Part shown: positions 1 to 64,000 of the stretch, one piece after another | How the letters are laid out: every line of letters starts with the position of its first letter | Position numbering within the stretch: the stretch's first letter is position 1 | DNA from: Fulvivirga sp. M361 | GTDB lineage: Bacteria > Bacteroidota > Bacteroidia > Cytophagales > Cyclobacteriaceae | Length of the DNA stretch: 64,000 nt | Reading direction: 5' to 3' | NCBI RefSeq assembly: GCF_007097395.1 | Contig: NZ_VKDC01000013.1 | Location: 62,001-126,000 of the forward strand | The notes under the pieces: generated by a model | The model's input: the letters and a program-made list of their open reading frames with translations, nothing else | Databases searched by the model: none | Told to the model about the DNA's origin: nothing | Translations under genes and position numbers: made by a program

Positions 1-480
1 ATAGAAAAAGCCTGGAAGCGAAGGGCTGACGGCTTTCCTTTCCAGTATAGCTTTGCAGATGAAGAATTCAAATACCAGTATCGGACGGAGCAGCAGTTAG
101 GAGGGTTATTTGCGGTTTTTGCCGGCTTTGCCATATTTATTGCAGCAATGGGGCTCTTGGGCTTATCGTCATACACCATCACAGTACGCACAAAAGAAAT
201 CGGTATCAGAAAGGTGCTTGGAGCATCTGTCGCTAAGATTACATTGATGTTAAACGGTGGTTTTACAAGGCTCATCTTACTTTCACTTTTGATCGGCTTT
301 CCCGTAGCCTGGTGGATGATGGATCAATGGCTGGAGCAGTTTGCAAAGAAAATCACCATTCATTGGAGTGTCTTCATTGGCAGCGGTTTGCTGGCTCTTG
401 CCATTTCATGGATCACTGTAGCGTATCAATCCATCAAAGCGGCTACCATGGACCCTGTGGATACACTAAGAGATGAATAG
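1..480 (+). CDS. ABC transporter permease, MacB/FtsX type (C-terminal part)
   Basis: The reading frame is open from base 1, so the gene begins outside the window; only about 159 C-terminal residues are present. They contain the typical FtsX/MacB end: a membrane segment (LFAVFAGFAIFIAAMGLLGL), the cytoplasmic motif TVRTKEIGIRKVLGAS, then two further hydrophobic segments and the ending AATMDPVDTLRDE. The R-x-K-E-I-G-I-R-K-x-L-G-A motif is the family signature. Such permeases work with a LolD/MacB-type ATPase and here could use the ATPase at 1975, although a serine hydrolase gene on the other strand lies between them. The substrate is unknown. Confidence 0.9.
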   Translation: MEKAWKRRADGFPFQYSFADEEFKYQYRTEQQLGGLFAVFAGFAIFIAAMGLLGLSSYTITVRTKEIGIRKVLGASVAKITLMLNGGFTRLILLSLLIGFPVAWWMMDQWLEQFAKKITIHWSVFIGSGLLALAISWITVAYQSIKAATMDPVDTLRDE

Positions 481-492
481 GAGTTGGTATCC

Positions 493-1770
493 CTAAGCAT
501 CTCCCGGCGTGGCAGGAGTGAGTATTGTATTGTCCGGCTCGTCTGCGGTCTCCGGGAAGTGTTCTTTGAATGATTGGAAGAATTCTACCACCATTCTGTT
601 GGAGAACCGCCCCGGACTATTGGTAAGAATACAAATAGCTATCCCTTTTTGCCTGTCCAGGGCTATTTCACTTTTGTAACCATTTGCATAGCCGCCATGA
701 TATATGAGTGTGTCTTGCGGATATTCCACAATGCGCCAGCCCATTCCGTAATGCCCTTTCCTGGGATGGTCAAAACTACTGAAAGACGCATTTTTTACAC
801 TGGTACGAATTACGGGTTTGAATACGCTGTCCAGAACGTTAAGGGGGATTACTTCAGACTTTAAACCCATGAGAGCTTGCATCCATTGTGCCATATCTGA
901 GATGCTGGCATTTATCCCTCCGGCCGCTGCTACGTTATAATAAGACCGTGACAGTCCCACAGGTTTGTAGCCCGAAATTGAACGTCTGTGCGGAAGTGCT
1001 GCGTTGGTGTTGTACCACATGTCATCATAGCTTATAGAGGCGTCTGCCATATTCAAGGGTGTAAAAATACGTTCATGCAGTAGTGATGAATAAGAACAGT
1101 GTGTTAGGTTTTCCAAAACCGGTTCTATAAGCGAATAAGCCACATTCTGATAGCTATGGATCTCGCCGGGCTTGCGGGAAAGTTCTATGCCCTGTAATTC
1201 ACTAAGCATGACATCACGCGCCATCCCATCCTCTACCAACGTACTAAATGCCTGGTATGGGTAGCCGGCTGAATGTGATAAAATATGTTTGATGGTGATA
1301 CTGTCCGTATAGACAGTGGGTTCTGCCTGAAAATCAGGTAGGTGAATTTTGACCGGATCATTCCAATTTAACTTTTCTTTTGTGTGAAGTCCGGCAAGTA
1401 CAGATGCAAACCCTTTGGAAACCGAGGCAATCCTGAAAGTGGTATGAACGTTGACGGAATCAGTCTGATTAGTAGAAAGTAAGCCTAGTCCTTTTAACGT
1501 TACTATAGTACCGTCTATCAGAACTCCTACAGCTGCCCCGGGTATTCCCGATTGTTCGAATTCTAATGTTAATTTTTGTTCAAAAGATGCTATAAAATCT
1601 GAGTAAATCGGGTTTGAGATAGGGCTTATGACAGGAATTACAGGTTTTTCTATAGAAAATAATTCTGCCTCATTCACTTCATCTGAAGATAAAAAAATGA
1701 AGGAAAGTATGATGATAAATGTGGCTGCAAGGCCATACAAAAATATATTACGCTTTTTCACTATTGCCAT
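493..1770 (-). CDS. Serine hydrolase, beta-lactamase / penicillin-binding-protein-like family
   Basis: 425 residues. One N-terminal hydrophobic segment (about residues 10-28) suggests a membrane anchor or signal peptide with the enzyme in the periplasm. Class C type active-site motifs are visible: S116-V-S-K119 (SxxK), Y207-Q-N209 (YxN) and an HGG triad in IYHGGYANGY near the C-terminus. Family members act as DD-peptidases, esterases or beta-lactamases; sequence alone does not decide. The gene converges on the permease with a 12-bp gap and diverges from the ABC ATPase gene. An HGG in place of KTG is common in esterase-like members, so I would not call it a resistance enzyme. Confidence 0.88.
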   Translation of the reverse strand: MAIVKKRNIFLYGLAATFIIILSFIFLSSDEVNEAELFSIEKPVIPVISPISNPIYSDFIASFEQKLTLEFEQSGIPGAAVGVLIDGTIVTLKGLGLLSTNQTDSVNVHTTFRIASVSKGFASVLAGLHTKEKLNWNDPVKIHLPDFQAEPTVYTDSITIKHILSHSAGYPYQAFSTLVEDGMARDVMLSELQGIELSRKPGEIHSYQNVAYSLIEPVLENLTHCSYSSLLHERIFTPLNMADASISYDDMWYNTNAALPHRRSISGYKPVGLSRSYYNVAAAGGINASISDMAQWMQALMGLKSEVIPLNVLDSVFKPVIRTSVKNASFSSFDHPRKGHYGMGWRIVEYPQDTLIYHGGYANGYKSEIALDRQKGIAICILTNSPGRFSNRMVVEFFQSFKEHFPETADEPDNTILTPATPGDA

Positions 1771-1823
1771 TCTCGTTCATGCAAAATTATCTAAACAACC
1801 GTCATATGACAATATTATTGCAT

Positions 1824-1857
1824 GTCCGATTTCAGACACTACGTTTCAAAATCGGAC
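1824..1857. promoter_or_regulatory. Inverted repeat between divergent genes
   Basis: Perfect 9-bp arms GTCCGATTT (1824-1832) and AAATCGGAC (1849-1857) are separated by 16 bp in the 204-bp gap between the serine hydrolase and ABC ATPase starts. The position suits an operator for either gene. No regulator gene is adjacent, so the role is inferred. Confidence 0.4.
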
Positions 1858-1974
1858 GTACTGAATGGCATATGGTTTCCAAATACCCTTCTGTCTAGGG
1901 TTAAACCCAACTTCTTGGTTTGGCATATTTATTGGCAAGTAACTGCACAGTTAGCATAATTTGAAAGAATAACT

Positions 1975-2658
1975 ATGATAAAGTTAGTAGATGTAGATAA
2001 ATATGTGGATTCCCGTTTTCAGCGCACATTCATTCTCAAAGGGATTGATCTGGAGGTGAAGCAAGGTGAATTCGTGACTGTTATGGGGCCTAGTGGTGCT
2101 GGTAAGTCAACGATCATGAATATAATAGGGATGCTTGACGAGCCTTCGCAAGGGGAGTATTTCTTTTTCGATGAGCCGGTACATAAAATGAAAGAACGGC
2201 AAAAATCGGAAATGCACAAACATCACATAGGCTTTATCTTTCAGGCTTATCATCTTATTGACGAACTCACTGTTTATGAAAACATCGAAACACCCTTATT
2301 GTACAAAGGAGTAAAGGGTTCACAGCGTAAGAGTATGGTTGCAGAGATGCTGGACCGTTTTCAAATGGTGGCAAAAAAGGACCTTTTCCCGGAGCAGCTT
2401 TCAGGTGGGCAGCAGCAATTGGTTGGAGTGGCCCGGGCTATCATAGGCCAGCCTAAGCTTTTGCTGGCTGATGAACCTACCGGAAACCTTCATTCGGAAC
2501 AGGGGGAAGAGATCATGGATATCTTTAAAAAACTGAATGAAGAGGGTATGACCATTATCCAGGTGACACACTCTGAAAAGAATGCAGAATATGGTGACCG
2601 GGTGATAAGGTTGGTAGATGGCGCCGTAGTATCAGATGTAAAGAAAGAAAACGCGTAA
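1975..2658 (+). CDS. ABC transporter ATP-binding protein, LolD/MacB type
   Basis: 227 residues, normal for this family. Walker A GPSGAGKS at 38-45, Q-loop glutamine at 90 (FIFQAYHL), signature LSGGQ at 142-146, Walker B LLLADEP at about 162-168, and the switch histidine in VTHSE. Two oddities: the segment after the signature reads QQQLVGVARA where most relatives have QQQRVAIARA, and the D-loop reads GNLHS where an aspartate is usual. It should energise an FtsX-type permease such as the one at the window start. The next gene, a TolC-like channel, starts 7 bp downstream, which suggests a tripartite efflux or export system. Confidence 0.9.
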   Translation: MIKLVDVDKYVDSRFQRTFILKGIDLEVKQGEFVTVMGPSGAGKSTIMNIIGMLDEPSQGEYFFFDEPVHKMKERQKSEMHKHHIGFIFQAYHLIDELTVYENIETPLLYKGVKGSQRKSMVAEMLDRFQMVAKKDLFPEQLSGGQQQLVGVARAIIGQPKLLLADEPTGNLHSEQGEEIMDIFKKLNEEGMTIIQVTHSEKNAEYGDRVIRLVDGAVVSDVKKENA

Positions 2659-2665
2659 TTAAGTT

Positions 2666-4114
2666 ATGAAGAAGCTTCTCCTAATACTGTTTTTCCCGGC
2701 ATTGCTTTTTGGTCAGACTGAAAACCCTAAAAGAGTTCAGCTCACTTTCAAAGAAGCAGTAAAGATTGGTTTGAATGAAAATGTTTTACTTAAGCAGGCT
2801 GGCAACCAATTGGAAATTCAGCAGGCGATACAGTTAAGGGAAAAGTTTAGATACCTTCCCAATGTTTCGGCCACCAGTACTTTTCGTCAAATTGATGGGC
2901 AACAGTTTAACCAGGTTCAGGGAGAGGTTGCTTTTACAAAAAGCAACAACTTAAGCGCTGGCATCGATGTAGGGATCAATATATTTGAAGGTTTTGGCAG
3001 GATAAAGTCAATTAAACGAGCCAATTATGACTTTCAGGCCCAAAGTGATGCAGTAGAGCGGGCTAAACAACAATTGATTTTTGATATTTCACAACAGTAC
3101 CTGCAGATATTGCTAAGTCAGGAGCTGTTACGTATTGCGGAGGATAACCTTAATGTACAAACTACCACGCTTGATCAAATACAGGGACAAGTGGATGCCG
3201 GTGCATTGGCCAAACCTGACCTTTACACACAACAGGCACAGGTACAACAGCTGGAGGTCCAGAAAATAAGATCAGGCAATGACCTGAGGATCAATAAAAC
3301 GAATTTGATGCAAACATTACTGCTTGAGCCGGTAGTAGAAATAGAACCCGTAGAACCTAACTGGAACATAGATGAAATTATTGCGACAGGCTATGACTTG
3401 AATGAGATGTATGAAACGGCTTTGAAAAATAGGCCAGATTATAATCAAACTGTAAATACGGTTAAATCCAATCAATTGGGCATTGGCGTTGCTTCAGCCG
3501 GATATTACCCTACATTATCAGCATTCTGGAGTTATGGAACCAACTACTCTAACCTTGTAGCCAATTCCAGCCAGGTGCCTAACGGCCGGTTTGAGACGAT
3601 AGGTTACCTCAATGGTGATACCAATCAGCCTGTAATTTCCCGCGATGAAAGTACGGACAGGGTAAGTGAAGAGGTTTCATTTGGCGATCAGTTTTTTGAT
3701 GCTAACCCTGCTACTGTATTAGGATTAAGACTCGATATTCCATTGTTTGATCGTTTTCAGACCAGGACCAGTCGCACTATTGCCAGGCTCCAACATGATA
3801 ATGCCATTCTTAATGAAAAGAATTTGAAGAGAACTGTTTTCCTTGATGTACAAAATGCTTATCTCAATTTTGAAGCGGCAAAAACGGATTACTATGCTTC
3901 ACAAAAACAGTTTACAGCAGCGGAGAAAGCATTAGAAGTGCAGAAAGAACGGTATGAGCTAGGGGTTGGAAACTTAGTTGAACTCTCGCAGGCCAATAAT
4001 TTGTATGTTCAGGGAGCGGCATCTAAAGCACAGTCAGAGTATACGCTATATTTTCAGAAGGTAATCCTGGATTTTGTGCTCGGTACACTCAATTTTGAGG
4101 ATATTCCTGATTGA
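2666..4114 (+). CDS. TolC-family outer membrane channel protein
   Basis: 482 residues with a cleavable signal peptide (MKKLLLILFFPALLFGQTE). The body shows the duplicated long coiled-coil helices of the outer membrane efflux protein family: LTFKEAVKIGLNENVLLKQAGNQL near the N-terminus and a second set around DVQNAYLNFEAAKTDYYASQKQF, ending in ERYELGVGNLVELSQANNLY. TolC-like trimers form the outer membrane duct for ABC or RND exporters. It lies 7 bp after the ATPase gene and is very probably co-transcribed with it. No membrane-fusion (HlyD/MacA) gene is visible here; it may lie upstream of the window. Confidence 0.9.
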   Translation: MKKLLLILFFPALLFGQTENPKRVQLTFKEAVKIGLNENVLLKQAGNQLEIQQAIQLREKFRYLPNVSATSTFRQIDGQQFNQVQGEVAFTKSNNLSAGIDVGINIFEGFGRIKSIKRANYDFQAQSDAVERAKQQLIFDISQQYLQILLSQELLRIAEDNLNVQTTTLDQIQGQVDAGALAKPDLYTQQAQVQQLEVQKIRSGNDLRINKTNLMQTLLLEPVVEIEPVEPNWNIDEIIATGYDLNEMYETALKNRPDYNQTVNTVKSNQLGIGVASAGYYPTLSAFWSYGTNYSNLVANSSQVPNGRFETIGYLNGDTNQPVISRDESTDRVSEEVSFGDQFFDANPATVLGLRLDIPLFDRFQTRTSRTIARLQHDNAILNEKNLKRTVFLDVQNAYLNFEAAKTDYYASQKQFTAAEKALEVQKERYELGVGNLVELSQANNLYVQGAASKAQSEYTLYFQKVILDFVLGTLNFEDIPD

Positions 4115-4526
4115 AGTAAAGGGTGTATAACTAGTATCAAGTCATGTTTATATAGTCTTTATGTTCCAATGAACATTTGGGTTAACAGATAATGCGGCAA
4201 TAAGCAATATCGTGTTATAAACTTTGCCTGCTGAATATTACTTACCGCCAACTTGTTAAATAACCCTGGTTCCCACAAACGTTATTCATAACTTATCTCC
4301 GGTTACATGATTTAATCATTGACACAACACAAGATGTCAGGGGGACAGGGAACGACAAGGTCTGCCTGCTCACTTTCAAATCCATATAATTATATAAATT
4401 CTCCTTACTTTTTGCTAACTTTGCAATCCCTTTCAAAAGAGTGGGGTTTGCAGCGAATGATAGCTGCTTATTAACGTAAACAAAATTGTTATCCGTTTTG
4501 CCCGTGGATGGCATGTATAAAGGGCA
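4115..4526. other. Intergenic region upstream of rpsA
   Basis: About 410 bp with no supported gene; a 73-codon minus-strand frame here has no recognisable features. The right half carries the candidate rpsA promoter listed separately. I see no terminator hairpin after the TolC gene. Confidence 0.6.
4416..4423 (+). promoter_or_regulatory. Candidate rpsA promoter -7 element
   Basis: TAACTTTG followed by CA matches the Bacteroidetes -7 consensus TAnnTTTG. It would give a leader of roughly 110 bases before the rpsA ATG. No clear TTTG -33 element is found at the expected distance. Confidence 0.45.
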
Positions 4527-4538
4527 ATGATTACCATT

Positions 4539-6707
4539 ATGGCAAAAGAAAAAACTACCGCAGAAGAGGCCAAAGTTGATGCTTCATCTGAAGAAAAAGA
4601 AGCTCAGCAACCTACTGAAAATGCGGAGACGGCTAAAGAAGAAACAGTAACGGAAGCTGCTGCTGAAAAAGAAGCACCGGAAGCAGAAACTGCTCCTGAA
4701 AAAGAAGAAGTGGCACAGCCCGTTGCTGAGGAAAAAGTAGCGGAGGCTGCACCTGTAGCAGCGGAAACGTCTGCTCCTAAATCAGAGCCGGCAAACGATC
4801 CTGTTTCTTTAGAAGATTTTGATTGGGATGCGTTTGAAACCAAAGGCTTTGGTGAAGGCTATACCCAAAAAGAGCGTGATGAAATGGCAGCCGTATATGG
4901 CGATACGCTCACTACTATTGAAGAGAAAGAGCTGGTAGAAGGCGTAGTAGTAGGAATTAACGATAGAGATGTCATTCTAAATATTGGTTTTAAGTCCGAT
5001 GGCCTTGTGGCTACTTCTGAATTTCGTGACCTGCCTGAATTGAAAGTAGGAGATACGGTAGAGGTATTTATTGAGGAGCAGGAAAACGCGAACGGACAGC
5101 TGGTACTTTCCCGCAGAAAAGCGAAAATCGTACAGGCATGGGATAAGATCACCAAGAGTTACGAAAATGACCTTGTGATAGAAGGTTTTGTGAAAAGAAG
5201 AACTAAGGGGGGACTTATCGTAGATATATTTGGTGTAGAAGCATTCCTTCCGGGTTCACAGATCGATGTGAAGCCTATCCGGGACTTTGACGTATTCGTG
5301 GATAAAGCCATGGAAGTAAAAGTTGTCAAGATCAACTATACTAACGATAACGTAGTAGTCTCACATAAAGTACTGATTGAAAAAGATCTTGAGCAGCAAA
5401 AAGCTGAAATACTTAATAACCTTGAAAAAGGACAGGTGCTGGAAGGTACAATCAAAAACATGACCAATTTCGGTGTATTCATCGATTTGGGAGGTGTGGA
5501 TGGTCTACTCCATATTACAGATATCTCATGGGGCAGAATTAACCACCCTGAAGAGGTATTGAACCTTGATGATACTGTGAAGATAGTAGTTCTTGACTTC
5601 GATGAAGACAAGAAGAGAATATCTCTGGGTATGAAGCAGCTTACTGAACATCCTTGGGATTCACTGGCCAAAGACCTTGACATCGGTTCAAAGGTTAAAG
5701 GTAAGATAGTGAACGTAGCCGATTACGGTGCATTCCTTGAGATACAGCCTGGCGTTGAAGGGTTGATACACGTCTCAGAGATGTCATGGTCACAGCACTT
5801 AAGAAACCCACAGGACTTTATTAACATTGGAGATGAACTGGAAGCTGTAGTACTTACATTAGATCGGGAAGAAAGAAAAATGTCATTGGGTATTAAGCAA
5901 TTGACAGAAGATCCATGGACCAAGCCTGATGTGCTGACTAAGTATGCGGTAGGTACACAACACAAAGGAGTAGTGAGAAATCTGACTAACTTTGGCCTGT
6001 TTATCGAACTGGAAGAAGGAATCGATGGTTTGGTGCACGTATCAGACCTTTCCTGGACGAAAAAGATCAAGCACCCTTCAGAATTTGTGAAGGTAAGTGA
6101 TGAATTAGAGGTGATCGTACTGGAGTTGGATGTAGACAATAGAAGACTGGCATTAAGTCACAAACATCTGGAAGAGAATCCTTGGGATACTTTCGAAACT
6201 GTATTTACAGTGGGTTCAGTACATAAGTGTTCTGTGATCAATGTAAACGAAAAAGGCGCTACACTTGAGTTGCCTTACGGGATTGAAGGATTCTGTTCGG
6301 CTAAAAACCTTGTAAAGGAAGATGACTCCAAAGTAGAAGCTGGTGAGTCTGTTGATTTTAAGGTATTGGAATTCTCTAAAGATGACAAACGTATTGTGTT
6401 GTCACATAAGGCCATCTATTCTAAAACAGAAGAGAAGCCTACTCCTAAGCCTTCCGCAGGTAAAAAAGGTCCTGCTAAATCAAATGCAATTAACAAGATA
6501 AACAATGAGTCAGAAAAGTCTACATTGGGAGATCTTGAAGCATTGAGCGCCTTGAAGGATAAAATGGAAGGCAAGACAGAAGTTAAGGTTGAAAAAAAGA
6601 AAGCTGAACCTAAAAAGGAAGAACCCAAAGAGGTTGAGCCTAAAAAGGAAGAGCCTACTGCAACTGCTGAAGAAAAAGAGCCTTCAAAGGACAAAAAAGA
6701 AGAATAA
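4539..6707 (+). CDS. rpsA: 30S ribosomal protein S1
   Basis: The ribosomal protein that helps bring mRNA to the 30S subunit. Several S1 OB-fold repeats are visible, with hallmark segments such as GVFIDLGGVDGLLHITDISW, GAFLEIQPGVEGLIHVSEMSW and GLFIELEEGIDGLVHVSDLSW, each followed by a K-R-x-x-L-x-x-K/H-like end; I count six. The protein has a roughly 100-residue Glu/Ala-rich N-terminal extension and a Lys/Glu/Pro-rich C-terminal tail, making it longer (722 aa) than E. coli S1 (557 aa). I chose the ATG at 4539 (MAKEK) over the in-frame ATG at 4527. It is followed by a strong terminator. Confidence 0.95.
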   Translation: MAKEKTTAEEAKVDASSEEKEAQQPTENAETAKEETVTEAAAEKEAPEAETAPEKEEVAQPVAEEKVAEAAPVAAETSAPKSEPANDPVSLEDFDWDAFETKGFGEGYTQKERDEMAAVYGDTLTTIEEKELVEGVVVGINDRDVILNIGFKSDGLVATSEFRDLPELKVGDTVEVFIEEQENANGQLVLSRRKAKIVQAWDKITKSYENDLVIEGFVKRRTKGGLIVDIFGVEAFLPGSQIDVKPIRDFDVFVDKAMEVKVVKINYTNDNVVVSHKVLIEKDLEQQKAEILNNLEKGQVLEGTIKNMTNFGVFIDLGGVDGLLHITDISWGRINHPEEVLNLDDTVKIVVLDFDEDKKRISLGMKQLTEHPWDSLAKDLDIGSKVKGKIVNVADYGAFLEIQPGVEGLIHVSEMSWSQHLRNPQDFINIGDELEAVVLTLDREERKMSLGIKQLTEDPWTKPDVLTKYAVGTQHKGVVRNLTNFGLFIELEEGIDGLVHVSDLSWTKKIKHPSEFVKVSDELEVIVLELDVDNRRLALSHKHLEENPWDTFETVFTVGSVHKCSVINVNEKGATLELPYGIEGFCSAKNLVKEDDSKVEAGESVDFKVLEFSKDDKRIVLSHKAIYSKTEEKPTPKPSAGKKGPAKSNAINKINNESEKSTLGDLEALSALKDKMEGKTEVKVEKKKAEPKKEEPKEVEPKKEEPTATAEEKEPSKDKKEE

Positions 6708-6733
6708 AGTCATTTGAAAAGTAATAGATTTGG

Positions 6734-6765
6734 GAGGGTGGCATTTAAGCCACCTTTCTTTTTCT
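6734..6765 (+). terminator. Rho-independent terminator of rpsA
   Basis: GGTGGC (6737-6742) pairs with GCCACC (6749-6754) around an ATTTAA loop, extended by G-U and A-U pairs, and is followed by a T-rich tract. It lies 27 bp after the rpsA stop codon. Confidence 0.85.
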
Positions 6766-6794
6766 ATATAAAAAGGCAATGTTCTATTTTTTGT

Positions 6795-6824
6795 TTGAAC
6801 AATATGTGAATATTCATAGATTTG
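6795..6824 (+). promoter_or_regulatory. tRNA-Cys promoter, Bacteroidetes type
   Basis: A TTG -33 element (6795-6797, within TTTG) and TAGATTTG -7 element (6817-6824) are separated by 19 bp, as in the consensus for the main Bacteroidetes sigma factor. Transcription would begin a few bases before the tRNA at 6836. Confidence 0.75.
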
Positions 6825-6835
6825 CCAACGATTAA

Positions 6836-6906
6836 GGCGCTGTGGCCGAGCGGCTAGGCAGAGGTCTGCAAAACCTTTTACAGCGGTTCGAATCCGCTCA
6901 GCGCCT
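6836..6906 (+). tRNA. tRNA-Cys (GCA)
   Basis: A complete cloverleaf can be drawn. Acceptor GGCGCTG pairs with CAGCGCC; D stem GCC/GGC; anticodon stem GAGGT/ACCTT with loop CTGCAAA, giving anticodon GCA; T stem AGCGG/CCGCT around TTCGAAT. The discriminator base is T, the expected identity element for tRNA-Cys. CCA is not encoded. An accessory patch begins directly downstream, but I found no duplicated tRNA end that would mark an integrated element. Confidence 0.97.
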
Positions 6907-6910
6907 CTTT

Positions 6911-6955
6911 AACAGAGTGAGAATGACAAGCGAGAGTAAGTCTTCTCACTTTGTT
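6911..6955 (+). terminator. Hairpin just downstream of tRNA-Cys
   Basis: AACAGAGTGAGAA (6911-6923) pairs with TTCTCACTTTGTT (6943-6955) with one mismatch and a 19-base loop. A long T tract is missing, so it may aid termination or 3'-end processing of the tRNA rather than act as a classical terminator. Confidence 0.4.
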
Positions 6956-7104
6956 CTCTAAACCCGCACTCGCTCCCAACTTCACGTAAAAATTATTTGG
7001 CTGACAGATTGTCTTTTTGTTTCACACTGTAGATGTGTAGTTATGCATTTGACCTTTATATTAAAGTCAAACAACTAATACATAATTTCCGTACCCTTAT
7101 AATA

Positions 7105-7314
7105 TTGAATAATGTTACTCAATATATCTCCATTGACCCGGATATAAGATTTGGGAAGCCTTGCATTAAAGGGACTAGAATAGCTATATCTGATATTTTG
7201 AATTGGTTGGTATCTGGAATGAGTGAGAAAGAAATTTTAGAGGATTACCCAAAGCTCAAGCTGGAGCATATTAGAGCAAGCCTTTTTTTGCAGCACACAG
7301 AGAACAAATTATAA
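7105..7314 (+). CDS. DUF433 antitoxin-like protein
   Basis: The core ISIDPDIRFGKPCIKGTRIAISDILNWLVSGMSEKEILEDYPKL matches DUF433, a small winged-helix family usually encoded directly before a DUF5615 PIN-like toxin in type II toxin-antitoxin pairs. I chose a TTG start at 7105 (69 aa) because family members begin about seven residues before this core; an ATG at 7033 would add 24 residues without similarity to the family. The expected toxin follows 17 bp later but is broken (see the pseudogene), so the antitoxin appears to be an orphan. Confidence 0.75.
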   Translation: MNNVTQYISIDPDIRFGKPCIKGTRIAISDILNWLVSGMSEKEILEDYPKLKLEHIRASLFLQHTENKL

Positions 7315-7331
7315 AGATTATAGCAGCCTAA

Positions 7332-7663
7332 ATGAAGCTTCTTTTAGATGCTAATCTGTCTTGGAGACTCATAAAAAAGTTGAGTTCTCAATTTGATCAA
7401 GTGTTTCATGTTGATGATGTGATGAAGAATTATCCCGCAAAGGATAGTGAAATTTGAGAATATGCTCAGAAGCGTTAGTTGATGTAACAAATGATGAAGA
7501 CTTCCTTAATCTACTTTTGAGTAAAGGGTTTTCTCCTAAAATAATTTTACTTAGAACAGGAAACCAAAGTACTCAATCAATTGCAGATCTGTTGATAAAA
7601 AGGAAATCTGATATTTCGGCATTTGATAAGGGTTCGGATATTGGGATCCTACAGGTTTTTTGA
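7332..7663 (+). pseudogene. Broken DUF5615 PIN-like toxin
   Basis: Translation from ATG 7332 gives MKLLLDANLSWRLIKKL and continues to KNYPAKDSEI, the expected start of a DUF5615 toxin with its conserved early aspartate. A TGA then interrupts at 7455-7457, where relatives have a tryptophan (TGG). Two more stops follow, and the matching reading resumes in another frame as LVDVTNDEDFLNLLLSKGFSPKIILLRTGNQ up to 7663. At least one nonsense change and one frameshift near 7465-7480 are needed to rebuild the full protein. In these families the toxin is often lost while the antitoxin stays intact, as here. A sequencing error would have to produce two independent lesions. Confidence 0.7.
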
Positions 7664-8056
7664 TTTTCCTCATATCAAATAGTATTCAATTAAGCAGCAT
7701 CAGGCAACAAACCGTATTCTTCCATAAACTTTCTTAACTGGTGTAAATCGTATAAAATGTTCGAACTGGTGCCAGAGGTGACACAAACTTCAAAAAGAAC
7801 CCTGACTGCAATATCCTGAGGTTTTTGGTTTCGTTTTATTCCCCTCTTTTGCCCTATCCTCTATTCTTCAGACAATAATGATCGGGTTACGTTTGTATAT
7901 GCATTCAATGAAGTGACAGGCATTCTCCGTCAAACCGGCTATGGCCTTATTTACCAGCGTCTGATACCCAGCACCAAGTACCTATCCCATCCAGGCTCTT
8001 TGGCTTATCCTGCATTCACGGAAGGTCGTTGTGGTGGATCACAGGGTTTAGTGTTG
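7664..8056. other. Non-coding or decayed stretch
   Basis: No convincing gene. On the minus strand a frame of about 55 codons, open from about 7855 to the stop at 7690-7692, reads like the end of a protein (FMEEYGLLPDAA at its C-terminus) but has no start and matches no family I know. A 61-codon plus-strand frame (7913-8098) overlaps the BLUF gene and looks random. Gene remnants are possible. Confidence 0.4.
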
Positions 8057-8488
8057 TCAGGTTTGCTTATTAGCCAATTCAGCATACTGCTTGAGTAGAA
8101 ATACCAACATGATCTCATCCTGATACTTGTCTGCTTCAAAATAACTCTTTATACTTTTGAAGCCTGTTTTGTCCTGAAATTCTTTGCCTGTCAATGAGTA
8201 GAATCCAATATTCCACTCCTCGAATTGTCTTTGTTTCTGATGACTTTCACATATTATATTAATGTCTGTATGCCGGCCATCGATGGATATTCTACTAAAT
8301 GTGGTAAGTACTTTTTCTTTCTCCCCTTCTAATAGCTGTAAAAACTCACCTTCTACATAGAGCAGCATTCCGCTTATACCCTCCTTTGCATTATTGGAAG
8401 ATGAAACCCTGGATATTTCCTTTAGATCTTTCTTAGAAAGCTCAGGCCTGGCTGCACTCTTGTAAATAATACTGTATAAAGATTTAAT
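8057..8488 (-). CDS. BLUF-domain blue-light sensor, non-standard start codon
   Basis: BLUF proteins bind FAD and sense blue light. The flavin-pocket residues are visible: the tyrosine in LYSIIYKS, the asparagine pair in SSNNAKEGISGMLLY, the glutamine in EGEFLQLLEG, and the tryptophan in EEWNIGF. The beta-1 strand lies upstream of the first ATG (8368), so starting there would delete the essential tyrosine. In frame upstream there is no ATG, GTG or TTG before a stop at 8507-8509; only ATT (8486-8488), ATC (8489-8491) or ATA (8501-8503) are available. With ATT the protein has 143 residues, typical of single-domain BLUF proteins. It is either translated from a rare codon or has lost its start. 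No output domain or obvious partner gene is adjacent. Confidence 0.7.
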   Translation of the reverse strand: MKSLYSIIYKSAARPELSKKDLKEISRVSSSNNAKEGISGMLLYVEGEFLQLLEGEKEKVLTTFSRISIDGRHTDINIICESHQKQRQFEEWNIGFYSLTGKEFQDKTGFKSIKSYFEADKYQDEIMLVFLLKQYAELANKQT

Positions 8489-8606
8489 GATATATAAATT
8501 TATAGGTTAAAAAATAATGTCAATCAACAAAAAAATTCTGGTTAAGTGTGCTTCCTGATATTAACTGTCAGGATATTTTTAATACACTTAAACGGCTCTT
8601 TAGGTA

Positions 8607-9233
8607 TTATTGCAGCGCCTTTTTGAGGAAAGGCATGACGTTATCTGCCAGGATGCGGTGTCCGTCTGCATTTGGATGGATACCGTCAGGTAAATTCAGG
8701 TTTTCATCTCCTGCCACACCTTCAAGTAAGAAAGGAACCAGAATAGTATTGTTATCTTTTGCCAATGCCGGAAAAATGGATGTGAATTCTTTGGCATATT
8801 CATCACCCAGGTTAGGAGGCACCATCATGCCGGCTATAATAAAGATGACTTCAGGGTTTTTTACTTTTACCCTATCCATAATTTTTTGCAGGTTACTTTT
8901 TGTCACATCCAGAGGAAGACCGCGTAACGCATCGTTGGCACCTAATTCCAATACAAATATGTCAACGGGTTTTTTGAGTATCCATGAAACCCTGGACAGT
9001 CCGCCCGCTGAAGTTTCTCCACTTAAACCTGCATTAATAATTTCGCAATCCACCCCTTCTTCTTCCAGTTGAGATTTGAGAATAGATGGATATGCCTGTT
9101 CTTTTGACAAGCCGTAACCTGCCGTAATACTATCCCCAAAAAATACGACAGTTTTTTTCTCGGTTTTAAAGCTTACAATTGGAATAATTATAAGAACAAG
9201 TAAGAGAACACGCGTACTACTCATAAACTTCAA
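8607..9233 (-). CDS. tesA: SGNH/GDSL hydrolase, TesA-like (arylesterase / lysophospholipase)
   Basis: 208 residues with an N-terminal signal peptide, so probably periplasmic. All SGNH blocks are present: GDSITAGYG with nucleophile Ser35, glycine of block II in NAGLSGETSAGG, GAND (98-101) and the catalytic pair Asp183 and His186 in DGIHPNADGH. In E. coli TesA is thioesterase I, protease I and lysophospholipase L1. The gene diverges from a ybbA-ybbP-like pair exactly as in E. coli, which supports the assignment. The real substrate is unknown. Confidence 0.88.
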   Translation of the reverse strand: MKFMSSTRVLLLVLIIIPIVSFKTEKKTVVFFGDSITAGYGLSKEQAYPSILKSQLEEEGVDCEIINAGLSGETSAGGLSRVSWILKKPVDIFVLELGANDALRGLPLDVTKSNLQKIMDRVKVKNPEVIFIIAGMMVPPNLGDEYAKEFTSIFPALAKDNNTILVPFLLEGVAGDENLNLPDGIHPNADGHRILADNVMPFLKKALQ

Positions 9234-9437
9234 TTCAGGTGTTTTATTTAACTTCTACGTGGAATAACTGAAAAAGTATCAGGTTTAATGAACTTGGTTT
9301 GTATTGCGATAGCTTTTCAGTTTTAACATTTCATTAAGAGTTCTTTCAAAATTTAGACCATAAATTAACCCTTGATAAAATAAAAATAACCATTTGATCG
9401 CAAAAGTGCGTTTAATAAACATCACTTATTGTTAATT

Positions 9438-10130
9438 ATGTCAATTATACTTTCGGTCGAAAATCTGACCAAATCTTTTGTAACAGATAACCAACAACTT
9501 ACTGTATTAGATAATGTTTCATTTAATATTGAAGAAGGTGAGACGATATCTATTGTAGGTCCATCAGGCAGTGGTAAAACGACGCTGCTTGGTTTGTGCG
9601 CAGGTCTGGATCTGGCTACAAGCGGTACAGTATCTTTAGTGGGAATAAAATTAAATGCACTGAATGAAGATGATCGTGCTTATGTACGTAATCAACATGT
9701 AGGGTTTATCTTCCAAAACTTTCAATTACTGTCTACTCTTACAGCGTTGGAGAATGTCACTGTCCCATTGGAATTAAGAGGGGAAAGAAACTTTAGAGAA
9801 AAAGGAAAGGAACTGTTGGATCGTGTAGGTTTGGGTGCCAGGCTCGGACACTATCCCTCTCAGCTGTCCGGAGGAGAACAGCAGCGCGTGGCCATTGCCA
9901 GGGCATTCATCACCTCACCTAAGATACTGTTTGCAGATGAACCTACCGGTAACCTCGATGAAGAAACAGCGCAGGTGGTAACGGATCTACTTTTTAACAT
10001 TAACAAGGAACTAAAAACTACCCTTGTATTGGTAACCCACAACATGGAGTTAGCTGAAAATACGCAGCGTATCGTACAAATAAAAGGAGGTAAGTTAATA
10101 ATGGATAAGAAGTCGATGAAAGCCTCGTGA
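9438..10130 (+). CDS. ybbA: ABC transporter ATP-binding protein, YbbA-like
   Basis: Walker A GPSGSGKT at 41-48, Q-loop in FIFQNFQLL, signature LSGGEQQRVAIARA from about 143, Walker B ILFADEP at 163-169, D-loop GNLDEE and switch histidine in LVTHN. The ATG at 9438 (MSIILSVENL) is preferred over the in-frame TTG at 9429. The gene overlaps the next one by one base (TGATG), so translation is probably coupled. Together they should form an ABC transporter of the LolCDE/MacB superfamily; in E. coli the substrate of YbbA-YbbP is not established. Confidence 0.9.
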   Translation: MSIILSVENLTKSFVTDNQQLTVLDNVSFNIEEGETISIVGPSGSGKTTLLGLCAGLDLATSGTVSLVGIKLNALNEDDRAYVRNQHVGFIFQNFQLLSTLTALENVTVPLELRGERNFREKGKELLDRVGLGARLGHYPSQLSGGEQQRVAIARAFITSPKILFADEPTGNLDEETAQVVTDLLFNINKELKTTLVLVTHNMELAENTQRIVQIKGGKLIMDKKSMKAS

Positions 10131-12691
10131 TGGAGTACGTTATAAAAATCAAGAAAAAGAAAAATCACGTTTTTAAAGACAGGTGGGTCTGGAAAATGGC
10201 ATGGAAAGATGCCCAAAATAATTTTGGGCGACTTTTTTTATTTATTTCTTCCGTGATTATAGGTATAGCAGCCCTTGTTTCCATTAATTCTTTCAATATT
10301 AATTTGCAAAGCAGCATTGATGACCAGGCCAAGGATTTGTTAGGGGCCGACTTAGTCATTAACGCTAATAAAGCATTTGAAGAAGAACTTACAGATCAGT
10401 TTGATTCTATCGCCGGGGAACAGGCAAGTGAAGCGAGTATGGCTTCAATGGTGATGTTTATGACCAGTACTCCTGGTACACGCTTAGCACGAATAGTAGC
10501 CCTGGAAGGTGATTTCCCCTTTTATGGCACAATAGAAACCTCCCCTGCTAATGCAGTTGAGTTGATGAAATCCGGACCCTACGCCATGCTGGATGAAAAC
10601 CTTGCCAAACAGTATGATGTGAGTTCCGATGACTCTCTGAGAGTAGGGGGACTTACATTTAAGATAGCAGGATCGGTGAGTAAAATACCTGGTGGAGGTG
10701 GACTTCAGGCTACTTTTACCCCTTCTGTTTACATTGCTATGAACTACCTGGATTCTACCGGGTTAGTACGTTATGGTAGTCGTGTAAACCACAAGAGGTA
10801 TTTCAAAACAGATGATCTCAAAGCTACAGACGCGTTGGTAGACAGGATACAACCATTAACACGTAAATACGGACATTCTTATGAAACGGTAGAAGGAAGA
10901 AAGAACAATCTTGGAGATGGCTTTGATAACCTGTACCGGTTTTTTAACCTGCTCGCTTTTATGGCATTGATCCTTGGATGTATAGGGGTGGCAAGTAGTG
11001 TCCATATTTATGTAAGAGAAAAAAGAAATACGGTAGCCGTCTTGCGTTGTGTAGGCGCTTCCGGCTGGCAAACTTTCAACATTTTTTTTATACAAACTGC
11101 AGCGATTGGCTTCATAGGCAGCCTTTTAGGCGTGCTCTTAGGGTTAATGGTCCAATATGCACTTCCAGCACTGTTACAGGAGTTTATACCATTAGAACTT
11201 GACCTTGGCATTGCATGGCAGGCCATATTAGAGGGAATGTTGCTAGGGGTAATAATCGCCATACTATTTTCTGTTCTGCCCTTGATCTCGGTCCGTTATG
11301 TACCCCCCCTTACCGTACTGAGGACCAATTTCAAACCTTTAAAGAACAGATCAAAAACCAGAATTGTAGTCATCCTACTGATCATATTGTTCCCCTTTTT
11401 ATTTGCGGCCTACCAGTCGGGAAGCTTTAGGCTTGGTTTTTTCTTCTTTGCAGCGTTATCGTTAGCATTTGCATGCCTGACACTACTTTCCTGGGGATTG
11501 ATAAAGCTTGTAAAAAAGTACTTTCCCACTCACTGGAGTTTTGTTTGGAGACAGAGCTTAGCCAATTTATTCCGGCCTAATAATCAAACCACTGTTTTAG
11601 TAGTAGTGATAGGGCTTGGAGCGTTTTTGATTTCTACGCTTAATATTGTTCAAAACAGCCTGCTCAACCAGGTGGAATTTATCGGTGAAGAAAACCAATC
11701 CAATACAATCCTTTTTGACATCCAACCGGAGCAACGTGACAAGGTAGTACAACTTACCAAAGATAACGGCCTTCCTGTGCAGCAACTGGTGCCGATCATT
11801 ACGTGCAGAATAGAAAATATCAATGGTAAGAGCGTTGAGGCCATCCAAAGTGATACAACAGATGCCATTCCGAACTGGGCAATAACCCGTGAATACCGTG
11901 TAACCTATCGCGATACACTGACCAATTCTGAGGAATTGATAGAAGGAGAACTTCAACATGTATCTAATGACAGTATTTATGTGACTATTTCCGAAGGGAT
12001 GCATGAAAATCTCGAAGTAGAAGTCGGTGACACTGTGGTATTTGATGTGCAAGGCGTACCTATCACTACTTTTATAGCAGGTATTCGCGATGTTGATTGG
12101 CCGAGTGATCCGCCTAATTTCATTTTTGTTTTTCCGACCGAAGTTTTGGAAGAAGCACCCCAGATCTATGTATTAACCACACGGATCGATGCACAAAGTA
12201 AGGCTACCATTTACCAACGCGAATTGATCACTTTATATCCAAACGTATCGGTGATTGATCTGAGAGTGATATTGAGTACGATAGATGAGTTTTTTGATAA
12301 AGTGGCTTTTGTCATTCAGTTTATGGCATTGTTTTCCATTATTACTGGTTTGGTTGTATTGGCCGGCGCAGTTATTAACAGCAAATTCATCCGGCTCAGA
12401 GAAAATGTTTTATTGCGGACTATAGGTGCGTTAAAAAAACAAATTCGACATATGACGGCGCTTGAATATGCCTATTTAGGGTTGTTTGCAGGTTTTGCCG
12501 GCATAGGCTTGTCCCTGATCTCAGGATGGGCGTTATCTATTTGGTTTTTTGAGGTAATCTTTTTTCCTAATCTGATCAGCCTGGGTGTCATTTGGTTAAC
12601 TGTTATCTTTTTAACTGTACTGATCGGTTGGTTAAATACCCGTGATGCTGTCAATGGTTCTCCGCTGGAAGTACTGCGAAAAGAAGTGTAG
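10130..12691 (+). CDS. ybbP: ABC transporter permease, YbbP-like (large FtsX family)
   Basis: About 853 residues, the size of YbbP. It has an N-terminal membrane segment (LFLFISSVIIGIAALVSI), a large extracytoplasmic domain, three membrane segments with the FtsX motif VREKRNTVAVLRCVGAS, a further pair of segments, a second extracytoplasmic domain, and a final FtsX repeat with LRENVLLRTIGALKKQIRHMTALEY. Two FtsX modules in one chain are characteristic. The start is ATG 10130, overlapping the ATPase stop; a GTG at 10127 is an alternative. It probably acts in moving or processing envelope lipids or peptides, which is inference. Confidence 0.9.
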   Translation: MEYVIKIKKKKNHVFKDRWVWKMAWKDAQNNFGRLFLFISSVIIGIAALVSINSFNINLQSSIDDQAKDLLGADLVINANKAFEEELTDQFDSIAGEQASEASMASMVMFMTSTPGTRLARIVALEGDFPFYGTIETSPANAVELMKSGPYAMLDENLAKQYDVSSDDSLRVGGLTFKIAGSVSKIPGGGGLQATFTPSVYIAMNYLDSTGLVRYGSRVNHKRYFKTDDLKATDALVDRIQPLTRKYGHSYETVEGRKNNLGDGFDNLYRFFNLLAFMALILGCIGVASSVHIYVREKRNTVAVLRCVGASGWQTFNIFFIQTAAIGFIGSLLGVLLGLMVQYALPALLQEFIPLELDLGIAWQAILEGMLLGVIIAILFSVLPLISVRYVPPLTVLRTNFKPLKNRSKTRIVVILLIILFPFLFAAYQSGSFRLGFFFFAALSLAFACLTLLSWGLIKLVKKYFPTHWSFVWRQSLANLFRPNNQTTVLVVVIGLGAFLISTLNIVQNSLLNQVEFIGEENQSNTILFDIQPEQRDKVVQLTKDNGLPVQQLVPIITCRIENINGKSVEAIQSDTTDAIPNWAITREYRVTYRDTLTNSEELIEGELQHVSNDSIYVTISEGMHENLEVEVGDTVVFDVQGVPITTFIAGIRDVDWPSDPPNFIFVFPTEVLEEAPQIYVLTTRIDAQSKATIYQRELITLYPNVSVIDLRVILSTIDEFFDKVAFVIQFMALFSIITGLVVLAGAVINSKFIRLRENVLLRTIGALKKQIRHMTALEYAYLGLFAGFAGIGLSLISGWALSIWFFEVIFFPNLISLGVIWLTVIFLTVLIGWLNTRDAVNGSPLEVLRKEV

Positions 12692-12744
12692 AATCAGTAT
12701 ATTTGAGGTTGGGCTATATTGCAAAGTTCAAATATTTTTGAATT

Positions 12745-15700
12745 GTGAGACGACAAATAATATTTGTACTGTTGGCGCTTTACGTACTGGTACCATTCAT
12801 GGTACAGGCCGCACCTCCAGGCATTGTTTTTATGGAAAATAAAGGGCAATGGCCGGCAAATGTATTTTTTAAAAATTCACTTGGCCATGGTAGCGCTTTC
12901 TTTGAGAAGAATAGAATACTGTTTTCTTTTATGGATGCTGCATCTCTAGGCCATCCATCGCATTCCCATAACCCTTATGAAGCACAAAATCAGCATGAAA
13001 TAAGTGTTCATGATGGCACTGAAAAGGTGACCAGTCATTCATATTACTTAAACTTCCTGAATTCAATGGAGCCTGAGTGTATTGAAGGCAAAGAGCCAGG
13101 TACAGCAAAGGTAAACTTTATACGAGGAAATAACCCGAACGACTGGATCAGTCAGGCAAGTACATACGGATCGGTACTTTATGGAGGTATTTATGAGAAT
13201 ATAGACCTGGTGTTCTATCAATATCAGGATTACCTGAAATACGATATGACAGTATATCCAGGGGGTAATGCAGATGAAATCGCGCTCCAATATGAAGCGG
13301 CCCATAACGTTAGTCTGAAAGAAGGTAATCTGATTGTGGAAACAGAAGTGGGTTATATGACTGAGTTAAAGCCCTATGCCTATCAGGTCATAGAGGGACA
13401 AGTACACGAAGTAAAGTGTGTTTATAAGCTTAAAGATGGAATAGTCGGGTTCGGGTTTCCAAGAGGTTATGATAACTGTTATGATCTGGTCATAGACCCC
13501 CTCTTGATTTTTTCGACCTATTCCGGGTCGACGTATGATAACTGGGGCAATACGGCATCCTATGACCAATCCGGAAACTTATATTCCGGAGGAATGGTCA
13601 CGACATTAAGCGGAGGAAACAGTTACCCAATCACCACAGGGGTCTACCAGGAGAGTTTCGGTGGTGGTGTTTGGGATGTCGGGCTGTTGAAGTACGATTC
13701 TAGCGGCAGCAACCTGTTGTATGCCACTTATCTGGGAGGTAGCGGAACAGAGACACCTCAAAGTGTGGTGACGACAAATGATGGCTCTTTATTAGTTTTA
13801 GGTGCAACCAGTTCAGCTGATTTTCCGGTAACTAATGGCTCAGTTTTTGAGGGCGGGGATAACGTAGTACCCTTAGGAGGAGTGCAATATAATGGAGCTG
13901 ACTTGTTTGTAGCTAAATTAAGTCCAGATGGGAGCACCTTGTTGGCATCCACCTATTTGGGAGGAAGTAAGAACGATGGGATAAACTTTATTTCCGGAAG
14001 TATAGATGCACCTGGAGGACCTGAGGTAGGCATAAGAGAAAGCCCGCTGGCAAGGAACTACGGTGACCAACTGAGAGGTGATATTTTTGTTGATGATAAC
14101 AATAACACTTACGTAGTTTCTAACTCCCTTTCTTCGGACTTTTTGAGCCAGAGTGGTGATAATATCCTTAATAGCTTCAATGGAGGTAACCTTGATGCCG
14201 TCGTAGTAAAGTTAACACCTGATTTGGCCGTGTCGTGGGCACGATTTTTAGGAGGGTCAGGAGATGATGCCGCCTATTCCGTCAAGGTCAACTCACTTGA
14301 TGAAATTGTGGTAGCAGGAGGGACTACCAGTGCTGATTTTTCCGGTTTAAATAATGGCTGGCAAAATACACTTTCGGGTAATGTTGATGGTTGGATATGT
14401 AAGATCAATGCAAGTGGAGACCTTGCGAATGAAGGTACCTTTTTAGGCACTCCGGCTTATGATCAGGCATACTTCATTGATCTGGATACCAATGATGACG
14501 TTTTTGTTTACGGTCAGACCCAAGGCATTTACCCTGTTTTTGGAAGCGTATATAGTGAACCCAATGGTGGTCAGTTCTTACAAAAGTTCAGTAACGATCT
14601 AAGTGGTTCACCTTTTTCTACAACGTTTGGCTCCGGGGGTAATACACCGAATATTTCACCGACTGCTTTTCTGGTCAACGAATGCAATAATATATATCTG
14701 GCGGGTTGGGGTGGCAACGTGAATTCTGTACAAGCCCTTTCACCAGGCGGAGGAACTTCCACCAGGAATTTCGTAGGAGGAAATACCCAGGGGCTGACCA
14801 CTTCCAGCGATGCATTTGATCGATTGACCTCTGGCAATGATTTTTACCTTATGGTACTGTCGGGAAATGCAGAGCGCTTTCTTTACGGCACATTTTTCGG
14901 AGGGACAACCAGCAATACTCATGTAGATGGAGGTACCAGTCGGTTTGATAAAAGCGGAGTGGTTTATCATGCTGTATGTGCAGGCTGTGGTGGCAATAGA
15001 AATGACTTTCCTGCTACGCCCAATGCCTGGTCCAGGTCTAATCTCAGCAGCAATTGCAATAACGCTTCTTTCAAGTTTGATCTGGCTTCGCTCAAAGCCG
15101 ATTTTAACACGAACTCATTGGGTTTTGATGATCCGGGGGTTTCTGTCATCTGTCTCGGTGAACCTTTAGTACTTCAGAACAGGAGTATAGGTGGTAGAAT
15201 ATACGATTGGGATTTTGGTGATGGTACAGATATCACTCGTCCCGATACCACTTTTATAGTGCATAACTATAGTGCTGAAGGTATATATACCATAAGGTTA
15301 CGTGCTTTTGACCCAAATACCTGTATTTCAGAAGATTTTGCTTTTAAGACTATCGAGGTGTTAGCAACGGATTTCGTACTAATGGATGATGCTGAAATAT
15401 GTTTTGGAGAAGAAATACGCCTTGAAGCGCGAGGCGCCACATCCTACAACTGGGTCAGTGCTGATGGTACGTTTACCTCTTCTGATCAAAATCCTGTTGT
15501 AAAACCAGGAATGGATACCAGGTATTATGTCACTTTTCGTGAAGCTCCATGCGAAGTGGTGGACTCTGTAGATATAAAGGTATTGGCGTTACTGGAGGCT
15601 GACTTTAATACAAACTCATTGGATTTTGATGCCCCTGGTGTTTCTTCTATTTGTCTTGGTGAACCGTTGGTGTTTGAGAACTTCAGTAGGGGGGGTATAC

Positions 15701-16569
15701 AATATGACTGGAATTTTGGTGACGGTACGGATACAACAAGTATGAATTCCGATTTTATTACACACCAATACGCTTCCGGCGGTGTTTATCTGGTCAGGCT
15801 ACGTGCTTTTGACCCTACAACCTGTACATCAGAAAATTTTGCTTTTAAAACGGTAGAAGTAGTAGACCCTGAATTTTCACTATTGGATGACATCGAAATC
15901 TGTTTTGGAGACGAAATACGCCTTGAAGCAAGAGGAGCTACTTCCTATGCGTGGAGTAGTTCTGACGGTACGTTCGCTTCTGCTGAGCGTAGTCCGGTCG
16001 TCCGGCCAGAAGAGGATACAAGGTATTATATTACGTTTCGTACCGCCTTATGCGATGAGGTGGATTCTGTAGATGTTCGGGTAGTGCCCGAGGTAGCGGT
16101 AGATTTCACTGTTTCAAGGAATTTTGACTGTTGGACGGAACCCTCCATAGAACTTATCAACACCATGAACGATCCGGATGCTCAATTTATTTGGGATCTG
16201 GGGGACGGAAATACCAGTACCGAAGAAACATTGATATACAATTATGAAGAAGCCGGAGAATTTGTCGTTAGGCTTAAAGCGGTCAGAGAGTTTTGTACCT
16301 ATGAAGCCCGGGAAACTGTGGATATAAGTCGTATAGCAGTACCGAACGTATTAACTCCATCCGTACCTGGTGATAACGATACATTTGTGATCCTTGCTCC
16401 GTCAAAGGTTTCGCTTAAAATATTTAACCGTTCGGGACGCGCAATTTATGAAAACGATGATTACCGGAATGAATGGGCCGGAGAGGGTCAGGCTGCAGGA
16501 GTGTATTACTATGAAGCTAACATGGAGAATGAAGCTACCTGTAAAGGTTGGGTCCATCTTATTAAATAA
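12745..16569 (+). CDS. Secreted multidomain protein with SBBP-like repeats, PKD domains and T9SS type B C-terminus
   Basis: 1274 residues, GTG start. A signal peptide (IIFVLLALYVLVPFMVQAAP) leads into a DUF7948-type region (FMENKGQWPANVFF), then beta-propeller-like SBBP repeats such as DLFVAKLSPDGSTLLASTYLGGS, two duplicated PKD plus Ig-like modules from about residue 785, a third PKD domain (FIWDLGDGNTS), and a gliding-motility-type C-terminal domain (VPNVLTPSVPGDNDTF, ending CKGWVHLIK) that directs export by the type IX system. The protein is probably cell-surface or released, with adhesive or structural function. The next gene starts 17 bp downstream. Confidence 0.88.
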   Translation: MRRQIIFVLLALYVLVPFMVQAAPPGIVFMENKGQWPANVFFKNSLGHGSAFFEKNRILFSFMDAASLGHPSHSHNPYEAQNQHEISVHDGTEKVTSHSYYLNFLNSMEPECIEGKEPGTAKVNFIRGNNPNDWISQASTYGSVLYGGIYENIDLVFYQYQDYLKYDMTVYPGGNADEIALQYEAAHNVSLKEGNLIVETEVGYMTELKPYAYQVIEGQVHEVKCVYKLKDGIVGFGFPRGYDNCYDLVIDPLLIFSTYSGSTYDNWGNTASYDQSGNLYSGGMVTTLSGGNSYPITTGVYQESFGGGVWDVGLLKYDSSGSNLLYATYLGGSGTETPQSVVTTNDGSLLVLGATSSADFPVTNGSVFEGGDNVVPLGGVQYNGADLFVAKLSPDGSTLLASTYLGGSKNDGINFISGSIDAPGGPEVGIRESPLARNYGDQLRGDIFVDDNNNTYVVSNSLSSDFLSQSGDNILNSFNGGNLDAVVVKLTPDLAVSWARFLGGSGDDAAYSVKVNSLDEIVVAGGTTSADFSGLNNGWQNTLSGNVDGWICKINASGDLANEGTFLGTPAYDQAYFIDLDTNDDVFVYGQTQGIYPVFGSVYSEPNGGQFLQKFSNDLSGSPFSTTFGSGGNTPNISPTAFLVNECNNIYLAGWGGNVNSVQALSPGGGTSTRNFVGGNTQGLTTSSDAFDRLTSGNDFYLMVLSGNAERFLYGTFFGGTTSNTHVDGGTSRFDKSGVVYHAVCAGCGGNRNDFPATPNAWSRSNLSSNCNNASFKFDLASLKADFNTNSLGFDDPGVSVICLGEPLVLQNRSIGGRIYDWDFGDGTDITRPDTTFIVHNYSAEGIYTIRLRAFDPNTCISEDFAFKTIEVLATDFVLMDDAEICFGEEIRLEARGATSYNWVSADGTFTSSDQNPVVKPGMDTRYYVTFREAPCEVVDSVDIKVLALLEADFNTNSLDFDAPGVSSICLGEPLVFENFSRGGIQYDWNFGDGTDTTSMNSDFITHQYASGGVYLVRLRAFDPTTCTSENFAFKTVEVVDPEFSLLDDIEICFGDEIRLEARGATSYAWSSSDGTFASAERSPVVRPEEDTRYYITFRTALCDEVDSVDVRVVPEVAVDFTVSRNFDCWTEPSIELINTMNDPDAQFIWDLGDGNTSTEETLIYNYEEAGEFVVRLKAVREFCTYEARETVDISRIAVPNVLTPSVPGDNDTFVILAPSKVSLKIFNRSGRAIYENDDYRNEWAGEGQAAGVYYYEANMENEATCKGWVHLIK
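15097..16092 (+). repeat. Two tandem PKD plus Ig-like coding modules
   Basis: Module 1 starts at 15097 (ADFNTNSLGFDDPG) and module 2 at 15598 (ADFNTNSLDFDAPG), a period of 501 bp or 167 residues. Both contain CLGEPLV, DWxFGDGTD/DWNFGDGTD, RLRAFDPxTC and ICFGxEIRLEARGATSY in the same order, so this is a recent in-frame internal duplication. Confidence 0.85.
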
Positions 16570-16586
16570 TCTTTAATAAACACTAT

Positions 16587-17186
16587 ATGAAAGTTATTCT
16601 TACCTTATCACTACTGCTATTGCTAGGCTTCATTTCCAATGCACAAAAAAAAGATCAACTAATATTACCTTACCAGGAGATACCTGATTATCCGGAAAAA
16701 TATTCAGCAGGCAGTGTGGCGGCCAGGATGGTTGACGGTCTTGGTTTTCGTTATTATTGGGCTACTGAAGGTTTGCGTGTTGAAGACCTGGCATTTAGAC
16801 CTACCACTGAGTCAAGAAGCGCCGATGAAACCCTGGACCATATCCTGAGTCTGTCGACAAACATCATAAATGCGGCAAGAAAAGTCCCAAATGAAGGTGG
16901 TGTCAATTATAGTGAACTGACCTTTGAAGAGAAACGAAGAAGAACACTGACTAACCTGAAAGAGGCAAGTGATGTTTTACGGAAGACTAATGACGCTGAG
17001 TTTGAAACCTTGAAGGTAATCTTTAAACGAGGTGAAAATACTTCTGAATATCCCTTCTGGAACCTACTCAACGGGCCGGTGGCTGACGCTTTAGGACATG
17101 TAGGGCAGGTAGTCTCTTTTAGAAGGACCTCAGGAAATCCTTCAAATCCAAAGGTGAGTGTATTTACAGGCAGGCTCAGAAATTAG
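16587..17186 (+). CDS. DinB-like four-helix protein with signal peptide
   Basis: 199 residues. The N-terminus (MKVILTLSLLLLLGFISNAQ) is a signal peptide. The body resembles the DinB/YfiT four-helix superfamily: VDGLGFRYYWATEGL, LDHILSLSTNIINAARKV and the C-terminal helix ADALGHVGQVVSFRRTSG, with histidines in positions where relatives bind a metal. Most DinB proteins are cytoplasmic, so the exported form is notable. Some relatives are thiol transferases; no function can be assigned here. It lies 17 bp after the secreted PKD protein and is probably co-transcribed. Confidence 0.7.
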   Translation: MKVILTLSLLLLLGFISNAQKKDQLILPYQEIPDYPEKYSAGSVAARMVDGLGFRYYWATEGLRVEDLAFRPTTESRSADETLDHILSLSTNIINAARKVPNEGGVNYSELTFEEKRRRTLTNLKEASDVLRKTNDAEFETLKVIFKRGENTSEYPFWNLLNGPVADALGHVGQVVSFRRTSGNPSNPKVSVFTGRLRN

Positions 17187-17562
17187 ACTTCATTTAAAAG
17201 CAGAGTGCAAAGAGTCCGGGGCATAATGCACTTGACGACTGGGACTGGATGGAGCTAATCAATGATAGCAAAAGTCAGTTTTTGACCTTTAAATACCCTT
17301 TTTATGGGAGGTTTTGCTGTTTGAACCTCAAAATCATCGAGTTTATCCCATTTTTGAGGTTTTATCTCGTAACCACAGCTCGATTCGTAATAAACGGTTG
17401 AGAAATGGCGTTTTTTAAGTACACTTGTAATATGATGATAATCAAATAACTATATGCTGCGTTGCCAGTACCCGGTAACAAAATTTGAAAATAGAATGTT
17501 CGAGAGAGTCCTGCATAAACCTACATATCTCAGGATCTGGTTTTATGAAGATGTCAAAACGA
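17187..17562. other. Intergenic region between convergent genes
   Basis: About 375 bp between a plus-strand and a minus-strand gene end. It holds the AT-rich hairpin listed next; otherwise I see no gene. Confidence 0.6.
17324..17361. terminator. Candidate terminator hairpin
   Basis: AACCTCAAAA (17324-17333) and TTTTGAGGTT (17352-17361) form perfect 10-bp arms around an 18-base loop, followed by TTTATC. It lies between convergent genes, as expected for a terminator, but the stem is AT-rich. Confidence 0.4.
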
Positions 17563-20500
17563 TCAATTCCCTTTTATACTACTAAACACTTTCTCAAGTC
17601 CATCTACTATTTTTCTCAGTAAATCAAAGTAAAGCGTAATGCTTAACAGAAGGGACATGGACCAGATCACCATTAGATTGAAAGTAAAAGTGCTGAATTC
17701 AAAGCCAAGAAAATGCTTTTTTGGAACATAGAACTGTTCCCTGTAATCTAAGATATGGTCAGGGTCCGGGTTCTTGTAAATAGAAAAAATCATCTGAACC
17801 AATTCATCTCCTTTTTCAACGATACGATGAGGCTCATTTTTATTCATTACTATTTCAGCAATGGACTCATTACGATATTTAGCTTTGTATTTTTCAAATG
17901 CTGTCCTTTTTTCATCGGTATCCGTAAGGTCACGGATAATGGTTTCTTTGGCGTTATCCGCTTTATTATACCTGTTAGAGTAAAATGCTCTTAGCTGTTC
18001 CAGGAAGTCGTATGTTTTACGATAGACTGTCGAGTCAAACCGCTCGATGGTCAGGCTTTCCAACTCATCAAACGGTATTTTGCCTAACTGATCCAATTCT
18101 CGGCCTATTTCACGTCTGAGCAAGCTCAGGTTTTGTTTCATCACCGCTTCCTTTTCTTCGTCTTTACTCCTGAGGTTATTGAGATTATATTCTAATTTGG
18201 ATTTTAAGGTGGGCAGATAATAGATCTTTTTATAGTCTGCATCAGCCATTATCTTTTCATAGGTATAGAATATATCCTCATACTCGTTATCCTTAAACTG
18301 AGTTACCATGGCAGCTTCAAATGCCCATCGTGATGTCATGAAATCCCCTACCAATGGTACTTTTCCCGTATTGCTCAAGTCAGGGTTCAGTTTGTCAAAT
18401 TTCACCACTACACCGCTTAAAACAAGTTGAGGTATTAACAGGATAGGTATCAGGATGTAAATGGTTACTGCAGAATTGAACGCCGAGGATATATTGAGCC
18501 CGAGGGTATTGGCCATGCAAGACACGGAGAAAAGTATCATCCAATGAGCAAAGACCATATCATGGATTTCCAGGATAGTATTTCCGATTAATACAAAGGT
18601 CAGTGTCTGGATAGCAGAAAGCGTGAAAAGAATGAGTATCTTGGAAAGAATGTAACTACTTCGGCTAAGATGGAGGAAGGCCTCTCTTTTTAATATCTTA
18701 CGGTCCCGGATGATCTCTTCTGCACTTACGGTTAGTCCCATGAACAGAGCGACAATGACGCTCATAAACAGGTAAGCAGGGATGTTTAGGTTGTGATTAA
18801 AGGAATAACCGACATCTACTGTGTTGTGTGTATTATAGTACCTTACGATGTAAGACAGGATAAAGGCCAGCACAGGTGCCTCCAATAAGTTAATAAAGAG
18901 GTATTGTTTATTGCTGAGTTTGGAAAAAATATCTCTTGCAGAAAATAACTGTAATTGTTTTAATCTGCTGGGGATGTTAAGCGTAGAATGTGGCGCTTCA
19001 GAAACAGGTTTAATTTTTTTGATCCTGTTATTGGATACAAACCGCTGATTCCACTGTTCAGGTGATATTTTTCTTTCATTGGTGAAATTACCGTATTCGT
19101 TGATCACCCGGGTTTCGATGATGTTAAATATTTGTTCCGGGTTTACATTGCCACACTCAAGGCACTCACCTTCCTCACTATTGATAAGGTTAATAGTTTC
19201 TTTGAAGTATACCACGGCTTCGACAGGGTTCCCATAATAGATCTGGTATCCACCGGTATCCAATATGACAAGCTTGTCAAACATTTTAAAGATGTCTGAA
19301 GAAGGTTGATGAATAACCACGAATATTAGTTTCCCCTTTAAAGACAGTTCCTTTAATAGGTCCATAATATTCTCAGAATCCCTGGAAGACAGACCGGAAG
19401 TAGGTTCATCCACGAACAATACACTTGGCTCTCTCAGAAGTTCCAAACCAATGTTAAGGCGCTTGCGCTGACCGCCACTAATGGTTTTATCTAATGGTGA
19501 CCCTACCCTTAGGTCTTTCGTCTCCGACAGCCCAAGGTTATCTAGTGTTTTGAGTACTAGTGTTTCTATTTCCCCGTTGGAAAGGTGATCAAAACATAGT
19601 TTCGCCGCGTAATACAGGTTTTGGTAAACGGTAAGTTCTTCAATGAGCAGATCATCCTGCGGCACGAAGCCAATGACACCTTCCACTTTTTGTGTTTCAT
19701 GGTGTATATCAATTCCATTGATCAAGACTTGCCCTTCTGAGGGGTTGTCACTTCCATTCAACACATGAAGTAATGTCGATTTTCCAGCCCCGGAAGCGCC
19801 CATTAAACCGATGAGATTGCCGGATTTTTCTGAAATGCAGATGTCTCTCAACCCCAACTTTCCGTTTTTAAAACGAAAAGACAGGTTTTTGGCTTCAAAA
19901 GTGATGGGTTTTGCATCATTATTTTTAATAAATTGTGCAATAACATCACCGTAGTAAATAGGTTGGACCTTATCGGAACGTATGGTGGAGCCTATGGCGA
20001 ATACTGCCTTTTTCCCCGACTTTAAAGGGACCCCATTAAGGTATACATCTGCTGGGCCCATATATTTGATGAAATAGGCATCGACTTTTGAAAAGTGCAG
20101 GATAAAAATGTGACCATGCAGCTCGTCACGTTTTAGATGTTTAAAAGTTGGTGTATCATACTCATGTCCATCAATGATCAAAAATTCAGGAAAGTTCAGG
20201 TCTTCAGGCGTTTTGGCCTTAATAAAGTACTCTATGAGTTGTACTTTATTTTCTGAAATGTTAAAAGCTTCACCAATGGACTTGACCAGCTCTTTCTCAC
20301 GTTTGGAAATGTGACCGTCTGCAAGTATAATACTTACAAGTTCGATGATGATGACAACCTTTTGTTTTTGAGTAAGCTCTAAATTAATTCTATTACAGAT
20401 TTTCTCAATCTGCTGCTGCTCTTCTATCGTGTCTGCACTATTTGAAGGTATAATTGTTTCACTATACTCGTCAAATTGATTTAAATAATCTTGTACGGAG

Positions 20501-20622
20501 TTTTTATTTAAGTGGTCAAGTAAGAAGCTTTCAATTTGCTCTTTCTCTTGCGTTGTTACTTCATCTTCTTTAGCCACAATCGCAAAAAGTTCAATAATGG
20601 CTCTAAGTAAAGGTTCGCTCAT
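17563..20622 (-). CDS. Fusion protein: TerB-like domain, ABC ATPase (ABCG type) and ABC-2 permease
   Basis: 1019 residues. Residues 1-140 hold two helical stretches resembling TerB/DjlA-type domains (IIELFAIVAKEDEVTTQEKE and IIELVSIILADGHISKREKELV). Residues about 145-230 are a beta-rich region that may be FHA-like (DVYLNGVPLKSG). An ABCG/White-type ATPase follows: Walker A GASGAGKS at 275-282, signature ISGGQRKRL from 381, Walker B VLFVDEP from 401. The C-terminal half has several membrane segments from about residue 570, a large soluble charged insert, and a last segment near the end. Full-length half-transporters of this kind dimerise. Substrate unknown; the TerB part suggests envelope-stress or signalling control, which is inference. 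Confidence 0.85.
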   Translation of the reverse strand: MSEPLLRAIIELFAIVAKEDEVTTQEKEQIESFLLDHLNKNSVQDYLNQFDEYSETIIPSNSADTIEEQQQIEKICNRINLELTQKQKVVIIIELVSIILADGHISKREKELVKSIGEAFNISENKVQLIEYFIKAKTPEDLNFPEFLIIDGHEYDTPTFKHLKRDELHGHIFILHFSKVDAYFIKYMGPADVYLNGVPLKSGKKAVFAIGSTIRSDKVQPIYYGDVIAQFIKNNDAKPITFEAKNLSFRFKNGKLGLRDICISEKSGNLIGLMGASGAGKSTLLHVLNGSDNPSEGQVLINGIDIHHETQKVEGVIGFVPQDDLLIEELTVYQNLYYAAKLCFDHLSNGEIETLVLKTLDNLGLSETKDLRVGSPLDKTISGGQRKRLNIGLELLREPSVLFVDEPTSGLSSRDSENIMDLLKELSLKGKLIFVVIHQPSSDIFKMFDKLVILDTGGYQIYYGNPVEAVVYFKETINLINSEEGECLECGNVNPEQIFNIIETRVINEYGNFTNERKISPEQWNQRFVSNNRIKKIKPVSEAPHSTLNIPSRLKQLQLFSARDIFSKLSNKQYLFINLLEAPVLAFILSYIVRYYNTHNTVDVGYSFNHNLNIPAYLFMSVIVALFMGLTVSAEEIIRDRKILKREAFLHLSRSSYILSKILILFTLSAIQTLTFVLIGNTILEIHDMVFAHWMILFSVSCMANTLGLNISSAFNSAVTIYILIPILLIPQLVLSGVVVKFDKLNPDLSNTGKVPLVGDFMTSRWAFEAAMVTQFKDNEYEDIFYTYEKIMADADYKKIYYLPTLKSKLEYNLNNLRSKDEEKEAVMKQNLSLLRREIGRELDQLGKIPFDELESLTIERFDSTVYRKTYDFLEQLRAFYSNRYNKADNAKETIIRDLTDTDEKRTAFEKYKAKYRNESIAEIVMNKNEPHRIVEKGDELVQMIFSIYKNPDPDHILDYREQFYVPKKHFLGFEFSTFTFNLMVIWSMSLLLSITLYFDLLRKIVDGLEKVFSSIKGN

Positions 20623-20677
20623 ACATTCATAAGTTTCGCGGCATTAGCCTATAAATATAGCCTATTGAACAAATAAA

Positions 20678-20707
20678 AAAAGGAGCGATATTTAATTCGC
20701 TCCTTTT
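20678..20707. terminator. Bidirectional terminator hairpin
   Basis: AAAAGGAGCGA (20678-20688) and TCGCTCCTTTT (20697-20707) are perfect 11-bp arms around an 8-base loop. It follows the lipoprotein gene on the minus strand, 18 bp past its stop codon, and has T-rich flanks in both directions. Confidence 0.85.
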
Positions 20708-20725
20708 CATTAAAATCTTTTTTTG

Positions 20726-21646
20726 TTACTTCGTGATTCGTGCCCTTATTTCAGCTACTTCTTCTGTGATTTCTGACAGGGTTGCATCTGATAATACAAG
20801 ATCAGCTCTGTTGTTCTGGATCTGCTCTTCAATATTAAGTGATTCGTACTTAGCGCTTAACCCTTTCAAGTCACTTATAAGACCTGTAACAGGATCTGTC
20901 TGTTCAATATTTTCTAATAAAATAATCAGGTCCTTAACGGATTTTTCTTGTTCCAACACAACACGTATCAGCGGTGTCAATACCAGGTTACGACTATCTT
21001 TCGGCAGGATATTGTCCGGATAAGAAGCGATCAGGGAGGTAGAAATATACAGACCTTCTACAAAACTTCCGGATATGATCAGGGCGGCTAACTTATTGCG
21101 GTTATCATCCTTAAGATAGTTTTCTGTAGTATTGACGGCTTCATTCAAGAGGTAGGCTAACGAATCCTTTCTGGATAGATTAGCTTCAAACCTTTTGATC
21201 AGTTCGGTATCGAAAGATCCTGTGACACCTAAGTTGTCAGCTAACTTTTTAGAGGAAGTCATAAAAGTTAAAGCTTCCTGGACTTTATCATAGGATACTA
21301 AATAACCAATGTCAGTAGCATATACCCCCAGATTTAAAGCAGCATTGTCATTTCGGGAAGAATAATTATCCACTTTATTGATATCATTGACCAGGGACTC
21401 GTTGAACTCCGCACCGGTAGCCTCTAATAAAAAGGGAATTTCCGATGGCGACGGAATATCATAAACAACTTCCTGAATTTGCTCTTTAATCTTCTCTTCC
21501 GCCTCTGTAAACTCCTCAGATGCGTCAGTCTGTTCTTCCGTTGACTTGGTGCCGCATGAATAAAAAACAGCCAATAGCAAAAAGAGAGATACTAATCTCA
21601 GAGACCTGTAATGCATAGTTTTTCTTATTAGATTAAATTTTTTCAA
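20726..21646 (-). CDS. Lipoprotein of unknown function, mostly helical
   Basis: 306 residues. A basic N-terminus, a hydrophobic stretch (LRLVSLFLLLAVFYSCG) and the cysteine in YSCGT form a lipoprotein signal. The mature protein is acidic and predicted mainly helical, with no enzymatic motif that I recognise. Similar predicted lipoproteins are common in Cytophagales. It is preceded by a 250-bp gap shared with a divergent response regulator and followed by a strong terminator, so it is a single-gene unit. A later ATG (21616, MHYRSLRL) is an alternative start. Confidence 0.75.
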   Translation of the reverse strand: MKKFNLIRKTMHYRSLRLVSLFLLLAVFYSCGTKSTEEQTDASEEFTEAEEKIKEQIQEVVYDIPSPSEIPFLLEATGAEFNESLVNDINKVDNYSSRNDNAALNLGVYATDIGYLVSYDKVQEALTFMTSSKKLADNLGVTGSFDTELIKRFEANLSRKDSLAYLLNEAVNTTENYLKDDNRNKLAALIISGSFVEGLYISTSLIASYPDNILPKDSRNLVLTPLIRVVLEQEKSVKDLIILLENIEQTDPVTGLISDLKGLSAKYESLNIEEQIQNNRADLVLSDATLSEITEEVAEIRARITK

Positions 21647-21811
21647 TTTTAATATATTTTTCTCGGCGATAAAAATAATAGAAAATTATTTTTGAATTCA
21701 CTACATACTGTAGTCTAAAGATTTATTAAACACTTTAACCCTGAAATTTGTTTGTCACTTAGTAGTATAGATTTGCATTATTCCTGTAATGTTGAAATTT
21801 CTTGCTAAAGC

Positions 21812-21843
21812 ATTATAACTATTTTTTTGGAAATGGTTATAAT
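21812..21843. promoter_or_regulatory. Perfect inverted repeat upstream of response regulator
   Basis: ATTATAAC (21812-21819) and GTTATAAT (21836-21843) are separated by 16 bp, 54 bp before the response regulator ATG. A -7-like TAGATTTG lies upstream at 21768-21775. The repeat could be an operator or a leader stem. Confidence 0.35.
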
Positions 21844-21896
21844 CGCTAGATGTCTGTGATAGTTGCACTTTATAAAACGCTTATTAGCTGGTTTGA

Positions 21897-22310
21897 ATGG
21901 TAGATACATGTGCTGATATTGTGTTATTAGTAGATGATAATGATATCGACCTTTTTATTAACAAAAAGGTTATCGAGTTTAATAATTTTTCCAAAGAGAC
22001 GATCGGTGTTACTTCTGTAAAAGAAGCATTGGAATACTTAAAGAAGGCTGAAAAAGAAACTCTGCCTCAACTTATATTTCTGGATCTTAACATGCCTGTA
22101 CGAGATGGGTTCGATTTTTTGAATGAATTCTCAGATCTTTCGAATAATATCATCAATAGTGTTTCAGTGGTCATACTCACAAGTTCCAATAACCCCAATG
22201 ACAAGGATAAGGTAGAGCTGAACTCTGATGTACTTCATTTTTTGTCGAAACCCCTGAATGAAGAAAAATTGCAATTGATTCGGGAAAAAATCAATACTGC
22301 CTCCGTTTGA
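21897..22310 (+). CDS. Single-domain response regulator (CheY-like receiver)
   Basis: 137 residues, one receiver domain and nothing else. Acidic pocket D13/D14 in LLVDDND, phosphoacceptor Asp63 in FLDLNMPVRDG, the Thr/Ser switch in VVILTSSNNPNDK, and Lys118 in FLSKPL. The sequence type (LDLNMPxxDGxxFL...SSNNPxDxxK) is the Rcp1-like group common in Bacteroidetes, usually serving a histidine kinase encoded elsewhere. No kinase is in the neighbourhood, so the signal it carries is unknown. Confidence 0.92.
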   Translation: MVDTCADIVLLVDDNDIDLFINKKVIEFNNFSKETIGVTSVKEALEYLKKAEKETLPQLIFLDLNMPVRDGFDFLNEFSDLSNNIINSVSVVILTSSNNPNDKDKVELNSDVLHFLSKPLNEEKLQLIREKINTASV

Positions 22311-22624
22311 TGCTATACGAGGTTCCAATTATTTCCATTAGAACAATGGAATTCCCACAACTTGCTGTTGATCCGGCTCCAATCCCGGATAAGACTATCT
22401 CAATGTGTTGCCAATCAAAGCTATACCCGAAAGAATAGGGGATAATTATATCATTCTTCAATGATCTGCAGGGTATTTCTACCCTACACTAATACATTTA
22501 CCCCCGGGATTCGTCAATATTTACCACCCTGCTGACATTTGGTCTAGCGCTATATTTGTTTTGAATATTGAACAAGAGTGATTGACTTCTAAAGCAGTGG
22601 CTCTGACAACTTAAATAAATTTAT
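22311..22624. other. Intergenic region before the beta-helix gene
   Basis: About 314 bp with no gene. It contains TATATTTG at 22551-22558, a match to the Bacteroidetes -7 consensus about 65 bp before the beta-helix gene, but no TTTG at the proper spacing. Confidence 0.45.
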
Positions 22625-24874
22625 ATGAATAAAGGGTATACTATGCGGAGTTTGATTTGGATTTTTTTGTTAGTGGGCAATTCAGTATTGGCCCAGACTA
22701 TTTTTGTAAGTAAAGATGGGAGTGATGCAAATGATGGGTCAGAATCCAGTCCTTATTTGACTATTAGTAAAGCGGCGAGTGTTGCTGTAGCAGGGGATAT
22801 AGTTTCTATAGGAGCAGGTACCTATGAGGAAACGTTGAAACCGGCGAATTCAGGTACTACAGGTAATCCTATTGTATTTCAAGCCAAGGACGGCGAGAAA
22901 GTTATAATTTCTGCTATGCAGTCCCTTAGCGGCTGGACGCAGGATGCAGGGGCTGTTTACAAGACAACTATAGATTTTCCATCACTGGGCCAAGAGAATT
23001 TTGTAATGAATGGCGACGTTGCCTTAGACCTGGCCCGATGGCCCAATAATGTAGATGGTAAGCCTTTTACATTGAACTCCATAAGAAATACAGGAGGAAG
23101 TGCTCCTGATGTCGTTTCAGGTGCTTTTTTAACCTCTTCCGAAATTCCCGGCAGCATAGATTGGTCCGGTGGATCGGTCTTTTTTTACGGTGATAAACCG
23201 GGCGCCGGATGGATAGCCTGGAAGGCTTTTATAACAGGTAGTTCCGCTGGTAGAGTAGAATTTACATTAAACAAGAATCCTACCTGGATACGGACAGTGC
23301 ATGCTCCGCAAGACATAGGTGACTTTTATCTTGAAGGTGTAAAAGGAGCGTTGGACTATCAGAACGAATGGTGGTACGACCCGCGTACAAAGGAATTGTT
23401 TGTGCAATTGCCGGAAGGTAACGCACCGGAGGATGGCATGGTAAGAATGCGAAGAAGAAGAGTGGCCATTGACTTAAACGATCGCAGTTTTATCGAAGTA
23501 AGGAACCTTGCGGTATTCGGAGGAGCTATTGAGGTAAAAACACCGGGTTCTACCGATAATGTTCTGTTTGGTTTATCCTCTTTTTATGGTAATCATACAC
23601 AAGGGATCTTTACAGGATTTAATGCCAACAAACCCAGTGTAGAGGTTAATGGGGAAAGGAATGTGATCGAAAAATGTGAAATAGCATTCAGTGCAGCGAC
23701 CGGAGTCAGGATGGCGGGCAGTTTTAATGAGTTGAGGAACTGTTATATTCATGACTTTAATTATTTAGGTTCTTATGATGCGCCCTTAGTCGTGCGATTT
23801 GCGGATGATAGTAAAGTAATAGGGAACACTATTTTTAATGGTGGACGTGATGGTATCAACTTCAATGCAAAACGCGCTGAAGTAGCTTATAACGATGTAT
23901 ATAAAAGTAATTTGATTGCTGATGACTGCGGTACTTTTTACACGGTTGGAGGTCCGCAAGGTTCGGAAATACATCACAACTGGTTTCATGATATAGCATC
24001 AAGGGGCGACAAATTTAAAGCTACCGGGATTTATTTAGATGTTGACCCGGAAGACTTTAGTGTGCATCACAATGTGATTTGGAATACGGAATGGGCAGGA
24101 ATACAGATTAACTGGGATGCCAAGGGCCTTGATATTTATAACAATACACTTTTAAATAACTCTGAGGTTATGGGGGCATGGCATAAAGCAGGTACTGCCT
24201 TTTCCGAAGTTAATGTATGGAATAACCTGGGAGATCAGGACAATTGGGAGCCTCAGTCTGACAAACAGAATAACCATGTGTTTGAGTCAGATCCATTCGT
24301 GAATAGTAGTGAAGGTGATTTTCGCCTTAAAGCAGGAAGCACATCGATCATTGATCAGGGAAGGGAGATACCTGGTATAACAGATGGTTTCAAGGGCAAT
24401 GCCCCGGACATTGGTGCGTATGAATTTGAGGGTGAATTTTGGCAGGCGGGAATAGATTGGAACCCAAGACTCGGTCCAACGGCTCAGGGGTGCTATGGTT
24501 TACCCGGTGAGGATTGTGTTAAAGACTTGAATGACCTGGATGAGGATGGTGTTACTAATGAAAATGATCAATGCCCGGATACACCTCAAGGTGAAACAGT
24601 GGATGAATTTGGTTGTCCTGTTGTGGCATCTATTTCAGGGGCAGTTACTAAATACAGTAATGTTTATCCCAACCCTGTAGATAATCAATTGAATATTACC
24701 ACCAATAAGAAAATCGATCTTATCCGGATACTGGACCTTCAGGGAAAACAGAGTTTAGCGCTGATAGACAATGATTATTCCTTTAATACTTCTTCATTAA
24801 AACCGGGAGTATACCTGATAGAAATTAAATTTGCTGATGAAAGTTTTGAAATCCAGAAATTTATTAAAAAGTAA
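22625..24874 (+). CDS. Secreted right-handed beta-helix protein with TSP3 repeat and T9SS type A tail
   Basis: 749 residues: signal peptide (LIWIFLLVGNSVLAQ), a DUF1565-like start (IFVSKDGSDANDGSESSPYLTISKA), parallel beta-helix coils with NxxF/HHNxxxN patterns (IHHNWFHDIAS, VHHNVIWNTEWAGIQIN), a calcium-binding TSP3-type segment (DLDEDGVTNENDQCPDTPQG) and a type IX secretion tail (YPNPVDNQLNI to EIQKFIKK). Beta-helix proteins of this type include polysaccharide lyases and glycosidases. Its place beside the galactan-degrading genes suggests that it acts on the same or a related glycan, but I cannot name a family. Confidence 0.82.
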   Translation: MNKGYTMRSLIWIFLLVGNSVLAQTIFVSKDGSDANDGSESSPYLTISKAASVAVAGDIVSIGAGTYEETLKPANSGTTGNPIVFQAKDGEKVIISAMQSLSGWTQDAGAVYKTTIDFPSLGQENFVMNGDVALDLARWPNNVDGKPFTLNSIRNTGGSAPDVVSGAFLTSSEIPGSIDWSGGSVFFYGDKPGAGWIAWKAFITGSSAGRVEFTLNKNPTWIRTVHAPQDIGDFYLEGVKGALDYQNEWWYDPRTKELFVQLPEGNAPEDGMVRMRRRRVAIDLNDRSFIEVRNLAVFGGAIEVKTPGSTDNVLFGLSSFYGNHTQGIFTGFNANKPSVEVNGERNVIEKCEIAFSAATGVRMAGSFNELRNCYIHDFNYLGSYDAPLVVRFADDSKVIGNTIFNGGRDGINFNAKRAEVAYNDVYKSNLIADDCGTFYTVGGPQGSEIHHNWFHDIASRGDKFKATGIYLDVDPEDFSVHHNVIWNTEWAGIQINWDAKGLDIYNNTLLNNSEVMGAWHKAGTAFSEVNVWNNLGDQDNWEPQSDKQNNHVFESDPFVNSSEGDFRLKAGSTSIIDQGREIPGITDGFKGNAPDIGAYEFEGEFWQAGIDWNPRLGPTAQGCYGLPGEDCVKDLNDLDEDGVTNENDQCPDTPQGETVDEFGCPVVASISGAVTKYSNVYPNPVDNQLNITTNKKIDLIRILDLQGKQSLALIDNDYSFNTSSLKPGVYLIEIKFADESFEIQKFIKK

Positions 24875-24894
24875 ACCACACAGGTTTTGAAAAA

Positions 24895-24927
24895 AAGGCT
24901 GCTTCAATTTTTGAGGTAGTCTTTTTT
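24895..24927. terminator. Bidirectional terminator between convergent genes
   Basis: AAGGCTGCTTCAA (24895-24907) pairs with TTGAGGTAGTCTT (24911-24923) through 13 pairs including G-U wobbles, with a three-base loop, an A tract on the left and a T tract on the right. It separates the convergent beta-helix and GH2 genes. Confidence 0.8.
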
Positions 24928-24977
24928 ATTTTATAAAAGCAAAGTCCTTAGAACAAACATCCGGTAATATTGATCGG

Positions 24978-27530
24978 TTATTGCACTGTTAGCTTAATGG
25001 TTTCACTCTCTACATTTCCGCTGGTTGCCATCACTTCAACCTTAGATGGGTTTAAGTTAGCCTGTAGTATCATCAACGCTCTGCCGCTGGAAGTGGTTAA
25101 CCTATCGTTTTGATACTTTTGTACATTGGCAGGGGCTCCATTGTCTACTCCCAGTAATTTTACATCACCCTTTATATGAAATATCACTTCTCGATCGGTA
25201 TGCTGTATCGGATTACCTTGTTTGTCTGCTAATTGTACCGTAAAGTGCGCTACATCACGTGCATTTGCCGAAAGTGACGTTTTATCCGATTTAATTAAGA
25301 GTTGGTTAAACGCACCGGCTGTTTGGATCGATGCTTCCACCTGGGCCTGTTCCATTGCTCTTGCGGTCAGCTGACCATCCGTATAAGGTACCAACCATTT
25401 CAGAATATGATCGTTCTGGTCTTCAAGCTTTTGAATTCCAAGCGATTTTCCATTCAAAAACAGTTCCACCTCAGGTTGATTGGTATATACTTCTACTGCT
25501 ATATTTTCTCCTTGCTCATAATTCCAATGTTCATTGACCTCTTGCCATCCCCATTTTTGACGTGCAGCCCAATTTTCTTCTTTTTCCATGAGCCGTTCTG
25601 CTTTTGGGTCCCATTGGTAAGGTGATTTCTCTAACAATTGTGTGGTAACATATACATGAGGTTCATCTGACCATAGCGCCTTAAACATATGGTAAGAGGG
25701 TTTCTTGAATCCTGCGAAGTCCAATAAACCGCTTCCGCTACCTTTCTTCGGCCAACTTTTTGATTCGCCCATATAGTTGATGCCTGTCCACAGAAATATT
25801 CCTGAAATGAACTTCTTTTCGATTACGGGTTTCCATTCATGATAGCGGGTCCAGTTTTCCGTTCCAATAAAGGTCATTTCAGGGTAGTTTTGATGCACGT
25901 AATCATACACCGCCTGCCGATAACTCAGGCCAACTATGTCCAGTACATTTGAATAGCCAGAGAAATTACCTACTGAGGGGATTACAAGGTTGGCGGTAAC
26001 CGGACGGGTATCATCCACTTGTTTGACCCAATTGACAAGGCTTTTAGCTGTTTCCGCCAGATTGTATTGGCCTGGTTCAGCATCGCTGAAGTTCTTTTTG
26101 ATCTTTGCTATGCTTAATGGAGGTTCATCCCAATAGTAGTCTACATTACCTACTTTATTACTACCCCAATAGCCTGTCGAACTTCCATATCTGGGGTATG
26201 TCCATTCAATTTCGTTGCCAATGCTCCACATAATAATGGACGGATGGTTACGGTCACGCAATACCATATTTTTCACATCTCGTTCCGACCATTCCGAAAA
26301 ATGCTCTGTATAGCCGTTGGTCAGCGGGTCTGCTTTTTGTTGATTATAGTTATGATGTTTATCTTTTGGATTGTTCCACTCGTCAAAAGCTTCATCCTGT
26401 ACTAAAAATCCCATACGATCACAGAGGTCCAGAAACTCTTCAGAAGGCGGATTATGAGCGGTGCGAATGGCGTTGCATCCGCCGTCTTTTAAAGTTTGCA
26501 GCCTGCGTTCCCATACACCGATAGGTACTGCACTACCAACCAAACCTCCGTCATGATGCAGGCATACTCCTTGGATAAGTGTGTTTTTTCCGTTTAAGAA
26601 AAAACCTTCCTCCTTATCAAAGTGGAAATGCCGTATACCGAATGGGGTTTCCTTTCTATCCACCAATTCCTTGTTAAACAAAATTTCCGAAACTACTTCA
26701 TACATATTGGGGTTTTCAGTGTCCCAATGTCTTGGGTTACTAATGGTTACTTCTTGCCTTAATTTTTCCAGGCTGCCAGGGGGCAGGTTTATTTCGTTTT
26801 GCACATGACCTACCTTCACATTATCGTAATAGATGAAGGTACTTACTGTCACTGTTTTTTTGTTTTTAAGTTGATTTTTAAGGTCTGTTTGTATAGCAAT
26901 AGTGGCGTTATCGTCGGTTACTTTCGGTGTGGTCACAAATACTCCCCATTGAGGAATATGGATTTTATTCGTTGTGACCAGTTTCACATTTCGATAGATC
27001 CCTGAACCGGGGTACCAACGACAGTCAATGTAGGCAGAACGGTCTGCTTTTACTGCAATTTGATTGGAGCTACCGTATTTAAGGTATGGGGTCAGATCAT
27101 ATTTGAAGGGGATATATCCATAAGGCCGTTTTCCTAAATACGTTCCATTGATCCATACTTCAGCATTTGAATAGACACCATCAAATTCGATCCAGGTGAT
27201 CTTGTTTGCAGCATTTGAGGGCATGGAAAAGGTCTTACGGTACCAGCCGATGCCTCCGGGTAAAAATGCTGTAGCACCCGCTGTATTTTCCTGCGTAAAG
27301 GCAGAGGTTACGCTCCAATCGTGAGGTAGCCTTATTTCTTGCCAATCCTTATCCGAAAAATCTGTTTGGTATGCATTTTCCACTGGGCCGTGATGAAATT
27401 TCCACCCGAAATTAAAATCCTCTGTTACTCTTAGGTCGGGCTGTGCTTTTGTGTTACAGCCCCATGCTATTAAGCCTATCATTGCGGAAAGCACCAGCTT
27501 TCCGAAGTCTATATTATTATGCGTAATCAT
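24978..27530 (-). CDS. Glycoside hydrolase family 2, beta-galactosidase-like
   Basis: 850 residues from ATG 27530 (MITHNN), which gives a proper signal with a possible lipobox cysteine (LIAWGC). An upstream in-frame ATG at 27578 would overlap the previous gene. Domains: sugar-binding jelly roll, immunoglobulin-like, TIM barrel, then a DUF4982-like and a further Ig-like domain. The acid/base glutamate is at about 440 in WSIGNEIEW and the nucleophile at about 558 in FIGTENWTRYHEW. Known relatives release terminal beta-galactose; in agar and porphyran loci GH2 enzymes trim oligosaccharide ends. It is the last gene of the minus-strand cluster, 14 bp after the detached domain. Confidence 0.9.
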   Translation of the reverse strand: MITHNNIDFGKLVLSAMIGLIAWGCNTKAQPDLRVTEDFNFGWKFHHGPVENAYQTDFSDKDWQEIRLPHDWSVTSAFTQENTAGATAFLPGGIGWYRKTFSMPSNAANKITWIEFDGVYSNAEVWINGTYLGKRPYGYIPFKYDLTPYLKYGSSNQIAVKADRSAYIDCRWYPGSGIYRNVKLVTTNKIHIPQWGVFVTTPKVTDDNATIAIQTDLKNQLKNKKTVTVSTFIYYDNVKVGHVQNEINLPPGSLEKLRQEVTISNPRHWDTENPNMYEVVSEILFNKELVDRKETPFGIRHFHFDKEEGFFLNGKNTLIQGVCLHHDGGLVGSAVPIGVWERRLQTLKDGGCNAIRTAHNPPSEEFLDLCDRMGFLVQDEAFDEWNNPKDKHHNYNQQKADPLTNGYTEHFSEWSERDVKNMVLRDRNHPSIIMWSIGNEIEWTYPRYGSSTGYWGSNKVGNVDYYWDEPPLSIAKIKKNFSDAEPGQYNLAETAKSLVNWVKQVDDTRPVTANLVIPSVGNFSGYSNVLDIVGLSYRQAVYDYVHQNYPEMTFIGTENWTRYHEWKPVIEKKFISGIFLWTGINYMGESKSWPKKGSGSGLLDFAGFKKPSYHMFKALWSDEPHVYVTTQLLEKSPYQWDPKAERLMEKEENWAARQKWGWQEVNEHWNYEQGENIAVEVYTNQPEVELFLNGKSLGIQKLEDQNDHILKWLVPYTDGQLTARAMEQAQVEASIQTAGAFNQLLIKSDKTSLSANARDVAHFTVQLADKQGNPIQHTDREVIFHIKGDVKLLGVDNGAPANVQKYQNDRLTTSSGRALMILQANLNPSKVEVMATSGNVESETIKLTVQ

Positions 27531-27544
27531 AGCAAATGGGTCTT

Positions 27545-28183
27545 TTATGATATTTTCTTCAATTTGAAAGTATGCCATTGAGGAGTATTAGAGGTATATA
27601 TTTTTTCTCTGATAACCTCTAACTCTTTCCAGAGTTTCTGTTCATTTGGAAGCACTTCAAAATACCGGTTGCAGTTTTTAACATTCCAGTTGTAGTAACT
27701 TTTGCCTTTCTGTTTTTCAAGCTGCCAGTCTAAATATGCCCTCTTACCAGCTATGGTATTTGGCCCGTCATAGTTCTGCAGCATTCTGTACTCAATGAAA
27801 TAGATCGTGCGGATCTCATTTTGCACTTTCTTATATTCAAAGCATAATTCTGAGATATGCTCCGCCTGTTGATATTGAGGAGTAGTGGAATAGGCAGATA
27901 AGTTGATACCGGCTTTTAATGCCCGATGAGTAAACGATCCGACTTCCCTGTCGTCTATAAATAGTTTATAGCTTCCTTTAGCAAGCTTTTTAATAGTGAG
28001 CTGTTCCTGGTTTAACTCTTGTTGAAAAGGGATAAGATCTGTTTTCTTACGCAGGTCCGGCTTGGTCGGAAGGGGGAGGGCGCCTGAAAGTAAGTTAAAT
28101 GTCATACCTGTAGCCTGTTTTTCAATTTCTACGGTGCAGTTATCTTCAGCTTCTACTTTTTGACTACGTGCGTTCAATTCCAT
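27545..28183 (-). CDS. Detached C-terminal domain of a GDSL/SGNH-type hydrolase
   Basis: 212 residues without signal peptide. The pattern L-x-x-G-x-Y-K-L-F-I-D-D-R-E-V-G-x-F, then LKAGINLSAYSTTPQYQQAEHISEL, matches the region that follows the catalytic domain in a family of SGNH hydrolases (typically ...L-x-x-G-I-N-L-A...QA...). The GDSL, GxND and DxxH blocks are all missing, and no room for them exists because the sulfatase stop is only 10 bp upstream. It may be a remnant, or an accessory domain made as a separate protein. The frame is intact with no internal stop, and it sits in the operon between sulfatase and GH2. Confidence 0.55.
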   Translation of the reverse strand: MELNARSQKVEAEDNCTVEIEKQATGMTFNLLSGALPLPTKPDLRKKTDLIPFQQELNQEQLTIKKLAKGSYKLFIDDREVGSFTHRALKAGINLSAYSTTPQYQQAEHISELCFEYKKVQNEIRTIYFIEYRMLQNYDGPNTIAGKRAYLDWQLEKQKGKSYYNWNVKNCNRYFEVLPNEQKLWKELEVIREKIYTSNTPQWHTFKLKKIS

Positions 28184-28193
28184 TTTTGCCCCA

Positions 28194-29789
28194 TTAATCT
28201 TCCCAATGCTTGTCTACGATAGCCTGAATGAACGGATAATCTCTGTCCGTTTCATTCAGCTCCATACGTTGTTTTTTCAATTCTGCCTGAAGCTGGCGGA
28301 TGACTTCTTTGAAATCAGGATCATTATACCTGTTGTGAAGCTCTTCCGGGTCATTCTTCAGGTCATAGAACTCCCATGTATGTGGGGTTTCATTTTCGAT
28401 CCCTTTATACTCAGTAGCCCAATAGTGCTCTTTGAACTGCTCTTGTGGTAAGTAGTGTTTTCCATAGTAGAAGATCAGTTTGTGATCTTTCGTGCGTATA
28501 CCAAAATGAGCAGGAACGTAATGATGTATAACGTGCATCCAGTACCGATAATACGTGGCTTCGCGCCAGTTTTCCTCAGGCTTGCCCTTCAATGTATTGA
28601 TAAAGCTCTTGCCTTGCATATAGTCAGGCGTGTTTCCACCGGCTAATTCGATCATGGTAGGAGCATAATCTGTATTATTGATCAATAGATCACTTACCAT
28701 GTTTTTATTGATGATGTTAGGGCAATGCATAACGAAAGGCATACGCATGGACTCATCATACATCCATCGTTTATCAATGTAATCATGTTCTCCAAGCATC
28801 ATCCCCTGGTCTCCGGTGTATATGATCACGGTATTTTCCCAAAGCCCGGCTTCTTTCAGATAATCAAATAACCGGCCCAGATTATCGTCCACACCTTTTA
28901 CACAGCGCAGGTAATCTTTTAAATACTTTTGATAGGCGAGATGAGTTTGAAGTTTTGGATCATTAATTTCTCCAAAGAATAAATTGGCATAATTACTTTT
29001 GCTGTTAGCTTGTTTGTTCCTGGGGGATACGGAGGTGCCGATGTAGCTTAAAAGGCTGTCATTTTTCCCACGTGTGCCTTCTGATCCGAAATACGGTTGG
29101 TTGTACATGCTTGCAGGCTCAGGGATCTCAACATCTTTTAAATAATCTTCATAGCGTGGTGCATACTCGAACATATCATGAGGCGCTTTATAATGGTGCA
29201 TCAGGAAAAACGGTTTTGTTTTATCCAACTTTTTCAGGTAATCAATGGATACATCTGTAATCACATCGGAGGAGTGACCTTTTGATGTCACTACGTTTGT
29301 CGGCCATTTGCCCTGACCTTTTTCCCTGAAAGTAGGGTTGAAATATTTCCCCTGACCGGGAAGCACTTTGTAATAATCGAAATGAATGGGCTCGTTGGCC
29401 AAATGCCATTTGCCGACCATAGCTGTTGAATATCCTAATTTTTTCAGCTCTTGTGGTAAATACTGCTTGTCTGTATCCAGATGACTGTCCAGGTCCAATA
29501 CCCCATTAGTCTGAGAGTATTGCCCACTGATGATATTTGCCCTGCTGGGGGTGCATATGGCATTTGTACAGAAAGCATTTTCAAATCGTATGCCATTGGC
29601 GGCCAATTTATCAATGTTAGGAGTTGGATTCAACCTTTTTAACCGCCCTCCGTAAGCGCCAATGGCCTGCGATGTGTGATCATCAGACATGATGAAAATG
29701 ATATTGGGTTGGGTAGTCTGGCCGTTTGCATCGCTCCAGTTATGTTGACAGAGCAGAATGGTCAATCCGATTAGAATTTTTCTTGTCAT
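28194..29789 (-). CDS. Secreted type I sulfatase (formylglycine-dependent)
   Basis: 531 residues with signal peptide. The formylglycine motif C79-T-P-S-R is in NAICTPSRANIISG, and the metal-binding aspartates 36-37 are in IFIMSDDHTSQAIGAYGG. Other conserved sulfatase segments are MVGKWHL, HHYKAP and YTGDQGMMLGEHDYIDKRWMYDE. It needs a formylglycine-generating or anaerobic maturase enzyme, not seen in the window. Its place between two GH2 genes suggests removal of sulfate from a sulfated galactan such as porphyran or carrageenan. The exact sulfatase subfamily cannot be read from sequence by eye. Confidence 0.92.
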   Translation of the reverse strand: MTRKILIGLTILLCQHNWSDANGQTTQPNIIFIMSDDHTSQAIGAYGGRLKRLNPTPNIDKLAANGIRFENAFCTNAICTPSRANIISGQYSQTNGVLDLDSHLDTDKQYLPQELKKLGYSTAMVGKWHLANEPIHFDYYKVLPGQGKYFNPTFREKGQGKWPTNVVTSKGHSSDVITDVSIDYLKKLDKTKPFFLMHHYKAPHDMFEYAPRYEDYLKDVEIPEPASMYNQPYFGSEGTRGKNDSLLSYIGTSVSPRNKQANSKSNYANLFFGEINDPKLQTHLAYQKYLKDYLRCVKGVDDNLGRLFDYLKEAGLWENTVIIYTGDQGMMLGEHDYIDKRWMYDESMRMPFVMHCPNIINKNMVSDLLINNTDYAPTMIELAGGNTPDYMQGKSFINTLKGKPEENWREATYYRYWMHVIHHYVPAHFGIRTKDHKLIFYYGKHYLPQEQFKEHYWATEYKGIENETPHTWEFYDLKNDPEELHNRYNDPDFKEVIRQLQAELKKQRMELNETDRDYPFIQAIVDKHWED

Positions 29790-30167
29790 GGGTTCTATAC
29801 TCTTGATTTCAGTGGGATTAATTTTTTAAATCTCAAGATCAGGAAATTGCCTCTTACTCGAGCCTCATCATCACAACGATGACGAAGCACGACAGTGGTT
29901 ATGCCGGAAGTACTGATCATTATCCTTACCTGTCGTGGCACAGACGCTGACAGTCCATCTTTATTGAAGCGAGAAGCATTTGTCTGGTTATTCCATCCGT
30001 ATCGTGCTTTTGTAGGTTGCTTCACACTTTTTTATGTTAAGACTACTGATAGTTGGTCCTGAGTAGACAGTGCTAAAGTGTTAGTAAATAGGCCTTTGTA
30101 TGCAAGAGCCAGCGTATTCATGAAATTCTGTTCAGTTTGAGATATCTATTCATAGCAGTGGATGGTC
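29790..30167. other. Intergenic region between sulfatase and second GH2
   Basis: About 378 bp. A 76-codon minus-strand frame (29795-30025) shows no family features and I do not accept it. CACGACAG (29888-29895) and CTGTCGTG (29930-29937) form 8-bp inverted arms. The long gap suggests that the sulfatase group has its own promoter. Confidence 0.5.
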
Positions 30168-33032
30168 TTATTTTGTCCGTTTCAATATAATGCCGTTGAG
30201 CCAGGTGTAAGAATCGTCTTTGTTTGTGTTAAAGGTGACCTTAATAGTATCTTTACCATTACTTTGGAGAATATTTACTACAGAGAGTGGGGCACGCTCC
30301 CGGGTGTTTTTGGCATCATAGTGATCCACAATATGATGGTCCGATACGAAAGAAGTACTTTGTAATGTGCTCTTTATTTCCGTTGCTATAGCATATGGAA
30401 ATTGTTTTTCATGCTCCCTGGTATGGTGAAAGGTTTCCAGAACATACGTTCCTGGTTTAAGCCCGGTGATGGAAAGTTGTAATGGGTTGTTAAATACGTA
30501 AGCGCCGTCGGCTCCCATGAAAGACAAATTTCCCATCATAACGGGTTCCCCTTCTGCCCAGGCAATGGTGCTATCGGCAGAAAGAGAGAACGTAATATTG
30601 TCACTCGTGGTATACGTAATATTGTCGGCATCCTTTAATGTCCAGGCTTTCCAGTCAAACTCCACGAACTGCTTTTCACTTCCTATATCTATCCGATGTA
30701 TGGGATGATCATAGATGGCCTTAGCCGCTTTCTCAATTTCATTACTCTTATGAGTAACAGATGATAGTTTAAGTGAGCCGGCTTTTAATTTCGGTGAGGT
30801 TGCCTTTATTGTAATAGTCCCGGGATTGACTGTTCCCCGAAGATAGACTGTGGCAACTCCCTCAAGGGGTTCCATTTGTTTGATGTAGTCCTTATGCCCA
30901 TAAACCAACTGACCTTCTCCGCTGACCTCAAAATGAACTTTATTGGTGGCATCGGTTACTACTTCTCCGGCTTTATCTACTATGTATGCCCTGATCATTT
31001 TAATGTCAGAACCACCACTTACCAGTGCTGTTTCAGGATAATCCACTTCCATTTTCAGTGCATACGGTGCACTTTGCTTTGTACGCGTATGTGTGGCAAC
31101 AACAGTTCCCCTATTAAGTGCTACTGCCTTAAGTTTCTCGCTGGTCCAGGGGTAGTAAAATGTAAAAGATGGATGATCCACATGTCGTTTTTCCTGTAGA
31201 TTATCTGGTGATTGAATGGCTATCAATTGTTCATTAGCGTAAAGTGCTACTTTAGGAGCATTGCTGAATACACGTATTTTTCCATCTTTTGAAGCTGTTT
31301 CGTTCGCTATATGAACAGTAGGGCCAGAAGTCAATTCCGAATGGTACCAATAGTATGAAGGCCTTTTGTGGCGATAGGCAGTTAGAATACCGTAGTCCGT
31401 AAGTTTAGCCCTGGGTTTCCATTCCGGTTGTAAGTGATTATAGTCGGCACCTACCCATGCGAGAGCACCTATGTTGTTCTTTCTTTTTTTGTACCTTGAA
31501 ATATGGTATTGATTGGTTTCTGAATTTGGAGAACACCCATGTTCCATTACCATACAAAAGTCTCCTTCCGGCCAGTCGGTAGAGCGATAATCCATAGTGG
31601 CGTATATGTCAGTCAGTCCTGCGTTCAAAATTCCATTCCAGGGACTTGAGGCACTTGCCGTAAGACGGAAAGGGTCTTCTTCTTTTGCAGCATATTGTAA
31701 TTGTGGTACAGGGCCTCTGTGATTTATACCTGCTCCCCAGATGATGATAGAAGGGTGGTTGCGATGATGTCTGATAGTGACTCTTAAAGCCTGGGTCAGT
31801 TTATTCATCCATTCTCCTTCTTCCCATTCTATCCATGTGGCCGGCTCTTCGTACAGCATAATGCCTAACTCATCGCAGGCCTCAATAAATGCGTCATCTT
31901 GTGGATAATGGGATAGTCGAATGGTGTTTATCCCGGCTTCTTTGTAACGTAATGCTTCTTCATAGTGAAGAGAGTTAGGGACAGCATCACCGATATGAGG
32001 AAAATTTTGGTGACGATTTAAACCAATCATAAAAAAGGGTTCACCATTTAACATGAACCCTTTACCATCAATCAGTTCAAACCACCGGAATCCGAACCTG
32101 TTGTCAACAAAATCAACGAGCTTATCACCTTTGTATATGAAAGAGACAGCGCGATATAGATAAGGGTCATCAGGTGACCATAAGTTGAAATTTTCTGTTA
32201 TCCCAGTGGTTTGGCGGTAGGTGTACTTTTGATTAGCAGGTATCGTATACGTACTTTTCATCGTCTTAAGTACGAACCCATCTGCATCTATTATTTTGGT
32301 AGTTACCTGGCATTCTTGCGCTTGGTCAAACTCGTTTACGACAGTGGTCTTTACTGAAACGGTACCGTTTCTTTTTTTTACCGAGGGCGTGGTTATGTGG
32401 ACACCGGCGTCGAAATCTTCCCAGTTGAAGTTTACATGAAGTTTATGGGTCGTGACCAGATAAACATCCCGGTAAACACCACCAAACTTTAAATAGTCTG
32501 TTCTGTGCGGATCAGGAGGAATAGTTGGGTCTTGTGTATTATCCGCTTTTATTACCAGCGTATGTGTTTCTCCCGGCCTTACAAAATCTGTAATATCAAA
32601 ATGAAACGGAATATAACCACCTATATCCTGTTTGCCTGCAAGCTGACCATTGATCCACAGCTCAGTTTTATTGTGAACACCTTCAAATTCAATGAACGTT
32701 TTTTCATCTTCGGCCAGGTCGATGGTGATCTGTTTTCGATACCAACTCACGTCACGCATATAGGTCGGTTGGATCCAATTTTCAGTAACTCCATCTATCA
32801 GTAGCGAAATGGGGTCAGGGTTATGAGGGATAGCGACAGTTTCCCACTGGCTATCATCAAAGTCAACGGCAACAGGCTTTATGTTTCCGTTGTCCTTGGC
32901 AAATTTCCAGTTCAGGTTTATGTTCTGTTTTTTTCGGTGTGTGTCCGGATAGCCTTCAGGTAACTGAGCTTTGGCATTCAGGAAGCCAAAAAGGACGAGA
33001 ATGATGCATACAATTCGTTCAGTGTTACGCAT
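30168..33032 (-). CDS. Glycoside hydrolase family 2 protein with altered acid/base motif
   Basis: 954 residues with signal peptide (IVCIILVLFGFLNAKAQ). The GH2 plan is clear: jelly-roll domain (YMRDVSWYRKQITI, FEGVHNKTELWINGQ), Ig-like domain, TIM barrel (FMIGLNRHQNFPHIGDA, TIRLSHYPQDDAFIEACDELGIML), then additional beta domains. Where family members have N-E (WSxGNE) this protein has WGAGINHRG, so His438 occupies the place of the acid/base glutamate. A candidate nucleophile, Glu497 in MVMEHGC, is kept. It may use another residue, or belong to a divergent GH2 subgroup. Probable substrate: galactan oligosaccharides, from its neighbours. Confidence 0.88.
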   Translation of the reverse strand: MRNTERIVCIILVLFGFLNAKAQLPEGYPDTHRKKQNINLNWKFAKDNGNIKPVAVDFDDSQWETVAIPHNPDPISLLIDGVTENWIQPTYMRDVSWYRKQITIDLAEDEKTFIEFEGVHNKTELWINGQLAGKQDIGGYIPFHFDITDFVRPGETHTLVIKADNTQDPTIPPDPHRTDYLKFGGVYRDVYLVTTHKLHVNFNWEDFDAGVHITTPSVKKRNGTVSVKTTVVNEFDQAQECQVTTKIIDADGFVLKTMKSTYTIPANQKYTYRQTTGITENFNLWSPDDPYLYRAVSFIYKGDKLVDFVDNRFGFRWFELIDGKGFMLNGEPFFMIGLNRHQNFPHIGDAVPNSLHYEEALRYKEAGINTIRLSHYPQDDAFIEACDELGIMLYEEPATWIEWEEGEWMNKLTQALRVTIRHHRNHPSIIIWGAGINHRGPVPQLQYAAKEEDPFRLTASASSPWNGILNAGLTDIYATMDYRSTDWPEGDFCMVMEHGCSPNSETNQYHISRYKKRKNNIGALAWVGADYNHLQPEWKPRAKLTDYGILTAYRHKRPSYYWYHSELTSGPTVHIANETASKDGKIRVFSNAPKVALYANEQLIAIQSPDNLQEKRHVDHPSFTFYYPWTSEKLKAVALNRGTVVATHTRTKQSAPYALKMEVDYPETALVSGGSDIKMIRAYIVDKAGEVVTDATNKVHFEVSGEGQLVYGHKDYIKQMEPLEGVATVYLRGTVNPGTITIKATSPKLKAGSLKLSSVTHKSNEIEKAAKAIYDHPIHRIDIGSEKQFVEFDWKAWTLKDADNITYTTSDNITFSLSADSTIAWAEGEPVMMGNLSFMGADGAYVFNNPLQLSITGLKPGTYVLETFHHTREHEKQFPYAIATEIKSTLQSTSFVSDHHIVDHYDAKNTRERAPLSVVNILQSNGKDTIKVTFNTNKDDSYTWLNGIILKRTK

Positions 33033-33155
33033 TTGACAGGTGCTTCTTTATTTTTTGATTTGAGTTTATACCATTTGTTCTGCCACTTCTTACGAAATGC
33101 AATTGCGACTTTAGAGACCAACAACCAGGTTTTGATCTGTATTTGATCAAATCGA

Positions 33156-35126
33156 TCATTTCAAGCGAAAGCTATGCACGTTGAAAAGAAACCCATTCCC
33201 ACCGTTAAACACGAGGTAGAGCTTGTCCTTTTCTGTGAAAGTACCCGATAGTGAGGCTGAAATGGTTTTCCAGTTTTGGAACCCTCCGGTGGGTACCACT
33301 TTCAGTGTGGCCAGCAATGTGCCATTGACTCCATTTTTTCTTACTTCAATAGTCCCTCCATTGGATTGGCAAGCTACTGATAGTTCTATGGAGGTCGGTT
33401 TTTTAGTGAAGCGAAGATTATCGAAAATCAAATTATCTCCATTTTCGATATACGCAGCATTCTGGCCTCCGAGTGAACACTTTTCAAACAATACACCATT
33501 TTGATCAGAGCAGTTACTTGCTAACATACGTTCAAAAGGGTTGTAGAAGACTTCTTTCTGAAGGGAAACCACATTGATCAAGCCTCCTTTTGACGCCGTA
33601 TTTAGCGTAGTAACAGGCTTGCCATTCCTGTACATCTTAAGACTTTCCAGGTCTGATATATTAGTGACGCTTAACTTTTTTGCTGCAAATTCTTTCAGGG
33701 TATAGACCATACAGTTATCACCATTGGTCATTGCTCTTTTTCCGTCATAGTTGAGCTGTACATCGTATGAGGCCACTATAGCCGATGAATTCTTAGGAAT
33801 GAATTTTATCCAATCCAGTTTCAGGTCGTTTACTGTACCTTTAAATTTTACTTTAAGGTCCTGCATTCCTTTGGGACTGAATGCTAAGTCAGCTTGCACC
33901 GCACGCCATTCCCCTGAACGCATCCGGGGTAGATCGAAGGTGGCCATTAATTTTTCATTCCCGTCATAGATCATCATTTGGCCTCCCGATGAAACAGAGC
34001 TTACGTAAGCAAGGACTGATGTGTAGGGTGTTTTGTCATATTCGATCTCCTTAAAAGTGAGCACCGTTTTGGCAGAAATGCCTTTTACGATCCAGTTCAC
34101 AAACTTATGGCCGCTTCTGGCAACACTACCATTTTCCAGGGTACTGTATCGGTCTATTTGAATTTTATCTTTGGCATATACCTTTCCTATACCACGCTTA
34201 GTGGCTTTGATCTCGGGGATTTTGCCGTCCTTGTCAAAAGAGATTTTATCCACACAAACAGAACGCAGGTGCTGATCGCTGGAAATGTCCATGCTATGAT
34301 AGAACAGATACCATTGGCCATTGTATTCGACGAAAGAGTGGTGGTTGGTCCAACATCCGTCTTTCCATCTTTCTAACACTTTTCCTTGGTATTCAAAGGG
34401 GCCTAACGGGCTTTTTCCCGTAGCATAAGCAATTTCTTCTGAACCGCCGGGGGCATGTGGGAAAGTGAAATAATAGATGCCTTTACGCTTGAAAACAAAT
34501 GGACCTTCTTTGTATTTCTTAGGGAGTTCTTTTATCGCCACAGGTTTACCTTTTACCGATATCATGTCTTCATTGAGTTCTACTCCATATAAGGTCTCAC
34601 CTCCGCCATAATAGAGATAAGCTTTACCGTCATCGTCAACAAAAACATTTGGATCAATGCCTGTAACCCCTTTCATGTAGTCCTTTTCAGGAACAAAGGG
34701 CCCGGCAGGTGAATCTGAAATGGCCACACCAATATTGCGAAATGCACTTCCATCTTTTGGCATCGCCGGGAAGTAGAAGTAATATTTCCCGTTTTTATAA
34801 TTACAGTCCGGGGCCCACATTCCATAGCTATTGGGTTTGACCCAGGGTACGTTGTTATGACTTATGATCTCGCCATGATCGGTCCATTCGGTAAGATCTT
34901 TAGTCGAGTAGACATGGTAGTTGGGCATGCAAAAGCCATTATTACCTTCAATTTGTGTACAAGTAGTGTCACTTGATGGGTAAACATAAAGCCGTCCATT
35001 AAAAACGCGCGCCGTAGGGTCTGCAGTGAAGCGGTCGGTGATGATCGGGTTTTGAGCAAAAGTGGTACAGATAAAAGCGCAACAGGAAATAATTGTACTT
35101 ACCGTTAGGTTGATTTTGCTTGTCAT
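33156..35126 (-). CDS. Glycoside hydrolase family 43 with C-terminal CBM6-like domains
   Basis: 656 residues with signal peptide ending in FAQNP. The five-bladed propeller of GH43 is recognised by the three acidic catalytic residues: Asp36 in FTADPTARV, Asp158 in TGIDPNVFVDDDG and Glu207 in YKEGPFVFKRKG. The region after residue about 320 contains beta-sandwich modules of CBM6 type (LDWIKFIP and a final module ending VHSFRLK). Most GH43 enzymes are arabinosidases or xylosidases, but galactosidase activities also occur and would suit this galactan context. Which one applies is unresolved. Confidence 0.88.
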   Translation of the reverse strand: MTSKINLTVSTIISCCAFICTTFAQNPIITDRFTADPTARVFNGRLYVYPSSDTTCTQIEGNNGFCMPNYHVYSTKDLTEWTDHGEIISHNNVPWVKPNSYGMWAPDCNYKNGKYYFYFPAMPKDGSAFRNIGVAISDSPAGPFVPEKDYMKGVTGIDPNVFVDDDGKAYLYYGGGETLYGVELNEDMISVKGKPVAIKELPKKYKEGPFVFKRKGIYYFTFPHAPGGSEEIAYATGKSPLGPFEYQGKVLERWKDGCWTNHHSFVEYNGQWYLFYHSMDISSDQHLRSVCVDKISFDKDGKIPEIKATKRGIGKVYAKDKIQIDRYSTLENGSVARSGHKFVNWIVKGISAKTVLTFKEIEYDKTPYTSVLAYVSSVSSGGQMMIYDGNEKLMATFDLPRMRSGEWRAVQADLAFSPKGMQDLKVKFKGTVNDLKLDWIKFIPKNSSAIVASYDVQLNYDGKRAMTNGDNCMVYTLKEFAAKKLSVTNISDLESLKMYRNGKPVTTLNTASKGGLINVVSLQKEVFYNPFERMLASNCSDQNGVLFEKCSLGGQNAAYIENGDNLIFDNLRFTKKPTSIELSVACQSNGGTIEVRKNGVNGTLLATLKVVPTGGFQNWKTISASLSGTFTEKDKLYLVFNGGNGFLFNVHSFRLK

Positions 35127-35323
35127 AAAGGTGGTATTAGCCGGTTAAGATGATTTTTCAGAGGTATTATTTCGAGTATAAATATCAGATTGTATAACTT
35201 TTCACATAGCGTCAGTTTTACTGGTTTACAGGCATTAAAAAAGAATAAATAGCATAGGTTTCGATTAACTTATCCGGACCCATACGAATTTACGACCCTG
35301 TAGCCATGACTCAACATCGTCCA

Positions 35324-37558
35324 TTATTTAAGAATAAGTTTCTTGGAAGAAACTCCATCCATATGCATGAATTGGATGATATAACTGCCTTTAGCCAGAT
35401 CACCCAGGTCTAGTGAGGTACTGCCCTGACTTAATTCAGAAGTAAGCATTACCTTTCCGGTTAAATTAATAATTTGTATTTCGCCTGGCTTGCTCGTTTT
35501 TACTGTCAGTCTTCGATCTGCCGGATTAGGGTACATGATAAAGTTTTGACCTAAATGGCTTTCTATTCCGGTTACTACGTCCACTCTTTCCTGTCCCATA
35601 ATGGCCGCCCGAAGGACAACAGCGCCTACACCGCCGGATTTTCCATCCGGAAAACTTACTTCAATGTCATTGCTCTCCTTGAGAAAACGGCCTGCAACTT
35701 TTATGATTTTGGTGGTGGAGTAGCCGTTGTCAGATTGTGTAATACGGTCAGCAGCGTTTTCCACCGGCACGCTAAGACTGACACCATTTAAAGTAATATT
35801 GACATCTTTTGAAGCACCTGAAGGCCTGTTTAATCCTACCCTTACGATCGCATACTTCGCCCTTTTATGGTCAGGTATTTGTACCGTAAACGTTTTGGAA
35901 CCACTGAATTTCGTGGCAGTTTCCGCAGCGTAATGCGCTATCTCATCTACAATATCATCTTCTTGTATTGTGTTTTGGTACGTAGCAAAAAGAACGATAG
36001 ACTCCTGTGCACCTATTTGAATGTCATTTACCGATGAAAGGGTAGTTTCTTCAAATACGGGCCTGAAGTCATTTCCTCTGCCAAGTCTCCTGATCTTTAG
36101 TTCTTCTATCGAATTTCCTATATCATCAATGTCAATATCTATCGTACCTTCTTCGTTACTCTGGTTATGAAAGAGCATGGTCAATGTATTACCATCTACA
36201 AAGGACATATGCTGAATGTCTGTATCGGTGGTAAAAGATTCAACCCTTCTTCCCTTTACTCCATCGAAATACCTGAAGAAATCAATCAATTTGGATTCTG
36301 CCCACTTATCACTGTTCTTATCAAAGTTTTCTTTCACCAACAGGCTTGAATAATAGTACGGGTCCCATCGTGAAGATTCCAGGAGAATGAACGGCACCGT
36401 TTTCTTGACAATGTGAGGATGGTTCATAAATGTGAGCGTGTTGGCAATAGCGCTGTTTACCATTATGAAATTGTCGATACTTCTTTTTTCCATTTCGTGC
36501 TCAAAACCGGAACCGGGAAAGTGTTGGTCTGCCAATGCATTCAACGCATCTTCCCTGTTCTGCGGATCGGTAATATAACCTCCGTGTTCACTTCCTATAA
36601 AGCTTAATTCTTTACCAAATTTATTGTAGGTATAGGAAGCCAGCGCATCAAAAACACCATCCAATGGCAGGCCGGAGGAAACACTACCCGTAAAATCCTT
36701 GGCGCTCTCATCCCATTTCATATAGTCATACGAGTGAAAGGAGTAGAAATCCAGCTCAAAATTAGTTGCATCAATGAAGTTGGTGATGTTACTCAACTGA
36801 TCATATTCTTTCCTGTAGAAATAGGAGACAGAATAGCATGGACCGCCTATTTCGGTGGAAATACCCATTTCATCCACTTTTTGTTTAGCCGCAGTATGGA
36901 ATTCTGCAAAACGCTGATCACCCCAAAATCGCCAGCCGGGCTCGTTCACTAATTCAAAGTAAGAAGGCCTTTGAAAGTCCGTATACTTATATTTTAATAA
37001 ATGAGCAACAATCTCAGCCGCCGCCTCATTGTTGGTAGGATATTTTTCTTCTTCCCCACCACTTTTGGTATATGTTTCCATGAAGTCAGGATAGGCGGAA
37101 CGGCGGTCATGTGTTACTAACCCTTGCCGATTTCCGAATATGCCTTTTAAAGCGTCCAACCCATTGTCATTTGGATTCATCTTAGATTTGAAGAACGCTA
37201 TGTCCATATAGCCTGGCCTTGCAGCATCTTCGCGTAGCCCGTTCCCCCACCTGGTTTCTCCATATACCAGGCCAAGCTGTCTGCCTACAGTCATTTCAAG
37301 GTCTTTGAAATAATAGTCAAAACGCGTTTGGTCTTGTATATTCCAATTGATCTCGGAAGAGCTCGCAGCCAGATTAAAGTATTTCTTTCGATCCAATTCA
37401 AGCTGACCGTTGATAGATGCGCTGACAGAGGGAGAAACATTCACCTTGATTTGCTGTTGGGCACTTGTGCTATTACCTGAAAAAATCAGGAATACTACAG
37501 CAATACCGGCTAAAACACCGACTTTTCTCATAAATATAAGTTTCATACGTGCATACAT
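35324..37558 (-). CDS. GH86-like beta-agarase / beta-porphyranase with T9SS tail
   Basis: 744 residues: hydrophobic signal (VLAGIAVVFLIFSGNSTSAQ), a TIM-barrel catalytic domain, accessory beta domain and a type IX secretion tail (YPNPADRRLTV to SKKLILK). Candidate catalytic residues are Glu206 in YFELVNEPGWRFW and Glu324 in FIGSEHGG. The layout (FELVNEP, then FYSFHSYDY, then the SEHGG strand) resembles GH86, a family of endo-acting agarases and porphyranases. The start is uncertain: ATGs at residues 1, 5 and 10 are all possible. It would be the endo-enzyme that opens the polymer in this cluster. Confidence 0.75.
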   Translation of the reverse strand: MYARMKLIFMRKVGVLAGIAVVFLIFSGNSTSAQQQIKVNVSPSVSASINGQLELDRKKYFNLAASSSEINWNIQDQTRFDYYFKDLEMTVGRQLGLVYGETRWGNGLREDAARPGYMDIAFFKSKMNPNDNGLDALKGIFGNRQGLVTHDRRSAYPDFMETYTKSGGEEEKYPTNNEAAAEIVAHLLKYKYTDFQRPSYFELVNEPGWRFWGDQRFAEFHTAAKQKVDEMGISTEIGGPCYSVSYFYRKEYDQLSNITNFIDATNFELDFYSFHSYDYMKWDESAKDFTGSVSSGLPLDGVFDALASYTYNKFGKELSFIGSEHGGYITDPQNREDALNALADQHFPGSGFEHEMEKRSIDNFIMVNSAIANTLTFMNHPHIVKKTVPFILLESSRWDPYYYSSLLVKENFDKNSDKWAESKLIDFFRYFDGVKGRRVESFTTDTDIQHMSFVDGNTLTMLFHNQSNEEGTIDIDIDDIGNSIEELKIRRLGRGNDFRPVFEETTLSSVNDIQIGAQESIVLFATYQNTIQEDDIVDEIAHYAAETATKFSGSKTFTVQIPDHKRAKYAIVRVGLNRPSGASKDVNITLNGVSLSVPVENAADRITQSDNGYSTTKIIKVAGRFLKESNDIEVSFPDGKSGGVGAVVLRAAIMGQERVDVVTGIESHLGQNFIMYPNPADRRLTVKTSKPGEIQIINLTGKVMLTSELSQGSTSLDLGDLAKGSYIIQFMHMDGVSSKKLILK

Positions 37559-38063
37559 ATCATCAGGGGGTTAATTGTAAAATTCTCAAGGAGTATAACG
37601 ACATACCCAATCTAACCGGAAGATCACCGAGTTACGACCCAAAATACGTTTGATTTTATGGATAATCACAACCCGTTCATGTTGCCCATTTCAAAATCAA
37701 AGTACGTTTAATATGCCTCTCCGGTCTCTCCCCCTGGGAACATTTGTATTCCAGTTTTGTCATTTGACTTTTGATGGGATACATTTTATACTTTTAAACC
37801 TCCTGTACAATTAGCTCAATTTTTCCTGGATACTCAATTCAATGGTTTGCTCACCTTGAACAGAATGAATGAATTGGCCCCTTCTTATGGCATATGAACG
37901 TTGATTTATGATGGTTTTCCATTCACTGATCCTATCACGGATAAGTGACTGTATTATCTGCTTTTATCGCAGGCACGGATAGGTGGGAAGCGTTATGAAA
38001 CAGCTCTTAATATGCTTAAATAATATTTTAATGATATGGTGTGCTATTCTATTATAAGCAGTT
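37559..38063. other. Intergenic region upstream of the GH86-like gene
   Basis: About 505 bp with no gene. TTTGATTTT (37649-37657) and AAAATCAAA (37693-37701) form 9-bp inverted arms about 100 bp before the gene start and may be a regulator site. I found no clear -33/-7 pair on the minus strand. Confidence 0.5.
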
Positions 38064-38963
38064 TTACAACCCAAGTTTGTCCATTCTATCCTTTTCATAC
38101 CTGCTGTCTTCCGCCGGATACCTGAGCTGCTTTTCAAATCTCCCGGAATCTTTTGCCAAAGCCCAAATCAGGCTTTCACCGGCATGTTTAGTGGCCTGGT
38201 CAAATATGGGATCATCAAATGCTTCATGGGCTGACATGATTTTCCACCCTTTGGACCTGAACATTTTAATAAGGTCATCCAGAAACAACGCTGCGGAAAG
38301 ATTGTGATGTAGCAATAAAGTATGATCTATATGCCTACCTGTTAATGAGAAGGATAAATCTTCATAATATATTGCCCGATCATACAGGTGCTGCAGGTAA
38401 TAGCTTTTGAATTCATCAATATTTGCATCAGGGTTTTCTTTAAGCCTTTTTCTTAGCCTGCTATCTATGTACCAATCTGATGCATCTATTGTGACATGCC
38501 CGTTGCTGTAATGGTAGTGCTTTAAGATCTGACGAATGCTATCCACTTTGGGTGTAGAGCTTCCTTCTTTCAAATAAGGAAACCTGAATAGCTTAACGTA
38601 ATTGCTATAATTTCTAATCAATGAATCCGTTTTTAGTAACTCTCTCTTGAAATCCGAGACGCTTACGTCCTCACGATTAAAATTGGGGTGAGTGTAAGTA
38701 TGATTGCCGATTTTATGTCCTCTTTCATTCCAGCTGTTCAATAGATACTTTCCTTTTTCATTCACCAACCCACCTGCTTTAATGAAAAATACTGCCCGGA
38801 TATCTGCTTTATCCAGTTTGTCAAGCAGCATTTCATTCCACTCTTCGAAAGTGTATCCGGGACGATCGGACGTGCTCCCATCATCGAAAGTGAAACTAAT
38901 GGAGGGTTGTCCATAGGAGGCAAGTGAAATTATTAGCAGTAACACCAAAAAAATACTTCTCAT
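38064..38963 (-). CDS. Secreted polysaccharide deacetylase (NodB homology, carbohydrate esterase 4 type)
   Basis: 299 residues with signal peptide (MRSIFLVLLLIISLASYGQ). Motif 1 SFTFDDGS has the catalytic and metal aspartates 27-28; motif 2 HTYTH has metal histidines 88 and 92; later motifs appear as LFRFPYLKEG and IDASDWYID. CE4 enzymes remove acetyl groups from chitin, peptidoglycan or xylan; family-like proteins without known substrate are frequent in Bacteroidetes glycan loci. A C-terminal extension of about 80 residues follows the NodB core. It lies upstream of the GH86-like gene, but 500 bp away. Confidence 0.88.
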   Translation of the reverse strand: MRSIFLVLLLIISLASYGQPSISFTFDDGSTSDRPGYTFEEWNEMLLDKLDKADIRAVFFIKAGGLVNEKGKYLLNSWNERGHKIGNHTYTHPNFNREDVSVSDFKRELLKTDSLIRNYSNYVKLFRFPYLKEGSSTPKVDSIRQILKHYHYSNGHVTIDASDWYIDSRLRKRLKENPDANIDEFKSYYLQHLYDRAIYYEDLSFSLTGRHIDHTLLLHHNLSAALFLDDLIKMFRSKGWKIMSAHEAFDDPIFDQATKHAGESLIWALAKDSGRFEKQLRYPAEDSRYEKDRMDKLGL

Positions 38964-39262
38964 AATTCAGGTGGTGAAAGGTAATTTCAGACTATGATAT
39001 GTAAAATATAGATTATTTCCCGGACTTTATCTTTTATTATATTATTATGAAGCCTGATCATTCAGCTATTTTTCAGAGGTGAAATTTTCGAGAAAAATAA
39101 TTGTTGAATGCTCTGAGTATTGACATGATTATTCGCCATTTTCTTTTCAGCAATTATCAATTGTATTGGATCCATAGACGGATAGAAGGACAACTCCCTT
39201 CCTGAGTTTTTAAGCATTTGAATTATCTCAGGTGATAATATTCTCCCCGGGATGTTCTGATT

Positions 39263-39715
39263 TCATTGCCTTACTACGGATACGTATACCCAAATAATAA
39301 ATATTACTTGCAACGGAATTCTGAACCATAAATAAGAAAGACCATTTCCGTTTAATTCACCGGTTTGATAGTTTATATGTTCTATGGAAGCTTTAATATT
39401 TGCAGGTAATATCAAAATGAAAAACGCAATTAAAACCCAACCTGTAAGTAGTTTATAACTAGGAACTAATAATCCGACCGCAAATAATATTTCGATGACA
39501 CCTGTGATTAGTACAATTTCTGATTTTAGCGGTAAAAAGTCCGGGACCATTGCAGCCATCCCTTTGGTAAAAGTAAAATGGCCTATTGCGGTAAACAAAA
39601 GCATCGAGGACATGGCAATTCTACCTGAGAGTTGGTAGTCAATCCGATGGGTTGCCAATTTGATAATTACAATGGATAGAATAAATGTCCCGATCAAAAC
39701 AAATAGTGGTTTCAT
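39263..39715 (-). CDS. DoxX-family small membrane protein
   Basis: 150 residues with four hydrophobic helices: LFVLIGTFILSIVIIKL, IAMSSMLLFTAIGHFTF, IVLITGVIEILFAVGLLV and VLIAFFILILPANI. The pattern G-x-x-E-I-L-F-A-x-G and ANIKASIEHINY is typical of DoxX/DoxD-like proteins, whose roles include quinone-linked redox and stress responses. It sits 58 bp after a Crp/Fnr-type regulator on the same strand and may be controlled by it. Confidence 0.8.
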   Translation of the reverse strand: MKPLFVLIGTFILSIVIIKLATHRIDYQLSGRIAMSSMLLFTAIGHFTFTKGMAAMVPDFLPLKSEIVLITGVIEILFAVGLLVPSYKLLTGWVLIAFFILILPANIKASIEHINYQTGELNGNGLSYLWFRIPLQVIFIIWVYVSVVRQ

Positions 39716-39773
39716 TGGTCAACTTTTTTTCTCAAAAGTGAGGACTCCGCAAGATTATTACAATGAACTCAGG

Positions 39774-40340
39774 TTAAGAAATTCGCCTGCGAATACGGCT
39801 CAATGCTTGTGGAGTAATGCCAATGTAGGAAGAGATATACTTCAAAGGAATTTGTTCAATGAGCTCGGGTCGTTCTTTGAAAAGTTTTAAGTAACGTTCC
39901 TCTGCAGATTCATTTAAAAAGGAAAGTTCTCTTTGTGATTTTTTAAGGAATAGATCTTCACTTGCTTTTCTTCCGATCAAATTGCCGACGTGAGTTTCAT
40001 TATATATGATTTGAAGGTCACTGTATGTTAATCGCCATAGAGTGGTATTCGTAATGGTCTCAACGATATATGTTGAAGGTTGTTGGACCAAAAAAGAGTC
40101 GTATGCACTTACAAATGAGTTTTTAAATATAAATGCGAAGGTGAGGTCGTTTTCTTCTTTAGGTATATAAAATCGGATGATCCCTTCTTCAATGAAAGAG
40201 AGATGTCTTTCAATTTCTCCTGTATCGAGGAGTTTACATTTTTTAGCGAATTTTTGTTTTGTCAGTTTGGAAGAAAAAACTTGCCAATCACTTTCCGTTA
40301 ATTCAAAAATTGCTTCAAAATTTTTTCGGATTTGTTCCAA
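39774..40340 (-). CDS. Crp/Fnr-family transcriptional regulator
   Basis: 188 residues. The N-terminal cyclic-nucleotide-binding fold is visible in FAKKCKLLDTGEIERHLSFIEEGIIRFY and FAFIFKNSFVSAYDSFLVQQPS. The C-terminal helix-turn-helix reads IPLKYISSYIGITPQALSRIRRRIS, which ends the protein without a wing extension, as in many short Bacteroidetes members. The arginine that contacts cAMP phosphate in true Crp is not seen, nor are the cysteines of Fnr, so the ligand is unknown. It precedes a DoxX gene in the same direction. Confidence 0.88.
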   Translation of the reverse strand: MEQIRKNFEAIFELTESDWQVFSSKLTKQKFAKKCKLLDTGEIERHLSFIEEGIIRFYIPKEENDLTFAFIFKNSFVSAYDSFLVQQPSTYIVETITNTTLWRLTYSDLQIIYNETHVGNLIGRKASEDLFLKKSQRELSFLNESAEERYLKLFKERPELIEQIPLKYISSYIGITPQALSRIRRRIS

Positions 40341-40633
40341 TTTTTTGTGTGTATGACGGCTGATAGCCTATGAACCTAAATTAATGGTTTGGCCTTTTAA
40401 GGACAAGCTTTATATGTTCATGTCACTAATTTCTATTCATTAATGTTATACACAAGTTTATATAAGTACTACCATGGAGTCCTCATCCCAATTTATATTC
40501 TTTCACCCTTACCATTGGTATAGATCCTACTGCCCTTTTTCTAAGTAATTTTCTGCTGCATAAAAATGTCACTTCTAATGATGGACTTTTGTCAAGAAGC
40601 TTTATTCACCTCAGGTTTCTTTAAGCATTTCAT

Positions 40634-42814
40634 TTACTTATCTTCTTCTTTTATTTGGTCCCATTTCCAGTCAGGTTTAGTGACATCTGTCTCTACCTTT
40701 TCTGCCCGTACCCATGTCCGGAAGAAAGACCGCTTTCCTCCACTTTCTTTTTTCTCCGGTATGCCACCCTCCCTGTCCAGGTTCATGCTCATCCTTCGCT
40801 TCAGCGGCCGATCATCGGCGGTCATTTTACCATTATTCTTAACCTTTGGTATCGAAACTTCTCCAAAACTACTATGATCACCAATATGTACTAAATTGTC
40901 AATGTCATTATTGCTCAGTACTGTTCTCTCACGTTCTATGGCACGTATCTGGTTTCTATCGTACCTCGTATCCCCATCCTCAATATTTTCAAACACCCCT
41001 AGCCAACCCTGTGCGTCAAACCTTTCGTCATGAGGTAAATAGCTTTCGTAGCCCCAAAGATTTGTCCATCGCTTTTTCCATTTGTTATGTCCTTCTTTAT
41101 ACGTATCGTATTTGCTTTCATCCTGTTTCCTTAGATAAGTGTGTATATCACTTCCTTTTACTGTCCTGTGTTCCGTAGTGGGAGATGAGTGGTTGATGGT
41201 CTCATCGACGAAGGATACGTAACCATATTCTGGTACTTCTGCATACTCTATTATCCTTGGTTCGTCTATACCTTCCATTACCGATGCTCTGTCATCAAGG
41301 AACTCTCCCGGCAAACTCTTGGAAATATGGGCCATATGCTCCTCATTTTCCATGGGGTTAACAACATATTCCGGTCCCACTATCTTCTCCGTATTCAAAT
41401 AATTAAGGTTTACGAATAATGTATTCCCCAATGTGTCCTTATGAAATACATTATTGATACTTGGTCTGTTCCTGTAGTAATGGACCTCTATCACCACTTT
41501 CCACCCAGATTCGGCGATACCGCCAAAATCACTTTTTTGCAAATAGTCCAGTTGTCCTGCTTTTTCCATGGTGGACAATGTGTTGATCACGATCATTTCC
41601 TTCAGAGGGCCACCTAATAACTCATAGATCCCGCGCTTGACGGATCCCTTTCCCAGGTTAATGAACTTGCATGCATCTATTAATTCTTCAAAGCTGCCAA
41701 AGCTGCGTAATGGAGGTAATATGATGCCGCCCAGACATACCGCTGAATTATAATTTATGTTATTCATCAAAGACATTTCATCTATTTTCATTGTCTTTGT
41801 ATATATATCCTCGAGTCTGCTCTGTATTCCCTTAGCTAATTCTATATCCTGTTGACCTACTTTTGGTGCAACCATTCCTCGCAGCTCTTTGGTCGATTCT
41901 CCGTTTCGCTGGATTACCTTCTTTTGGCTTGTGTCCTTTACACTCGATAATTCTTCTTTTTGCCGTGATCCCTGATCAATCGACCCCTGCTTTGAGGCAA
42001 TAGCTTTTGTCCCCATTATATCCGCTTCATTCTCTAAAGCAACATCATCATTAATATTCACTTTGCCTTTCATCTGTAGGGTAGGTTCTACTCTACCTTG
42101 TTTTTGCTGCACCACGTGCCAGGCTTCATGAGGTAAGTGTTTTTCCTGACCTTTAGCCAAGTGAATATCTGTCCCCTGGGCGTAAGCACGGGCTTGTAAT
42201 TGAGCGGGCTTATCAGAGTTGTAATGCACCTTTACGTCGTCCATCGAATGGCCGGAGAGGTTTTCAATTCCGGATTTCAAATGATCCGGTAAACCTGTTT
42301 TATTTTCTTTTTTTGGAGTGGGTGATTGGGGTAAATCGCTTTCAATTCCGGTCAACGGTTTTTTTTGCACAGTGGTTTCCTGCCTGTTTGCCCTTTCCAC
42401 TAACTCTGCACCAGCATTGATCCGGACATTTTCCTCTGTTTTTTCAGTAGGTTTTGTGTGATTCTGCTTCCTTTGCACCACATTACCAGCTTCATCAGGC
42501 CAGTGTTCTGCCTGGTCAGGAGCAACGTGACTAGCTGTTGCCCATGCAAACGCACGAGCATTAAGTTCGGCGGGTTTGTCCGACGCGCCGGTGTCATTTT
42601 CTTTACGTTGAATGGTGTTCTGCCGGGACGCCAATTTCAGGGCCTGAAACTCTGGTTTCCCCGGACCACTATCTGCGGGTTCTGATTGCTTTTGAGCAGC
42701 TTCAGAATGACTGCTTTTAGACTGGAAAGAGCCCATTTTATCCTGCGTTTCCCTGGCCTGATGCATTGTAGTGCGACTTTGACTTTCCTGGTTTTTGTCT
42801 TCGTGGGTGTGCAT
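40634..42814 (-). CDS. DUF4157 protein, contractile-injection-system-associated type, possible toxin
   Basis: 726 residues, no signal peptide. The DUF4157 (eCIS core) motif lies at 201-239: DKPAQLQARAYAQGTDIHLAKGQ then HLPHEAWHVVQQKQGR, with metal-type histidines 229 and 233 around Glu230. A degenerate second copy occurs at 79-117. The first 190 residues are hydrophilic and low-complexity (many Q, S, K, E). Residues about 300-726 form a large domain that I do not recognise, rich in charged and aromatic residues. DUF4157 is enriched in cargo of extracellular contractile injection systems and in other polymorphic toxins, so the C-terminal region may be the effector. No tail, sheath or baseplate gene is in the window. 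Confidence 0.8.
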   Translation of the reverse strand: MHTHEDKNQESQSRTTMHQARETQDKMGSFQSKSSHSEAAQKQSEPADSGPGKPEFQALKLASRQNTIQRKENDTGASDKPAELNARAFAWATASHVAPDQAEHWPDEAGNVVQRKQNHTKPTEKTEENVRINAGAELVERANRQETTVQKKPLTGIESDLPQSPTPKKENKTGLPDHLKSGIENLSGHSMDDVKVHYNSDKPAQLQARAYAQGTDIHLAKGQEKHLPHEAWHVVQQKQGRVEPTLQMKGKVNINDDVALENEADIMGTKAIASKQGSIDQGSRQKEELSSVKDTSQKKVIQRNGESTKELRGMVAPKVGQQDIELAKGIQSRLEDIYTKTMKIDEMSLMNNINYNSAVCLGGIILPPLRSFGSFEELIDACKFINLGKGSVKRGIYELLGGPLKEMIVINTLSTMEKAGQLDYLQKSDFGGIAESGWKVVIEVHYYRNRPSINNVFHKDTLGNTLFVNLNYLNTEKIVGPEYVVNPMENEEHMAHISKSLPGEFLDDRASVMEGIDEPRIIEYAEVPEYGYVSFVDETINHSSPTTEHRTVKGSDIHTYLRKQDESKYDTYKEGHNKWKKRWTNLWGYESYLPHDERFDAQGWLGVFENIEDGDTRYDRNQIRAIERERTVLSNNDIDNLVHIGDHSSFGEVSIPKVKNNGKMTADDRPLKRRMSMNLDREGGIPEKKESGGKRSFFRTWVRAEKVETDVTKPDWKWDQIKEEDK
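42098..42580 (-). repeat. Intact and degenerate copies of the DUF4157 motif
   Basis: Codons 201-239 (42098-42214) and 79-117 (42464-42580) align without gaps: DKPA-x-L-x-ARA at the start and EAW/EAG-x-VVQ-x-KQ at the end. The degenerate copy has DEAGNVVQ in place of HEAWHVVQ, losing both histidines. Confidence 0.75.
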
Positions 42815-43194
42815 TGCGGACTCTTTTCGGGTGGAATTTATTGTAGAGCAGGGTACTGCTTCAATATAAATAATAAAATGAAAAATTAATAGGCTTTAGG
42901 ATGGTCATTACCATTTGCCTATGAATTTTCGTGGTCTGTTACTGAAAAACGCTTAGCCCTTATCGCAATCTTAGAAGACCGCAACGCTCTGAATTAAAGA
43001 AAAGGGCTTGCTCATGCTGCCTTCTTCCCGAAAAAAAGACAGATTAAAAGGAATGGAACAACTCAATGCGTCACTACAGGAATTGGTCCGGTTTGGTCTA
43101 AAAACAGGACTGTATAAAGTCATTGTTTATAAAGAGGGAGAATGATATCAAGCTTTTTTAATGGTCGTGCAATGGCTTGGCTTATAGTTCACCA
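42815..43194. other. Intergenic region with one tiny open frame
   Basis: About 380 bp upstream of the DUF4157 gene and downstream of the sigma factor. Apart from the 43-residue frame listed next I see no gene. The 20 bases before the DUF4157 start are AT-rich. Confidence 0.45.
43014..43145 (+). CDS. Possible small protein, 43 residues
   Basis: ATG at 43014 to TGA at 43143-43145. The translation begins MLPSSRKKDRLKG and ends GLYKVIVYKEGE, with an amphipathic middle (MEQLNASLQELVRFG). Composition looks protein-like, and it could be a small protein or the end of a decayed gene. No family is recognised. Confidence 0.25.
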   Translation: MLPSSRKKDRLKGMEQLNASLQELVRFGLKTGLYKVIVYKEGE

Positions 43195-44451
43195 CTATTT
43201 ACCTGATGGCCGACCATTTTTCAGTTGCTCAATTTGCTTTGTATGTGTTTCTATCTGGGTTTTGGATTTTATCAATTGGATGGCTTTTTCGTAATGGTTT
43301 ATGGCTTTTTCGATGTTTATGTTGGCATACAGATAACCCAATAATTCGTGATAATAATTACTCTCTTTCAAGTCTAGTTTTTTGGTTTCTTCAATGGCTT
43401 TTTCGCATCCGTAAACTTTGGCAAAAGCAAATGACCTGTTCAATGCAGTTACAGGCGAATATTCAATTACAATAAGTTGATTATAAAGCTGTAAAATGTG
43501 TCGCCACTTGTCCGGGTCTGTAGGTTTTGTGTGCCAATATGCGATGCCTGCCTCCAAATGGTATTTTGAAACCTCGTTGCCCTTACAGGCATTTACCAGG
43601 TAATAATTACCTTTTTCAATCAATGCTTTATCCCATAGGTCTTGGTCTTGTTCGTCAAAAAGAATGGCTTCACCCTCACTGTTGGTTCTTGCTTCAAGAC
43701 GTGAACTTTGAAAGCACATTAAAGCAAGCAATGCGTTGGCTTGCGGCGTATCAGTTAATGGGTTTTCTGTCAGTATCAGGGATAGTCGTGTTGCTTCTGA
43801 GCAGAGTTCTTTCCTGATAAACTGACGGTTGGTTTGTGAAAAATACCCTTCGTTGAACAACAGGTACAACGTTTTTAAAACGGTGTCCAATCGCAATTTG
43901 ATTTCTGTGGCACTTAATGTTTTGATTTGAAAATTATCGTTCCGAAAATTGGTTCTGGCCCTGTGCAAACGTTTTTTAATAGTTTCGGTTTTTGTCAGGA
44001 AAGCGTTGGAAATTTCCTCTACGCTGAAACCGCAAAGGGTTTGAAGCGCCATACAGATCTGACTTTCGGTTGAATTCGTTGGATTGCAAACTGCAAAGAT
44101 CATAGCTAATTGACTGTCAATAATATACTGGTCACTGAGCTCAAAATCCTGTTCGACTTCAATTTTATCAGATGGTATGGCTTTTTTGACTTTTGTTTCA
44201 AAAACCGAAAGATGTCTGAAGTAGTCATTAGCTTTGTTTTTTGCAACGGTATAGAGCCATGCTGATGGGTTTTTTGGAGTGCCATTAATTGCCCAGTTTT
44301 CAGATGCTTTCAGAAACGTTTCACTGGCAATATCTTCGGCAATCTCAATATGTTTTAAACCAAAATGACGGCATAACACAGCCGTCATTTTTGCATATTC
44401 CAGCCGGAACAATTGAGGTAAAAGTTCATGATATGACGATGGGCCTTCCAC
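43195..44451 (-). CDS. ECF sigma factor, ECF42-type with C-terminal TPR-like extension
   Basis: 418 residues, about twice the size of a plain ECF factor. Region 2 is at about 15-85 (FRLEYAKMTAVLCRHFGL, IAEDIASETFLKASENW, PSAWLYTVAKNKANDYFR); region 4 reads ALQTLCGFSVEEISNAFLTKTETIKKRLHRAR. The C-terminal 230 residues form a helical extension (LLFNEGYF, CFQSSRLEAR, YHELLGYLYANINIEKAINHYEKAI). This is the ECF42 arrangement, which is characteristically encoded with a YCII/DGPF protein and lacks a classical anti-sigma factor. The YCII gene lies 2 bp upstream in the same operon. Confidence 0.9.
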   Translation of the reverse strand: MEGPSSYHELLPQLFRLEYAKMTAVLCRHFGLKHIEIAEDIASETFLKASENWAINGTPKNPSAWLYTVAKNKANDYFRHLSVFETKVKKAIPSDKIEVEQDFELSDQYIIDSQLAMIFAVCNPTNSTESQICMALQTLCGFSVEEISNAFLTKTETIKKRLHRARTNFRNDNFQIKTLSATEIKLRLDTVLKTLYLLFNEGYFSQTNRQFIRKELCSEATRLSLILTENPLTDTPQANALLALMCFQSSRLEARTNSEGEAILFDEQDQDLWDKALIEKGNYYLVNACKGNEVSKYHLEAGIAYWHTKPTDPDKWRHILQLYNQLIVIEYSPVTALNRSFAFAKVYGCEKAIEETKKLDLKESNYYHELLGYLYANINIEKAINHYEKAIQLIKSKTQIETHTKQIEQLKNGRPSGK

Positions 44452-44453
44452 TA

Positions 44454-44795
44454 TTAATCACGTTTTAAAACCTCCCGTACTTCAATGTTTCCCCCAATTT
44501 TAAAGATTGGATTCCCTTTTGCCATTTCTACAGCCTCGTCAATGGTTTCTGCTCTTACAATGATGTAACCGCTAATAAATTCCTTGATTTCGGTATAAGG
44601 TCCGTCCGTAACCACATTGTCAGGCTTCACCGTTTTGGCGCTTTCCGGAGCGGGCAAAAGTGTGTTGCCTTTATCCACCAATTTGTTTTGTGCGGCGATG
44701 CTTCCCAGCCAATTCATCCTTTCCTGTATTTGTTCAGGAGAAGGTTGGGAATCTGAAATGTCTGTTAATCTGAAAATTAATGCAAATTCTTTCAT
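44454..44795 (-). CDS. YCII-related (DGPF) protein, partner of the ECF sigma factor
   Basis: 113 residues from MKEFALIF; an in-frame ATG at 44855 would add 20 residues unlike the family. YCII-type features: MKEFALIFR at the start, NWLGSIAAQNKL, and the DGPF-type motif TDGPYTEIKEFISGYIIVRAETIDEAVEMAKGNP. Such proteins are tied to ECF42 sigma factors and are thought to take part in their control or be their target. The stop is 2 bp from the sigma factor start, so the two are co-translated. Confidence 0.88.
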   Translation of the reverse strand: MKEFALIFRLTDISDSQPSPEQIQERMNWLGSIAAQNKLVDKGNTLLPAPESAKTVKPDNVVTDGPYTEIKEFISGYIIVRAETIDEAVEMAKGNPIFKIGGNIEVREVLKRD

Positions 44796-45114
44796 TTTGA
44801 TAACTTTTAATGTTCGCTCTATGGACGATTGACCTCTGGAAAAGGGGACACTCATTAACCGTTTTTCCGGATTGTGTTATGTTAAAATAGAGGACATTGG
44901 TCTATATGAGGATGGTAGTCGTTCACAGGTTTTATTTCCTTTAAGTTACAAGGAATTTGAAGTAGTTTATCCACTGTGGATTTGCCATGATCTTTGCTAT
45001 TACTTTTATTTAATACTACCAACCGGCCTTATCATTTGTCTAATTTCACTTCTTTTAATTCGATGCTTTTTTATTGGATTAAGCTCCTGCCGGAATAAGT
45101 TAGTATTGGGAGTA

Positions 45115-46230
45115 TCAGAATTTTTCACTCACTAATCCTTTTGGAGATAATGATGAGCTGATGATTATTTCAAAATCAATTACACCCAGTACCAGCTCTT
45201 CTTTTGTAAGTACTTCAACTTTCCATATCCCTTCTTTCACATTATTCTTGTAGGTATAACCGCGATAACCATTATCTCTGCCTCCGGTAATCTCATAACC
45301 TATATCCTCTATGGTTTCCCAGTTATCGGTGTCATCATTATACCATTTCCATCGATGAAATATCATTTTTTTTATATCGGTTGGAGCAAATATGGATGAG
45401 AAAATATAAACTTTTTCATTGGGGGTATGAATGAACTTTAGCCTGTGTTTTCTCCAAAATACATACCAATGGTCTCTTTCGTAAGACACGACATAATGAT
45501 CGTTTTCCAATTTGATGGTATGTGCTACAATACCTTTATCAAGGGCAAGAGGTACGGGTGGAATAAGCTTAAGGAAATAAAATACGTTGATCAATGCATA
45601 AATGGAAAATATGATCCCGGTTAGTTTAACGATACGTATTTCCGCTCGTGCGCCTGGGCTTAGGCGATATATTATAGCAATTAAGATCAGGGTAAAAACT
45701 AAACTGGTCAAACCGGAGAAAATAAAAACACCTGTATTCATTTCTTTGGTGAACACGGGTATCATGAAAGTGAAAAAAGTGAAGCTCACGAAAAAATATA
45801 CCCCGAACTGCAGGTACTTATTGGATATTCGTTTTTTCAGGAATTCATTGGCTAAAAATAATGCGACCAGGATAATAAAGAAGGATGCTGTTTTAGACAG
45901 AGACACACTTCTTGAGAAATAAATTACATAGGCACTGGATAGTCCTCCAAAGAAAAACTGAATAGCCAGGGGGAAATATTCTTCATATCGCTCAACAATT
46001 GAATTTTTCCATTTATCATCACCCGCTAAATTATAAAGGTAAATTGTAACGGTGAGAGAGGTCATGTGCAGGCATAAGACGACCAGGTCATATAACCGGT
46101 CAATGCGTCCAAGAGTGAATGAATCAAAAATAAACCCACCAATAAAAAAAAGAATAGGTGCATATTTTTCATGCCTCCTGGTGAACCTTCTGAGCTGGCT
46201 GTTTCTAAGTTTAACGAATATTCTTTTCAT
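45115..46230 (-). CDS. Membrane protein with C-terminal DUF2914 domain
   Basis: 371 residues. About seven to eight hydrophobic segments fill residues 25-235 (for example YAPILFFIGGFIFDSF, LVVLCLHMTSLTVTIYL, TASFFIILVALFLANEFL, IFSGLTSLVFTLILIAII). The C-terminal 130 residues resemble DUF2914: KVYIFSSIFAP, IFHRWKWYNDDTDNW, GRDNGYRGYTYKNNVKEGIWKVEVLTKEELVLGVIDFEI. The function of this family is unknown. It stands alone, with 250-bp gaps on both sides. Confidence 0.75.
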   Translation of the reverse strand: MKRIFVKLRNSQLRRFTRRHEKYAPILFFIGGFIFDSFTLGRIDRLYDLVVLCLHMTSLTVTIYLYNLAGDDKWKNSIVERYEEYFPLAIQFFFGGLSSAYVIYFSRSVSLSKTASFFIILVALFLANEFLKKRISNKYLQFGVYFFVSFTFFTFMIPVFTKEMNTGVFIFSGLTSLVFTLILIAIIYRLSPGARAEIRIVKLTGIIFSIYALINVFYFLKLIPPVPLALDKGIVAHTIKLENDHYVVSYERDHWYVFWRKHRLKFIHTPNEKVYIFSSIFAPTDIKKMIFHRWKWYNDDTDNWETIEDIGYEITGGRDNGYRGYTYKNNVKEGIWKVEVLTKEELVLGVIDFEIIISSSLSPKGLVSEKF

Positions 46231-46480
46231 GTACTGTTTTTAGAAAATGCTTCAGAACCGGGAGGTCATTTTTTTGGTAGTAGGGTATTTTTCATTCAGT
46301 TTGTCAGGAAACAATATTCATATAGTAAAAGCTGGCCAGGATGTTACCTTCATTGTTTCCATCCTCAGATTCGATGAACCACCATCCTATGCCAGACCTA
46401 GTACAGGTGAGAGACGTATATTATGAGTTTTAAAGCATCCATCCGTTTACTCGATGGCATACAGTTTTTGCCTTTTATTT

Positions 46481-47560
46481 TTAATGAAATAATTCAATTT
46501 TATTTAATGTAAAAACCATGTTTGAGATATCTCCTGTAACTTCATTTATTCTGGAGTTTGTAAAATATAAGTAGTTGTTGTAGATACTAAATGTATCTGC
46601 CCATTTAATTTTATCGCCTTCTGCCAGTGTGTGAATGCTTCCATCTTCCTTTCGATACATGATTTTGTTGTTTTCCAAATCAGCAAAATACAAATTACCC
46701 ATTTTGTCAAACACCATTCCGTCAGGGGCAGCGGTTTTAGCTTCAAGCTTAACATTTTTTTCCATTTGCCTTTTGTCCTCAACTTCAAGCATTTTAGTGC
46801 TTATGGAGTACAAGCTATAACCTGTCAGAGCATGAAAGTAAAGTCTGTCATGAGTAGTATCTAGTGCGATACCATCAGAGTGAACCGTATTCTCCCATTT
46901 TTTTCCGTCAAAGGTTAAATGGTCTTGTTCGGCTTTTGTTGACTCATGATCGTCAAGAACTCTTCTGAAAATGCCGGAAGCTATATCCAATATCAAAATG
47001 CCTGCCCTTCCTGAATCAGTAAAGTATATTTTGTTGTTCTTTTTATCTATGCGAAGATCGTTTATGTATGAATTAGGGTAATAACTATTTTTATCCAGGA
47101 TATAGGTTCGTATTAATTGGTTAGTTGTTAAGTCAAAAACAAAAATGCGAGGAGCATCCACCACATTTTTGAATAATGGATTTCTGGTGTCCAAAACGTA
47201 TAAACTGTTTTCAAACGCGACTACGGATTGCACCCCAACAAATTTGTTGTCTTCTACCGGCTGGTCGACCTCCCATGAGTTCCAGGTCGCATCCGGATAG
47301 CTTTTGTGGTTATCTGATGTGATTTCAACCACGGAATTGTCAACACCTTTTCTCCATCTCGGAAAGTTTACAAAAATGCGCCCCTGGTCGGTAACGGTGA
47401 CTCCGGTAACCTGCTGACCTTTGAATTCAGCAACTTGGATAACTTGTTTTCCAGCTCTATCAGTTTGTCCGGAGGTTGCAATAGCCGTGTTCTTGTCGGT
47501 TGCTTCTTTACAGGAAACGACCAATATCAGAACGTATAGCATATAAAGGTTTTTTTTCAT
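46481..47560 (-). CDS. Royal-jelly/yellow-like lipoprotein (beta-propeller)
   Basis: 359 residues. The lipoprotein signal is MKKNLYMLYVLILVVSCKE. The mature part matches the major royal jelly protein / yellow family: VTVTDQGRIFVNFPRWRKG, NSWEVDQPVEDNKFVGVQSVV, YINDLRIDKKNNKIYFTDSG, HSDGIALDTTHDRLYFHALTGYSLYSI. Bacterial members are six-bladed propellers related to SMP-30/gluconolactonase and are of uncertain function. It lies 29 bp after the VOC gene on the same strand and is probably co-transcribed with it. Confidence 0.85.
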   Translation of the reverse strand: MKKNLYMLYVLILVVSCKEATDKNTAIATSGQTDRAGKQVIQVAEFKGQQVTGVTVTDQGRIFVNFPRWRKGVDNSVVEITSDNHKSYPDATWNSWEVDQPVEDNKFVGVQSVVAFENSLYVLDTRNPLFKNVVDAPRIFVFDLTTNQLIRTYILDKNSYYPNSYINDLRIDKKNNKIYFTDSGRAGILILDIASGIFRRVLDDHESTKAEQDHLTFDGKKWENTVHSDGIALDTTHDRLYFHALTGYSLYSISTKMLEVEDKRQMEKNVKLEAKTAAPDGMVFDKMGNLYFADLENNKIMYRKEDGSIHTLAEGDKIKWADTFSIYNNYLYFTNSRINEVTGDISNMVFTLNKIELFH

Positions 47561-47589
47561 TTTGACTCAGTTTACAGGGATATTTGAAT

Positions 47590-48129
47590 TTAATTGACCT
47601 TTGAATATGCTCCTGAAGAATACGTTAGCTCATAACTATGCGTATATATTTCGAAAACAACTCCGAAGGGGTCCTCTACATAGCACATTTTATAGGGTTT
47701 GTCCTCTGGGAAGTATGCTCTAATGGGCATTCTTTGCTTACCACCGTTGGACACAATCTTTTCTACTAACTCTTCTATGTTTGGATCTTGTACGCAAAAA
47801 TGAAAAAGTCCGGTATGAAAAGGGTTGAATTCAGGTGCTTTTTTAGCTTTACCAGGAAAGGAAAATAATTCAATTCCAATTCCATCTGATGTTGCCAGGT
47901 GTGCAATTTCAAATTCTTCCCAATCTTCGCCAAAAACATCAATGCACATTTGTCCAATAGCGGTATCCCTTTCTTTTTTCACTTTGGAAGGCCCCATAAT
48001 GATATACCATCCCATTACTTCTGAATAGAATTTTACGGCTTCTGTAATATTTGGAACAGTAATGCCGATGTGTGAAAATGATTTTGGATAATTTTTATTT
48101 AGCGTCATATCTTCTGTTTTGAAGTTCAA
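47590..48129 (-). CDS. VOC-family (glyoxalase/dioxygenase-like) protein
   Basis: 179 residues with two paired VOC modules: SFSHIGITVPNITEAVKFYSEVMGWYIIMGP and GLFHFCVQDPNIEELVEKIVSNGGKQRMPIR, ending FGVVFEIYTHSYEL. Metal-binding positions are suggested by His in SHIGI and Glu in VFEIYTH. The activity could be lyase, dioxygenase or resistance; the sequence does not say. An ATG at 48108 (MTLNKNY) is an equally good start. It diverges from an HxlR regulator across 97 bp that hold a dyad symmetry, so it is probably the regulated gene. Confidence 0.85.
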   Translation of the reverse strand: MNFKTEDMTLNKNYPKSFSHIGITVPNITEAVKFYSEVMGWYIIMGPSKVKKERDTAIGQMCIDVFGEDWEEFEIAHLATSDGIGIELFSFPGKAKKAPEFNPFHTGLFHFCVQDPNIEELVEKIVSNGGKQRMPIRAYFPEDKPYKMCYVEDPFGVVFEIYTHSYELTYSSGAYSKVN

Positions 48130-48162
48130 AATAGGAATATATTTACCTGAACAGCAATAACC

Positions 48163-48185
48163 TACTAAGAAGTTATATAGTAACT
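48163..48185. promoter_or_regulatory. Candidate HxlR operator
   Basis: Two nested dyads in the divergent promoter: TACTA (48163-48167) with TAGTA (48178-48182), and AGTTA (48171-48175) with TAACT (48181-48185). TACT/AGTA half-sites are known from some HxlR-family operators such as that of YodB. The link to the gene at 48227 is inference from position. Confidence 0.5.
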
Positions 48186-48226
48186 AAAAAGTGTAAAATA
48201 CTGTATTTCAATGAATTAAAATTCAA

Positions 48227-48538
48227 ATGAATAAAGATAATTATTGCCCGCTTAACCATACAATGAGTCTAATAGGCACAAAGTGGAAGCCTTTGGTCTT
48301 ATTTCATTTATTGGATGGGCCTTTGCGCTCTGGAATATTACAGAAGAAAGTACCCGGAATTTCAAATAAGATGTTTACCCAAACAGTCAGGGAACTAGAG
48401 AGGGATGGTCTTATTTCCAGAAGGGTTTTTCCCGTTGTTCCTCCCAAAGTGGAATATCAGTTAAGTGATAGAGGGGAATCGCTTGAGAATATTTTAAGGA
48501 GTCTGGATAAGTGGGGGTTAGAAGATAGTCCTGAATAA
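48227..48538 (+). CDS. HxlR-family transcriptional regulator
   Basis: 103 residues, the usual size. It starts with the family pattern CPLNHTMSLIGTKWKPLVLFHLLDGPLRSGILQKKVPGISNKMFTQTVRELERDGLISRRVFPVVPPKVEYQLSDRGESL, a winged helix with the N-terminal cysteine at residue 6 that in some relatives senses electrophiles or oxidants. It diverges from the VOC gene and probably controls it through the dyad between them. Confidence 0.92.
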   Translation: MNKDNYCPLNHTMSLIGTKWKPLVLFHLLDGPLRSGILQKKVPGISNKMFTQTVRELERDGLISRRVFPVVPPKVEYQLSDRGESLENILRSLDKWGLEDSPE

Positions 48539-48653
48539 TTTCAGTGTACGTATGAGAGGAGTACAACATGGGACCCGCCTTGAGTTTCTTTAATTAAATA
48601 ATATCTTCAAAGATGTACTGACAGTATTTTATTGTGAGGATGTAACGTTTTAG

Positions 48654-49106
48654 CTAATTACCAACTTCTTTCCTCGTTGCGAGTAAAATGTGATCACACA
48701 CCAATACTACTTCATTCCGCTGATTGAAAACCTCCACATGCTCAACTACGGTACCCAGTTCAGGTTTTTTGGAGTCTGATTTTTCTGATATGGTTACCTC
48801 TACCCTTATCGTATCACCGATATGTACGGGTTTGATGAAGCGTAGTCTGTCGTATCCTTTTGAAAAAGCTTCGGGGTTGATTTCTGTGGCCGTCATGCCT
48901 ATGGCTACGCTGAAGGTTAGGGTGCCGTGCGCGATGCGTTGTTCGAAAGGTTGCGTTTTACACCATTCTGCGTCCATGTGATGCGGAAAAAAATCTCCCG
49001 TCTGGCCGGCATGTATAACAAAATCTGTTTCGGTAATGGTGCGCCCTAATGTTTTTCGGACAAATCCCATTTCATAGTCTTCAAAAAACTGTGATTTTAT
49101 ATGCAT
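48654..49106 (-). CDS. MaoC-family dehydratase (enoyl-CoA hydratase-like)
   Basis: 150 residues, single hot-dog domain. The MaoC active-site segment is [19 protein letters not shown], holding the usual Asp and His pair, followed by [15 protein letters not shown]. Such enzymes hydrate or dehydrate CoA esters. This is the last gene of an eight-gene operon that also includes two CoA-transferases, which fits a CoA-thioester step. An 84-bp gap separates it from the SDR gene. Confidence 0.88.
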
Positions 49107-49190
49107 AATTAGTCCTTATGTTTGATTGTGGAATCATTTAATATGGAGCTATTACATGCATAGCTCCATTGGTTTCAATAATAGCGGAAA

Positions 49191-49961
49191 TTATCTTCCC
49201 ATCCACCCTCCATCTACCAGCATAACAGCTCCGTGCATGTAAGAGGCTGCTTCAGAGCAGAGGAATACTGTTGGTCCGGCGAAATCTTCCGGCTGCCCCC
49301 AGCGTCCTGCCGGGATACGTCCAAGAATAGATTCTGCCCGTACAGGATCATTTCTTAAGGCTTCCGTATTGTCTGTGCTGATGTATCCTGGGGCTATGGC
49401 ATTGACATTGACACCTTTTCCTGCCCATTCATTGGCAAAAGCCATGGTTAACTGGCCTATAGCGCCTTTACTGGCAGCATATCCGGGTACAGTAATACCT
49501 CCCTGGAAGGTAAGCAATGAGGCTGTGAAAACGACTTTACCTGACCCACGAGCCACCATTTCTTTTCCAATCTCACGCGTAAGAATAAATTGTGCGTTTT
49601 GATTGACTTCTATTACTTTGTCCCACATGTCATCAGGATGTTCGGCGGCGGGCTTACGAAGAATGGTACCGGCATTATTCACCAGAATATCGATGACAGG
49701 GAAATCGGCTTTAGCTTCTGCGATGAATTTGTATAAAGCGTCCCGATCACTGAAGTCACAGGTATAAGCCCTGAAGTTTTTTCCTACACCCTTTACAGCT
49801 TTTTCTACTTCACTATCTTCTTTTTCCAGACTGGCGCTCACACCTATAATGTCTGCCCCGGCTTCTGCCAGGGCGATAGCCATTGCTTTACCAATTCCGC
49901 GTTTGCAACCTGTTACCAGGGCTGTTTTCCCATCTAATTGAAATTTATTGAGAATGCTCAT
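49191..49961 (-). CDS. SDR dehydrogenase, KduD-like (2-deoxy-D-gluconate 3-dehydrogenase type)
   Basis: 256 residues. Cofactor motif TGCKRGIG (17-24), NNAG (95-98) and catalytic Ser148, Tyr161, Lys165 in TASLLTFQGGITVPGYAASKGA. The whole chain resembles KduD, which interconverts keto-deoxy sugar acids with NAD. In this operon it probably oxidises a sugar-acid intermediate. It starts 32 bp after the zinc dehydrogenase. Confidence 0.88.
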   Translation of the reverse strand: MSILNKFQLDGKTALVTGCKRGIGKAMAIALAEAGADIIGVSASLEKEDSEVEKAVKGVGKNFRAYTCDFSDRDALYKFIAEAKADFPVIDILVNNAGTILRKPAAEHPDDMWDKVIEVNQNAQFILTREIGKEMVARGSGKVVFTASLLTFQGGITVPGYAASKGAIGQLTMAFANEWAGKGVNVNAIAPGYISTDNTEALRNDPVRAESILGRIPAGRWGQPEDFAGPTVFLCSEAASYMHGAVMLVDGGWMGR

Positions 49962-49993
49962 CTTTATTTATAGGTTAAATCTCTGTTGTATTG

Positions 49994-51010
49994 TTAAGAC
50001 TGACAGTCGAGAAGGTATTTCATACCGGCAGGATTACCTGCTATGGTCTCAAAAACCTGTTGGACATTTCCTAAAGGCTCTACCTGGGTGATCAACTTTT
50101 CAAAAGGTATGGTATGTTGAGAGATCATTTGAATTGATTCTTCATAATCTTCCGGCTCATAGACACGCGCACCAATCAGTTTCAGTTCTTTCCAGAAAAA
50201 CTGGAAAAGGTCAACATTTTTCGGCTCTCCATGGATCGCCACCATAACGATGCGCCCCCGAATGCCAGCAACTTTTGTCATCACGTCCAATGCAGGCTGT
50301 ACACCGGCTACTTCAAACACCACATCTGCTAATGAACCGCCGGTTTCACCTTCCACAAAGGTTACCAGGTCGGTTTTAGTTGGGTTGATTACTGTAAATC
50401 CCAGGCTTTCCGCCAATGCAATACGTGTCTCATTGACTTCGGAAATGATTACACGAGCGACCTTTTCTTTCGCCACCATAGCTACCAGTAAGCCAATTGG
50501 ACCACCTCCCAGTACCACTGCTGTCTCACCGGCAGCTACCCCGGCCATACGCACATCATGGCAGGCTACCGAAAGTGGTTCGATCAGTGCGGCCAGCTTC
50601 ATATCTATGGTATCCGGTAATTTGTGTAAAGTGAATGCCGGAACATTCCAAAAGGCTTGCATCGCACCCGGGCTATCGATGCCGATGAATTTCAGCTCTT
50701 TGCAAATGTGGCTGTATCCCTTGTCGCTGGGTTTTTCCGCGCGATTATCCAAAGGACGTACCACTACTTTTTCTCCTACGGAAAAATCATTAACACCTTC
50801 ACCTATGGCATCAATTTCACCGGACATTTCGTGACCTATGCTTTGAGGTATTTGCACTCGCTTGTCCATTGCACCATGGTAAATGTGTACGTCGGTGCCG
50901 CAAACGCCACAGTAAGCTACTTTTATTCGTACTTCACCGGCTTGTGGAGGTTCAATTTCCCTGTCCACTACTGAGAAGGTTTTATTGCCTTCATATAATG
51001 TTGCCTTCAT
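49994..51010 (-). CDS. Zinc-dependent alcohol dehydrogenase, MDR family
   Basis: 338 residues. Catalytic zinc ligands: Cys in YCGVCGTDVHIYHG and His-Glu in QSIGHEMSGEI. The nucleotide-binding motif is AVVLGGGPIGLLVAMVAKE. The four-cysteine structural zinc loop usual in this family (compare CGSCDACQSGKSNCC in the enzyme at 59648) is absent and replaced by VRPLDNRAEKPSDKGYSHICKELKFIG, so it is likely an MDR member without the structural zinc. Relatives oxidise sugars or polyols (sorbitol, L-threonine, galactitol phosphate). Confidence 0.87.
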   Translation of the reverse strand: MKATLYEGNKTFSVVDREIEPPQAGEVRIKVAYCGVCGTDVHIYHGAMDKRVQIPQSIGHEMSGEIDAIGEGVNDFSVGEKVVVRPLDNRAEKPSDKGYSHICKELKFIGIDSPGAMQAFWNVPAFTLHKLPDTIDMKLAALIEPLSVACHDVRMAGVAAGETAVVLGGGPIGLLVAMVAKEKVARVIISEVNETRIALAESLGFTVINPTKTDLVTFVEGETGGSLADVVFEVAGVQPALDVMTKVAGIRGRIVMVAIHGEPKNVDLFQFFWKELKLIGARVYEPEDYEESIQMISQHTIPFEKLITQVEPLGNVQQVFETIAGNPAGMKYLLDCQS

Positions 51011-51064
51011 ATCTAGAGGTATAGCTAAGTTGAATAATTATTTATCTGTTTTAAGGTATATTTC

Positions 51065-52141
51065 TTATCCTACATTAGGGTAATCAGGTTTTACGCCGCC
51101 TGCATCGCTCGAAGCATATGCCGCTTCCACTACGAGCATAGTGTTTAAAAGATCGTCTATGGAGGTTTCAAGCAGGTCGGATGAGCCCTCTACAAAACGC
51201 ATGAGTGATGACATGGTACCTATAAATGCATCAGGAAACCAGGAGCCTGGAATTTCAACAGTTTTCCATTCAGGCGCTTTATCCTCTTCTAAAATGCAGT
51301 ATTCAAACAGGTCTGGCTGACCCTCCGGGTAGTCCATCAAAAGGCCCATACGTGCATAAATAGAGCCTTTGGTACCTTCCCATTTTACATAACTTTCCTG
51401 GTGTTGCCGCCCGAAATTATGATCATGGTTTGTGCTCACCAGTGCACGCATGGCATCACCATATTCAAAAATCACATTGGTCCGGGTAGAAGACATCTTT
51501 TTTGCCGGATGCCGAACGGTTTTAGCCATTATAGAAGTGGGATTACCTAGAAACGATCGTACCAAATCGATATGATGGATGCTGTGTTGCTGGATTTCCA
51601 GCCGCGGATGATACATTACATTTGGAAAGATCTCCCAGGGAGTGTATACAGTTACACGTACTTCCATATCATATAATTCGCCAACGGCCCCTGAGTCTAT
51701 AATGCCGCGGGCGGCATTAATGAACGGAGCAAAACGTAGCTGACAGTTTACTGCTGCCACTAATTTCTTTTGCTTGCAGACTTCTATGATCTCCATCGTC
51801 TGCTCGTAGTAGTCGCCTAAGGGTTTTTGTATCAGCACAGGTGCTCCATCCGGCAGCTTTTTTAGTGTATCTACGAATTGACTGGGCATCAGGGTCAGGT
51901 CATATATGGCGTTTTCCGGAGCTTGCGCTACAGCGTCTTCCACGGTGTCGAAGACGCGTGGGATGTCAAATTTCTTAGCTAGTTTTCTGGCTCTTTCTTT
52001 TGTTCTGTTGGTAATGCCGTATACTTCAAAGCCTGCCTGACGATAAGCAGGTAAATGGGCATCATTTACGATCCCCCCGGCACCGATGATAACGATGGGC
52101 ATGTTAGTGTTAGGTAGTGTTTGCTCATATTTTAATTTCAT
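51065..52141 (-). CDS. Gfo/Idh/MocA-family oxidoreductase
   Basis: 358 residues from ATG 52141 (MKLKYEQTLP), which lies one base past the previous stop. The Rossmann start is MPIVIIGAGGIVNDAHLPAYRQAG; the family's EKP-like motif appears as VLIQKPLGDYYEQT, and a histidine-rich active-site segment reads LEIQQHSIHHIDLVRSFLG. These enzymes oxidise sugars or inositols with NAD(P). In the operon it is a plausible first oxidation step. Confidence 0.88.
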   Translation of the reverse strand: MKLKYEQTLPNTNMPIVIIGAGGIVNDAHLPAYRQAGFEVYGITNRTKERARKLAKKFDIPRVFDTVEDAVAQAPENAIYDLTLMPSQFVDTLKKLPDGAPVLIQKPLGDYYEQTMEIIEVCKQKKLVAAVNCQLRFAPFINAARGIIDSGAVGELYDMEVRVTVYTPWEIFPNVMYHPRLEIQQHSIHHIDLVRSFLGNPTSIMAKTVRHPAKKMSSTRTNVIFEYGDAMRALVSTNHDHNFGRQHQESYVKWEGTKGSIYARMGLLMDYPEGQPDLFEYCILEEDKAPEWKTVEIPGSWFPDAFIGTMSSLMRFVEGSSDLLETSIDDLLNTMLVVEAAYASSDAGGVKPDYPNVG

Positions 52142-52142
52142 G

Positions 52143-53393
52143 TCAATAGGTTTTATTGAGTTTCCATATTGGGTCAATTTGCTGCTGAGCGTTGTCTAAC
52201 AGCTTTTGTATATTTTTATCGGTATTGATCACGTCAAGTACCAATTGATCAATGATGGTGGCGATGTCTGACCAGTTGCTCATGCGTGGTAGTTCACGGG
52301 CATTCTGATGTAACTCCTCTAATTTGTGATAATAAGGTACCTCGGTGTTTACATCAGGGTCATGCCAGGTGGATTTGCGGCATCCTATACCTCCTTCCAT
52401 GGTCATCAGTTTATCGTTTGCCGGATTGACGGCAAATCGCATAAAATCATAAGCGACCTCTTTCTTTTTGCATCCCACACCAAGTGCGTACATCCAGTAG
52501 GCATTGAGCGATACTCCTTTTCCCGTTGGCCCGGCGGGTACATTAGTTATTTCTACTTTACCTTTCACCTTGGAATCCGGATGCACCTCACACATTGAGG
52601 CAAAGCCGAACCAGTTCACCATCATGGCCAGCTGACCTTCTGCGAATGCCATACCGGATTTTACAGAGTCAAATTCCCGGGAGTCAGGATGAATAACCTC
52701 CGTGTTTTGTAACATATCACGGTAGTATTGCATACCTTCCAAAGCCTGTGGAGAGTTGATTACGATGTGACCATCTTTTGTTAACAATTCGCCTCCACGT
52801 GTCCAGAGTTGCAGGCAAAAATCAAAGACAGTGTTATGGCCGTCAGGGTAGGCTGCGAAAACGGTTCCAAAGAGATTTTGCTTAGGCCGATGAAAAAAAG
52901 TGGCCACTTCTTTAAGCTCATCCCAGGTCCCGGGAACAGAAAGTTCCTTCCCGTATTTTTCCAGAAAGGTAGATTGCTCTTCTTCTGATTCGAACAGATC
53001 TTTACGATAGATCAAACACTCCGGACCGTCATGAAAGGGAAGTGCATAAGTACTTCCATCAAACTCTTGCATGCCAAGTAGGGAAGGGGCCCAGCCCGCA
53101 GGGAATTTTTCAGGAGAGTATCGTTTTATAAAAGGCGAGAGGTTTTCCAGGTGATTGTTTTCAACCGCTTCTGTAATCCAGTCCGTGTTAATAAAGGCTA
53201 TATCCCAATCACCGTTCTTAAGACCATTGTTTTTTAGAATGGTATCGTAAAGAGGGTGCAGGTCCATAGCTACTGCATCCAGTTCTAATTGACACCCCGA
53301 TTCCTTGCAAAATGCCTCCCAAATTTTTTCAATGGCAGATTCGAACGGATCAAATTTTCGTATAGCTATTCTGAATTTATTGCTGCCGGTCAT
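52143..53393 (-). CDS. Solute-binding-protein homologue without signal peptide (B)
   Basis: 416 residues with the fold pattern of extracellular carbohydrate-binding proteins of ABC importers: DWDIAFINTDWITEAVENNHLENLSPFI, YALPFHDGPECLIYRKDLFE, PGTWDELKEVATFF, ALEGMQYYRDML, FAEGQLAMMVNWFG and KKKEVAYDFMRFAVNP. The N-terminus MTGSNKFRIAIRKFDPFES is hydrophilic: no signal peptide, lipobox or membrane segment, and no upstream start codon would add one because the preceding gene ends one base before. The protein is therefore predicted cytoplasmic. No ABC permease or ATPase gene is nearby. Confidence 0.82.
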   Translation of the reverse strand: MTGSNKFRIAIRKFDPFESAIEKIWEAFCKESGCQLELDAVAMDLHPLYDTILKNNGLKNGDWDIAFINTDWITEAVENNHLENLSPFIKRYSPEKFPAGWAPSLLGMQEFDGSTYALPFHDGPECLIYRKDLFESEEEQSTFLEKYGKELSVPGTWDELKEVATFFHRPKQNLFGTVFAAYPDGHNTVFDFCLQLWTRGGELLTKDGHIVINSPQALEGMQYYRDMLQNTEVIHPDSREFDSVKSGMAFAEGQLAMMVNWFGFASMCEVHPDSKVKGKVEITNVPAGPTGKGVSLNAYWMYALGVGCKKKEVAYDFMRFAVNPANDKLMTMEGGIGCRKSTWHDPDVNTEVPYYHKLEELHQNARELPRMSNWSDIATIIDQLVLDVINTDKNIQKLLDNAQQQIDPIWKLNKTY

Positions 53394-53394
53394 T

Positions 53395-54540
53395 TTAATT
53401 CGCGATTAGTTCGTTCGTAATAGCTTTTGTGTGTTCTCCCAATGCAGGGGAGCCTACGGATGAAGTAAGCAGGTCGCCATCTATTTTTATAGGACACCGA
53501 GTGGTTTCATAGGTAAAACCATCTCCCATCGTTACGGGCTGGATCATATTAAGGACTTTGAAGGCTTCATGTTCCAACAGCCTGTGCCAGTCCATTACTT
53601 CTGCACACCAGATATCGGCAGGCTCCAGAACAGATAGCCACTTTTGTGTCGGGGCAGTGCGGAGGTGATCGGCCAGTATTTTTTTGATTTCGTCACGTTT
53701 TTCATACCAGCTTGCTACTTCGGTATAGTTTTTCAGGTCTGCGCACCCGAGGAGGTCACCCAGTACGGGAATAGCTCCCATAGCCAGCGCCAGAAAACCG
53801 TCTTGCGTCCTGTAAACCCCATAGGGAGCCCCAAGGTAGGCATGTGCGTTGTTAAAAGCTGTTCTCTCTGTAGGAGCTCCACCGTCATGATAGTAGGTGG
53901 TGATGGTTTCAAATTGGAAATCAAGGATTGATTCTAGCATGCTTACGCTCACCTTTGTACCTTGCTGTGACTTTTTACGGTGAACCAGTGCGGCCAAAAT
54001 ACCCTGGACCAAATGTGACCCTGAAAGGATGTCTACAATGGCCAACCCCATGGGCACCGGGCCTTTACCGGCATTACCACTGAGCCAGGTTAGTCCGGAG
54101 AGTGATTGCAAAAGCAGGTCCTGACCTGGTTTTTTAGACCAGGGGCCTTCTGATCCATAACCGGAAATTTCACCGTATACGATACCTGGGTTAATCTCCT
54201 TTACTGTTTCATAATCAAAACCAAGCCGCTCTATTACACCCGGACGAAAGTTATGCACCAAAACGTCTGCCCGGGCAATTAATTTCATGACCTTTTCTTT
54301 GTCAGCCTTTTGTTTTAAATCGGCTTGAAAGCTCTCCTTATTTCGATTGATTGCCTGGAATACGGAGGACTCATTATTTATGATGGTATTAGAGACATAG
54401 AGTGTACGACAAATATCCCCTGTTTCGGGCCGCTCAACTTTAATGACCCTTGCGCCAAGATCTGCCAGCCTCAGTGTGGCTGAGGGTGCGGATAGAAACT
54501 GACTGAGGTCTATAATCAATATATCTTCAAGTGGTTTCAT
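53395..54540 (-). CDS. CaiB/BaiF-family CoA-transferase (family III), second copy
   Basis: 381 residues from ATG 54540; a start at 54564 would overlap the upstream gene. Family III features: [83 protein letters not shown] and the segment [21 protein letters not shown] that holds the catalytic aspartate. Such enzymes move CoA between carboxylic acids. It is clearly paralogous to the next gene upstream and may form a mixed complex with it or act at another step. Confidence 0.88.
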
Positions 54541-54553
54541 TTGTTTTCTACCT

Positions 54554-55696
54554 TTATAAGCCAAATTCTCTCATTATATCTTCTGTGTGCTGACCGACTC
54601 TCGGAGCAGGTTTGGAGGCAAAGATCCGTTGGTCATTCAGGCGGATGGCACATCGGGTAGTGTGTACCTGTTCACCATTGATCAGGTTTAATTTCTGATC
54701 CATTTTCAGTACTTTGTAAGCTTCATGTCGAAGTAAATCGTCATAATTGAATACATCAGAAGCCCAGATCCCGGCAAAGTCCAGGACAGCCAGCCACTCG
54801 CTGGTTTTTTTCTCAGATAATACACCCTGAAGGATATCCATAATATCATCTCGTTGGGTGAACCAGGAGGACTTATCTGAAAATGCTGTTAACTCCTTGC
54901 AGTCAAGTAACTTTCCTAATTCTGTAAGTTCACCCATGGCCAATGCGATGTAACCGTCTTCCGTTTTATAGATGCCGTATGGAGCACTGAGGTAGGCATG
55001 GGCATTGCCTTTACTGGCACGCTGAGGTAGTTTTTTCCCATCGTTGAGATGGGTTGTGATCAATTCAAACTGAAAATCAAGCATGGATTCCAGCAGACTG
55101 ACCTCTACCAGGGCGCCCTGGCCCGATTTGCCGCGACGTATGAGGGCGGCTAAGACTCCGTGAACAAGGTGTGTGCCTGTGATAATGTCAGCTACGGCCA
55201 GACCGAATGGTGTGGGATCATCTTTTGCATCTCCGGACAAATTGACCAGGCCTGATAAGCACTGGACAAGCAGGTCCTGTCCTGGCTTCTTTGCCCATGG
55301 CCCTTCTTTGCCATAACCCGTGACCTCACCGTAAATTATCCCGGGATGGATCTTTTTCACTGCGGGATAGTCCAGGCCTATTTTTTCCATGACACCCGGA
55401 CGGAAGTTATGGGTCATAACATCGGCCTGGGTAATAAGTTTTTTCACTCTCTCCAGATCGTCAGGGTCTTTCAGGTTGGCTGTATAGGATTCTTTATTTC
55501 TGTTTACTGTGTGAAACACAAGACTGCTACCATCTACAAACAGGTTTTTGATAGCGATTTTTCGCCCTCCTTCGCCATGTGTTGGTCGCTCTATCTTAAT
55601 GACCCTGGCGCCCAGGTCAGCGAGGCGCAGTCCGGCAGAGGGGCCAGCCATGAATTGGCAAAATTCCAGTACAGTTATTCCTTCCAGTGGCTTCAT
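54554..55696 (-). CDS. CaiB/BaiF-family CoA-transferase (family III), first copy
   Basis: 380 residues. It has the same landmarks as the following gene: [78 protein letters not shown] and the catalytic-aspartate segment [21 protein letters not shown]. It starts 5 bp after the first binding-protein gene, so translation is tightly coupled. The two copies are similar along their whole length, consistent with tandem duplication followed by divergence. Confidence 0.88.
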
Positions 55697-55701
55697 CTTA
55701 A

Positions 55702-56862
55702 TTAATGTGGTTCATTCTTAGATTGACGATATAGTTTGTTCAAGTTTTCTAATAGCATTTTTTCTTCTCCTCCATGCATTAAATAGTCGCGAATGGGTGC
55801 TCCTGCACGGTCCTGGAAGTACATATGACCGTTGTAGCGTGGACGTAAAAAAGACCGGTCGAGTGCAGGTAATGTATTTTTGAAGAAATCCGCGCTCAGT
55901 GCATTTGTATTTTCATCCGTCCATGCCTGCCGGTGCCCGGGTTGTCCCCCGCCGTCAAAAAATACGGATCGCTGACATTCCGGAGAAGCTACGTATTCCA
56001 CATATTTCATCGCAGTGTCGATTTCCTTGCATTTGGCAGACACAGCCAGACCAGTGCCACCTAATGTGGAAATGGCTTTGCCTTTCCCTTTAATGTCTAT
56101 CATATCATGAAAGTGCAATGTTCTGCGGGCATAACCCTGACGACTGTAGTTGCTGTATCCGTAAGCCCATGGACAGTAGGCGAAACGATCTGTCAGGGTC
56201 ATGGCTTCATAAATATTGATCGGATTCCAGCCAAAGATCCGGGGGTCCATTTCAAGGGCCAGGGCACGCAGCATTTTTAACGCTTCCACGCCAATGGCAT
56301 TGCTTACCACCTGATCATCTTTTATACATACATCCTCCCCCAGGGTACAGCACATCATATAAAAGTTCATCAATGTATCCTGGGGAATGCCAGGCATGAT
56401 GACCAGGCCTTTTCTTGACAACCTCAATAAATCGTCATAATTCTCAGGGAGTGGTAACTCATTTTTCTTAAGTATGTCTGGCCTGCTGGCCGCTACAGGC
56501 GTAGCAGCATCGATTGCCAGTGCCCATTGATGTTCATTGGATGAGTAACTTTCGTGCGACCTTCCCACTGAATTTTTATCTAAATCGGCCATAAAAGCTT
56601 CAGAGAGATATTTGTCCAGCGGCAAAATGATATTGTTTTTAGCGGCGAATCCGGCCCATGGGTGGTCTATTACTAACAGGTCGTATCGCTCGGCCAACTG
56701 GTCAATGGGTTCGTCGGCAAATGCTTGTAGTGAACGTTTTTCCCAGTGAATCTCCACTTGTGGATTAAGTTCTGAAAAACGTTGCCCTGTGGCTACCATT
56801 GAAGTAAACCCGCGGGAGTGATTCCAGGTAATTCCCTTCAGTTTGATCTGATGATTGTTCAT
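55702..56862 (-). CDS. Solute-binding-protein homologue without signal peptide (A)
   Basis: 386 residues. Family features of sugar-binding ABC proteins: [113 protein letters not shown]. The N-terminus [19 protein letters not shown] begins directly with the first strand, so there is no export signal. First gene of the operon, 258 bp downstream of the AraC gene. It is only distantly like the second binding protein at 52143. Role unknown: cytoplasmic sensor, carrier or enzyme subunit. Confidence 0.82.
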
Positions 56863-56963
56863 GATCCCAGTAAATAGATGCAGGCGGAAAATCCGTCCAC
56901 GGTTTGGCTTTGATTTTGTCTTTGACCAATACCATATTTTGGATGATATCAGCCAGTTATAAT

Positions 56964-56994
56964 TAAGTATTTTAAGACACTTAATTTATACTTA
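56964..56994. promoter_or_regulatory. Nested palindrome upstream of the binding-protein/CoA-transferase operon
   Basis: TAAGTAT (56964-56970) and ATACTTA (56988-56994) enclose TTAAG (56972-56976) and CTTAA (56980-56984), so the whole 31-bp block is nearly symmetrical. It lies about 100 bp before the first operon gene and is a candidate operator, perhaps for the AraC-type regulator next door. Confidence 0.4.
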
Positions 56995-57120
56995 CAAAGC
57001 TCGTTACTTCAAAAGGCTTAGGCTTGTTTTTAGCCGACACATTTTTATACTTTACCGACAAATGTCCTGTGAAGAGCGGTTCGGAAGACTTTTTTTATAC
57101 CTAAAATGAAAAGGGTGGTT

Positions 57121-57987
57121 TTAAACAAATCCGTGTACTTTACGGTACTGACCGGGAGCACAACCTACTTTTTTCTTAAATACACGACTGTAATATTGCT
57201 GACAACTGAAACCTGAGGCTTCGCTGATCTCTTTTTGTGTTTTAGTGGAAGTAAGTAGCAATAGCTGGGCCATTTCAATACGCTTATTGTTAATGTATTC
57301 AACAGGTAGCAGACCTGTAATGTGTTTGAACCGACGTGTAAAATGATCTGTTGAGTAACATGCGATCTCAGCCAGGTGCTCCATCCTGATTTCTTGTTTG
57401 AGGTGGGTGTGAATATATTTAAACACCTCCCTCAGGTGTGAGATTTGAGTGAAGTTGATATTAATTTCCTCTGTTTGTTTGATAAAACGTGAAAGGATCT
57501 GTCTGAGGATGCCGTTGGTTTCCAGCGCAGCAATACCATTTCCTTTGTAGAAAGATGAAGCTGCCCAGTTTCGTCTCTGATACACTTTTGGGTCGCTTTG
57601 GACTAATGCAGCGTCCTTATTTATTTTTACTAACCTATCGAAAAGTTGGTAATCAAGAGGGAGCGCTTTCACTTCATGGTAAAATGGTACGCTATCGAAA
57701 ATCTTCAAACCATCAGTGAGCTGATTGGTGAAATGGATATAATATTGTGAAAGTTTATCGTCAGGACAGCCATAGCTGCAATGGACATAGCTGGGAATAA
57801 GATATAGATGGCCGGGTTTGAGTTCATACCGTTGGTTATTTGGACAAATATAGCCGCCACCCTCAGTAATAAGGTATATTCTGGTAAATGGACTTACTAC
57901 ATTAGTGTAGTTCCAGCTTTTGTTCAACTCGCAATATGCAGTATTTAGCAGTTGTACTCTAAGTTCTTCTATAAGGTAGGGCACCAT
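57121..57987 (-). CDS. AraC-family transcriptional regulator
   Basis: 288 residues. The N-terminal cupin-like sensor has LYLITEGGGYICPNNQRYELKPGHLYLIPSYVHCSYGC; the C-terminal pair of helix-turn-helix units is at about 185-285: IRMEHLAEIACYSTDHFTRRFKHITGLLPVEYINNKRIEMAQLLL and KEISEASGFSCQQYYSRVFKKKVGCAPGQYRK. AraC proteins with this sensor usually bind a sugar. It is upstream of and in the same direction as the CoA-transferase operon, so it is the likely activator. Confidence 0.9.
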   Translation of the reverse strand: MVPYLIEELRVQLLNTAYCELNKSWNYTNVVSPFTRIYLITEGGGYICPNNQRYELKPGHLYLIPSYVHCSYGCPDDKLSQYYIHFTNQLTDGLKIFDSVPFYHEVKALPLDYQLFDRLVKINKDAALVQSDPKVYQRRNWAASSFYKGNGIAALETNGILRQILSRFIKQTEEININFTQISHLREVFKYIHTHLKQEIRMEHLAEIACYSTDHFTRRFKHITGLLPVEYINNKRIEMAQLLLLTSTKTQKEISEASGFSCQQYYSRVFKKKVGCAPGQYRKVHGFV

Positions 57988-58276
57988 GGCTTACTTTGTT
58001 GTAATTCCACTTGATACAATCAAAAATATACGTTAAGATCGTATTTGTATAAAAATGTACCGTGTTTTTGCAACAATTCAAACGGCTTGTTTAATAGGTT
58101 TGTAGGAAGAATCCAACGTTTGTTTTAGAACTCGAGGTGCTTAATTCAGGGTTGTTAGTAGTTTATTTCAGGATTCAGTGGAGTGCTTTTTTATTGTGGC
58201 GTTCTACTGACTTGATGACGTTTAGTGTGAGGTCAAGCGAAAATCACCCTGGTAAGAGGCCTGAAAATTAATTACA

Positions 58277-59344
58277 ATGACACCAAATCCCATAGTAGGT
58301 ACAGGTTTACATGCCATAGGCGGTATATCCGCAGCTAGTTGTTACATGCCTTTTGAAAAGGTCAAACAATGGTCGTGGGAAGTCTTTTGGATCGTTCAGG
58401 CGCTTTTTGCCTGGCTCATCATGCCACTGGTTATAGGTTACTTTACTGTTCCTGATCTGTTTCTTGTACTTCAGAAAGCGCCTTCCTCTATATTCTGGTC
58501 AGCTTTTTTATTAGGCGCTACCTATGGTTTTGGCGGACTCTCTTTTGGATATGCTATACGTAATATCGGATACTCTCTTACCTATACGATCTCCATAGGC
58601 ATCTCTGCTGTTTTGGGTACGGTGATCCCTTTAATGCTCAATGGAAAATTAATTGAGCAGTTCACCCGACCTGGCGGTGGGATCGTTTTGGCAGGTATGC
58701 TTATATCCATAGTAGGTGTGGCCCTTTGTGGCAAGGCCGGATTTATGAAAGAGCGGTTTCTTGCTAAAAAATCCGGAGAAAAATCTTCTAATTTCAATAT
58801 GTCAAAAGGACTGCTGCTGACATTGATAGGAGGGACATTATCTGCTATATGGGGTGTATCACTTGAAGTAGGGCAGCCCATTTCAGATATCGCTGCGGAA
58901 CATGGCGCCGGGCACTTTGAAGGCAATGCCAAACTTATTGTTTCTTCTCTCGGATGCCTGGCTACTAACCTGGTATGGTTTTCAATAAGCACTATACGTG
59001 ACGGATCTATCAAACATCTTTTTACTACTAAATTGATAGGAGGGAAACAGTATGCAAGCAATTTTTCGTTATCGGCTCTGGCTGGTTCTCTCTGGTATAT
59101 CCAGTTCTTCTTTTATGGTGTTGGTCATGTGAGAATGGGTAGCTTCCAATTCACCAGTTGGGCATTACATATGTCAATGCTTATTTTCTTTAGTTATATT
59201 ATTGGTGTGATCATGAAGGAATGGAAAAGTGTAGATAAAAAGACGTATTCATCTCTTCTGGTGGCACTGGTTATATTGGTGATCTCTTTCGTGGTCATGA
59301 CTTACGGTAGCTATGTAGGAGAATTATCCAGTACCGGGCATTAA
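58277..59344 (+). CDS. rhaT: L-rhamnose/proton symporter-like permease, RhaT family
   Basis: 355 residues with about ten membrane segments and no signal peptide. RhaT-type landmarks: ISAASCYMPFEKVKQWSWEVFWIVQALFAW, LLGATYGFGGLSFGYAIRNIGYSLTYTISIGISAVLGT, GGTLSAIWGVSLEVGQPISD and YIQFFFYGVGHVRMG. E. coli RhaT imports L-rhamnose, and relatives take up other deoxy or sulfonated sugars. It starts opposite to the AraC gene with 289 bp between them. This could be the importer for the sugar handled by the operon at 48654-56862. Confidence 0.88.
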   Translation: MTPNPIVGTGLHAIGGISAASCYMPFEKVKQWSWEVFWIVQALFAWLIMPLVIGYFTVPDLFLVLQKAPSSIFWSAFLLGATYGFGGLSFGYAIRNIGYSLTYTISIGISAVLGTVIPLMLNGKLIEQFTRPGGGIVLAGMLISIVGVALCGKAGFMKERFLAKKSGEKSSNFNMSKGLLLTLIGGTLSAIWGVSLEVGQPISDIAAEHGAGHFEGNAKLIVSSLGCLATNLVWFSISTIRDGSIKHLFTTKLIGGKQYASNFSLSALAGSLWYIQFFFYGVGHVRMGSFQFTSWALHMSMLIFFSYIIGVIMKEWKSVDKKTYSSLLVALVILVISFVVMTYGSYVGELSSTGH

Positions 59345-59647
59345 CGTGATTTTAGGGTAAAGTGATCCCGTTTATTTGGTCTTTTTCGGGAAGTTTTGAT
59401 TTACATGCTTCCCTGAAATTTTCGCATAGCGATCAGGGATCATTCCTTGGTATGATGTAAAGCGATTTATTCTACGTCCGGCGATTATGAGATTGCTTCT
59501 TCCTATGTTGTCATCGCAAAGATGTTAGCATTCTTGTCACAGAAAGGAGGAGACTACGATTGCACGCTGTCGCTAAAGCTTTAGCATAGAAGCCGGCAGT
59601 CTCCTTCTATCTTGTTAGTACAAATGGGTTACACCGTTAGCGTTCTA
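59345..59647. other. Intergenic region with inverted-repeat structure
   Basis: About 303 bp between convergent genes. A weak hairpin GGGAAG (59388-59393) / CTTCCC (59408-59413) follows the RhaT-like gene, and the REP-like structure described next occupies the right half. No gene is visible. Confidence 0.5.
59541..59608. repeat. REP-like palindromic intergenic element
   Basis: GGAGACT (59549-59555) and AGTCTCC (59598-59604) form the outer stem, extended by AGAA/TTCT with bulges. The loop contains the perfect 14-bp palindrome GCTAAAGCTTTAGC (59572-59585). A GAGATTGCTTC sequence just upstream resembles common Bacteroidetes intergenic repeats. It may also terminate both convergent genes. Confidence 0.45.
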
Positions 59648-60664
59648 TTAATTTAATACAGTAAGTACTTTGATCTCATTGGATTCAGGGCTTGCCCAAC
59701 CATCGAAATCTGTCAGGATCTTTTCAAAGGCAACTTCGCTGGTGATATAAGCTGTCGTGTTGAACTTTCCTTCCCTTAATACTTTCATTACAAATTCAAA
59801 GTCCTCCAAAGTAGCATTACGGCTGCACATTAGCGTTGTTTCTTTGGCATGTATAGCAGGGTGAGTAAACGTAAGGTCACCTTTGAAAAGGCCTACAAGT
59901 ACATAGCTGCCACCATGTTTCATATAGTCCGTTCCACCTTCGATAGCCTTTTTGCTTCCAGTGGCATCAAAAACAGTTTGGGCGAGGTGTCCTTCCGTAA
60001 TGGATTCTATTTGCTCTTTTGGATTGTTTAGGGCGTTAACTATGTGATCTGCACCAAATTGATCTTTTACCATAGCCAAACGATGTTCATTAATATCCAC
60101 AGCAATTACTTTTGCGCCAAGGTATTTGCACAGCTGGATAATACCAATACCGATGGGGCCGCACCCCATTACCACTACCGTTTCGCCTGTTTTGACATCA
60201 GCGCGCCTGATCGCATGAGCTCCTATCGCTAAGGGTTCTACAATGGCTATTTCATTGAGGTCCAAATCATTGGCTTTTAGTAGTAATCGGGTGGGAAGGG
60301 AGATAACTTCCTGCATACCACCATCCGTGTGTACTCCGAAAACCTGTATATTTTGACAGCAATTGGATTTACCTGATTGACAGGCGTCACAACTCCCACA
60401 GTTAATGTAGGGCATAATAACCGCCTTATCCCCTTTTTTTAAACCTTCCGGGTTATCGGATATTTCCAATATTTCTGTAGCCAGCTCATGCCCCAGTATC
60501 CTTGGGTAAGAGAAAAACGGCTGATTTCCTTTAAAAGCATGTAGATCTGTACCACATATACCTACTCTTTTTACGGCTAATAATGCCTCTCCCTCTGTAT
60601 TCTCAGGTTGTTCCCGGTGCTTTAATTCAAATTTCAAGGTCTTTTCGCAAACTATATACTGCAT
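59648..60664 (-). CDS. Zinc-dependent alcohol dehydrogenase, MDR family (deoxysugar locus)
   Basis: 338 residues from ATG 60664 (MQYIVCEKTLKFEL); a longer frame to 60811 would run through the LacI operator and gene and is rejected. Catalytic zinc site in RVGICGTDLHAFKGN and ILGHELATEI, complete structural zinc loop CGSCDACQSGKSNCC, and nucleotide motif VVVMGCGPIGIGIIQL. Sorbitol/galactitol/threonine dehydrogenase relatives. Divergent from the LacI gene with a shared operator; in the fuconolactonase cluster it probably oxidises a deoxysugar or its acid. Confidence 0.9.
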   Translation of the reverse strand: MQYIVCEKTLKFELKHREQPENTEGEALLAVKRVGICGTDLHAFKGNQPFFSYPRILGHELATEILEISDNPEGLKKGDKAVIMPYINCGSCDACQSGKSNCCQNIQVFGVHTDGGMQEVISLPTRLLLKANDLDLNEIAIVEPLAIGAHAIRRADVKTGETVVVMGCGPIGIGIIQLCKYLGAKVIAVDINEHRLAMVKDQFGADHIVNALNNPKEQIESITEGHLAQTVFDATGSKKAIEGGTDYMKHGGSYVLVGLFKGDLTFTHPAIHAKETTLMCSRNATLEDFEFVMKVLREGKFNTTAYITSEVAFEKILTDFDGWASPESNEIKVLTVLN

Positions 60665-60695
60665 TGTTTTATATTTAAAAGTGTGATTAAAGGAG

Positions 60696-60715
60696 TTGTT
60701 CAAACCTTTGAACAA
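60696..60715. promoter_or_regulatory. LacI operator 1 (perfect palindrome)
   Basis: TTGTTCAAA (60696-60704), CC, TTTGAACAA (60707-60715): perfect 9-bp arms in the 57-bp gap between the zinc dehydrogenase and LacI genes. The core TTCAAA/TTTGAA is repeated in operator 2. Confidence 0.75.
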
Positions 60716-60721
60716 ATATAA

Positions 60722-61747
60722 ATGAGCTTGAGAAAGAAAACAACTATTGTAGATATTGCAAATCATCTTGGTATAACCCCTTCGGCCGTATCCAAGGCTT
60801 TTAGCGGGCACCCAAGAATAAGCGATAAAACAAAAAAAGCTGTATTGGCTACTGCTGAGAAGCTGGGTTATCAGCCCAATTACCTGGCTACGGGGCTTAG
60901 AAAGGGTAGAAGTGGGCTGATAGGGGTGTTAGTGCCGGGAATACATTTGAGTTTTTTTGGTACGGTTATTAAAGCGATTGAAGAAACATTGGGTGAAGGC
61001 GGATATAATGTGATCATAGCCCAGTCACAAGACAGTCATGAAAAAGAGTCTGCACACCTGGAAGGGTTTATAAAAGCGCAGGTAGAAGGCATCATAGCTT
61101 CCGTAGCGCTTGATACCAGGTCTGCAGATCACTATAAAAGAATAGGAGCGCAAGTACCTGTGGTACTTTTTGACAGGACTTTGAGAGAGCTGGAAGTAAG
61201 CAAAGTGGTAGTAGATGATCATCTGGGAAGCGTCAAAGCGGTGGATCATCTTGTTTCCAAAGGATACCGTAAAGTGGCACATATAGGTGGTTATGAGCAT
61301 ATTGAGCCATTTAGATTACGTATACAGGGGTACAGGGAAGCATTGGATAAACATAACCTTGACGTGCCGGAAGAATACCTAAGGCAGTGTAAATTAACCA
61401 TTACAGATGGTAAGGAGATTATGTGTGATCTGCTGGATTTGCCCCAACCACCGGACGCTATTTACGCCGCCAGTGATCTGCCCGCTTATGGCGCTTTGAC
61501 CGTGCTAAAAGAGCGGGGATACAAAATTCCGGAAGAATTTGGGATAGTTGGCTTTAGTAATGAAGCGTATACATCCATGGTAACTCCTACCATTACCACT
61601 ATGGAGCAACATACCGAGAATATAGGTTTACTGGCTGCTAAATCAGTCATGGACCAGCTGGACCACCTCTATCATGGAAAAGAGTATATACCTCAACAGA
61701 ATGTACTTACTCCGAAATTAATTGTCAGGGATTCCACCAATCGCTGA
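60722..61747 (+). CDS. LacI-family transcriptional regulator
   Basis: 341 residues. Helix-turn-helix at the N-terminus: TTIVDIANHLGITPSAVSKAFSGHPRISDKTKKAVLATAEKLGYQPNYLATGLRKGRSGLIGVLVP, with the hinge helix typical of LacI. The C-terminal part is the periplasmic-binding-protein-like effector domain (GIIASVALD, VVLFDRTL, VVVDDHLGSVKAVDHLVSKGYRKVAHIGG, PDAIYAASDLPAYGAL, GIVGFSNEAYTSMVTPTITT). The two flanking palindromes suggest that it controls itself, the zinc dehydrogenase and the lactonase-permease genes. The inducer is probably a deoxysugar or its lactone (inferred from neighbours). Confidence 0.93.
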   Translation: MSLRKKTTIVDIANHLGITPSAVSKAFSGHPRISDKTKKAVLATAEKLGYQPNYLATGLRKGRSGLIGVLVPGIHLSFFGTVIKAIEETLGEGGYNVIIAQSQDSHEKESAHLEGFIKAQVEGIIASVALDTRSADHYKRIGAQVPVVLFDRTLRELEVSKVVVDDHLGSVKAVDHLVSKGYRKVAHIGGYEHIEPFRLRIQGYREALDKHNLDVPEEYLRQCKLTITDGKEIMCDLLDLPQPPDAIYAASDLPAYGALTVLKERGYKIPEEFGIVGFSNEAYTSMVTPTITTMEQHTENIGLLAAKSVMDQLDHLYHGKEYIPQQNVLTPKLIVRDSTNR

Positions 61748-61760
61748 TAGTTTTTTTTGT

Positions 61761-61784
61761 ATTTAGTTCAAACGTTTGAACTAA
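61761..61784. promoter_or_regulatory. LacI operator 2 (perfect 24-bp palindrome)
   Basis: Arms TTTAGTTCAAAC (61761-61772) and GTTTGAACTAAA (61773-61784) are perfect, with a central CpG, typical of LacI-family operators. It lies 37 bp before the lactonase start. Confidence 0.85.
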
Positions 61785-61821
61785 ATTCCATACCTTAGTT
61801 CTGAATACCTAAAGTAACCGA

Positions 61822-62652
61822 ATGAAGGTAATAGATGCACATCAGCATTTCTGGAATTATGACCCTGCGGTACACACCTGGATGAGCGAACAGATGGACG
61901 TGATCAAAAAAGATTTCACCCCTGATCTGTTAAAGAAAGAACTGGAAGCTCATGATGTTAACGGATGTGTTGCGGTTCAGGCAGACCAGTCGGAAGATGA
62001 GACTATGTTTCTGATCGAACTGGCACGATCCAATGAATTTATCAAAGGTGTGGTAGGTTGGGTGGACTTGCAAAACAATAAAATAGAAGAGTATTTGTCT
62101 CGGTATGTTGATGAGCCTGTTGTTAAGGGTTTTAGACATGTGGTGCAGGACGAGGCCGACCCTGAGTTTATGCTGCGCAAGTCATTCCAACATGGTATAT
62201 CCGTATTAGGAGACCATGATTTTACGTATGACATTTTGATCTTTCCAAAACAACTTACTGCTGCTCTTCAGCTTGTACTCAATTTTCCTAACCAACCCTT
62301 TGTCATAGACCATCTGGCGAAACCTGATATCCGTGATCATGAGATGGGTCAATGGCAAAAATACATGTATGAGTTAGGCAAACACGACCATGTTTATTGT
62401 AAAATAAGTGGTATGGTCACCGAAGCAGATTGGCATGGCTGGAGCTATGAGGATTTCCTGCCCTACCTGGATAGTGTGCTGGAGGCGTTTGGACCACAAC
62501 GGCTTATGTATGGTTCAGATTGGCCTGTTTGCCTGTTGTCAGCTACTTATGGAAAGGTAAAGCATATCGTAGATCAGTACATTTCAACGTTATCATCATC
62601 GGAGCAATCTTTGATCATGGGAGAAAATGCCATCAAATTTTATCAATTATAA
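61822..62652 (+). CDS. Amidohydrolase-type sugar lactonase, L-fuconolactonase-like
   Basis: 276 residues of the COG3618 group. Metal-ligand histidines 7 and 9 are in IDAHQHFWN, and further conserved segments are VKGFRHVVQ, PFVIDHLAKPDI, VYCKISGMVTEADW and LMYGSDWPVC. Relatives hydrolyse L-fucono- or L-rhamnono-lactone to the acid in oxidative deoxysugar catabolism. A FucP-like permease follows 42 bp downstream, which favours L-fucose. The dehydratase and aldolase steps are not in the window. Confidence 0.88.
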   Translation: MKVIDAHQHFWNYDPAVHTWMSEQMDVIKKDFTPDLLKKELEAHDVNGCVAVQADQSEDETMFLIELARSNEFIKGVVGWVDLQNNKIEEYLSRYVDEPVVKGFRHVVQDEADPEFMLRKSFQHGISVLGDHDFTYDILIFPKQLTAALQLVLNFPNQPFVIDHLAKPDIRDHEMGQWQKYMYELGKHDHVYCKISGMVTEADWHGWSYEDFLPYLDSVLEAFGPQRLMYGSDWPVCLLSATYGKVKHIVDQYISTLSSSEQSLIMGENAIKFYQL

Positions 62653-62694
62653 GGTATACGGTCCTATTACATATTCAACACATATCATACACCT

Positions 62695-64000
62695 ATGGAG
62701 AAGATCATTTCAAAGAAAAACCTTTTACCATTTATTTTAATTACTTCGTGCTTTGCGTTATGGGGTTTTGCTAATGACATTACCAACCCTATGGTAGCAG
62801 CGTTCGAAAAAATCTTTTTAACGGGAGCTACAGAAGCCACTCTCGTGCAGCTGGCCTTTTACGGAGGGTATGGCGTTATGGCATTTCCCGCGGCTTTATT
62901 TATAAGAAAATACTCTTATAAATCAGGAATTCTGCTGGGGTTAGGTTTATATGCGTTAGGAGGACTGATGTTTTTGCCGGCAAGTTCTATCGGAGAGTTT
63001 TACCCTTTTCTGATCGCCTATTTTATCATTACCTGTGGCCTGTCATTTCTGGAAACGAGTGCGAATCCTTATATCTTGTCCATGGGTTCTCCCCAGACTG
63101 CCACCCGACGGCTTAACCTGGCCCAGGCTTTTAATCCGATGGGATCACTGGCAGGGATGTTTGTCGCTTCCAACTTCATTCTGGCGAACCTGAATGACAA
63201 AGACAAGGCCAGCCGGATGGAACTTGAACCTGCAGCATTTGCATCCATCAAATCTCAGGACCTGGACGTAGTCAGTGGGCCGTACATTATCATCAGTATT
63301 GTAATTTTAACCGTTCTCGTACTCATTGCGATGAACAGGATGCCAGGTAATACAGCTGATGACAGCGGTCAGGCTATGGACCTTAAATCTATTTTTGGTC
63401 GTTTGGCAGGGAATAGAAAATATGTTTTGGGAGTGATTGCACAAATGTTCTACGTCGGCGCTCAGATCATGTGCTGGACATTTATCATTTACTATGGTAC
63501 CGAAGTCTTTATGGCCCGGGGAATGGGCGAAAAAGATGCACAGGTATTGTCCCAACAATACAATATTGCAGCTATGGTAGTCTTCGCCATTAGCAGGTTT
63601 GTTTGTACTTTTCTTCTTAGTTACATCCGTCCGGGCAGGCTTCTCATGCTACTGGCGTTAGGGGGGATACTACTTACCTTTGGAACCATATTCATAGGCG
63701 GTATCTATGGGCTTTATTGCCTTGTGGGTATATCTGCCTGTATGTCTTTAATGTTCCCGACTATTTATGGAATAGCGCTGGAAGGAATTTCAGGAGATGA
63801 TGCCAAGATCGCTGCAGCTGGACTTATCATGGCCATTATTGGAGGGACTTTTCTCCCTTTACTTCAGGCCGGGATTATAGACAGCTGGACGTTTGACTTC
63901 TTATCAGGGCCCAGAGCATCTTTTGTATTACCGCTATTGTGCTTTGTCGTCATCTCATTTTATGGATATAAAGTTTATGCCATGAATAATCAAATTTCGA
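62695..64000 (+). CDS. fucP: L-fucose permease-like MFS transporter (3' end missing)
   Basis: Starts with ATG 62695 and stays open to the last base: about 435 residues are visible, nearly the full length of E. coli FucP (438). Landmarks: LITSCFALWGFANDITNPMVAAFEKIF, FYGGYGVMAFPAALFIRKYSYKSGILLGLGLYA, FLETSANPYILSMGSPQTATRRLNLAQAFNPMGS, IAQMFYVGAQIMCWTFIIYY and SLMFPTIYGIALEG. These are typical of the FucP/GluP branch of the major facilitator superfamily (proton-linked hexose uptake). It is in the same unit as the lactonase. Confidence 0.92.
   Translation, partial: MEKIISKKNLLPFILITSCFALWGFANDITNPMVAAFEKIFLTGATEATLVQLAFYGGYGVMAFPAALFIRKYSYKSGILLGLGLYALGGLMFLPASSIGEFYPFLIAYFIITCGLSFLETSANPYILSMGSPQTATRRLNLAQAFNPMGSLAGMFVASNFILANLNDKDKASRMELEPAAFASIKSQDLDVVSGPYIIISIVILTVLVLIAMNRMPGNTADDSGQAMDLKSIFGRLAGNRKYVLGVIAQMFYVGAQIMCWTFIIYYGTEVFMARGMGEKDAQVLSQQYNIAAMVVFAISRFVCTFLLSYIRPGRLLMLLALGGILLTFGTIFIGGIYGLYCLVGISACMSLMFPTIYGIALEGISGDDAKIAAAGLIMAIIGGTFLPLLQAGIIDSWTFDFLSGPRASFVLPLLCFVVISFYGYKVYAMNNQIS

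Follow-up and report, generated by a model that had tools for sequence, protein, structure and literature searches.

Sugar-binding-protein homologues without detectable export signals encoded beside class III CoA-transferases in a putative deoxysugar operon of Fulvivirga

Related systems and layout of the operon

In the carnitine system, the class III CoA-transferase CaiB is followed by the crotonase-type hydratase CaiD. We know of no binding-protein partner in this system, in the Mct-Mch system of mesaconate, or for benzylsuccinate CoA-transferase. For mesaconate, the succession of a CaiB-family transferase and a MaoC-family hydratase (Mct-Mch) is proven, as described in the relevant part of PMC5592240. 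The non-phosphorylating L-fucose pathway, as set out in the corresponding section of PMC11199699, consists of FucM, FucA, FucB, FucC, FucF and FucG.

The operon described here lies at 48654..56862 of the window, i.e. the whole 64,000-nucleotide stretch of Fulvivirga sp. M361 DNA that was analysed. The eight minus-strand ORFs of the original prediction are present at these coordinates, and the families it had named are borne out by Pfam and NCBIfam matches for all eight products. The first gene encodes SBP1 (55702..56862, 386 aa), an SBP_bac_1 protein in which no export signal was found, and is followed by the class III CoA-transferases CaiB1 (54554..55696, with a catalytic-type Asp170) and CaiB2 (53395..54564, with a catalytic-type Asp178), and by SBP2 (52143..53393, 416 aa), a second SBP_bac_1 protein without an export signal. 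The remaining genes, also on the minus strand, encode a Gfo/Idh/MocA oxidoreductase (51065..52177, with a listed TTG start and an in-frame ATG 12 codons on), a Zn-dependent dehydrogenase (49994..51010), a KduD-like SDR dehydrogenase (49191..49961) and a MaoC-type hydratase/dehydratase (48654..49106). In Pfam, the two SBP_bac_1 proteins score 105 and 42 bits (cut-off 26), CoA_transf_3 matches CaiB1 (321 bits, residues 4-371) and CaiB2 (320 bits, residues 12-379) over their full length, and MaoC matches PF01575 with 81 bits; in NCBIfam, KduD models score best for the SDR, at 323 bits, under the cut-off of 338.85. Spacings of mostly 1-15 bp had been claimed, and this stands for the stretch from SBP1 to Gfo, where the four junctions have gaps of 1-13 bp or overlap slightly, varying with the start codon picked, but not for the remaining three, with gaps of 54 bp (Gfo to Zn-dependent dehydrogenase), 32 bp (to the SDR) and 84 bp (to MaoC).

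Like Mct-Mch and CaiB-CaiD, the operon combines a class III CoA-transferase with a hydratase of the MaoC/crotonase kind and keeps the catalytic Asp; unlike them, it has two CaiB paralogs, sometimes fused, together with apparently cytoplasmic SBP folds and sugar genes. In the alignments, Asp170 is kept in 73/73 CaiB1 rows and Asp178 in 73/73 CaiB2 rows, and by alignment we take both residues to be equivalent to Asp169 of formyl-CoA transferase. CaiB1 and CaiB2 are fused in 7 of 80 loci, all seven from Hymenobacter, and both match benzylsuccinate CoA-transferase (PDB 9fn0), which is likewise a class III enzyme of two different subunits (chains A and B differ in sequence), although its substrate is aromatic. 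Most likely, CaiB1 and CaiB2 form one heterodimer.

Fold, location and origin of SBP1 and SBP2

The SBP1 model (pLDDT 96) has a sugar-binding-protein fold, and the best structural match of this model and of the SBP2 model (pLDDT 92) is 1eu8. Among the matches listed by structure search there are transporter binding proteins and no enzyme. Both proteins had been predicted to lack a signal peptide, and no hidden signal was found in either, SBP1 ORFs being scanned by start codon (ATG, GTG and TTG) and hydropathy (11-residue mean). The earliest such codon of SBP1 lies only 7 residues ahead of the conserved N-terminal motif, and the first strand of the SBP2 model begins at residue 6. Of 114 SBP1 ORFs scanned (one gene being repeated in some loci), 95 have at most 14 residues ahead of the motif, too few to accommodate a signal. 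Among the remaining 19, 11-residue means reach at most 0.95, the exception being L048 (1.56), where the frame spans 742 aa and the annotated start is just ahead of the motif. Annotated relatives of SBP1 are named extracellular or ABC solute-binding proteins, yet no export signal was found in them. Judged from sequence, the binding-protein folds of SBP1 and SBP2 look cytoplasmic.

It is very improbable that SBP1 and SBP2 are ordinary ABC importer proteins whose signal was missed or whose permease is encoded elsewhere, even though in fold and Pfam family they match sugar ABC binding proteins. As originally stated, no ABC permease or ATPase is found among the window ORFs scanned, and permease matches occur in 3/80 loci. 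The two other SBP_bac_1 proteins of the same genome (C67 and C2) have, by reading, lipoprotein-like signal starts and permease-like neighbours. Where alphaproteobacterial loci do have an ABC importer, a second SBP of its own accompanies it, with a signal visible by eye in those read (in one Nitratireductor annotation the start is placed too far downstream to judge). A hidden signal peptide or a distant permease is thus disfavoured by the signal scan, by the contrast with C67 and C2 and by the rarity of permeases. Unlike the CUT1-type sugar ABC binding proteins (TMBP 1eu8, SmoF and MalE3), SBP1 and SBP2 have no detected export signal and no permease, and their genetic partner is a CoA-transferase. 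The original view that transport does not explain these folds holds, given the lack of a detected signal, the lack of an ABC importer alongside, and the conservation with CoA-transferases described below.

In the phylogenetic tree, SBP1 forms one clade (support 100/99) and SBP2 falls in a separate clade, the forks that put ABC proteins between them being weak (85/73 and 83/64) and long branches being flagged. The separate clades disfavour a single domestication for both proteins, weak as the deep forks are, and it is likely from the sequences that two separate recruitments gave SBP1 and SBP2.

Linkage of SBP1 to CoA-transferases across genomes

The two families are conserved together in other genomes, as the original prediction would have it, both in genome samples and in a reverse search, and the same gene order is found in Persicobacter and many Bacteroidota. 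In 80/80 named loci, the first recognised gene to follow SBP1 is CaiB, with a gap of at most 529 nt, and SBP1 and CaiB1 overlap by a median of 4 nt (73 pairs, longest-ORF starts). In evenly drawn genomes, CaiB is found within 1.5 kb of SBP1 in 20/20 loci of the order sample and 17/18 of the phylum sample, and is absent within this distance in 4/10 loci of the class sample (4/8 without the two centre genomes). The reverse search from CaiB listed 60 rows of 124 records, with SBP1 positions on hand for 41. In these 41 plasmid records, SBP1 is at most 200 bp from CaiB in 38, about 1.2 kb away in two and 4.5 kb away in one; since 34 of the 41 are from Sinorhizobium/Ensifer, the counts are not independent. 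The adjacency persists through changes of order (SBP1-CaiB, CaiB-SBP1 and SBP1-ECH-CaiB). Taken together, the evenly drawn samples and the reverse search rule out a chance neighbourhood. No natural SBP1-CaiB fusion that might serve as proof of a complex occurs in the loci (0/80).

SBP1 is not always found with CaiB: exceptions occur in Microvirga, in genome G1106, in the class sample and in oxidative-type loci. Microvirga has an SBP1 without CaiB nearby, and the CaiB-less SBP1 of G1106 neighbours a match to L-rhamnose isomerase (below the cut-off) and a rhamnulose-1-phosphate aldolase gene. SBP1 and CaiB are separated by two genes in Streptomyces ITFR-6. The CaiB of Halostagnicola (37.6%) has a Gfo gene, a mandelate racemase-family gene and an IclR gene as neighbours and lacks an SBP1 next to it; 2.9 kb away, a gene cut off by the end of the stretch carries the annotation of a sugar ABC SBP. 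Because SBP1 is found without CaiB in some loci, its function is not strictly dependent on a nearby CaiB, and not every SBP1 is an accessory of a CoA-transferase.

A live option absent from the original prediction is that SBP1 could itself be an enzyme, as perhaps could SBP2, acting on a 6-deoxy-L-sugar or on the corresponding lactone or acid. Its activity would be of the mutarotase, lactonase, epimerase or dehydratase type, and CaiB would carry out a neighbouring step; we consider this possible but less likely than not. Conservation in SBP1 is enzyme-like, with 26 invariant columns in 40 rows of identity down to 25%, several of them just after cleft-bordering strands of the fold (DSSP on the model), and conserved positions including W13-x-H15-x-R17, D66-H67-P68, D118, G268-G269, Q307, W314 and R340. 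Moreover, SBP1 is shared by loci that carry CaiB, loci that carry MR/MLE and loci that carry phosphorylative genes. However, position 15 is not always His (Asp in L144, Asn in L154), and a free-standing sugar enzyme would be less expected to show such tight linkage to CaiB in both directions. That the structure matches listed are transporter binding proteins also speaks against it, but excludes nothing. We know of no catalytic motif in SBP1. Cyclohexadienyl dehydratase belongs to the arginine-type SBP lineage, not to sugar SBP_bac_1, and to our knowledge has no link to a CoA-transferase. Compared by description only, from the relevant part of PMC7683729, it resembles our case as a binding-protein fold recruited to metabolism, and its derivation from an arginine SBP is a precedent for an enzymatic SBP1. 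Most likely, to judge from gene content, SBP1 and SBP2 are substrate-holding partners of the CoA-transferases.

Neighbouring genes and a possible pathway

Upstream of the operon is a gene for an AraC-family regulator (57121..57987, minus strand), as in locus L051, and 0.3 kb from its start is the divergent gene of a RhaT-family sugar-proton symporter (58277..59344, plus strand), absent from the original prediction; both were assigned with Pfam/NCBIfam. Profile matches identify a second Zn-dependent dehydrogenase of the locus (59648..60811, minus strand) and a LacI-family regulator (60722..61747, plus strand). They are followed by an L-fuconolactonase-like amidohydrolase (61822..62652, plus strand), which the original prediction likewise lacked and the sole NCBIfam match of which at E 1e-20 is L-fucono-1,5-lactonase (NF052480, 289.4 bits, below the cut-off of 400). 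Beyond the window are genes for FucP, an aldo/keto reductase, sulfatases and a GH29 fucosidase, FucP being just outside it (L159:695-2017; TIGR00885 fucP, 551.7 bits, cut-off 280.4). Porphyranase-like, sulfatase and GH2 genes are also present near the window.

Like the non-phosphorylating L-fucose pathway, the locus has a symporter, a lactonase-type amidohydrolase, an SDR and dehydrogenases. Unlike it, no L-fuconate dehydratase, FAH hydrolase or aldolase was seen in the window locus, and the CaiB pair, MaoC and two SBPs are extra. An FAH gene is present elsewhere in the genome, and MR_MLE_C has nine matches in the genome, none of them on the locus-bearing contig (C35). The FucI/RhaA isomerase families PF07881 and PF06134 are without a match in this genome (G000, 97.6% complete), the RhaI type being outside the search.

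The neighbours of such loci include the L-fuconolactonase-like amidohydrolase, rhamnose mutarotase, fucosidase and rhamnosidases, and in both Bacteroidota and Alphaproteobacteria L-fucose/L-rhamnose genes are found repeatedly. By annotation names, Labrenzia has MaoC-CaiB-SBP1 with amidohydrolase, mutarotase, Gfo, MaoC, SDR, L-fuconate dehydratase and FAH, a near-complete set of the non-phosphorylating L-fucose pathway, and Shinella has CaiB-SBP1 with mutarotase, Gfo, MaoC, SDR and L-fuconate dehydratase; in Martelella, a mutarotase is followed by Gfo-CaiB-SBP1-MaoC. Sinorhizobium meliloti 1021 carries a CaiB-SBP1 pair on pSymB, at about 731.3-733.6 kb, and L-fucose and L-rhamnose are among the S. 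meliloti carbon sources listed in the part of PMC4207669 that deals with them. These neighbours point to 6-deoxy-L-sugars of the L-fucose/L-rhamnose type. It is unlikely that they are coincidental and that the substrate is another sugar (L-galactose, a methylated or sulfated sugar, or an agar sugar), as the porphyranase-like, sulfatase and GH2 genes and the absence of rhamnosidases from type II loci (0/23) might suggest, given the recurrence of L-fucose/L-rhamnose genes in both groups. Type II loci and two genomic paralogs do have other neighbours, so that a single substrate is not assured.

A transporter always beside the locus, which the original prediction had held would speak against it, is found in part: FucP or RhaT is near 52/52 type I loci, but type II loci mostly lack such a symporter. 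FucP and RhaT are symporters, whereas it is ABC importers that depend on a binding protein. The regulators raise another reading, in which SBP1 and SBP2 would sense or buffer the sugar or its acid inside the cell, together with IclR, AraC or LacI regulators, instead of taking part in catalysis. An IclR gene is found in 40/80 loci, in many on the strand opposite SBP1, and the window locus has AraC and LacI; yet the regulator type varies by lineage while CaiB is constant, SBP1 abuts or overlaps an enzyme gene, which is unusual for a sensor, and one operon has two different binding proteins, so that this role is improbable.

An MR/MLE-type match occurs in 1/80 loci, and in 5/5 CaiB-less oxidative-type loci. 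Several alphaproteobacterial loci carry both CaiB/MaoC and MR/MLE or L-fuconate dehydratase; this weakens the idea that CaiB/MaoC simply replaces MR/MLE, and simple replacement is not the whole story.

We tentatively propose, with rather less than even confidence, that the operon encodes a CoA-thioester branch of 6-deoxy-L-sugar-acid breakdown, in which the SBPs hold and present substrate to the CaiB pair. The pathway would be intracellular and non-phosphorylative, its sugar being L-fucose, L-rhamnose or a close relative, taken up via RhaT or FucP (specificity being presumed from these families). Gfo or a Zn-dependent dehydrogenase would oxidise the sugar to a lactone, which the amidohydrolase would open to the sugar acid. 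To this acid CaiB1/CaiB2 would transfer CoA, as their family and invariant Asp suggest, and MaoC (a crotonase in another architecture) would take water off C2-C3 of the sugar-acyl-CoA, a dehydration that elsewhere is the job of an enolase-superfamily dehydratase. SBP1 and SBP2 may close on the sugar acid or lactone and present it to the CoA-transferases. The original outline of sugar oxidation, CoA ester formation and dehydration, with its putative activities, fits the neighbours, which suggest L-fucose/L-rhamnose-type sugars more specifically.

No account of the SBP1-CaiB pairing was found in open-licence PMC literature, and the pairing of SBPs with CoA-transferases seems undescribed so far. 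It may represent, though we would put this somewhat short of an even chance, a new CoA-transferase holoenzyme of Bacteroidota, Pseudomonadota and Actinomycetota, in which class III subunits and domesticated sugar SBPs, the latter as subunits that capture the substrate or take part in catalysis, provide a CoA-thioester route for 6-deoxy-L-sugar acids, replacing or paralleling the enolase-superfamily dehydratase step. Of at least 568 SBP1 relatives confirmed by genome scan, all 80 examined adjoin CoA-transferases. If the SBPs act as partners of CoA-transferases or as enzymes, a fold of transport proteins would have been recruited to intracellular sugar chemistry, many “extracellular” or “ABC solute-binding” annotations of SBP1 relatives would mislead, and pathway maps would miss a CoA-dependent step of L-fucose/L-rhamnose breakdown.

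The operon and its surrounding locus

In the host genome (8.1 Mb, 148 contigs, 97.6% complete), the eight minus-strand genes at 48654..56862 have the coordinates and the families originally predicted for them, as judged from the ORF list of the window and from Pfam and NCBIfam profile matches, respectively. Two SBP_bac_1 binding proteins, SBP1 (55702-56862, 42 bits) and SBP2 (52143-53393, 105 bits; cut-off 26 for both), flank two class III CoA-transferases, CaiB1 and CaiB2 (CoA_transf_3, 321 and 320 bits). The close packing that had been claimed holds from SBP1 through the Gfo/Idh/MocA gene (Gfo), and spacing is looser beyond it (54, 32 and 84 bp). The locus extends past the predicted operon, with an AraC regulator (57121-57987) and a RhaT symporter (58277-59344), followed by a second Zn-dehydrogenase, a LacI regulator and an amidohydrolase for which L-fucono-1,5-lactonase is the sole NCBIfam hit at E 1e-20 (289 bits, below the cut-off of 400). 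FucP lies just outside the window edge (551.7 bits, cut-off 280.4), where an aldo/keto reductase, sulfatases, GH43, a GH29 alpha-L-fucosidase and a hybrid two-component regulator are also encoded. No enolase-type dehydratase was found in the window locus, and a search of the host genome for the isomerases FucI and RhaA gave no match at its 97.6% completeness.

Elsewhere in the window is an algal-polysaccharide block (24978-37558), in which porphyranase-type domains bearing a T9SS sorting tail are encoded along with GH43-CBM6, two GH2 and a sulfatase. A single 1019-aa ORF (17563-20622) joins a TerB domain to an ABC ATPase and an ABC-2 membrane domain, and a protein with an eCIS core domain (40634-42814; PF13699, 40 bits) may be carried as cargo by an extracellular contractile injection system. 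A glyoxalase-type protein and a divergent HxlR regulator (47590-48538) separate the operon from an MRJP-type protein and seem to form a small unit of their own.

Association of SBP1 with CoA-transferases

A genome scan confirmed at least 568 relatives of SBP1, of which the best 80 were analysed; these are the nearest relatives, with Pedobacter and Hymenobacter abundant, and 70 have full 10-kb flanks. In all 80 of these best loci the first gene recognised after SBP1 encodes CaiB, with a gap of at most 529 nt; CaiB is present as two ORFs in 72, as one fused CaiB1-CaiB2 ORF in seven (792-835 aa; Hymenobacter loci L068, L071, L073, L074, L078, L085 and L127) and on a cut contig in one. With profiles built from the loci themselves and self-chosen score thresholds, 52 loci were typed as I (SBP2 and Gfo), 23 as II (crotonase and aldehyde dehydrogenase, without SBP2) and five as neither. 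FucP or RhaT is present in every type I locus, MaoC in 48 and a GH78 or GH106 rhamnosidase in 34. Two type II loci of Tamlana agarivorans (L112, L120), with the order SBP1-CaiB-CaiB-crotonase-ALDH, lie near the conserved gene families c51, c52 and c55 and a Zn-dehydrogenase, which may be a 6-O-methyl-galactose demethylation set.

Whole-genome draws are free of the nearest-relative bias of the best 80. In the order draw SBP1 occurs in 17 of 291 genomes and in the phylum draw in 19 of 395 (own genome included in both), with CaiB at most 1.5 kb away in 20/20 and 17/18 non-own loci, respectively; the class draws give 6/10, or 4/8 after removal of two centre genomes. The reverse search, with CaiB2 as query against 72,556 plasmid records (E 1e-60), returned 124 records, and SBP1 places were compared for 41 of the 60 CaiB records listed. 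SBP1 lies within 200 bp of CaiB in 38 of these 41, about 1.2 kb from it in two Persicobacter records (CaiB1 intervening in one), and 4.5 kb from CaiB in Jannaschia. Since 34 of the 41 are Sinorhizobium or Ensifer, the others being Persicobacter (2), Roseibium, Labrenzia, Rhizobium, Jannaschia and Shinella, the records are far from independent. Among the 19 remaining, seven were inspected: SBP1 is adjacent in five, separated by two genes in one, and not adjacent in one.

CaiB was not found in the 11-20 kb around SBP1 in four distant loci (L145, L146, L147, L154) and one of Microvirga (L045). All five carry MR/MLE-type matches, compared with 1/80 near loci, and L147 additionally carries an FAH hydrolase. 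In another genome (G1106, L196:1976-10990) SBP1 accompanies IclR, a bifunctional rhamnulose-1-phosphate aldolase (above cut-off) and a match to L-rhamnose isomerase that stays under its cut-off (503 bits); CaiB was not found in this stretch and may lie elsewhere in the genome. SBP1 thus follows L-rhamnose/L-fucose catabolism more broadly than it follows CaiB.

The aspartates Asp170 of CaiB1 and Asp178 of CaiB2 are each kept in 73/73 aligned rows, and the top-matching solved relatives include SUGCT, YfdE and formyl-CoA transferases. Both proteins also match the two-subunit benzylsuccinate CoA-transferase which, together with the fused ORFs, suggests that CaiB1 and CaiB2 form a heterodimer.

Absence of export signals

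The prediction that the binding proteins lack signals is supported. With ATG, GTG and TTG allowed as starts, 95 of 114 SBP1 ORFs (some loci repeating one gene) leave no room for a signal, that is, at most 14 residues ahead of a conserved N-terminal motif. The other 19 have a top 11-residue hydropathy mean of 0.95, except L048 (1.56), a 742-aa frame whose annotated start is directly ahead of the motif. Among SBP2 relatives, 47/53 begin within three residues of the start of the window SBP2. One SBP1 relative, in Rhizobium sp. Q54 (L204:5191-6348, 460.7 bits), carries the annotation "putative integral membrane protein".

The host genome provides an internal control through its six SBP_bac_1 matches. 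Four, namely SBP1, SBP2 and two SBP1 paralogs, are signal-less with CaiB nearby; the other two have, as judged by reading, lipoprotein-like signals and permease-like genes alongside. The two SBP1 paralogs, at other host loci (L030 on C105, L031 on C80), have the order SBP1-crotonase-CaiB. Labrenzia, Shinella, Qingshengfaniella, Nitratireductor and Martelella encode an ABC importer with its own distinct binding protein, which by eye bears a signal in all except Nitratireductor, where the annotated start is too late for judging.

Probable substrate and role of the binding proteins

The gene company (FucP/RhaT, rhamnosidases, mutarotase and fuconate genes) points to 6-deoxy-L-sugars as the substrate class. 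According to the annotations, the neighbours of CaiB-SBP1 in both Labrenzia and Shinella include L-rhamnose mutarotase, Gfo, MaoC, SDR and L-fuconate dehydratase, and those in Labrenzia also an amidohydrolase and FAH; Martelella has an amidohydrolase and mutarotase, then Gfo-CaiB-SBP1-MaoC. The known pathway, as outlined in PMC11199699, runs from mutarotase through dehydrogenase, lactonase and dehydratase to aldolase, or ends with SDR and hydrolase, and comparable L-fucose and L-rhamnose routes have been inferred for marine SAR202 (PMC10444878). The economical reading of the locus is that CaiB would convert the sugar acid to a sugar-acyl-CoA, which MaoC or crotonase would dehydrate. The model for this order is mesaconate, on which a CaiB-family and then a MaoC-family enzyme act in succession (PMC5592240).

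SBP1 and SBP2 would then hold the sugar acid or lactone and present it to CaiB, a reading that we favour tentatively. A close rival, plausible if somewhat doubtful, is that the binding proteins are themselves catalysts, for which cyclohexadienyl dehydratase provides a precedent (PMC7683729). No account of the SBP-CaiB pairing was found in the open-licence PMC literature; the component families are known, and the pairing of class III CoA-transferases with sugar-binding proteins that lack a signal appears to be undescribed. We infer the substrate, the binding and every enzyme step; the SBP-CaiB pairing itself is a strong comparative finding.
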